34,689 nucleotides of DNA from Alphaproteobacteria bacterium. GTDB lineage: Bacteria; Pseudomonadota; Alphaproteobacteria; CAAGCB01; CAG-977. Below, piece by piece: positions 1 through 34,689 of the stretch. Below the pieces are notes generated by a model that was not told where the DNA came from, did no database searches, and worked only from the letters and a program-made list of their open reading frames with translations. Where the stretch lies: assembly GCA_024413465.1 (NCBI GenBank), contig JAKSVU010000004.1, positions 1 to 34,689 on the forward strand, written 5' to 3'. Numbering within the stretch: the first letter of the stretch is position 1; each line of letters starts with the position of its first letter. Position numbers and translations under genes: made by a program.

Positions 1-372
1 TCGACTGATAGTCTCGATAAGCAATTGTTTGCTCGCTTCGCTCGTCCCTTCGGGACCGCCTATCGGTGTCATGAACTTCGTTTATCCCCTTCGAAGTGGC
101 AGTAAATAATAATTCTACGAACATGTGGGAATAAAATTTATGTCCTCTCCCTACAGAGTGAGGGAAAATAAGGAAAATTGTTATTGAAAATCAAAGGGAT
201 ATTTTGTTGTTACATAAAGGTCGTTAAAAAATACTTACGAACATAAAGATATATTCTTTTTGAACAAATAACTTGCTAAATAGTTACCAAATTATTAACA
301 AAGTTCTTGAAAAGATGCGAGAAAAGTAGTATTGCGATAATGTATTTTAGTGTCTTTTTGAAAGATAAGTTA
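1..372. other. Gene-free left edge with a GC-rich hairpin block and the lysC leader
   Basis: No convincing gene lies here. Bases 31-100 are far richer in G and C than the rest of the window. They contain CTTCG four times (36-40, 48-52, 76-80, 89-93), a GCTCG direct repeat (31-35 and 40-44), a hairpin GTCCC-TTC-GGGAC (44-56) and a second hairpin ACTTCG/CGAAGT (75-80 and 92-97). A third small hairpin, TCCCT/AGGGA, sits at 148-152 and 161-165. The remainder (170-372) is AT-rich and presumably holds the lysC promoter. TTGTTA-N17-AATACT at 207-235 is one weak candidate, and ACTTGC at 271-276 resembles the -35 boxes of two other promoters here but lacks a good -10. Confidence 0.5.
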
Positions 373-1602
373 ATGGCGTGTGTTGTTCAAAAATTTGGTG
401 GGACATCTGTTGCTGATCCGAATCGCATCAAAAATGTCGCAACAAAAGTAAAGAAAGAATATGACAGAGGCAATCAAGTTGTCGTTGTCGTTTCTGCTAT
501 GAGTGGTGTAACAAATCAATTGGTTCAATATTGTAAGGATATTGATGAAAATTATAACTTGCAAGAATATGATACGGTTGTTTCCACAGGGGAACAGGTT
601 ACAATTGGTTTGTTGGCAATGGCTTTACAATCAATAGGAGTTCCATCTAGATCTTTTACAGGGTGGCAGATTCCGTTGTTGACGGATCAAGCTGCTTCAA
701 AGGCACGAATTCACACAATTGAAACTGAAAAATTAAGAGAATGTCTTGATAATGGAATAGTTCCAGTTGTTGCCGGTTTTCAGGGAATTGATGAAAATGG
801 CAGAATAACGACATTAGGTCGTGGGGGATCAGATACTTCTGCAGTGGCTGTTGCAGCTGCGTTAAAAGCTGATCGTTGCGATATTTATACGGACGTTGAT
901 GGTGTTTATACAACAGATCCTCGATTGGTGAAAAATGCCCGTAGATTAGACCAAGTAACTTACGAAGAAATGTTAGAAATGGCTTCTTTGGGAGCAAAAG
1001 TATTACAAACTAGATCCGTTGAATTGGCGATGAAATATCAAGTCAATTTGAGGGTGTTATCAAGTTTTGAAGAAAATCCAATTGGAACAATTATTTGTGA
1101 TGAGGAAAGTATCGTGGAAAAAGAAGTTATTAGTGGCATTACGTATAGTAGAGATGAATCAAAAATTACTTTGGTTGCTGTGAAAGATGAACCAGGGATT
1201 TCTGCTTGTGTTTTCGATTTATTGGCAGAAGCAAATATTTGTGTTGATATGATTATTCAAACGGAATCTGTAAACAGAAAAAGTACGGATATTACTTTTA
1301 CTGTTCCTGAAAGTGATTTGAATGGTGCTTTGAGCGTTTTGGCAAAGCATAAAGAAGAAATAGGTTATACAGATATTATTTCTGATTCTAATTGCGTAAA
1401 AGTTTCTTTGATTGGTGTTGGAATGAGAACTCATACCGGTATTGCAAGAAAGATGTTTAGAGCTTTGAGTGATAAAGGAATTAACGTTCAAACAATTTCA
1501 ACTTCAGAAATTAAGATTAGTGTTTTGATTGCTGATGAATATGCAGAATTAGCAGTTCGTGCATTACATGCTGCTTTCGAATTGGATGTAAAACAAGTTT
1601 AA
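373..1602 (+). CDS. lysC: Aspartate kinase (aspartokinase)
   Basis: Phosphorylates L-aspartate to aspartyl-4-phosphate, the first step toward lysine/diaminopimelate, threonine and methionine. The protein is 409 residues from the ATG at 373, a normal length for a monofunctional aspartokinase. The amino-acid kinase domain starts with KFGGTSV (residues 7-13) and includes VVVVSAMSG and TTLGRGGSDTSA; the C-terminal third carries two ACT-type regulatory regions, so feedback inhibition by lysine and/or threonine is expected. An in-frame TTG at 307 would add 22 residues that no family member needs, while the ATG at 373 has the AG-rich GAAAGATAAG just upstream. It is first in a co-directional run and lies 25 bases before rodZ. 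Confidence 0.95.
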   Translation: MACVVQKFGGTSVADPNRIKNVATKVKKEYDRGNQVVVVVSAMSGVTNQLVQYCKDIDENYNLQEYDTVVSTGEQVTIGLLAMALQSIGVPSRSFTGWQIPLLTDQAASKARIHTIETEKLRECLDNGIVPVVAGFQGIDENGRITTLGRGGSDTSAVAVAAALKADRCDIYTDVDGVYTTDPRLVKNARRLDQVTYEEMLEMASLGAKVLQTRSVELAMKYQVNLRVLSSFEENPIGTIICDEESIVEKEVISGITYSRDESKITLVAVKDEPGISACVFDLLAEANICVDMIIQTESVNRKSTDITFTVPESDLNGALSVLAKHKEEIGYTDIISDSNCVKVSLIGVGMRTHTGIARKMFRALSDKGINVQTISTSEIKISVLIADEYAELAVRALHAAFELDVKQV

Positions 1603-1627
1603 TTATCATCATAAATGGGGAAATGCC

Positions 1628-2725
1628 ATGACAACTTTGGTAGAAGAACAAAAGAAAATTGGTGATTTACTGAAAAAAACGCGTGAAGCTAAAAAGAAAA
1701 AAATAGCTGACATTGCAACGACTTTGTGCATTAAAGAGCGTTTTTTGGAAGCGTTGGAATCTGGTAATTTTAAAGATTTACCTGGTGAACCATACGTAAA
1801 GGGATTTATTCGTAGTTATTCTATGTATCTTGGTTTGGATTGCGATAAGATTTTTATTGCAGCTGAAGAAGCTTTAGACCAATCCGATGGAAAACCAGAG
1901 GAAAAAAAGCCTGAAGTTAAAAAAGATCCTATGCAAGAAGTTCAGAAGGAAATGCAAAAGGAAGCTAAAAAACTTGAGGAACAAAGAGAAACTCAAAATG
2001 AATTAGCTACAATCATTGAAGATGATAAAGCAAGACCTTATTTGTGGATTGTGATTGCCATTTTGACAATTTTAGTTATCGGATTGATGTTTATTCCAAA
2101 GAAAACGGATATTGCTCAAACAATTACAGATGACAAAGTTGTTTTGGAAAACGTGATTCAAACAGAAGAATCATATACTTTAGAAGATGAACAGGTGAAT
2201 AAAAATAATGTTGTTACAGAAGAAAAATTGCCACCAGTTCCTCCTAAAAAACCAGAAGTTGCTGAAGAAGTTCCTTCCGTTGAATCATCAGCTTATTCAG
2301 GATCAGGTGTGATTGAACAACAAAACGTTGTTGAACAATCTGTTGGTGTAGAAGAGCAAGAATCAGAAGAAGTTTACGTTCCAAAGATTTATGGTTTTAC
2401 TAAAAATCCTCGTATTGTTGCAGTTGCTTTGGAAAAAGTTTGGATTGAAATTAGAAAACAATTGCCAGAATTTGAAGAAGACGTTGAAGATGAAAATGGA
2501 AATCCAGTTCATAAGTTCGAAATTTTATTTTCAAAAGAGTTGAATGCTGGCGATAAATATAATGTTTCTAATGTTGAAAACTTGTTCTTAAGAACAGGAA
2601 ATGCAGGTGGTATTAATTTATTCTTGGATGGCAATTTATTAAAACAAATTGGACCAAGAGGAAGTATTAGAACGATTTCTTTGAATCCTGAAGAATTATC
2701 TAAAAAAATAGAAGGTGCTGAATAA
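1628..2725 (+). CDS. rodZ: RodZ-like helix-turn-helix, single-pass membrane protein
   Basis: RodZ links the MreB cytoskeleton to the elongasome and helps keep rod shape. The 365-residue protein has the family order. An HTH_25-type domain (about 10-80) contains [19 protein letters not shown] and [11 protein letters not shown] charged Lys/Glu-rich linker follows, then one membrane segment (about 139-155, [16 protein letters not shown]), a Pro/Glu/Val-rich periplasmic linker, and a C-terminal DUF4115 domain (VWIEIR ... [12 protein letters not shown] ... [18 protein letters not shown]). GGGG at about 1617-1620 acts as ribosome binding site. Its stop overlaps the ispG start as TAATG at 2723-2727. 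The rodZ-ispG pairing is common in Alphaproteobacteria and Gammaproteobacteria. Confidence 0.9.
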
Positions 2726-3804
2726 TGTATCAATTTAATATCAAACGTCGTAAAAGTAGACGTGTGTATGTTGGCTCTGTTGCAGTTGGAGATGGAGCAC
2801 CAATTTCCGTTCAATCTATGACAAATACACCAACTAAAGACGTTGAATCTACTGTTCAACAGATTTTAGGTTTGGAAGCTGTTGGGGCTGATATTGTTCG
2901 TGTTTCATGTCCTGATGAGGAATCTACTGCAGGATTGCGAGAAATTGTTAAACAAGTTCACGTTCCTATTGTTGCAGATATTCATTTTCATTATAAAAGA
3001 GCTATTGAAGCTGCGGAAGCTGGAGCAGCTTGTTTGAGAATTAATCCAGGTAATATTGGTTCTGCAGATCGCGTTCGTGAAGTTATTAAGGCTGCAAAAG
3101 ATCACAATTGCTCGATGAGAATTGGTGTAAATGGTGGATCCTTGGATAAAGCTTTGTTGGAAAAATACGGTGAACCATGTCCAGAGGCAATGGTAGAATC
3201 TGCTTTACAGCATGCAAAGATTTTGGAAGATAATGACTTCTTCAATTTTAAAATTTCTGTAAAATCTTCTGATACGTTAATGACAATGGAAGCTTATCGT
3301 CAATTGGCTGAACAATGTGATTATCCATTACATTTGGGTGTTACAGAAGCAGGTGGTTTGCGCGCAGGAACAGTAAAATCGTCTTTGGGAATTGGTTCTT
3401 TGTTAATGCAGGGTATCGGTGATACGTTGCGTGTTTCTTTGACGGCTGACGTGCGTGAAGAAATCAAAGTTGGTTTTGAAATTTTAAGAACGCTAGGATT
3501 GCGTTATCATGGTATTCGTTTCGTTTCTTGTCCAACTTGTGCTCGTCGTGGAATTGACGTTGAAAAAACGGTAAAGGAATTGGAACAAAGACTTGAACAT
3601 ATATCAGAACCATTAAAAATCGCTGTTATGGGATGTGTTGTTAATGGACCAGGTGAAGCTAAAGGTGCTGATATTGGTGTTTGTGGTGGTGGTAACGGCA
3701 AAGCTTTGTTGTTTATCAAAGGTGTACAACAAGAACCAATTGATGCCAATAATGCTGCAGATATTGTTGCACAGTTAGCTGAAAAGATGGTGGAGAAAAA
3801 ATAA
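2725..3804 (+). CDS. ispG: 4-hydroxy-3-methylbut-2-enyl diphosphate synthase (IspG/GcpE)
   Basis: Converts methylerythritol cyclodiphosphate to HMBPP in the non-mevalonate isoprenoid pathway, so this organism makes isoprenoids by the MEP route. The 359-residue protein has an N-terminal TIM-barrel region ([37 protein letters not shown]) and the C-terminal 4Fe-4S domain. Ligands C269 and C272 lie in [10 protein letters not shown], and C304 and E311 in [13 protein letters not shown], matching the known three-cysteine plus glutamate cluster site. It starts inside the rodZ stop and ends inside the hisS start, so translation is probably coupled on both sides. Confidence 0.97.
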
Positions 3805-5063
3805 TGACAATTCAGCCTGCTAGAGGAACTCGAGATATCTATGGTCGAGATTTGGATGCTTTTTTGTTTGTGGAACAAACTGCACGCGAAATGGCAAAAA
3901 AATATGGGTTTTCTGGAATTCAAACACCAATTTTTGAATCAACAGAGGTGTTTTGTCGTGGTGTAGGTGAAACGTCAGATATCGTTTCAAAAGAAATGTA
4001 CACGTTTAATGATCGTGGTGGAGAAAGTTTTACATTACGTCCAGAAGGAACAGCTGGTGTTGTTCGTTCTTTTATTTCTGAAGGAATGGAACAAAACGTA
4101 CCTGTTAAATTATTTTATGCTGGTCCAATGTTCCGTTATGAACGTCCTCAAAAAGGGCGTTATCGTCAGTTGCATCAATTTGGTGTTGAAGTTTTAGGGG
4201 CTGCATCTGCACAAGCCGATATCGATATTTTATGTTTGGCTTGGGATTTATTAGGTGCTTTGGGATTACAAAAATATGTTCGTTTAGAGTTGAATACATT
4301 AGGTGATGTCGAATCTAGAGATGCATACAGAACTGCATTGGTTGATTATTTTTCTCAATTTAAAGATCAACTTTCTGAAGATAGTCAAATTCGTTTGGAA
4401 AAAAATCCATTACGTATTTTAGATTCCAAAGATGAAAACGATAAAAAGTTAATCGAAAATGCTCCAAAAATGACGGATTATTTAACACCAGAGGCAAAGC
4501 AGTTCTTTGATGAAGTTCAAGCAGGATTAAATGCTTTGGAAATTCCTTTTGTTGTTAATCCAAAATTAGTTCGTGGTTTAGATTATTATCGCCATACTGT
4601 TTTTGAATTTATTACGGATAATTTAGGAGCTCAGGGAACAGTTTTAGCTGGTGGTCGTTATGATGGATTAGTTCAACAATTGGGGGGCTCTGCTCAACCT
4701 GGTATAGGTTTTGGAGCTGGAATTGATAGGTTATCAATCTTGGTTCAAGAATTGGGGTTGATTCCTAATGAGGCTCGGGCAATAGCTTTGATACCTGTTG
4801 GAAATGAATGCATTTTGCCTATGATGAAAATTGCTCATAGTTTGCGCAAAAGTGGATACATTGTCGAAATGGCATACAGTGGAAATATGTCAAAAAGAAT
4901 GAAAAAGGCAAATAAAATAAATGCTTGTTGTGCAATAATGATGGGAACAGATGAAATGGAAAAAGGGGTTGTTACTGTTCGTAATTTAGACAGTGGTGAT
5001 CAAGTTGAAGTTTCATTGTTAGATTTGGATCAATCTTTGAATGAATACAGGAAGTTTCAATAA
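3804..5063 (+). CDS. hisS: Histidyl-tRNA synthetase
   Basis: Class II aminoacyl-tRNA synthetase that charges tRNA-His. It is 419 residues, a normal length. Visible landmarks are the N-terminal GTRDI, the motif-2 area ([14 protein letters not shown], then [20 protein letters not shown]) and the histidine-specific [13 protein letters not shown] and GGRYDGLV; a C-terminal anticodon-binding domain follows from about residue 325. The start at 3804 shares its A with the ispG stop (TAATG), with GGTGGAG upstream as ribosome binding site, and the same overlap joins it to prfA. A second HisS-fold protein, hisZ, lies at 24988-26154. This one keeps the synthetase-specific motifs and is the real enzyme. 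Confidence 0.97.
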
Positions 5064-6136
5064 TGGCTTTTGAAGAAAAATTAAATACCATTTTAGCTCG
5101 TAGTGAAGAATTAGAAGCATTGCTAGGTAGTGGTGAGGCTGATGCTGATACTTTTGTCAAATTGTCAAAAGAATTGGCTGGGTTAAAAGACGTTGTAGAA
5201 GCAATTAAAGAATATAAAACTGCAATTAAGCAAATTGAAGACGATCAGGCAATGATTGATGATCCAGAAATGGATGCAGAATTAAAAGCGATGGCAAAAG
5301 ATGAATTGTATGAAATAAAAAACAATTTACCTGCTATTGAAAAAAATTTAAAAATTTTGTTATTGCCTAAAAATGCAGTAGATGAAAAGAACGCAATTTT
5401 GGAAGTGAGAGCAGGAACAGGTGGTGAAGAGGCTGCTTTGTTTGCTGCTGAATTGTTCAGAATGTATGAACATTTTGCTGCAGAACAAGGTTGGAAATTC
5501 GAAATGTTATCTGTCAATGATACTGGATTGGGTGGATATAAAGAAGCAACGGCAAGTGTCATTGGTAAAAACGTTTTTGAGAAATTAAAATTTGAATCTG
5601 GTGTTCATCGTGTTCAACGTGTTCCTGAAACAGAATCTGCAGGTCGTGTTCATACCTCAGCGGCAACAGTGGCTGTTTTGCCTGAAGCAGAGGAAGTCGA
5701 TTTTAAAATTGATGAAAAAGATTTGAAAATTGATGTTTATCGTGCTTCCGGTGCTGGTGGTCAACACGTTAATAAAACAGAATCAGCCGTTCGTATTACC
5801 CATATTCCATCTGGTTTTGTTGTTGCTTGCCAAGATGAACGTTCTCAATTTAAAAATAAAGATCGCGCAATGCGTATTTTACGTTCTAGGTTATTTGATT
5901 TTCAACAACAGAAATTGGATGCAGAACGCTCTGTTGATAGAAAAAATCAAGTTGGTTCTGGGGACAGGTCTGAACGTATCAGAACATATAATTTTCCACA
6001 AGGGCGTGTCACAGATCATCGTATCAATTTAACTCTATATAAAATTGATGAAGTGATGAATGGAACAGCTTTGGGTGAAATTGTTGATGCTTTGATAGAG
6101 GATAATCAATTAACAAGATTGTCTGAATTGGAATAA
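5063..6136 (+). CDS. prfA: Peptide chain release factor 1
   Basis: Class I release factor that reads UAA and UAG and hydrolyses peptidyl-tRNA. The 357 residues include the catalytic GGQ in [18 protein letters not shown] and the stop-codon recognition region [23 protein letters not shown], in which PET sits at the PxT tripeptide site of RF1; RF2 would show SPF. Start and stop are unambiguous. ATG 5063 overlaps the hisS stop as TAATG and is preceded by AGGAAG. The gene ends the operon at a strong terminator. Its glutamine methylase PrmC is encoded next on this strand, but an oppositely oriented transporter gene lies between them. Confidence 0.97.
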
Positions 6137-6167
6137 AAAAAATCCCCTGTTTTTCAGGGGATTTTTT
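6137..6167. terminator. Bidirectional rho-independent terminator between prfA and the OPT transporter
   Basis: AATCCCCTG (6141-6149) pairs with CAGGGGATT (6155-6163) around a TTTTT loop. The stem is extended by A-T pairs from the A-run at 6137-6140 with the T-run at 6164-6167. Because A- and T-runs flank both sides it should terminate prfA transcripts rightward and transporter transcripts leftward. Confidence 0.93.
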
Positions 6168-6175
6168 GTATATGT

Positions 6176-8005
6176 TTATTTTTTCTTTGCATAGTGAAAA
6201 ATGCTGTATGCGAGAATAAATAGCATAAATAAGCTTCCTACAATTCCCACGTTATATTTTGAAAAATCAAGTAGGTTTTGCCAATTTAACACCATCACAC
6301 CTGCTAATAAAATTCCCATAAGTCCTTCACCAGCAATCATTCCAGAACAATATAAAATACCTGTTGAATTTTCTTCAGTTTTATATTTTCTGTCTATAAA
6401 ATAGCGAATAATACCGCCAATCATTATTGTCGATGATATATTGAATGGAAGATAAAATCCGATAGCAAATGGCAAAACAGGTATTCTTAAAATTTCAACA
6501 CAAATTGCTAAGCTGGCACCAATAAAAATTAAATTCCAAGGTAAATTACCACTCATAACTCCTTCAATAACCATTTTCATTAAAGTTGCTTGAGGAGCTG
6601 AAAGATTTTCAGAACCGAACCCCCAAGCTTTATTGAGTAAAAGTATTACGAAACCAATTGTTAAAGCTGAACAGATAACACCAAGAATTTCTCCAATTTG
6701 TTGTTTTTTAGGGGTGGCTCCAAGAAGGTAGCCTGTTTTTAAATCTTGAGAGGTATCTCCAGCCATAGCAGAAACAATGCAAACGATAGAACCAATTGAA
6801 ATAGCTGAAAGCATTCCGGAAATTCCAACATGGCCAGACATTTTAAGTAAAATCGTTGATATAAGTAAAGCCGCAATCGACATTCCTGAAACAGGATTGT
6901 TCGATGATCCAATTAAGCCAACAATTCGAGAGGAAACTGTCGCAAAAACAAAACCAAAAGCAACAATTAGTAGTGATCCTAATGTTCCTACGGGAATAGA
7001 TGGGGTAAAAAGAATTGCAAGGATACATCCAACGATCGCATAAGCTAAAAATTTGAAAGATAAATCTTGATTTGTTCGATCGTTATTTTGATCGGATGAA
7101 GATTTAACGCTTTTAATCGATTGAATAAAAGTATTGATGATTAAAGGAAGAGATTTAAATAGACTAATTAGTCCTCCTGTAACTAAAGCTCCTGCCCCAA
7201 TATAGCGAATATATGTTGACCAAATCATTTTTGGATTAAAGTTAGAAATAGTCATTTCTGGTGAAAAAATCGTAATTAATGGGATGGCAAAAAACCAAGC
7301 AAGAAAACCACCAGCAAATAAATATGAACTAATTTTTATCCCACAAATATAACCGACACCTAAGAATGAGGGAGATACTTCAAAGGATAATAGTGTTTGT
7401 AGTGATTTTAAAGGAATGTGAATTAAGTCTGGAATTAATTTTAATCCACCTGTTATCATTTTTACGATTGCAGAAAAGCCCATACCTAAAAAAACTATTT
7501 TAGATGCAGCGCCCTTACGTTCACCAGATAACAGAACTTCTGCACAAGCAGTTCCTTCTGGATATGGTAAGGTATTATGTTCCTTTACAATTAATGCTTT
7601 ACGTAAAGGAATCATAAATAAAACACCAAGAACTCCCCCAAGTAAAGCAAGGGAAATAATTGTTAACATGCTTGGTAAATCACATTTTCCTTCATTTGCC
7701 CATAAAAAGAGAACAGGGACTGTAAAAATGATTCCTGCAGCAAGAGATTCACCGGCAGATCCTATTGTTTGAACAAGATTGCTTTCTAAAATCGCATTTT
7801 TTCTTTTTAAAAATTTAAATGTTCCCATTGCAATAACTGCAGCTGGAATTGATGCTGAAACTGTCATTCCTGCTCGTAAACCAAGATATGCGTTCGCGGC
7901 TCCAAATACGATAGCTAATAAACATCCTGCAAGGACAGATGTCCAAGTAAATTCAGGAACATTTGAATTCGCAGAAATGTAAGGGGTAAATTCTTTTGTC
8001 GTCAT
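6176..8005 (-). CDS. OPT-family oligopeptide transporter
   Basis: A 609-residue, very hydrophobic polytopic inner-membrane protein. Near the N-terminus AANAYLGLRAGMTVSASIPAAV matches the first conserved block of the prokaryotic oligopeptide transporter (OPT) family, and NPVSGMSIAALLIS and AGDTSQDLKTGYLLGATP match later blocks. Family members import peptides or peptide-like and metal-chelate substrates; the substrate here cannot be told from sequence. AAGGAAA lies before the ATG. The gene is transcribed against its neighbours, between prfA and prmC, which usually adjoin, so insertion after the operon formed is likely. Its composition does not obviously differ from the neighbours. Confidence 0.9.
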   Translation of the reverse strand: MTTKEFTPYISANSNVPEFTWTSVLAGCLLAIVFGAANAYLGLRAGMTVSASIPAAVIAMGTFKFLKRKNAILESNLVQTIGSAGESLAAGIIFTVPVLFLWANEGKCDLPSMLTIISLALLGGVLGVLFMIPLRKALIVKEHNTLPYPEGTACAEVLLSGERKGAASKIVFLGMGFSAIVKMITGGLKLIPDLIHIPLKSLQTLLSFEVSPSFLGVGYICGIKISSYLFAGGFLAWFFAIPLITIFSPEMTISNFNPKMIWSTYIRYIGAGALVTGGLISLFKSLPLIINTFIQSIKSVKSSSDQNNDRTNQDLSFKFLAYAIVGCILAILFTPSIPVGTLGSLLIVAFGFVFATVSSRIVGLIGSSNNPVSGMSIAALLISTILLKMSGHVGISGMLSAISIGSIVCIVSAMAGDTSQDLKTGYLLGATPKKQQIGEILGVICSALTIGFVILLLNKAWGFGSENLSAPQATLMKMVIEGVMSGNLPWNLIFIGASLAICVEILRIPVLPFAIGFYLPFNISSTIMIGGIIRYFIDRKYKTEENSTGILYCSGMIAGEGLMGILLAGVMVLNWQNLLDFSKYNVGIVGSLFMLFILAYSIFHYAKKK

Positions 8006-8107
8006 AATCTGATTTCCTTATTTTGTGATATGGTGTATTTTATAGAAAAATTTTTTATTGAATAGTTTTTTATCATATTTTACGGTGTAAAAATTTAGGA
8101 TCTGTTT

Positions 8108-8962
8108 ATGAAGATTATTGATAAAATGCAACAGATCGTTGCTTTGTTTGAAAAAGAACATATTGAAGAAGCTCGGGTTGATGCGCGAGAACTGATTGCT
8201 TTTGGTATAGGATGTTCTCCCATTTTTATCAAAATGAATCCTCAATTAGATATAGATTTTGAAACTGAAAAGAAAATAGATGAATTCGTTCAACGAAGAT
8301 TAGCTTTTGAACCTGTGTCAAAAATTAAAGGTAGTCGCGGTTTTTGGAATTTAGATTTTAAGGTAACAAAAGATGTACTTGATCCTCGTCCCGATTCGGA
8401 AATAAATATAGAGAGTGTTTTAAAATATAAAAAAGACAAATTAGAAGCATTAAAAATACTTGATATTGGTACAGGAAGTGGTTGCTTAGCATTATCTTTA
8501 CTAGGTGAGTACGTTTATGCAGAGGCAACGGGGATAGATAAAAGTATTGAAGCTTTAAAGATCGCAGAGGAAAATGCTAAAATTAACAAATTGTCAGATC
8601 GTTTTAAAGTGCTTTGTGTTGACTGGAATAATCCGGATTGGGTTTCCCATCTGCAACCTAAATATGACGTAATAATTTCAAATCCCCCCTATATTAAAAA
8701 TGATGAAATTTTACAAAAAGAAGTTGTTTTATATGATCCAGCAATAGCTCTTTTTGGTGGAAAAGATGGTTTGGATCCATACAGAATAATCAGCAAATCT
8801 TTATCAAATTTATTAAATAAAAAAGGTTTAGCAGTTTTCGAATTTGGTCAAGGTCAAGAATTCGAAGTTCGAAAAATATTAGAAAATTCTGATTTAGAAT
8901 TTTTAGATTATGGGGTTGATTTAGGAGGAATTATTCGTTGTATCATTTTACAAAAAAAATGA
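8108..8962 (+). CDS. prmC: Release factor glutamine methyltransferase (PrmC/HemK)
   Basis: N5-methylates the glutamine of the GGQ motif in release factors, which improves termination. The 284 residues have an N-terminal helical domain (1-75) and a class I SAM-dependent methyltransferase domain. The SAM-binding loop is DIGTGSGCLAL (119-129) and the catalytic motif NPPYI is at 192-196. The usual IPRPETE block appears as LDPRPDSE (about 91-98), a mild divergence. TAGGA at about 8096-8100 precedes the ATG. It has lost direct contact with prfA because of the OPT gene, and no strong promoter is obvious in 8006-8107, although one must lie there if the OPT terminator is efficient. Confidence 0.93.
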   Translation: MKIIDKMQQIVALFEKEHIEEARVDARELIAFGIGCSPIFIKMNPQLDIDFETEKKIDEFVQRRLAFEPVSKIKGSRGFWNLDFKVTKDVLDPRPDSEINIESVLKYKKDKLEALKILDIGTGSGCLALSLLGEYVYAEATGIDKSIEALKIAEENAKINKLSDRFKVLCVDWNNPDWVSHLQPKYDVIISNPPYIKNDEILQKEVVLYDPAIALFGGKDGLDPYRIISKSLSNLLNKKGLAVFEFGQGQEFEVRKILENSDLEFLDYGVDLGGIIRCIILQKK

Positions 8963-8968
8963 AAAATA

Positions 8969-8998
8969 ACTTGCAAATGATAGTAAAGAATGTATTTT
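8969..8998 (+). promoter_or_regulatory. Promoter of the DUF4167 gene
   Basis: TTGCAA (8971-8976), 16 bases, TATTTT (8993-8998), starting 6 bases after the prmC stop. The longer pattern ACTTGCAAAT-N12-TGTATTTT is nearly identical to that in front of rpsF (30252-30281), which supports it being a real housekeeping-sigma promoter. Confidence 0.65.
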
Positions 8999-9010
8999 AA
9001 CCTTGTTTTC

Positions 9011-9050
9011 GGAAATATTGGGTTATTTCCAGTCGAATGAGAAAATTCGA
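9011..9050 (+). promoter_or_regulatory. Two tandem hairpins in the DUF4167 leader
   Basis: GGAAATA (9011-9017) pairs with TATTTCC (9024-9030) around TTGGGT. Two bases later TCGAAT (9033-9038) pairs with ATTCGA (9045-9050) around GAGAAA. Both are perfect stems with 6-base loops and lie in the predicted 5' untranslated region between the promoter and the start codon at 9084. Neither is followed by a T-run, so they look like a structured leader, not a terminator. Confidence 0.55.
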
Positions 9051-9083
9051 GAGATATAGTTTCAAATATAAAGAGTTTTATTT

Positions 9084-9704
9084 ATGGGTATGAATTCCAA
9101 AAATCGGATGCGTAATCGCAATCACTTTAATAATAATCGTCGTTTTAATAATAATATTCCAAATAAAAATACAGTATATGAAAGTCAAGGTCCCGTTGGA
9201 AAAATGCGTGGAACAGCTTTTCAATTAATGGATAAATATACACAAGCTGCAAAAGATTATCGTTCATCTGATCGTGTTCTCTGTGAAATTTGTTTGCAAT
9301 ATGCAGAACATTATATGCGCATAAATGCATTGGCTACTGCTGCAGAACAAAGAATGCGCGAAGAACGTGAAATGGAAAATGAAAATGTTGAAATTATTTC
9401 TGAAGGAAATGAAGAAATTTCAGAAAATGATGAGAATGTAGAAGAAGTTGAAGTAGAAACTGAAACAGAAGCTGAAGATGTTCCATCAGAAGTTATGGAA
9501 GAGGAAACTGTTTGTGCTAATGATGAAAATGAAGAAGATAGTCCAGTCGAAATAGTTTCTGAATTAGATTTATCTGTTCCTGTTGAAGAAATGAATAAAA
9601 AAGAACCAAAAAGAAAAACTTTAACTTTGAAAAAAAATCCAGAGGAAAACGGTGAAAAGATGAAAAGACGGGGACGTCGTCCTGCAAAGGATAAACAGGA
9701 ATAA
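9084..9704 (+). CDS. DUF4167 protein
   Basis: Function unknown; a family typical of Alphaproteobacteria and commonly found between prmC and clpB, as here. The 206 residues begin with an Arg/Asn-rich basic tail (MRNRNHFNNNRRFNNN) of the kind seen in RNA-binding proteins. The conserved core is at about 30-85 (YESQGPVGKMRGTAFQLMDK, then DRVLCEICLQYAEHYMRI). A long Glu/Asp-rich acidic region (about 90-180) and a basic C-terminus (KRRGRRPAKDK) follow. RNA binding is an inference from composition only. The ribosome binding site is weak (AAAGAG), and the ATG at 9090 is an alternative start. The hairpins in its leader could be a site for autoregulation. Confidence 0.85.
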   Translation: MGMNSKNRMRNRNHFNNNRRFNNNIPNKNTVYESQGPVGKMRGTAFQLMDKYTQAAKDYRSSDRVLCEICLQYAEHYMRINALATAAEQRMREEREMENENVEIISEGNEEISENDENVEEVEVETETEAEDVPSEVMEEETVCANDENEEDSPVEIVSELDLSVPVEEMNKKEPKRKTLTLKKNPEENGEKMKRRGRRPAKDKQE

Positions 9705-9717
9705 ATTAAGTCCCGAC

Positions 9718-9746
9718 CTTGTAATTGTAAAAAAGCGTCCTATATA
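9718..9746 (+). promoter_or_regulatory. Probable clpB promoter overlapping a terminator-like hairpin
   Basis: CTTGTAA (9718-9724) with TATATA (9741-9746) gives TTGTAA-N16-TATATA. The wider form CTTG ... CCTATAT also resembles RpoH-type heat-shock promoters, which would suit clpB. The -10 box lies inside the 5' arm of the hairpin at 9731-9776, so a transcript from this promoter (start near 9752) would lack that arm. Confidence 0.5.
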
Positions 9747-9776
9747 CTTAGTAATGGTAAAATATAGGACGTTTTT
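9731..9776 (+). terminator. Hairpin with T-run directly before clpB: terminator and/or translation block
   Basis: CGTCCTATAT (9736-9745) pairs perfectly with ATATAGGACG (9762-9771). A-run/T-run pairing extends it outward to 9731 and 9776, with a 16-base loop. The T-run makes it a rho-independent terminator for the DUF4167 transcript. Its 3' arm also contains AGGA (9766-9769), the only visible ribosome binding site of clpB, 10 bases before the ATG. Confidence 0.75.
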
Positions 9777-9779
9777 ATT

Positions 9780-12356
9780 ATGAATATGGAAAAATTAACA
9801 GATAGAAGTCGTGGTTTTATTCAATCAGCTAAGAGTTTAGCAGAACAGAATAGTCATCAATTTTTAAGTCCTGAACATTTGTTGCAGGTTTTTATGCAAG
9901 ATGAAGAGGGAATGTGCTTTGGATTGATTAGCCGAGCAGGTGGAAATGCAAAACAGATTTTGAATGATGTTCAAGGAGCTGTTGCTAAATTACCTCAGGT
10001 TTCAGGTCAAAATATCGAGTGTTATGCAAATCAGCAATTTGGTAAAATTTTACAAATGGCTGAAGATTTAGCTAAAAAAGCTGGTGATGAATTTATTACT
10101 GTTGAAAAAATATTATTAGCAATGGTGATGGTGCCAAATACTGTCGTTGCAGATATTTTGAAAAAGGGAAATCTTTCTGCTGTTAATTTGAATAAAGTGA
10201 TTGAAGAATTAAGACAAGGAAGAACTGCAGATAGTGCTGGTGCTGAAAATAAATACAATGCTTTGAAAAAATATACCATTGATTTTACAGAACGGGCAGA
10301 AAAGGGAAAAATAGATCCTGTGATTGGCAGAGATGAAGAAATTCGTAGAACAATTCAGGTTTTATCAAGAAGAATAAAAAATAATCCTATCTTAATAGGT
10401 GAACCAGGTGTTGGAAAAACAGCTGTTATTGAAGGTTTGGCGTTAAGAATAATAAATGGAGATGTTCCTGAAAGTTTAAAAAATAAAAAACTTTTAGCTT
10501 TGGATTTAGGAGCCTTGATTGCAGGGGCAAAATATCGTGGTGAATTTGAGGAACGATTAAAAGCTGTTTTACAAGAAATAAGCCAAGCTGAAGGAAAAAT
10601 AATTCTGTTTATTGATGAAATGCACACCATTGTTGGAGCTGGAGCAAGTGAAGGATCTACAGATGCGTCTAATTTAATGAAGCCTGCTTTGGCTCGTGGT
10701 GAATTACATTGTGTCGGTGCGACTACATTAAATGAATATCGAAAATATATTGAAAAAGATGCTGCCTTAGCAAGACGTTTTCAGTCTGTTTTTGTTGGGG
10801 AACCGAGTGTTGTTGAAACAATATCGATTTTACGAGGTATTAAAGAAAAGTATGAATTACATCATGGTGTAAAAATTTCAGATTCTGCCCTAGTAAGTGC
10901 AGCAACGCTATCAGATAGATATATTTCTGACAGATTTTTACCAGATAAAGCAATTGATTTGGTTGATGAGGCTGCTAGTCGATTAAGAATGGAGATAGAT
11001 TCTAAACCTGAAGAATTAGATGAAATTGATCGTCGTTTGATTATGTTGAAAATTGAGCGGGAAGCTTTGAAAAAAGAAAAAGATGAAGCTAGTAAAGAAC
11101 GACTTGAAAAAATTGAAAGTGAAGTTTGTGATTTAGAACAAAAATCCAAATCAATGACAGAAAAGTGGAGATTAGGTAAAAATGCCTTGGCGAATGCTGC
11201 TAATTTGCGTTCTGAATTGGATGCCAAAAAGATTGAAGTAGATAAGGCAATGCGTGAAGGTCGCTATGAATATGCCGGAGAATTGAGTTATAAGGTTATT
11301 CCTGAATTAACAAAACAATTACAATATGCAGAAGAAATGGCTTCGGATAGCAAAGCTGATGAAATGAAAAATGTTACAAGCGAAATGATTGCAAGTGTCG
11401 TTTCTCGGTGGACCGGAATTCCTGTGGATAAAATGTTACAGGGAGAACAAGAAAAACTTGTTTTAATGGAGACTGAAATAGGGAAAAGAATCATTGGACA
11501 GGAAGATGCTGTGGTAGCTGTTTGTAATGCTGTTCGAAGATCTCGTTCTGGATTGCAAGATCCGAATAAGCCGATAGGATCATTTTTATTCCTAGGACCA
11601 ACAGGAGTCGGAAAGACCGAATTGGCAAAAGCTTTAGCAGAATTTTTATTTAATGATGAAAAAGCTTTGTTACGAATTGATATGTCTGAATATATGGAAA
11701 AATATGCGGTATCAAGATTGATAGGGGCTCCTCCTGGATATGTTGGATACGACCAAGGTGGCGTCTTGACAGAAGCGGTTCGTCGTCGTCCATATCAAGT
11801 TATTTTATTTGATGAAGTTGAAAAAGCTCATCCGGATGTATTCAACGTCTTATTACAAGTTTTGGATGATGGTCGCTTGACAGATGGGCAAGGTCATACG
11901 GTTGATTTTAAAAATACACTTTTAATTTTGACTTCTAATTTAGGGGCAGAAATTTTAGCAAATTCAAAAGATGAAATAATTTCAGATGAAGTTAAGAAAG
12001 CTGTTCATGAAATTGTTCGTCAATCTTTCAAACCAGAATTTTTAAATAGATTGGATGAAATACTTATCTTCAAAAGATTAAGTAAATCTGATATGTCTGG
12101 TATTGTTAATATTCAGTTGGATAGATTGAAAAAGAGATTGAGTGAAAAACGAATTGAAATATCGTTAACAGATAAAGCATTAAATTGGTTCGTTGAAAAT
12201 GGGTATGAACCTGTTTATGGAGCTCGTCCATTAAAACGATTGATTCAACGTGAATTAGAAAATTCTTTGGCGATGGAATTATTAAAAGGGGATATTTTAG
12301 AAGGGCAAATAATCAAAATTGATGCTGTAGATGACAAAATAATGATATCCGTATAG
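9780..12356 (+). CDS. clpB: ATP-dependent disaggregase ClpB
   Basis: Hexameric AAA+ chaperone that, with DnaK, pulls polypeptides out of aggregates; a heat-shock protein in most bacteria. The 858 residues are full length. They comprise an N-terminal Clp_N domain (1-150), NBD1 with Walker A GEPGVGKT (about 207-214) and [12 protein letters not shown], a long coiled-coil middle domain (about 405-525), NBD2 with GPTGVGKT (about 607-614) and [11 protein letters not shown], and the C-terminal D2-small domain. The middle domain separates it from ClpA and ClpC. Start 9780 (MNMEK) fits alphaproteobacterial homologues; ATG 9786 is possible. Its AGGA ribosome binding site is inside the upstream hairpin. 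Confidence 0.97.
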
Positions 12357-12381
12357 ATTTATTTTTCATTTTTATCCAAAT

Positions 12382-12392
12382 TTTGATATACT
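12382..12392 (+). promoter_or_regulatory. Extended -10 promoter of the pentapeptide/VirD4 unit
   Basis: TTTGATATACT contains an extended -10 element (TGATATACT) 34 bases before the start codon at 12426; no good -35 box is visible. The same TTTGATAnAnT form precedes the genes at 27567 and 33255. Confidence 0.5.
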
Positions 12393-12425
12393 TTCTGAAG
12401 TTTATTCAAATTAGGATTGAGAAGA

Positions 12426-13427
12426 ATGAATAAGGCCATAGTTTTAATTTCTTTAATTTGTTTTTTCGCTATTCCAAGCGCAAAGGCACAGTTTTTTCAA
12501 GATGAACTTAATCCAGCTTTTTCAAAAGCTTATAAGAAGACAGGTGCTGACATAAAAAAAGAAAATGAAGAAGCAAAGACGAAAAAGTATTACAAAACAA
12601 ATTTTAAAAGAAGAAGATATGAAGGCCCTTCTTACAAGGAAGCTAAGGAATTAGCAGAACGTCAAGTCTATGAAAAGATAAAAGAATATTTTCCTGTTGG
12701 TAATTTTACATTTAAAGTTGGGGATTTTTCGTATGAAGCCTCTTCTGACGTAGTTACCTTGTCAGAATTAGTTGCTGTTCCTAAAAAAGGGACAAAAGAA
12801 GAGGGAAAGATTCCTTATTTTTTCAAAATTGATCAAGCTAGATTGATAGGTTTTAATTTAGGCGAATTTTTGGGAATGCCTGTAAGTGAACAGGGCGTTA
12901 TAGAATTACGAAAAATTGATTTACCAAAATATAATGATTACTTTGTGCAAGTTGGAAAGACGGAAATTGGTCAGGTTCGCTTGGATGGAGCAGGTTTGGA
13001 TTTTATCAAAAAAGGAAAAGCCGAATTTAAAGAAATTCGTGTTAATGGCTTGTCAACGCAATCTATTATTGACCAAATTTTGCTAGGAAATATTGTTCGT
13101 GCTAAAAAATTTGAAACTAAATTAGCAATTTTTTCAGATGCAACTTTGTCAACGGAAATCATTAATTCAATTAAGGCTCAAAATTTAAAAGGATTAACTT
13201 TTGCAGTAGCTGCTGTAAATGGTTCTCAATATACTTCAATGGATGCAATCAATTTAGTTTTTACCTCGTACAGTGCTAGAGTATTAGATGTGGAAAAAAT
13301 AGCTGCTGTAAAACAAGAAATGGATATGAAAAAAGAAAAGGCTGATTTATCAAAAGAAAGATTGCAAATTTTGAAAATGGAAAAACAGAAGAAGCTTGAA
13401 AATTTAAAAAAGGAAGCTTTAAATTAG
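12426..13427 (+). CDS. Exported protein of unknown function, first gene of the pentapeptide/VirD4 unit
   Basis: Not recognised. From the ATG at 12426 (AGGA nine bases upstream) it has 333 residues; a TTG at 12417 would add three residues. The N-terminus is a clear Sec signal peptide, KAIVLISLICFFAIPSAKA with cleavage before QFFQ, so the bulk is periplasmic or outer-membrane associated. A Lys/Arg-rich stretch (about 35-75) is followed by a region rich in predicted beta strands (about 90-280, with repeated phrases such as LRKIDLPKYN and VRLDGAGLDF). The C-terminal 45 residues are a highly charged Lys/Glu helix, probably coiled coil. Its stop TAG touches the next ATG directly, so co-expression with the pentapeptide protein is near certain. 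Confidence 0.75.
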   Translation: MNKAIVLISLICFFAIPSAKAQFFQDELNPAFSKAYKKTGADIKKENEEAKTKKYYKTNFKRRRYEGPSYKEAKELAERQVYEKIKEYFPVGNFTFKVGDFSYEASSDVVTLSELVAVPKKGTKEEGKIPYFFKIDQARLIGFNLGEFLGMPVSEQGVIELRKIDLPKYNDYFVQVGKTEIGQVRLDGAGLDFIKKGKAEFKEIRVNGLSTQSIIDQILLGNIVRAKKFETKLAIFSDATLSTEIINSIKAQNLKGLTFAVAAVNGSQYTSMDAINLVFTSYSARVLDVEKIAAVKQEMDMKKEKADLSKERLQILKMEKQKKLENLKKEALN

Positions 13428-14804
13428 ATGGGTGACCAACAACAAGATACAGAAAATAAGGATGTTTATAGTGCCTTAACTAATAGGCCTGTCCGTAAGG
13501 TTGTTGATGATTCAGATACAACAACGTATGTTGCTGGTGTAAAAATAACTGATACTTTGACGGAACGTAAGCGCAAATTTAATGGGTGGGAAAATGATCC
13601 AGATGCCCAGATGGTTGTTCGTTCGTTGCAAATTGGTGAACAAGCTAAATTTTCAGGATCAGATTTTTCAGAAGTTGATTTTTCAGGGGCTAATTTATCT
13701 GGTGTAAATTTTTCTGGAGCTGATTTAAAAAATGCTAATTTGGCAGGAGTTGATTTACGAAATGCTAATTTAGCAGGTGCTGATTTAAGAGGTGTAAATC
13801 TTGAAGAAGCTGATTTGACAGGTGCTGATTTAACAGGGGCTATTTTAGATGGTGCTTATCTAAAAAATGCTATTATTGCTGGAGCAAAATTAGCAAAGGT
13901 TGCATTAAACGAATTAGAAAAAATGCAGCAACTACAACAACAAGCTGAAGATGGTCTGCTTGATTTAAGAAAAGTTCCTTTAAAATATTTGGATTTAAGA
14001 AAGCTTGATTTACGCGGTGTAGATTTGACTGGAGTTGATTTATCAGGTGTAAGTCTTGTTGGTGTGAATTTATCTGGTGCTAAAATAGATCAACAATACA
14101 TTGATGGGACATATTTGTTTAAAGAAGGGGCAAACAGAAAAGTTGAAATTAAAAAAGGAAACGTTGCTGGATTGGATTTAACTTCTGCTAATATAGTTAA
14201 ATCAAAGATGGCTGACGTTGAAATTTTGAGAAAAAAAAGACAGGCTCAAGTTCAAGCTGATGCGGAAAAAATGGAACAAGAATTAAAACAATCCGGCACC
14301 GAACAAAAATCTGTTGAAAAAATACTCAATCCAGAAGAAGTTGTAGAGGCTCAAAGAGCTGCAATGATGGCTTTGAACCCTAATTTTGGTTCAGAGAAAG
14401 AACAAACACCAGTTGAAAAGAAAAATGAAAATGTACCTGTTGAAATTTCCGCAGAAAATATGTTAGACCAAAGTTTGGCAATTTTGAAAGCTAGACGCCA
14501 ACAACAACCATCAGAAGAAGAATTAAAGGCTAGAATTAAGGATGTTGTTTTAGAAAATACATCATTGAAAAGTGGTGCAAAATCACTTGTTACGCGACGT
14601 CCTCGAAAAAAAGAAGAGTTACCTGCAAGTGAATTTGATTTTCCTATTTTATATCCACTTGAAAAAGAAGTGGAAAAGAAGAGTGTTGAAAAGTCACTCA
14701 CTCAAGAAGTGAGAAACGTTGTTTCAAACGTTTTTCATAAAATTATTCCAGTAAGATCATCAAAACGCGTTCGTGTAAAACAGCGTCAAAGACAAAGGAC
14801 TTGA
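13428..14804 (+). CDS. Two-block pentapeptide-repeat protein
   Basis: 458 residues with no signal peptide or membrane segment, so probably cytoplasmic. Residues about 75-158 are an uninterrupted series of A(D/N)LxG-type pentapeptides (for example FSGADLKNANLAGVDLRNAN) that should fold as a right-handed quadrilateral beta helix. A Gln-rich helical linker (about 160-178) precedes a second block at about 186-220, and a few degenerate repeats continue to about 260. The C-terminal half is Glu/Lys/Gln-rich and ends in a very basic tail (RVRVKQRQRQRT). Pentapeptide proteins range from gyrase-binding DNA mimics to scaffolds. The tight linkage to a VirD4-type ATPase suggests a scaffold or substrate role here, which is inference. 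Confidence 0.85.
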   Translation: MGDQQQDTENKDVYSALTNRPVRKVVDDSDTTTYVAGVKITDTLTERKRKFNGWENDPDAQMVVRSLQIGEQAKFSGSDFSEVDFSGANLSGVNFSGADLKNANLAGVDLRNANLAGADLRGVNLEEADLTGADLTGAILDGAYLKNAIIAGAKLAKVALNELEKMQQLQQQAEDGLLDLRKVPLKYLDLRKLDLRGVDLTGVDLSGVSLVGVNLSGAKIDQQYIDGTYLFKEGANRKVEIKKGNVAGLDLTSANIVKSKMADVEILRKKRQAQVQADAEKMEQELKQSGTEQKSVEKILNPEEVVEAQRAAMMALNPNFGSEKEQTPVEKKNENVPVEISAENMLDQSLAILKARRQQQPSEEELKARIKDVVLENTSLKSGAKSLVTRRPRKKEELPASEFDFPILYPLEKEVEKKSVEKSLTQEVRNVVSNVFHKIIPVRSSKRVRVKQRQRQRT

Positions 14805-17041
14805 TGAACATGAATTTGCTTGAGATTATTACAGATAAGTATCCGATGTTCCCGAAACGGGATGACTATGCTTATTTTGAGTATTTTCAAGGCGTTGATT
14901 ATATTACAAAGGGAATAGCTTTAAGTTTTATTCTTTCCTTTTTGTCTTTATTTGTAGCATATCCGATGGCCTATTTAGTTTCGCAGGGATTTGCTGCAGA
15001 GGCATGGATTAAAACTGACCAATTTTATCAATATCTACTTTATCATCCATTATATATTTTTGAACGCTATTATCGATGGATATTAATTATTGGAAAAAAT
15101 CCGTGGCAAAGTTTTTCAATGTGGTTGCCAGCTTTACCTTTTTTCGAATTTATTTTTGGTGTCATTTATACAATTAAATCTAATCCATATTATTTTGCAA
15201 GCCAAGAGTTAGGTGCAGGTCGTTTTGCTGATGATAATGATATTAAAAGAATGGGATTAGATCATGGTTTTACCTTTGTTATTGGAAATTACGAAGATAA
15301 AAAGTTGTTGAAGATGAATAATTATATGTCTGCTTTGATAGTTGGTGGACCTGGAACAGGGAAATCTACAGGTATATATATTCCAACAATTTTAGAAAAT
15401 GATGATAAATGTTTATTCATCAATGATATCAAAGGAGAATTATTTGCGGCAACTGCTGGACATCGTGCTGAATTAGGTCCTGTTTATCGACTTGATTTTT
15501 GTGGAGAAGATAATCCAAAAGCAGGAGAGTTTTGGCCAACGTGGAATCCTTTAAGTGATAAAGATTTGCCTCCACCTTGTCCTGGCAGGCAAAATTATAT
15601 TGGTGGATTGGCATATTTTTTACTGGATGATGGCCCAACAGGAACGGATCCATACTGGATTAAAACTGGTCGTGCTATTCTGGAAGGTTTCATCAATTAT
15701 ATCTGTGATAAATGTGAACAAGCTCGGGCAAATGATTATTTTCTGCAAAGATTATATGAAGATGCAATGGATGATGAAGATTATGAAGTTATTGAATCTT
15801 ATTATGATACGATGGAAAAAAGTGTTGCCGTTAAGCAAGCTTTAAATAATGTTCGCAAAAAGAAGTTAACGTTTAAAAATTATGTTCCAATTGGTACTTG
15901 GGATAAAATTCCAGAAGCGTGGGTTGGTAGGCAGTCAAGTTTTCCAATGATGTTGGATATGATTACAAAACTGCAACTTGATATATCGGCCCAATTGAGG
16001 GCTAGACGAGATGCAGGAGATCCAGTAGCATTTAAAACAGATGTCTGGTCATTTATTTTGAACGATATGATAGATGAAGCTAAATTTTATGGATACAATC
16101 GACGTGTTGTTGTTGAATTAAGCCAGGTTGCAGCTTTACCAAAAACTCAAAGATCTTCTGTTTTATCAATGGCATTGTCAGGTTTAGCTCCATTTAAAAA
16201 TGGTATTATTCGTGCAAGAACAGCGTCCAGTGATTTTGGAAGTCTTGATTTGCGTGGAGCTAAAAATTTAACAACGGGCCAGTGGGAGCCAACAACTTTT
16301 TATTTAGGATGTCCTGTTGAAGGAATGACCTATAAAATGTATAATATGTTTATCAATATGTATTCAGGAACGCCGATTATTTTTGCTCCCAATGAAGGTC
16401 CTGCGGGGCCATATCCACTTCTTTTTTTGCTTGATGAATTTTATATGATGGGGTTCCATGTTGCCGAAGCTATCGGAACAGGAATGTCGAAACAATTTTC
16501 ATTCTTATTAAGTTGCACAGATTTTGAACAATTGGGGGCTTCTTATGGTGGTGAAATGGAAACCTTGATTGGAAATACAGGGTGCAAGATTTTTATGCAG
16601 GTTAATACGCGTGAAACTGCAAGCAGAATCAATAGTTTGATTGAAACAAAAACAGTTACAACAATTTCAACAGCAAGAGATGAGGGAATTGGAACATCAA
16701 CCTCATTGTTTACACCGTATTTTGTTATGTATGGATCTATGGCTGATTCTATTATTCCTGATGATGGATGGATGACTTTGCCTCATGGAACGCATTATGC
16801 GATTATTCAAAAGAATGCAAATAGACTGATAAAGTTAAAGACACCGTTTTTCTTTAACGATCGAAAAATGTCTAAAATGGCAAAAATTCCAGCGCCACCA
16901 CCTTTATCTCTTACTTCATATAATGCTCGTGCTGCGGAAGATAAATTACCACCACCAGAAGATATGTCTGTTGAACCGGAGTATTTAAAAGCAAGAAAAA
17001 TAGGTGATATTGAACAGCAAGAAGAAACAGTCAAAGTTTGA
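14804..17041 (+). CDS. VirD4/TraG-type coupling ATPase
   Basis: Membrane ATPase that in type IV secretion and conjugation systems recruits substrates to the channel. From ATG 14804 (one base overlap with the previous stop, TGATG; AAGGA upstream) it has 745 residues. Two membrane segments lie at about 36-60 and 105-125. The TraG-like ATPase domain follows, with Walker A GGPGTGKST (about 181-189), DIKGELF shortly after, and Walker B PLLFLLDEFYMMG (about 537-549). C-terminal of this are the family's QLGASYG and GNTGCKIFM blocks. The tail is proline- and acid-rich. No relaxase, VirB or Dot/Icm gene is within the window, so whether this serves conjugation or effector export is open. ATG 14810 is an alternative start. 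Confidence 0.88.
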   Translation: MNMNLLEIITDKYPMFPKRDDYAYFEYFQGVDYITKGIALSFILSFLSLFVAYPMAYLVSQGFAAEAWIKTDQFYQYLLYHPLYIFERYYRWILIIGKNPWQSFSMWLPALPFFEFIFGVIYTIKSNPYYFASQELGAGRFADDNDIKRMGLDHGFTFVIGNYEDKKLLKMNNYMSALIVGGPGTGKSTGIYIPTILENDDKCLFINDIKGELFAATAGHRAELGPVYRLDFCGEDNPKAGEFWPTWNPLSDKDLPPPCPGRQNYIGGLAYFLLDDGPTGTDPYWIKTGRAILEGFINYICDKCEQARANDYFLQRLYEDAMDDEDYEVIESYYDTMEKSVAVKQALNNVRKKKLTFKNYVPIGTWDKIPEAWVGRQSSFPMMLDMITKLQLDISAQLRARRDAGDPVAFKTDVWSFILNDMIDEAKFYGYNRRVVVELSQVAALPKTQRSSVLSMALSGLAPFKNGIIRARTASSDFGSLDLRGAKNLTTGQWEPTTFYLGCPVEGMTYKMYNMFINMYSGTPIIFAPNEGPAGPYPLLFLLDEFYMMGFHVAEAIGTGMSKQFSFLLSCTDFEQLGASYGGEMETLIGNTGCKIFMQVNTRETASRINSLIETKTVTTISTARDEGIGTSTSLFTPYFVMYGSMADSIIPDDGWMTLPHGTHYAIIQKNANRLIKLKTPFFFNDRKMSKMAKIPAPPPLSLTSYNARAAEDKLPPPEDMSVEPEYLKARKIGDIEQQEETVKV

Positions 17042-17045
17042 TGAT

Positions 17046-18875
17046 TTATTCTCTTCTGCCAAAGAGTTTTTCAATATCTTTTAATTTTAATTCAATGTAA
17101 GTTGGTCTGCCATGTATACATTGTCCAGCAAGTGCGTCTTGTTCCATAGATCGGAGAAGGGCATTCATTTCGTCGATCGAAAGTTTTTTTCCGGCGCGAA
17201 CAGAATTATGACAAGCCATTCTTGCAACTACATTTTTTATTTTTTCTGACAAATCTAATGTTTGTTGTTCAAAAATTGTTTGAGCAATATCTGTAATCAG
17301 TTGTTTTGGATCTAATTTTCCTAGGATTGCTGGAATTGCACGTACAATTATGGCATCATTTCCAAAACCATCAAAAATTAAACCTGTTTTTGCAAGTTCT
17401 GATTGATACTTTAAAAGTTCACTTGTTTGTTCTTCTCCTAGTTCAACAGTTTCTGGCATGAGTAGATATTGAGAATCTGCTTGTCCGGAAAAAAGAGCAG
17501 CGTGGATTTTTTCATAAGTTAATCGTTCATGTGCTGCATGTTGATCTATGATAATAATTCCATCTGCCGTTTGTGATACAATATACGTTTCATGTAATTG
17601 AGCTTTTGCTAATCCTAAGGGGGGAAAATCAGGGGATTCTGTTTCCGTTATAGTATCAAATGCATAATTTGTAGGCACTGGCTCTGTTTTTGCAGAATAA
17701 GTTTCGGACGGAGTAAATAGTGGTTTTTGAAAATTATATGAGGATTTTTTTTGTTCAAAAGTTGGATAGCTTTTGGGAGTATTGACATAATGAAATGATG
17801 ATGTCTTATTTTCATCAACTGTATTTTTTTGAAAAATAGAATCTGTTTTTGCTATGGAAAGAGTTTCTTCGGAAAGTGAAGATGATGTTTTACAGCCATT
17901 TGATAAAATAGCTTGTTTAATTGCTGATATAATAATACCTCGAACTTCAGAAGGATTTCTGAAGCGAATTTCAGCTTTTGTTGGGTGAACGTTCATATCA
18001 ACGTCTAATTTAGGAACGTCGATAAATAATACCAATGCTGGAAATCTGTCAGATGGAATAAGTTCTCGATAAGCAGCTTTTATTGCACCTAATAAAACTT
18101 TATCACGGACAGGACGTCTATTAACAAAGAAGAATTGTTCAGCAGAAGTTGCACAATTCAAAGTTGGTAAACTAACACTTCCTATGATTTTAATATCACT
18201 TTGTTGTACAGAAATTGGAAGCATATTTTCACCAAAAGTATCACCTAATATTTGGCAAACTCGTGAAAAAAAGTTATCACATGGCGTATAATGAAGTCGT
18301 TCTTTTTTTTCATCAGAAAGAATGAATTCTACCTTTGGATAAGCCATGGATAAACGATCAATTATTTCTTTAATTGCAGATGTTTCAGCGATGGATGATT
18401 TTAAAAATTTTAAACGAGCTGGAATAGAAAAAAATAAATCTTTAACTTCAATTTTTGTACCACAAGAAAGGACGGAAGGCTCTACTTCACTTTTTTCTCC
18501 AGCAGAAATATGTATTTGCCAAGCAGTGTCAGATCCCCGTTTTCTTGAGGCAATCGTCATTCTGGAAACAGAGGCAATTGACGGGATAGCTTCACCCCTG
18601 AAGCCTAGAAAATCAATATCAAATAAATCATCATTTGGTAATTTTGAGGTTGCATGTCTTTCTGTGCAGAGTGCTAGTTCATCTGCAGTCATTCCATCCC
18701 CGTTATCAATAACAGTGAGAGAAGCTTTGCCGCCATCAGCTAGAATGACTTCAATCCTAGTTGCATTTGCATCTAACGCATTTTCAACCAATTCCTTCAC
18801 AGCGGAAGAAGGTCTTTCTAGAACTTCTCCCGCTGCGATACGATTGATTAAACTTGAAGGTAGAATGCGTAGCAT
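17046..18875 (-). CDS. mutL: DNA mismatch repair protein MutL
   Basis: Couples mismatch recognition by MutS to strand incision. The 609 residues from ATG 18875 have an N-terminal GHKL ATPase domain (NRIAAGEVLERP, DNGDGM, GFRGEAIPSIASVS), a transducer domain ending near HPTKAEIRF, and a divergent linker. The C-terminal domain carries the endonuclease motif DQHA(x)2E(x)4E at about 444-455 and the metal-site motifs ACHNSVRAGK and CIHGRP. It is therefore predicted to nick DNA itself, as expected where MutH is absent. A GTG at 18911 would add 12 non-family residues and overlap pgi. It is last in the minus-strand operon, 10 bases after pgi. Confidence 0.96.
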   Translation of the reverse strand: MLRILPSSLINRIAAGEVLERPSSAVKELVENALDANATRIEVILADGGKASLTVIDNGDGMTADELALCTERHATSKLPNDDLFDIDFLGFRGEAIPSIASVSRMTIASRKRGSDTAWQIHISAGEKSEVEPSVLSCGTKIEVKDLFFSIPARLKFLKSSIAETSAIKEIIDRLSMAYPKVEFILSDEKKERLHYTPCDNFFSRVCQILGDTFGENMLPISVQQSDIKIIGSVSLPTLNCATSAEQFFFVNRRPVRDKVLLGAIKAAYRELIPSDRFPALVLFIDVPKLDVDMNVHPTKAEIRFRNPSEVRGIIISAIKQAILSNGCKTSSSLSEETLSIAKTDSIFQKNTVDENKTSSFHYVNTPKSYPTFEQKKSSYNFQKPLFTPSETYSAKTEPVPTNYAFDTITETESPDFPPLGLAKAQLHETYIVSQTADGIIIIDQHAAHERLTYEKIHAALFSGQADSQYLLMPETVELGEEQTSELLKYQSELAKTGLIFDGFGNDAIIVRAIPAILGKLDPKQLITDIAQTIFEQQTLDLSEKIKNVVARMACHNSVRAGKKLSIDEMNALLRSMEQDALAGQCIHGRPTYIELKLKDIEKLFGRRE

Positions 18876-18876
18876 T

Positions 18877-20544
<1,668 letters not shown>

Positions 20545-20580
20545 TTAAGTTGTACCTAAAAATTTATTGTAAAAACTGCG

Positions 20581-21918
20581 TTATAGATTAACAGGTTTTC
20601 CAACAACTACAAAGAACAATTTTTCAATATTAAATAATTGTTTTATTGCTTTTGTTAAATCTTCAGAAGTAACATCATTTATTCGTTGATTCCTGTTTTT
20701 AAGGAAGTCAATACCTAGATTGTTAAATTGAATAGATGAGAGAGATTCAGCTAATCCTATTGATGAGGTAAAGTTTAAGGCAAAAGATCCTGTCAGATAT
20801 TTTTTTGCATTGTCAAACTCTTCGGAAGTTATTCTTTCTTGACTAAACGAATTCCATTCTTGTTTGACCATTTGAATAAGAGTACTCATTTTTTCATTTG
20901 CAGATGTTGCAATTCCCATGATTAGAGAACTGTGTCTTAAATTTGTAAGCGAAGAAGATATTCCATAAGTTAAACCTTGTTTTTCACGAATTTGTTTAAA
21001 AAGTCGAGAATTAAAAGACCCTGAACCAAATATGTGGTTAGCAATAATGGCTGGATAGTAAAGGGGATCAGTTTGAGATATTCCAGGGGCTCCAAAAATA
21101 ACAGCACTTTGAGCGGATTCAATCCTCAGAACATCTTTTCCTTCATTTGTATCTGAAAGGATATCATCTATTTTTTTCAATTTCGCATGTTTAGGAAGTG
21201 AATCAAATATCTTGGATAATTTCGTTTTTAATTCATTTTTTGTGATATTTCCTACGACGCTAATGTATAGATTATCTTGTGCAAAACGATGTCTGCGTAT
21301 TCTATTGAGGTACATTTTATTTGTTTTTTTTACGCCAGCTGCTGTCGATCCAATCTGTTGATATGGATGTTTATTAAAAACTAGCTTAAAAAAGCGTTTA
21401 TAGGCTAAAGATAAAGGTTTTCCCTTTTCAATTTGTAAAGCAGCAAGGGTGGATGCTTTTTCTTTTGCTAGTGATTTATAATCAAAGCGAGGTGAGTGGA
21501 TTACTTTTTTCAACAAGTAAAATGCCATATCTTTATTTTTTGCAGGCATTTCCATACTAATTTCAATGGAATCAAGACCAGCTGAAGCCGATAGTTCAAT
21601 GGAATTTTCAGATAATATTTGGTGAAATTTTTCAGATTTATATCTTCCCGCTCCGTGATTTAAAAGGTTAGCAAATAATTTTGAAGCACCTTTATACTTG
21701 TAGGGATCTTGAGAAATACCACCTTCAAATATAATGGAAATTGCAATGATTGGTGTTGAATGTTCTTCGATGAGCCAAGCTGTTACACCTTTTTTTGAAG
21801 TTACTTTTTGAATTTCAGGTGTATTAAAAGGAATTGTTTTTGATTGAGGTAAAAAATCCTTTGCATTACAAGAAAATGAAATAAATAAGGAAAAAATAAA
21901 AAGTATAAAGTTATGCAT
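20581..21918 (-). CDS. Non-catalytic M16-family peptidase partner, exported
   Basis: 445 residues with a signal peptide (HNFILFIFSLFISFSCNA, cleavage near 19), so periplasmic. It has the two-domain M16 (pitrilysin/insulinase) fold, including LFKQIREKQGLTYGISS, where the conserved Arg and Tyr of the C-terminal half are kept. At the position of the zinc motif HxxEH it reads KLFANLLNH, without the His-Glu-His set, so it cannot bind catalytic zinc in the normal way. It overlaps the previous gene as TAATG, and catalytic/non-catalytic M16 heterodimers are a known arrangement. It most likely supplies the R/Y half of such a pair. Confidence 0.9.
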   Translation of the reverse strand: MHNFILFIFSLFISFSCNAKDFLPQSKTIPFNTPEIQKVTSKKGVTAWLIEEHSTPIIAISIIFEGGISQDPYKYKGASKLFANLLNHGAGRYKSEKFHQILSENSIELSASAGLDSIEISMEMPAKNKDMAFYLLKKVIHSPRFDYKSLAKEKASTLAALQIEKGKPLSLAYKRFFKLVFNKHPYQQIGSTAAGVKKTNKMYLNRIRRHRFAQDNLYISVVGNITKNELKTKLSKIFDSLPKHAKLKKIDDILSDTNEGKDVLRIESAQSAVIFGAPGISQTDPLYYPAIIANHIFGSGSFNSRLFKQIREKQGLTYGISSSLTNLRHSSLIMGIATSANEKMSTLIQMVKQEWNSFSQERITSEEFDNAKKYLTGSFALNFTSSIGLAESLSSIQFNNLGIDFLKNRNQRINDVTSEDLTKAIKQLFNIEKLFFVVVGKPVNL

Positions 21919-23237
21919 TATTTATTTCCTTCAGGATAAAGGTATGTTGTTGCAGTGGCGGCTCGTTTTTCTAAAAATCTGTAAGCCATCAAAACCTCAG
22001 GTAAAAAAGTGTTTTGAATTTTTTCTGGATATTTTTCGATTTCTTCTGGTGTCATTCCTAAAACCATTAAATATCCTAATGTATTTGCTGTCGTTTCAGG
22101 TGAATCAATTAAAAATTCTAATCCATTTAAAAGTCTTTTTTTTGCAGCTTCTAAAGATTTTTTTGTAATTTTTACACGTTTGTTAATGATTGTGTCAACA
22201 TCTTCAAATTCGGAGGATTCAGGTAAAAGGGATGTAATAGTCAATTCTGCATAATCTTGGCGAAAACCATTATAAGTGTAATTAAGAGATGTTATTTTTT
22301 TCGAATTTATCAATTTTTTATAAATAATTCCAGTATCTGGATTAAATAGAATAGTGGAAAGAATATCAAAAGCTGGAGCTAATTCTTTATTTGATGAAAA
22401 ATAAGATGGGACAACGTAGGTTTTTGTTAAAGTTTTTACTTTTGCCTGTGGATGGCTATATTCTATTGTTGTTTTTGTTTTTTTTATTTCACGGAAATTT
22501 TTCTTTTCTTTAGCTTTTCGATTTGGTGGAATAGAGCCGTAATATTTTTCAGCTAAAGGTCTTAATTCTTCAGGGGTAATATCTCCAGAAACAATCAAAA
22601 ATGCATTTTCAGGAGAATAATTTGTTTTGTAATATTTGTAAGCATCTTCAGCTGTGAGAGAATCCAAATCTGATTTATATCCAATAATAGGCCTGCCATA
22701 TTCATGATTACCCCATAATATTTTATTTCTGAGTTCTTGGACGACCATGTTTGGATTGTTGTCTGTGCGCATTAACCTTTCTTCTTTTACTACGTCCAAT
22801 TCAGGTATAAAATCTTGATCTGAAAAGTTCAGATTAGTCATTCGATCAGCTTCTAAAAACATGACAAGCTCAAGATGTTCTTTTGCAATATTTTGATAGT
22901 ATGCTGTAAAATCGTAGGAGGTAAAAGCATTTTCTATTCCACCGTTGTTATGAACAATTTCGGAGAATTTATTTTTAGGAATAATTTTTGTCCCCTTAAA
23001 CATTAAATGCTCTAATAAATGGGCGATACCTGTTTTATTTATAGGATCGTTTGCAGATCCTGTTTTATAAAAAACCATATGTGTTACAACGGGAGCTCGG
23101 TGATTTTCAATTGCTATTACAGTTAACCCATTATCCAGTACAAAGGTTGTTGAATGGAAAAAATTATCAGCTTTTGTAAATTGAGAAACAAAAGCAATAA
23201 AAAGAAACGTAAAAAAAGGAATTATCCTACGAATCAT
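21918..23237 (-). CDS. Zinc metallopeptidase of family M16, exported
   Basis: 439 residues with an N-terminal signal peptide (FFTFLFIAFVSQFTKA, cleavage near 23). The inverted zinc motif is intact as HLLEH (residues 73-77), and the downstream helix with the third ligand is present (LELVMFLEADRM). It should degrade peptides in the periplasm together with the inactive partner encoded immediately after it. The start codon directly follows the stop of the small lipoprotein gene (TAA|ATG), and the end overlaps the partner's start by one base. The lspA - lipoprotein - M16 - M16 order is conserved in many Alphaproteobacteria. Confidence 0.93.
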   Translation of the reverse strand: MIRRIIPFFTFLFIAFVSQFTKADNFFHSTTFVLDNGLTVIAIENHRAPVVTHMVFYKTGSANDPINKTGIAHLLEHLMFKGTKIIPKNKFSEIVHNNGGIENAFTSYDFTAYYQNIAKEHLELVMFLEADRMTNLNFSDQDFIPELDVVKEERLMRTDNNPNMVVQELRNKILWGNHEYGRPIIGYKSDLDSLTAEDAYKYYKTNYSPENAFLIVSGDITPEELRPLAEKYYGSIPPNRKAKEKKNFREIKKTKTTIEYSHPQAKVKTLTKTYVVPSYFSSNKELAPAFDILSTILFNPDTGIIYKKLINSKKITSLNYTYNGFRQDYAELTITSLLPESSEFEDVDTIINKRVKITKKSLEAAKKRLLNGLEFLIDSPETTANTLGYLMVLGMTPEEIEKYPEKIQNTFLPEVLMAYRFLEKRAATATTYLYPEGNK

Positions 23238-23450
23238 TTACTTTATTTTTGTTGTATCGGCTGATTTTTGTTCAGAAATGGTAGATCTTGAATTTTCCAT
23301 AGTAGGTGCTTCTTCCTTAAAATTTGGAGGAAGCATTAATGTTCTTTGTTCGCGCAATGTAGGAGTTTCTGGACCACGATGATCCCAGTCTTCGTAAGCA
23401 GAACAAGATGCTAATGTTAACAAAATAAAAGTAGTAAATATTTTTTTCAT
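23238..23450 (-). CDS. Small lipoprotein, probably a short DUF3035 (BamF-like) protein
   Basis: 70 residues with a clear lipobox, LLTLASC, modified Cys at 16, so it is a lipoprotein matured by the LspA encoded just upstream. After the anchor, GPETPTLREQRTLMLPPNF resembles the Pro-rich opening segment of DUF3035 lipoproteins, described as BamF in the alphaproteobacterial beta-barrel assembly complex. Position between lspA and the M16 pair fits that family as well. Most family members are longer, so this would be a minimal version. The assignment rests on a short motif plus context. The polar residue next to the lipidated cysteine is Ser, so outer-membrane sorting is expected. Confidence 0.7.
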   Translation of the reverse strand: MKKIFTTFILLTLASCSAYEDWDHRGPETPTLREQRTLMLPPNFKEEAPTMENSRSTISEQKSADTTKIK

Positions 23451-23455
23451 AATGA

Positions 23456-23929
23456 TTAATCCTTGTTTTCTTTATTTTTTGTAAAGAATAAACTATGAAT
23501 TAAAATGATGCAAGCTCCTATACAGATAGCACTATCAGCTATGTTAAAAGCAGGCCAGTGATGATTTTTATAATGGATATCAATGAAATCAATTACAGCC
23601 GTATATAAAACTCGGTCAGTAATATTTCCCAAAGCTCCTCCTAAAATAAGTCCGAAACAGGTCGTAATTTTGTGATTTGTTTCTTTTTTCATCCAAGAAA
23701 AAATCATAAAGCAAATTGAAAGTGAAACAAAAATTAAAATCCAAGGTGTTATTGATGAATTTGAGTGAAACATCGAAAAGCTTACTCCTCGATTCCATGC
23801 AAGAACAAGGTTGAAAAAATCATTTACTTTGTATGGCATAGGGGTGTTCATAAAAAAATGCAAAACGAAATGTTTTGTGATTTGATCAAAAATGATGACA
23901 ATTAAAGCGGTGATTAAACCTTTTTTCAT
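23456..23929 (-). CDS. lspA: Lipoprotein signal peptidase II
   Basis: Inner-membrane aspartic protease that removes the signal peptide of diacylglyceryl-prolipoproteins. The 157 residues have four hydrophobic segments and the family motifs NRGVSF (46-51), GNITDR (101-106) and VIDFID, FNIAD. The catalytic aspartates are D114 and D132. The start overlaps the ribF stop as ATGA, a frequent alphaproteobacterial pairing. A small lipoprotein, a plausible substrate, is encoded five bases downstream. Confidence 0.96.
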   Translation of the reverse strand: MKKGLITALIVIIFDQITKHFVLHFFMNTPMPYKVNDFFNLVLAWNRGVSFSMFHSNSSITPWILIFVSLSICFMIFSWMKKETNHKITTCFGLILGGALGNITDRVLYTAVIDFIDIHYKNHHWPAFNIADSAICIGACIILIHSLFFTKNKENKD

Positions 23930-24843
23930 TTGAGTATCCTTTTTGCTTGTTCAATATCTCTAATAATCTGTATTTTTAATTCATTTAGGTTGTCAAATTT
24001 TTGTTCAGGTCGAATAAAATCATCTAAGAAGACTCTAAGTCGTTTTCCATATAAATCTTGATTGAAGTCAATAATGTGAGCTTCAAGTAAAACACCTTCT
24101 CCTGCGACAGTTGGACGACAACCTATGTTTGCTATGGCTGGATAGTATTTATTATCGATAAGGACTCGTGCGGCATATACGCCTAGTTTTGGAAGAATAG
24201 ATTCATTTGGAGCTATGTTGAGAGTCGGATAACCGATTGTTCTTCCTCTTTTAAAACCATGAATAACATATCCTTCAATTTCAAAAGAATGTCCCATCAA
24301 TTTAAAAGCAGATTTCATATCTCCCATCTTGATAAATGAGCGAATTCGTGATGATGAAATAACCTCATTTGCATCATCTTTTTTTTGTTCAACCGCATGA
24401 ACGGAAATTTCTGGGTATTTTTGCTCTAAAAATTGGATATTTCCTTCTCGATGTTTTCCAAAGGAGTAGTCTTGGCCAACAACAAGAGCGGAGATATGTA
24501 GTTCTTTGATTAAGACATCTTTTACAAAATCATCTGCAGACATATTTGATAAAGTGGAGTTAAATGATAATACAAAAAAAGCATCAATAGGAAGTGTACA
24601 TATAGCACGAACCTTTGAGCGAATTGGTGTAATTCTGAATGTCTGTGTGCCTGGTCTGAAGAAATAAGAAGGATGTGGTTCAAAAGTCATTAAAGCGACG
24701 GGACGATTGAGTTTTTTCCCAAGCTGAACAGCATAATTAATAACAGATCTGTGTCCTAGGTGGAAGCCGTCGAAATTTCCAATGGCAAGAACAGCATTTT
24801 TATATTTTTGAGGTATATTTTTCCACTTATGAAAAAAAATCAT
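23926..24843 (-). CDS. ribF: Bifunctional riboflavin kinase / FAD synthetase
   Basis: Makes FMN from riboflavin and then FAD. The 305 residues have the N-terminal nucleotidyltransferase domain with AIGNFDGFHLGH (about 20-31) and the SSSRIRSFI block (about 165-173). The C-terminal flavokinase domain follows, with GRTIGYPTLNI, GVYAARV and ANIGCRPTV. It is the first gene of the minus-strand run ribF-lspA-lipoprotein-M16-M16-pgi-mutL, with AAGGAT before the start codon. Transcription is divergent from hisZ across a 144-base AT-rich gap. Confidence 0.96.
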   Translation of the reverse strand: MIFFHKWKNIPQKYKNAVLAIGNFDGFHLGHRSVINYAVQLGKKLNRPVALMTFEPHPSYFFRPGTQTFRITPIRSKVRAICTLPIDAFFVLSFNSTLSNMSADDFVKDVLIKELHISALVVGQDYSFGKHREGNIQFLEQKYPEISVHAVEQKKDDANEVISSSRIRSFIKMGDMKSAFKLMGHSFEIEGYVIHGFKRGRTIGYPTLNIAPNESILPKLGVYAARVLIDNKYYPAIANIGCRPTVAGEGVLLEAHIIDFNQDLYGKRLRVFLDDFIRPEQKFDNLNELKIQIIRDIEQAKRILK

Positions 24844-24906
24844 TACTCATCCTTAAAATATCATTTTCGTTCTTTATAAACGAATAAGAATTCAAAGAAA
24901 AATAAA

Positions 24907-24942
24907 ATATTTAAAAAATGGTAAAAAAAACAGTTTAAATAT
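24907..24942. repeat. AT-only inverted repeat between ribF and hisZ
   Basis: ATATTTAAA (24907-24915) and TTTAAATAT (24934-24942) are perfect inverted copies 18 bases apart, inside the divergent ribF/hisZ gap (24844-24987). It could be an operator, but such repeats arise easily in sequence this AT-rich. Confidence 0.3.
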
Positions 24943-24987
24943 CTTTTTAAAAAAGGTAAAAGGGAATAGAGTTTTTAGGAAAAAGCT

Positions 24988-26154
24988 ATGGAAAAAAATG
25001 AAAGTGTTGGATTGTTACCTGTTGGTATAACAGATGTGTTATATCCAAAGGCTAAGTATCAAGCTGATTTAGTCCAAACAATAATTTATTTTTTTTCGTC
25101 GTATGGTTATGAATTGGTTGATCCAGCTTTGGCTGAATACGAAGAAAGTTTACTTGTAAGAAAACATAATGATTTGGCAAAACAAACCTTTAGGATTATT
25201 GATCCATATTCATCAAAAATGATTGGTATTCGAGCAGATATTACTCCGCAAATATCAAGACTGGCAGTGACTAGATTAAAAAATGAACCAAGACCTCTTC
25301 GACTTTGCTATGCAGGGAAGGTTTTGCGTTATTTAGGTGAAAACTTGTATCAGCAAAGACAGTTTTTTCAAGTTGGTGCTGAAATTATTGGTGAGGATAG
25401 TGCAAAAGCTGATAGTGAGGTTATGTTATTAGCATTGCAAATTTTTAAGGATATTGGGATAAAAGGTTTATCCATTGATTTAAATCTGCCAACGATTTTT
25501 CCGTTAATGTGCAAGCAGTTTAATTTTGATGAAGAAGAACAGAAAAAATTAATAAAGTTTATTAATCAAAAAGATTTTTCTAAGACTGATGCGTGCTTGC
25601 TAGAGTTTGGCGAAAGAGGCAGAAAAGCGAGACCGTTTTTTCAGCAATTATTCGATGCATATGGTGATTATGAACGAGTGTTGTGCATTTTAAAAGGTTT
25701 AAATATAAATGATGAAGCAGTCGCAGAATTTCATAGATTGAGAGATGTATGTGCATTGTTGAAAAATAATATGCCAGATTTGAGTATAAATGTGGATGCT
25801 TTGGAGTGTAATGTTTTTGAATATTATCGTGGAATAGTCTTTTCAATCTATAGTCAAGTAAATCAAGTTGAATTAGCGAAAGGGGGCAGATATATTGCTT
25901 CTTTACCAGGTAGCAGAATTGATCCCGCTGTTGGTGTGACGCTAGTGATGGAAAATTTGCTAAAGATCATTAATAAGAATGACAATAGTAAAAGATTGTA
26001 TGTTCCAAAAGAAGTCGGTTTTGAAGAGACTATTCAATTGCGAAAGCAAGGATATACAGTCGTTTGTGGCTTTTCTGAGAATATCAAGGAAGAAGCATGT
26101 CGTTTGGCATGCCAGTTTATTTATGAAAATGGAAATGTTATTCCATGTCATTAA
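24988..26154 (+). CDS. hisZ: ATP phosphoribosyltransferase regulatory subunit HisZ
   Basis: HisZ is a catalytically inactive paralogue of histidyl-tRNA synthetase that activates the short form of HisG, the first enzyme of histidine synthesis. The 388 residues carry the class II synthetase core (DITPQISRLAVTR, RLCYAGKVLRYLG, FFQVGAEIIG, FEYYRGIVFSIY) but no complete HisS anticodon-binding domain. Pairing with purA immediately downstream is usual in Alphaproteobacteria and supports HisZ over HisS, and a genuine hisS is present at 3804. AGGAAA precedes the ATG at 24988. Its presence predicts a short-form hisG elsewhere in the genome. Confidence 0.92.
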   Translation: MEKNESVGLLPVGITDVLYPKAKYQADLVQTIIYFFSSYGYELVDPALAEYEESLLVRKHNDLAKQTFRIIDPYSSKMIGIRADITPQISRLAVTRLKNEPRPLRLCYAGKVLRYLGENLYQQRQFFQVGAEIIGEDSAKADSEVMLLALQIFKDIGIKGLSIDLNLPTIFPLMCKQFNFDEEEQKKLIKFINQKDFSKTDACLLEFGERGRKARPFFQQLFDAYGDYERVLCILKGLNINDEAVAEFHRLRDVCALLKNNMPDLSINVDALECNVFEYYRGIVFSIYSQVNQVELAKGGRYIASLPGSRIDPAVGVTLVMENLLKIINKNDNSKRLYVPKEVGFEETIQLRKQGYTVVCGFSENIKEEACRLACQFIYENGNVIPCH

Positions 26155-26176
26155 CAATAAGGGAGATTTATGAAAT

Positions 26177-27466
26177 ATGACGAATATAGTTGTTATCGGA
26201 GCTCAGTGGGGTGATGAAGGAAAAGGCAAAATCGTTGATTTAATGAGTGAAAAAGCTGATGTCGTTGTCCGATTCCAAGGAGGAAATAATGCAGGTCATA
26301 CATTAGTTGTTGACGGCGTTACTTACAAGTTACAATTATTACCATCAGGGATTGTCCGTGGAAAAACATCCGTGATTGGAAATGGTGTAGTCGTTAATCC
26401 TTGGGGATTGCGTGAAGAAATGAAACGTATTTCAGATTTAGGAACAAAAATTTCTCCAGATGTTTTGAAAATTTCTGATCAAGCTACGTTAATTTTACCT
26501 TTGCATCAGGAATTGGATCATATGAGTGAAGAAGCTGCAGGAAAGGGAAAAATAGGAACAACCGGTAAAGGAATAGGTCCTGCTTATCAGGATAAAGTAG
26601 CTCGTCGTGCTATTCGTGTTGGAGACTTGGCTGAACCAGAAACATTGCGAATGAAAGTTGATAATTTATTGTTGTTCCATAATGGATTAAGAAAAGGTTG
26701 GGGGCAACCACTGATTGATGCAGATGATTTAATGAAACAATTAACTGAAATTGCTGATTTTATTTTGCCGTATGCAGTTCCGGGATGGAAGATTCTGGCT
26801 GATAAAATTGATGAAGGTAAAGCTATATTATTCGAAGGTGCTCAAGCTACGATGTTGGATAATGATTTTGGTACATATCCATTTGTTACATCATCCAATA
26901 CCATTGCTGGTCAAGCAGCTGTTGGTTCTGGTGTCGGTATGAAATATATCGATAAAGTTGTTGGTGTTGTAAAAGCATATACGACACGTGTTGGAGCAGG
27001 TCCATTCCCAACAGAATTATTCGATTCTGATGGTGATCATATTCGTGAAAAGGGACGTGAATATGGGACAGTAACAGGCCGTCCTCGTCGTTGTGGTTGG
27101 TTCGATGCAGTTTTAGTTCGTCAAGCTATTCGTGTAAATGGTATTCATAGTTTGGCAGTAATGAAATTAGATATTTTAGACGAATTCGATGAAATTAAAG
27201 TTTGTGTAGGATATGATTTGGATGGTAAAAAGTTAGATTATTTCCCAATGCAATTTAATGCATCAGCTAATGTAAAACCTATTTATGAAACATTACCAGG
27301 TTGGAAATCTAGTACCTTTGGTGTACGTGATTATGCTAAATTGCCAGAAAATGCGAAGAAATATTTGAAGCGATTAGAAGAATTATTAGGTGTAAAAATT
27401 GGTATGATTTCAACTAGTCCAGAACGTGAGGATACAATAATTATTGAAAATCCATACGAAAATTAG
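26177..27466 (+). CDS. purA: Adenylosuccinate synthetase
   Basis: GTP-dependent first step from IMP to AMP. The 429 residues are full length, with the N-terminal [17 protein letters not shown], the [12 protein letters not shown] block, [18 protein letters not shown] and the C-terminal [17 protein letters not shown]. The start at 26177 is fixed by homology, since [17 protein letters not shown] is the family N-terminus. The GGGAG ribosome binding site, however, is better spaced for an out-of-frame ATG at 26170. It follows hisZ after 22 bases and ends before a long hairpin terminator. Confidence 0.97.
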
Positions 27467-27474
27467 AAAAGTCT

Positions 27475-27503
27475 TTGATTTTTATAAAATAATTTGATAG
27501 ACT
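27475..27503 (+). promoter_or_regulatory. Promoter of the pseudokinase-like gene
   Basis: TTGATT (27475-27480), 17 bases, TAGACT (27498-27503), with TG one base before the -10 (TTTGATAGACT, an extended -10). It begins only nine bases after the purA stop, and the expected start site falls in the hairpin that follows. Confidence 0.5.
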
Positions 27504-27505
27504 CG

Positions 27506-27546
27506 AAGGAGTTGAGTTGCAAGAAGCAATCAACTCCTTTATTTTT
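27506..27546 (+). terminator. Rho-independent terminator after purA
   Basis: AAGGAGTTG (27506-27514) pairs with CAACTCCTT (27531-27539). The stem continues inward with an A-T pair, one bulged G and TTGC/GCAA, closing on the loop AAGAA. A T-rich tail (27540-27546) follows. Purine-side orientation and T-tail fit termination of the hisZ-purA transcript. Confidence 0.8.
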
Positions 27547-27566
27547 AAAACCATAGGAAGAATACC

Positions 27567-29687
27567 ATGGATGAGGATGTAACAACAGAACAAGAAGCTA
27601 CTTCTTCTGATGAACAACAACAGGAGACTGTTGATCAGGTTGAGAGTGAAGCCGAAGACGAAGAAGCTATTCAACAAGATTTGCAGATAGAGAGTATAAA
27701 AGCTTTCTTTGATGAGAAAGTTGTCATAAATCGTAGATATACTGTTTATGCTGGAAAACCGTTGTCACAATTTGATTTGCCAAGTGTAAAAGCTTATTTT
27801 GCTGAAGACAAAAAATCTGATAAAAGTTTGTTTGCTTACGTTTGTCGTCCTGATTTGCCGATTAGAACAGATCAAATTAGGTTGAGAAAAGGACTAAAAG
27901 TTAAGGGGTTGATGTGTTTAGTCGATGCCGGTGTCGGTTATTGGAAAGAATTTGATCAAAAAACGTATTTTTTAATTTACGAGGCTCCCGCTGGTGGTCG
28001 TATTTGGACAGGTGAAAAAAAGAAGTATGTCACGGATGAATCCATTTTAATTGAAAACTGGATCAAACCTGTGATGGTTGCCTTGTCGAATATGTTAGAT
28101 CGTGGATTAACGCATAGAGCCGTCCGTCCAGATAATATGTTTTATGCTGATGCAGAAAGAACAGAAATTATTTTAGGAGATTGTATTGCTACTCCACCAG
28201 CTTATGATCAGCCTGATATGTTGGAAACTATACCGTCGTTATTGTGTCAAAAATATGGTCGAGGTAATGGAACCGTTTTAGATGATCTATATGCATTTGG
28301 TGGAACTCTGTTGTGTATGTCTATAGGTTATAATCCAGTTGAACAACTTTCTAAAGATGAACTGATTGATTTGAAATTACAAAAAGGATCATATGCTTCA
28401 TTAATTGGAACTGAAAAAGTTAATTTGTCCATGATTGAGCTTTTGCGTGGTTTATTGAATGATGATGCAAATCAACGTTGGTCGATTACTGCAGTACAGC
28501 AATGGATTGATGGAAGAAGATTGACACCTATGCAGTTTAAATCACAAACAACATCACAACGTCCATTCAATTTTGATGGTGATGAATATTTTAACTATCA
28601 AACGTTGGCAGTTGCTTTTATGCGTAAATGGAATTTAGCTGCAGAAGTAATTCGATCTGAAAAATTTGAAACATGGCTATTACGTGGTTTTGAAGATAAA
28701 GTTGCTTTATTAACCTTAAAAAATATAAAAGAAATTGCATCAATGAGTTTTTCTGTAAAAGAAAAACAAGATGATTACGTAATTTCAAGAACAATTATGT
28801 ATTTGTATCCTGCGGCTCCGCTTGTTTTAAAAAGCCTCTCTTTTATGCCTGATGGTTTTGGTATGTTATTAGCATACTACGTTTTAAACGGAGAAAATTT
28901 ATCAACCTTATCCATGTTGGTAAATAAAGGGTACATGGAATCATGGTTTCTTGTTCGAGATGATAGAGTTGCAGCACAACAATTAAAATCATATCAAATT
29001 AGTTTGTCAAAACCGGATATGGGGGCTGGAATTGAGCATCTTCTGTATGAGTTAAATGAAAATTTCCCATGTCAAAGTCCATTAGTGAAAAAAGAATACG
29101 TGGTTACCGTACAAGAATTACTTCCAGCTTTGGAGGCCACATCAAGAACAATAGATATCAAGACAGATCCAATAGATCGTCATATCGCAGCTTTTTTGAA
29201 CGTTAATTATGGTGCAAAATTAGCTACGATGTTGAAAGATATTAATTCTAATCATGATAATGTTGTGGCAGATGGTATTTTACATATATATTCTACATTA
29301 CAGTACACAATGGGGCCAGAAAAATTAGTTGGATTGACAGGCTGGGTTGGTAAACATGCAATGCCAATGATTAAAAATTATCATAATTTGGAAACAAGAC
29401 AAGATTTTGAAAAAGCTTATCCTAAATTATTAAAAAAAGGAAATATGCCTGAAATATATAAGCTTTTAAATGATAAAGAAGAATTGTTGTTAGATCGTCA
29501 AAATTTTGTAATGGCTCAAAAAGAATATAAAGAATATGCTGACGAAATTGATTTTCTAGAGGGAAATCGAACAATGCGTAGTGAAGAAATTTTACAAACG
29601 GGATTCGAAGTTGCTGCATTGTTGTCAATGGGGTTGGCTTTATTGGTTGTTATTATACTTTTAATTGGTGTATTTTTTGGGTGGTGA
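27567..29687 (+). CDS. Tail-anchored pseudokinase-like protein
   Basis: 706 residues. An acidic Glu/Gln-rich N-terminus (1-40) is followed by a region (about 55-320) with the layout of a Ser/Thr protein kinase but degraded catalytic residues. The HRD loop reads HRAVRPDN (183-190), so the catalytic Asp is Ala. The DFG site reads GDC (204-206), and no VAIK lysine is evident (FAYVC near 89-93). The DxYxxG helix-F motif (DDLYAFGG) and the late Arg (R304) remain. A helical region of about 350 residues without a recognisable family follows. One membrane segment ends the protein (about 680-704), placing the rest in the cytoplasm. AGGAAG precedes the start. A scaffold or sensor role is likely; the kinase-fold call is by eye. 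Confidence 0.7.
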   Translation: MDEDVTTEQEATSSDEQQQETVDQVESEAEDEEAIQQDLQIESIKAFFDEKVVINRRYTVYAGKPLSQFDLPSVKAYFAEDKKSDKSLFAYVCRPDLPIRTDQIRLRKGLKVKGLMCLVDAGVGYWKEFDQKTYFLIYEAPAGGRIWTGEKKKYVTDESILIENWIKPVMVALSNMLDRGLTHRAVRPDNMFYADAERTEIILGDCIATPPAYDQPDMLETIPSLLCQKYGRGNGTVLDDLYAFGGTLLCMSIGYNPVEQLSKDELIDLKLQKGSYASLIGTEKVNLSMIELLRGLLNDDANQRWSITAVQQWIDGRRLTPMQFKSQTTSQRPFNFDGDEYFNYQTLAVAFMRKWNLAAEVIRSEKFETWLLRGFEDKVALLTLKNIKEIASMSFSVKEKQDDYVISRTIMYLYPAAPLVLKSLSFMPDGFGMLLAYYVLNGENLSTLSMLVNKGYMESWFLVRDDRVAAQQLKSYQISLSKPDMGAGIEHLLYELNENFPCQSPLVKKEYVVTVQELLPALEATSRTIDIKTDPIDRHIAAFLNVNYGAKLATMLKDINSNHDNVVADGILHIYSTLQYTMGPEKLVGLTGWVGKHAMPMIKNYHNLETRQDFEKAYPKLLKKGNMPEIYKLLNDKEELLLDRQNFVMAQKEYKEYADEIDFLEGNRTMRSEEILQTGFEVAALLSMGLALLVVIILLIGVFFGW

Positions 29688-29693
29688 TAAAAA

Positions 29694-30233
29694 ATGGCTA
29701 GTGTAAAAAAAGAAGTACAGCCAACAATGGCAAAAAAATCTAACAGAAAAAAATTTATGAGTACGTTTTCTGCTTGTTTGATAATGTTGCCACTTTTCTT
29801 TATGTTAAGAAGTACAGTGTTTTTCTTGTCAATGGCTATGCTACCTACTTTGTTAAGTTTAATTTTTGAAAATAAAGCTCAGGGAAAATATAGACATCGT
29901 TGGTTGTGTATTGGAAGTATGAATTTTGCGGGCGCTTTTCCGTTTTTGTTGAAAATGTGGCGAAATGAAAATACCTTGGAAGGGGCTTTGTCTTTCTTTT
30001 TTAATCCATCATCAATGATGATTATTTTGGGGATGGTTCTGATAGGTTTCTTGTTTTCAAGGGGGGTTCCAACTATTGTTTTGAGTTATTTGGAACAAAA
30101 AGATAAGTATCATGTTCACAGTTTAAGAGAAAAACAAAATCGTTTAATTGAATTGTGGGGGCCAGAGGTCGCTAATTTGGTTAATGTAACTCCAGAAGTT
30201 TCTGTTCAAAATCAAACTGCCGTTAAAAAATAA
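29694..30233 (+). CDS. Small polytopic membrane protein of unknown function
   Basis: Not recognised. The 179 residues start with a basic tail (KKEVQPTMAKKSNRKKF) and contain about four hydrophobic segments: roughly 23-41, 43-62, 75-90 and 102-130. A short soluble C-terminus rich in charged residues follows, with a WGPE motif near residue 156. It begins six bases after the pseudokinase-like gene, whose protein is itself membrane-anchored at its C-terminus, so the two products probably act as a membrane complex. No terminator separates it from the rpsF promoter region. Confidence 0.65.
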   Translation: MASVKKEVQPTMAKKSNRKKFMSTFSACLIMLPLFFMLRSTVFFLSMAMLPTLLSLIFENKAQGKYRHRWLCIGSMNFAGAFPFLLKMWRNENTLEGALSFFFNPSSMMIILGMVLIGFLFSRGVPTIVLSYLEQKDKYHVHSLREKQNRLIELWGPEVANLVNVTPEVSVQNQTAVKK

Positions 30234-30251
30234 GATAATTTACTGAATTTT

Positions 30252-30281
30252 ACTTGCAAATCAAGAAATTTTCTGTATATT
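30252..30281 (+). promoter_or_regulatory. Promoter of the rpsF-rpsR-rplI operon
   Basis: TTGCAA (30254-30259), 16 bases, TATATT (30276-30281), in the wider form ACTTGCAAAT-N12-TGTATATT. It is the best promoter match in the window and is nearly identical to the DUF4167 promoter at 8969-8998. Start site expected near 30288. Confidence 0.75.
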
Positions 30282-30287
30282 AAGAAG

Positions 30288-30402
30288 TCCGTTTACTCCT
30301 TGCCGATTAACGGATCGGCTATGTTCTAAAAAAGGGGTATATTCATGGGGAATGTATCTTGTGATTTTTTAGAAATGAGACAAGCCAAAAGGAGATTTTT
30401 TT
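30288..30402 (+). promoter_or_regulatory. Structured leader of the S6-S18-L9 operon
   Basis: The leader holds a hairpin GCCGAT-TAACGG-ATCGGC (30302-30319). TCCGTT (30288-30293) can pair instead with AACGGA (30309-30314), giving two exclusive folds. Further on, TTCTAAAAAA (30324-30333) pairs perfectly with TTTTTTAGAA (30365-30374). Inside it TATATTC pairs with GAATGTA (one G-T pair), making one long interrupted stem with an ATGGG loop. S6:S18 autoregulation through a CCG-containing leader hairpin is known in other bacteria. Two CCG triplets lie here (30289-30291 and 30303-30305). The rpsF ribosome binding site GGAG (30391-30394) is outside the stems. Confidence 0.55.
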
Positions 30403-30783
30403 ATGGCTTTATATGAAAACGTGTTTATTGCACGTCAAGACGTTGCCACATCTGCAGTAGATGCTATGATTGAACGTTTCCAAAACGTTGTCAAAGAAAA
30501 TGGTGGTAAAGTTACAAAAACAGAAAACTGGGGTTTAAGAGCCTTAGCTTATCGTATTAAAAAGAACCGTAAAGGTCATTATGTAATGTTTAATATCGAT
30601 GCACCAGCTAAAGCTGTTGCTGAGTTAGAACGTCAAATGCGTTTTGATGAAGATATCATTCGTTATTTAACAGTTCGCGTTGAAGAATTAGAAGAAGGTC
30701 AATCAGCTATGATGGCTAATAAGGGAAAAGACTTAAAAGCTCGTGGCAAAAGATTTGATGAAGATGAAAGCGAGGAATTCTAA
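30403..30783 (+). CDS. rpsF: 30S ribosomal protein S6
   Basis: 126 residues, the normal S6 length. Family sequences include [14 protein letters not shown] at the N-terminus, [28 protein letters not shown] in the centre and [15 protein letters not shown] near the end, then a charged tail. S6 binds S18 on the platform of the small subunit. GGAG lies eight bases upstream. Its stop overlaps rpsR as TAATG (30781-30785), in keeping with equimolar S6 and S18 synthesis. Confidence 0.97.
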
Positions 30784-31019
30784 TGGCTAATACAGTACGT
30801 CGTCCATTCTTCCGTCGTCGTAAAGCTTGCCCATTTGCAGCAGCAGATGCACCGAAGATTGATTATAAAGATATTAAATTGTTACAACGTTTTATTTCTG
30901 AACGTGGTAAAATCGTCCCAAGTCGTATTACAGCAGTTTGTGCAAAAAAACAACGTGAGTTAGCTAAAGCAATCAAACGTGCTCGTTTCTTAGGCTTATT
31001 GCCATACGTTGTAGACTAA
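30783..31019 (+). CDS. rpsR: 30S ribosomal protein S18
   Basis: 78 residues with the S18 core [50 protein letters not shown] (cited here in three joined stretches: [50 protein letters not shown]). Binds S6 and 16S rRNA. It is translationally coupled to rpsF and followed 18 bases later by rplI. The membrane-protein gene found between rpsR and rplI in many Alphaproteobacteria is absent. Confidence 0.97.
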
Positions 31020-31037
31020 TAGAGTAGGAGAATAAAA

Positions 31038-31574
31038 ATGGAAGTTATCTTACTTGAACGTATTGAACGTTTAGGACAAATGGGAGATGTCGTCAGTGTG
31101 AAATCTGGCTATGCTCGTAACTATTTATTACCACAAGCAAAGGCTTTGCGTTCAAATAAAGAAAATATGGCTTTATTTGAATCTAAAAAAGTTCAATTAG
31201 AAGCTCAAAACTTGAAGCGTAAAGAAGAAGCTGAACAGATTGCTGCAAAGATGAATGGTTTAAAACTTGTTATTATTCGTCAAGCTGCAGAAACAGGCCA
31301 ATTATATGGTTCTGTTACAGGACGTGATGTTCGTGATGCTATTCGTGAAGCAGGTTACAATGTAGAACGCCGTCAAGTGATGTTGGATCAACCATTTAAG
31401 GAAGTTGGGGACTACAAGGTTCGTGTTGTATTGCACCCAGATGTTGATCAAACAGTTGCTATTACAGTCGCTCGTTCTGCCGAAGAAGCAGAACGTAACG
31501 CAAAGGCTGCAGCAAAAGCTGCTGCTGAAGCTGCAAAAACGGCAGAGCAAGCTGTTGAAGTTGCAAATGCTTAA
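31038..31574 (+). CDS. rplI: 50S ribosomal protein L9
   Basis: 178 residues. The N-terminal rRNA-binding domain shows the family start MEVILLERIERLGQMGDVVSVK and GYARNYLLPQAKA, followed by the long connecting helix and the C-terminal domain (LYGSVTGRDVRDAIREAG). It is about 30 residues longer than the E. coli protein because of an Ala/Lys/Glu-rich C-terminal helix, a common alphaproteobacterial extension. AGTAGGAG precedes the ATG. A strong terminator follows 17 bases after the stop. Confidence 0.97.
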   Translation: MEVILLERIERLGQMGDVVSVKSGYARNYLLPQAKALRSNKENMALFESKKVQLEAQNLKRKEEAEQIAAKMNGLKLVIIRQAAETGQLYGSVTGRDVRDAIREAGYNVERRQVMLDQPFKEVGDYKVRVVLHPDVDQTVAITVARSAEEAERNAKAAAKAAAEAAKTAEQAVEVANA

Positions 31575-31591
31575 TTAGTTTTTGTATTGAT

Positions 31592-31628
31592 AGCGAGGAG
31601 AGTATTTGCTTTCCTCGCTGTTTTTTTT
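31592..31628 (+). terminator. Rho-independent terminator of the rpsF-rpsR-rplI operon
   Basis: AGCGAGGAGAG (31592-31602) pairs with CTTTCCTCGCT (31609-31619), eleven pairs with one G-T, around the loop TATTTG, followed by G and eight T residues. Confidence 0.95.
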
Positions 31629-31689
31629 GTTAAAATGATCTGATTTAGATTATTGTTTGTCCATAAAGATTCTTAAAAGGATAAATTAA

Positions 31690-33192
31690 ATGGCTGAAGA
31701 TAAAAATGTAAGGTTACCTCCACAGGATTTAGAGGCAGAACAAGCTTTGTTGGCGGCTTTGTTAGTTAATAATGCTGCTTTTGATAAGGTGGGTGGTTTT
31801 TTGTTGCCGGAACATTTTTTTGGTTCAGTGAATAAATTAATTTATGAGGCAATTTTAAAAATTAGAAATGCAGGTCAAACGTATGATGCAGTCTTAATAA
31901 ATAGTTATTTACATGAAAATCCTGTTTATGAAGAAGTAGGTGGTTTTGATTATTTAACGCAATTATTAGGTGATAAAACATCCATAGTTAATGCTGAAGA
32001 TTATGCAAAATTAATTTACGATCGTTATTTGCGTCGTGAAATGATTGTTGTGGGAACAGATATTGTTAATGAAGCTTATCAAACGGGAACAAATATAAAA
32101 GCTGGAGATATTATTGGTAATGCAGAAACAAAGATTTTTGATCTAAACCAAAAAGGAAATATAAATAAAGGATCTGTTGCTTTTAAAAAAGCTGGTGATC
32201 AAGCTTTGGAAAAAGTTCAAGAGGCAATGAAAAATAAGGGGAAACTGTCTGGATTATCTACAGGATTTGAAGCTATGGATGATTTGACAGCAGGTTTGCA
32301 TGATACGGACCTAATTATTATTGGTGGTAGACCAGGGATGGGGAAAACAGCTTTTGTTACTTGCTTGGCCTACAACGTTGCTGAAGATTTAAAAAGAAGA
32401 ACTGAAGAAGGAGAACCACCGAGGGGGGTAGCTTTTTTTTCCTTAGAAATGTCAGCAGATCAATTGGCAAGTAGAATTTTATCAACTCAGGCCAAAGTAC
32501 CATTATCTCTTATGAGAAATGGAAAATTGTCCGGAGATGACTTCTTAAAATTGACTGAGTGTAATCAAAATTTGGAAACATTACCCTTATTTGTAAATGA
32601 TCATGCGAATATGGATATTAATGAGATACAAACACAATGTAGAAAGATGAAACATAATCCTAAAATGGGGTTAGGTTTGGTTATTATTGATTATTTAGGG
32701 TTAATTGATTTGTCATCAGTTGGTTATGCAGGGCAAAAAACGCAACAAATTGGTGAAATTTCTCGTCGTTTGAAAATTATGGCTAAGGAGCTTGATGTTC
32801 CAGTTGTTGTTTTATCTCAATTAAATCGTGGTGCAGAAGGTTCTGATCGAGAGAGTAAGAGACCTACGTTGTCGGATTTGAGAGATTCTGGAGCAATTGA
32901 ACAGGATGCTGATTTGGTAATGTTTGTATATCGTGAGTATTACTATAAGAAAAATGCAAAACCAGATAGAGAAAAAAATGAATCTGAAGATAAATATCAA
33001 CAAAGATTAGCAGAATTAGAAGTTGAAAAACAAAAATGTAAAAATTTAGCTGAAGTTATTGTTGCTAAGAATCGTCATGGTAAGACGGATACAATTAAGT
33101 TTACATTTTTGCAAGAATATACAAAATTTCAAGATTACACTGGTGATGAAGTTGCAGAGGTTGCCGAGGATTATGGAGATAAGTTACAGTAA
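31690..33192 (+). CDS. dnaB: Replicative DNA helicase
   Basis: Hexameric 5'-3' helicase of the replication fork. The 500 residues have the N-terminal DnaB domain (PQDLEAEQALLAALLVNNAAF) and the RecA-like C-terminal domain. The latter has Walker A GGRPGMGKT (about 212-220), FFSLEMSADQLASRIL, Walker B LGLVIIDYLGLI, and LSQLNRGAE ... LSDLRDSGAIEQDAD. No intein interrupts it. AAAAGGA lies before the ATG. It follows the L9 gene as in many bacteria, but the terminator at 31592 means it needs its own promoter in 31629-31680. None stands out there. Confidence 0.97.
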   Translation: MAEDKNVRLPPQDLEAEQALLAALLVNNAAFDKVGGFLLPEHFFGSVNKLIYEAILKIRNAGQTYDAVLINSYLHENPVYEEVGGFDYLTQLLGDKTSIVNAEDYAKLIYDRYLRREMIVVGTDIVNEAYQTGTNIKAGDIIGNAETKIFDLNQKGNINKGSVAFKKAGDQALEKVQEAMKNKGKLSGLSTGFEAMDDLTAGLHDTDLIIIGGRPGMGKTAFVTCLAYNVAEDLKRRTEEGEPPRGVAFFSLEMSADQLASRILSTQAKVPLSLMRNGKLSGDDFLKLTECNQNLETLPLFVNDHANMDINEIQTQCRKMKHNPKMGLGLVIIDYLGLIDLSSVGYAGQKTQQIGEISRRLKIMAKELDVPVVVLSQLNRGAEGSDRESKRPTLSDLRDSGAIEQDADLVMFVYREYYYKKNAKPDREKNESEDKYQQRLAELEVEKQKCKNLAEVIVAKNRHGKTDTIKFTFLQEYTKFQDYTGDEVAEVAEDYGDKLQ

Positions 33193-33217
33193 ATAATACT
33201 ATCTACTATAAAAAGAA

Positions 33218-33228
33218 TTTGATATAAT
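33218..33228 (+). promoter_or_regulatory. Extended -10 promoter of the membrane-protein / rsmB pair
   Basis: TTTGATATAAT contains a consensus -10 (TATAAT, 33223-33228) with the upstream TG of an extended -10. It lies 26 bases after the dnaB stop and 26 before the next start codon. Confidence 0.6.
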
Positions 33229-33254
33229 GCGAAAAATTTTTGTTAGAGGTGCTT

Positions 33255-34352
33255 ATGTCAAATTTTGCGTATTTTTTGTTTGAATTTATTTTATTTTTGA
33301 TTTCAACAGGAAGTTTGCTTGCATATCATCTTATAAAGGAACGAGCTGATCTTATGGAATTTTCGGTTAAAGTTCCATCTAAGATAGAAAAAACAGGGAA
33401 TATTTTTATTTTAGTTTTTTTTATTTTAGGAGTGAGTTCTTTTTATTTATTCAATTCTGAGAATCAAATTTTTAATGATGGTATTTTTGTAAAACTTGTA
33501 CCAATGATGGGAATTTATTTTCTGTTTGGTTTTTTGCCAACTAAAAGTAGAAGTTTGACCATATTTAAAGGATTTTTAGAATTTGTTGTTTTATTTTGTA
33601 CAGTTGGTTTTCTTAATTTATCAATTGCTTTAAAAATTCAAATGTATCTAATCATTGGATTATTTTTGGTATATAAACAGCCTAGTATACAAAAAAAATA
33701 TGAAGTGCCAGTTTATTGTCAAATGATAACTACTTCACTTATTATGTTTGCGACCTCTTTACTTATTTCTAATAACTTAAAGGCGGTGTTGCAATTGGGG
33801 GGAATAATCTTTTCAGTTATGTTTATTGTTCTTCCTTTTCAAAAAATTTATCAAGTATCAGTCAAATTAAATCAATACTTTATTAATTTATTTCAGGGTT
33901 TTTTGATTGCAATTTCTCTGTATTTAATATCAGAAGGAAATGTAGGAGCGTGTTTTGTTCTACTATCATATCCATTATTTGAAATGTGTTTTGCAATTTT
34001 TTTGAAAATATATAATTTGTTAAAAAAACAAAAGGCACCATGTTTGATGATGGATATATTGGACGTATTTGGAAGTTCCGATTTTGATAAGGGGATGTTT
34101 GTCTTTCGTAGAAATATACTTTTTGGTGCGTTGTTTTTATTTGTCATGTATGTTCCAGGTTGGCAATTCCAAGTTGTTTTGTTAACGGTGATTATATATT
34201 TAAAATTTGCCGTATCGTATGTAGTTGGTCCATCATCAAATGCCTCATTTAGAACTTTATTTAAAGATATGAAAAATGATATAAAAAAATCTATTTCGGA
34301 AACGGAATATGCGTGGAATCGCATAAAACAAAGAAAAGATAGTTTAAAATGA
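33255..34352 (+). CDS. Polytopic membrane protein of unknown function
   Basis: Not recognised. The start is taken at ATG 33255, which has AGAGG five bases upstream; a TTG at 33240 would add five residues without a better ribosome binding site. The 365 residues contain roughly nine to ten hydrophobic segments spread along almost the whole length, and end in a soluble Lys-rich tail (SISETEYAWNRIKQRKDSLK). The overall size and spacing loosely recall polyprenyl-phosphate sugar transferases of the MraY/WecA type, but none of their Asp-rich catalytic motifs is visible, so no function is assigned. It overlaps rsmB as ATGA, so the two are translationally coupled. Confidence 0.7.
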   Translation: MSNFAYFLFEFILFLISTGSLLAYHLIKERADLMEFSVKVPSKIEKTGNIFILVFFILGVSSFYLFNSENQIFNDGIFVKLVPMMGIYFLFGFLPTKSRSLTIFKGFLEFVVLFCTVGFLNLSIALKIQMYLIIGLFLVYKQPSIQKKYEVPVYCQMITTSLIMFATSLLISNNLKAVLQLGGIIFSVMFIVLPFQKIYQVSVKLNQYFINLFQGFLIAISLYLISEGNVGACFVLLSYPLFEMCFAIFLKIYNLLKKQKAPCLMMDILDVFGSSDFDKGMFVFRRNILFGALFLFVMYVPGWQFQVVLLTVIIYLKFAVSYVVGPSSNASFRTLFKDMKNDIKKSISETEYAWNRIKQRKDSLK

Positions 34353-34689
34353 AAATAGAACTGAGAAGTCGAAAAATATGCTTAGATATTTTGTCTGCAA
34401 TATTGAGAAAATCAGCAGGCTTAGAAGATGAATTTTCAAGAATAATTGATCTCGAAGATAAAAAGCAAAAAATAGAAAATAGAGACAGAACGTTTATTAG
34501 ATTATTGTTGACTACCAGTTTAAGACGACTTGGTGAAATAGATTTTTATTTGACAAAATTATTAGATAAACCCTTACCAACAAAAGCATTTTTTATACAG
34601 GATGTCTTGAGAATTTCAATTGCCCAAATATTGTTTTTAAAAACACCAGAACATGCAGCAGTTTCAACTGCCGTTGAATTGGTGAAAAA
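34349..34689 (+). CDS. rsmB: 16S rRNA cytosine-967 methyltransferase RsmB, N-terminal part
   Basis: Partial gene, open to the right edge. The ATG at 34349 overlaps the previous stop (ATGA). The 113 visible residues are the NusB-like N-terminal domain of RsmB/Sun: ENRDRTFIRLLLTTSLRRLGEIDFYL, then PLPTKAFFIQDVLRISIAQILF and the diagnostic PEHAAVSTAVELVK, which in NusB/RsmB proteins reads P.HAAV..aVelak. The SAM-dependent methyltransferase domain would lie beyond the window. A stand-alone NusB (about 140-150 residues) cannot be fully excluded, but the LRISIAQILFLKTPEHAAV form fits RsmB better. Confidence 0.85.
   Translation, partial: MKIELRSRKICLDILSAILRKSAGLEDEFSRIIDLEDKKQKIENRDRTFIRLLLTTSLRRLGEIDFYLTKLLDKPLPTKAFFIQDVLRISIAQILFLKTPEHAAVSTAVELVK

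What the first reader, a model, noticed from the sequence alone, without database searches (positions are those of the whole stretch)
27567..30233. Tail-anchored pseudokinase paired with a small polytopic membrane protein
The kinase-like region keeps the overall order of motifs but has HRA in place of HRD and lacks an evident VAIK lysine. The long C-terminal helical region ends in a single membrane anchor, and the next gene, six bases away, encodes a four-segment membrane protein. A membrane-bound pseudokinase with a dedicated partner suggests a signalling or assembly scaffold that I do not recognise.
Basis: partly seen in the sequence, partly recalled or inferred. Interest (0 to 1): 0.55.

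Follow-up and report, generated by a model that had tools for sequence, protein, structure and literature searches.

The report
Membrane pseudokinase with obligate membrane partner
A dead protein-kinase domain, fixed to the bacterial inner membrane by its tail, is inherited together with one small membrane protein across about a third of the sampled alphaproteobacterial genomes, which points to an undescribed two-part membrane regulator or scaffold.

Summary
Window 27567-29687 encodes a 706-residue protein whose residues 49-317 are confidently predicted to take the protein-kinase fold (best Z 23.3). The beta3 lysine is Val and HRD is HRA. Over 139 unique homologues the lysine is present in 1 and the catalytic Asp in 2; none has both. 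Three relatives outside the class keep Lys, HRD and DFG and part of the same C-terminal repeats, and no partner gene was found in their genomes, so the dead form probably arose from a live kinase. The protein ends in one membrane helix. The next gene, 6 bases on, is its dedicated partner: of 289 class genomes, 99 have the pseudokinase and all 99 the partner; 3 have the partner alone, one a marginal hit and two at contig edges. All 18 homologues without the partner nearby have it elsewhere in the genome. The partner matches no family over a cut-off, and the helical region, searched only in chain with it, no solved fold. Best reading: an obligate inner-membrane complex whose non-catalytic kinase head is a binding and scaffolding module. 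Target unknown; FtsH proteolysis and flagellar export are weak gene-order leads. New variant of a known kind.

The parts
27567..29687 (+). PsK, tail-anchored pseudokinase, 706 aa
   Evidence: ORF; homologues over 80 bits in 99 of 289 genomes of the class
27711..28517 (+). kinase-fold region, residues 49-317
   Evidence: AF2 model and structure search, best Z 23.3; profile match to MK2, E 1.4e-11
27828..27845 (+). beta3 strand LFAYVC (residues 88-93); Val92 in place of the VAIK lysine
   Evidence: alignment; K in 1 of 139 homologues
28113..28136 (+). pseudo-catalytic loop HRAVRPDN, residues 183-190
   Evidence: position 185 is D in 2 of 139, Asn190 kept in 137 of 139
28176..28184 (+). GDC (residues 204-206) in place of the DFG region
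   Evidence: position 205 D 67, E 62, P 7, Q 3 of 139
28209..28286 (+). conserved pseudo-activation segment, Q215 to D240
   Evidence: Q215 137, E220 133, R232 128, D240 139 of 139
28518..29564 (+). mostly helical region with two small hairpins, residues 318-666
   Evidence: AF2 pLDDT mostly over 90; no PDB match found for the chained model
29022..29195 (+). second conservation peak GxGxE[R]xxY...CxS...DRHxxAF, residues 486-543
   Evidence: E490, Y494, C502, S504, D537, H539 each in at least 136 of 139; the window itself has His491 where 134 of 139 have Arg
29589..29684 (+). C-terminal membrane anchor, residues 675-706
   Evidence: hydropathy; helix 668-703 in the model
29694..30233 (+). ORF2, small polytopic membrane protein, 179 aa, 3-4 membrane helices
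   Evidence: homologue directly downstream of PsK in 116 of 139, in 105 of these with a gap of at most 36 nt; present in 99 of 99 PsK genomes
27505..27547 (+). strong hairpin with T-rich tail between purA and PsK, probable purA terminator
   Evidence: -19.5 kcal/mol, z -5.6 against shuffles

Best explanation
PsK and ORF2 form an obligate inner-membrane complex. PsK hangs in the cytoplasm from its C-terminal helix; its kinase-fold head cannot transfer phosphate, and its conserved pseudo-active face (Asn190, Asp/Glu205, Gln215, Glu220, the GRGxG turn) is a binding site for a ligand or partner protein. The helical region with its own conserved patch (E490, R491, Y494, C502, S504, D537, H539) is a second docking site, and ORF2 seats the anchor in the membrane or passes the signal on. 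So it works as a non-catalytic scaffold or allosteric adaptor for an inner-membrane machine, in the manner of EssB/YukC but in a different lineage and architecture. Shown by computation: kinase fold (predicted), loss of catalytic residues family-wide, membrane anchor, co-inheritance of ORF2, two conservation peaks. Inferred: topology, physical complex, lack of catalysis, scaffold role, target.
For: Kinase fold, best Z 23.3; catalytic Lys and Asp both lost across the family (0 of 139 with both), while three relatives in other classes keep them and have no ORF2 match in their genomes; single C-terminal anchor; ORF2 adjacent in 116 of 139 with median gap 10 nt, within the locus in 5 of the other 23, and elsewhere in the genome for the remaining 18 (10, 3, 5); ORF2 in 99 of 99 PsK genomes; conservation strongest at residues 181-245 (mean entropy 1.84 bits) and 481-545 (2.07), against 2.12-2.84 in the other nine stretches.
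Against: No experiment. The chained PsK C-terminus plus ORF2 model (pLDDT 88, pTM 0.70) came without an inter-chain score, so the interface is not shown. Asn190 and an acidic residue at 205 are kept in most members, so nucleotide or metal binding, even an unusual chemistry, is not excluded. Copy numbers are not always equal: G106, G145 and G245 have two PsK and one ORF2, G138 four and three, G025 and G157 one and four, so a fixed one-to-one complex does not hold for every copy.
Confidence: 0.6

Rival explanations
1. PsK-ORF2 is an adaptor or regulator of the membrane protease FtsH (possibly feeding in RpoH or membrane substrates), analogous in layout to the anchored helical-repeat adaptor LapB/YciM (recalled).
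For: In eight loci PsK lies directly behind tilS. In seven of these eight genomes ORF2 lies behind ftsH on the same strand, 5-11 bases away in six and about 200 in one; tilS-ftsH is normally one gene pair (recalled), so both halves moved into the same kind of neighbourhood. In Magnetospirillum fulvum tilS-ftsH begins 1 kb after PsK; in a Micavibrio MAG ftsH ends 6 kb before PsK. rpoH lies within 2.5 kb behind PsK in 48 of 133 loci with room to look (a lower bound, as many loci have only 1.5 kb there).
Against: The seven ftsH-ORF2 cases look like one lineage, so about one event. Some ten relocated neighbourhoods were inspected, with other neighbours (recA, trp genes, ychF, an epimerase, named by eye), so a telling neighbour could come by chance. 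In the eighth genome, G228, ORF2 is beside ychF.
Confidence: 0.12
2. Part of the flagellar export or motor apparatus.
For: In genome G143 two tandem PsK-ORF2 pairs directly precede flhA, a MotA/TolQ-type gene and a sigma-54 activator. FlhA (PF00771) is present in 89 of 99 PsK genomes against 77 of 190 others.
Against: The association is not corrected for ancestry. Ten PsK genomes lack FlhA, several nearly complete (G071, G091, G219). The usual neighbour is purA, not flagellar genes (within 2.5 kb upstream in 91 of 137).
Confidence: 0.1
3. Nucleotide sensor, or a kinase-fold enzyme with altered chemistry: kept Asn190 and Asp/Glu205 bind metal or nucleotide without the beta3 lysine.
For: Asn190 137 of 139, Asp/Glu205 129 of 139; the first rows of the structure search are WNK kinases, which also lack the beta3 lysine (the WNK trait is recalled). 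SidJ shows that a kinase-fold protein can catalyse another reaction (title and start of abstract seen).
Against: No conserved lysine in beta2 (75: K in 31 of 139; 80: K in 14), no conserved glycine-rich loop, no conserved Glu at the alphaC position (102: D 63, E 21, N 19).
Confidence: 0.15
4. A decaying kinase gene with no function.
For: Catalytic residues lost.
Against: Long open frames, two conserved surfaces, retention in small genomes, and a co-inherited partner all speak for selection.
Confidence: 0.02

Closest known systems
[quoted passage not shown] PMC9600267, listing and start of abstract)
   Same: Pseudokinase domain with all three motifs degraded, one transmembrane segment, structural and regulatory part of a membrane machine
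   Different: A Firmicutes protein of T7SSb. Here the membrane helix is at the very end of the chain after about 350 mostly helical residues, in Alphaproteobacteria, with a dedicated small membrane protein of no known family
GLW pseudokinases (PMC12599244, passage)
   Different: GLW in place of HRD and LLLL/W at the lysine; here mostly H[RG][ASGN] and [FY]A[LIY][IV]C
DLHK pseudokinases (PMC12599244, passages)
   Same: Proteobacterial, degraded ATP-binding motif
   Different: DLHK keeps the HRD aspartate and lacks transmembrane regions
MviN/ActPs3 (PMC12599244, passages)
   Same: Membrane-linked pseudokinase with degraded motifs
   Different: ActPs3 is primarily actinobacterial; MviN carries its pseudokinase on a transmembrane protein of peptidoglycan synthesis
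Live kinases L180, L181, L182 from other classes of the phylum (found here)
   Same: Kinase domain followed by the same kind of repeat; profile match runs about 100-160 positions past the kinase domain
   Different: Lys, HRD and DFG intact, Pkinase 125-137 bits, no ORF2 match in their genomes (two of the three genomes are only 57 and 67 percent complete)

Membership tests
Protein kinase-like fold | Two-lobed kinase fold | tested here: met
   Z 20.9-23.3 in the 50 rows shown, all kinase or pseudokinase domains, mostly residues 49-317; Foldseek best E 3.3e-9
Active Ser/Thr protein kinases | beta3 Lys and HRD Asp | tested here: not met
   0 of 139 homologues have both
WNK kinases | catalytic lysine moved to beta2 (recalled) | tested here: not met
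   no conserved Lys at residues 74-81
EssB/YukC | encoded in a type VII secretion locus | tested here: not met
   no such family among the window genes scanned; purA and hisZ are the common neighbours elsewhere. T7SS genes were not searched for in the other genomes
EssB/YukC | structural similarity to the EssB pseudokinase | tested here: inconclusive
   EssB is not in the listed rows, which does not exclude it
GLW pseudokinases | GLW replaces HRD | tested here: not met
   position 183 H in 130, 184 R/G in 127, 185 A/S/G/N in 127 of 139; no W at 185
DLHK pseudokinases | HRD Asp kept and no transmembrane region | tested here: not met
   Asp in 2 of 139; membrane anchor
MviN/ActPs3 | pseudokinase on the MviN transmembrane protein | tested here: not met
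   Pfam up to E 1 finds only a sub-threshold Pkinase match
LanL / MAD6 (NCBIfam) | curated score cut-off | tested here: not met
   25.2 bits against 650 and 15.7 against 460
ActPs1, ActPs2, CP1, DYD pseudokinases | family-specific motifs, insertions and domains | not tested
   compared only by what I saw of the review; no family models at hand
FtsH adaptors | binds FtsH and presents substrates | not testable with these tools
   gene order only

The most novel reading that the evidence does not exclude
PsK-ORF2 is a pseudokinase-based adaptor of the FtsH membrane protease in Alphaproteobacteria: the dead kinase head and helical region capture a substrate such as RpoH or a lipid-A or membrane enzyme, and ORF2 docks the complex on FtsH, giving a Gram-negative example of a pseudokinase that controls membrane proteolysis.
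Probability: 0.1. Interest if true: 0.8.

Novelty: new variant of a known kind. Interest (0 to 1): 0.58.

Why it matters
The 2025 review of bacterial pseudokinases speaks of seven annotated families (PMC12599244); by its motifs this family fits none of those I could check. It is widespread (99 of 289 sampled genomes of the class), occurs in genera that can be handled genetically (Azospirillum, Magnetospirillum; that they can is recalled), comes with a co-inherited membrane partner of no known family and a helical region for which no known fold was found, and has live-kinase relatives, so the passage from enzyme to scaffold can be studied directly.

Tried and rejected
Active kinase with a displaced lysine (WNK-like): no conserved beta2 lysine. 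General flagellar part: FlhA absent from ten PsK genomes. Type VI secretion part: a PsK paralogue lies beside ImpA/IcmF/VasE genes in G245 (in G145 by eye), but without adjacent ORF2 and seen only there. Anti-phage kinase: for the window PsK only weak kinase-domain matches to MkoA, mad6 and PD-T4-6 models, E 1.1e-5 to 0.008. Solo ORF2 copies in G025 and G157 (one PsK, four ORF2): the six neighbourhoods fetched gave no common theme by eye; in some of them (for example L187, L188) my ORF caller did not list the ORF2 at all.

No PDB match for the helical region chained to ORF2: Foldseek best E 2.1, VIA best Z 5.5. The helical region was not folded and searched alone, so an unlisted fold is not excluded. 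ORF2 profile or members: DUF2207_C E 0.037 for the window protein, SoPB_HTH in 1 of 30 members, three NCBIfam models in 1 of 30 each, one PDB chain at E 0.53; all taken as chance. A search for more live-kinase relatives in the class of G304 used E 1e-60 and returned only G304 itself of 48 genomes, too strict to say more. The tree (FastTree, long branches that meet) puts the six active kinases used on one side of a branch with support 87 and needs two changes of the HRD aspartate; it is only a sketch, and in its alignment five of the six have no residue at the lysine column (the lysine of L180-L182 was seen). PHROGs, the phage and plasmid collections and viral contigs were not searched. Literature searches showed no description of this family, but the listings were capped (for example 8 of 502, 15 of 1,968) and the library holds neither most subscription papers nor preprints, so this is thin. 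Of PMC12599244 I saw the outline, passages and sections 5 and 12; of other papers only listings and starts of abstracts.

Full report
What is there. Two same-strand ORFs lie 6 bases apart: PsK, 27567-29687 (706 aa), and ORF2, 29694-30233 (179 aa). Upstream are a hisZ-like gene (under the NCBIfam cut-offs) and purA; downstream are rpsF, rpsR and rplI, named by eye from the sequence. A strong hairpin with a T-rich tail separates purA from PsK, so the pair probably has its own transcript. The window genome is a 2.03 Mb assembly in 130 contigs. Its class is Alphaproteobacteria by inference: locus L016 comes from a genome of the same class, and its protein is 100 percent identical to that of CP131056.1, a Hyphomicrobiales bacterium, on a contig of the same length.

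Kinase fold. Pfam Pkinase matches residues 131-312 under its cut-off (26.9 against 31.7 bits). A profile of 28 homologues matches MK2 at E 1.4e-11. The AlphaFold2 model has mean pLDDT 88.3; Foldseek's best match is a WNK3 kinase at E 3.3e-9, and VIA-align gives Z 20.9-23.3 in the 50 rows shown, WNK3 and WNK1 first.

Loss of catalytic residues. From 161 loci I took 159 full-length matches, 139 of them unique. At the VAIK lysine position (Val92 here) K occurs in 1 of 139; at the HRD aspartate position (Ala185 here) D occurs in 2 of 139; none has both. Asn190 is kept in 137; position 205, the DFG aspartate, is D in 67, E in 62, P in 7, Q in 3. Lost function is therefore a property of the family and not of this gene.

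Origin. In other classes of the phylum, three proteins (L180, L181, L182) match the family profile at genome-wide E 8e-25 to 1.5e-22; the match runs past the kinase domain into the helical region, with further pieces in L181 and L182. They have intact Lys, HRDIKPGN and DFG and Pkinase scores of 125-137 bits. Their three genomes have no ORF2 match; two are only 57 and 67 percent complete. So the pseudokinases probably descend from a live kinase of this layout; a sketch tree agrees.

Anchor and helical region. PsK has one hydrophobic segment, at the C-terminal end. Residues 318-666 are mostly helical with high confidence. The model of residues 318-706 chained to ORF2 found no PDB match (best Foldseek E 2.1; best VIA Z 5.5). 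Conservation over 139 sequences has two peaks: residues 181-245 (14 positions at 85 percent or more, weighted) and 481-545 (13 positions), the latter with E490, R491, Y494, C502, S504, D537, R538 and H539. The window protein departs at 491 (His).

Partner. ORF2 follows PsK directly in 116 of 139 unique cases, with a median gap of 10 nt, 105 of them at 36 nt or less; a profile finds it inside the locus in 5 of the other 23. For the remaining 18 the genome has an ORF2 match: ten and three, one match each, and five. In 289 genomes of the class, PsK is in 99 and ORF2 in 102; all 99 PsK genomes have ORF2. I dropped seven genomes with only 25-36 bit matches from the 106 as ordinary kinases. The three with ORF2 alone are G015 (20 bits), G043 (a fragment at a contig end) and G057 (its ORF2 lies at the end of a contig). 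Copy numbers can differ: two PsK and one ORF2 in G106, G145 and G245, four and three in G138, one and four in G025 and G157. ORF2 has no match over a cut-off in Pfam or NCBIfam and none of weight among PDB sequences. Such co-inheritance without constant linkage is what an obligate complex would give.

Distribution. 32 of 61 genomes among relatives and 99 of 289 class genomes have PsK. Named hosts include Azospirillum, Skermanella, Magnetospirillum, Telmatospirillum and Terasakiella among the 80 best of 344 confirmed stretches. In a sample of 299 genomes of the phylum, eight of the class had strong matches and three outside it partial ones of 79-88 bits.

Gene order as a clue. Within 2.5 kb, purA is upstream in 91 of 137 loci with room to look, hisZ in 48 of 73, and rpoH downstream in 48 of 133 (lower bounds where flanks are short). 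This looks like conserved chromosomal position more than function. Departures: in G143 two tandem PsK-ORF2 pairs precede flhA, a MotA/TolQ gene and a sigma-54 activator; in G245 a PsK paralogue without adjacent ORF2 lies beside type VI secretion genes; in eight loci PsK is right behind tilS, and in seven of those eight genomes ORF2 is behind ftsH, in the eighth (G228) beside ychF. FlhA is in 89 of 99 PsK genomes and 77 of 190 others, not corrected for ancestry. I treat all of these as leads.

Mechanism. The best-supported reading is a non-catalytic inner-membrane scaffold or adaptor made of PsK and ORF2. Precedent: EssB/YukC of type VII secretion (PMC12599244, passages). Membership failed for GLW, DLHK, MviN/ActPs3 and, by locus, EssB; ActPs1, ActPs2, CP1 and DYD were not tested. 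So I call it a new variant of a known kind: bacterial membrane pseudokinases.

Limits. Everything rests on sequence and predicted structure. No interface score, no localisation, no phenotype. Most neighbour names were given by eye; only those were checked against Pfam, and tilS, ftsH and rpoH were traced by tblastn from members that I had named by eye (rpoH has Pfam sigma-70 domains).

Noticed in passing
window 12417-17041: Three consecutive genes: a 336-aa protein without Pfam match, a 458-aa pentapeptide-repeat protein and a 746-aa TraG/VirD4-type coupling protein; looks like part of a type IV secretion or conjugation system.
   Followed up: partly
window 27505-27547: Strong hairpin with T-rich tail after purA (-19.5 kcal/mol, z -5.6), not listed by the terminator scan, probably because of a bulge in the stem.
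   Followed up: partly
L180:6991-9627, L181:1024-3330, L182:3502-5487: Live Ser/Thr kinases with C-terminal repeats in other classes; L180 lies near a 4Fe-4S (radical-SAM-type) protein, an AAA ATPase and a sulfatase-modifying-factor-like protein.
   Followed up: partly
L166 (G143) 2238-11892: Two tandem PsK-ORF2 pairs directly before flhA, a MotA/TolQ gene and a sigma-54 activator.
   Followed up: partly
L211-L215, L225, L226: ORF2 behind ftsH on the same strand in seven genomes whose PsK lies behind tilS.
   Followed up: partly
G025 and G157: One PsK but four ORF2 copies per genome; the extra copies have no shared neighbour that I could see.
   Followed up: partly
window 29037-29039: The window's own protein has His491 where 134 of 139 homologues have Arg, in the conserved helical patch.
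   Followed up: no
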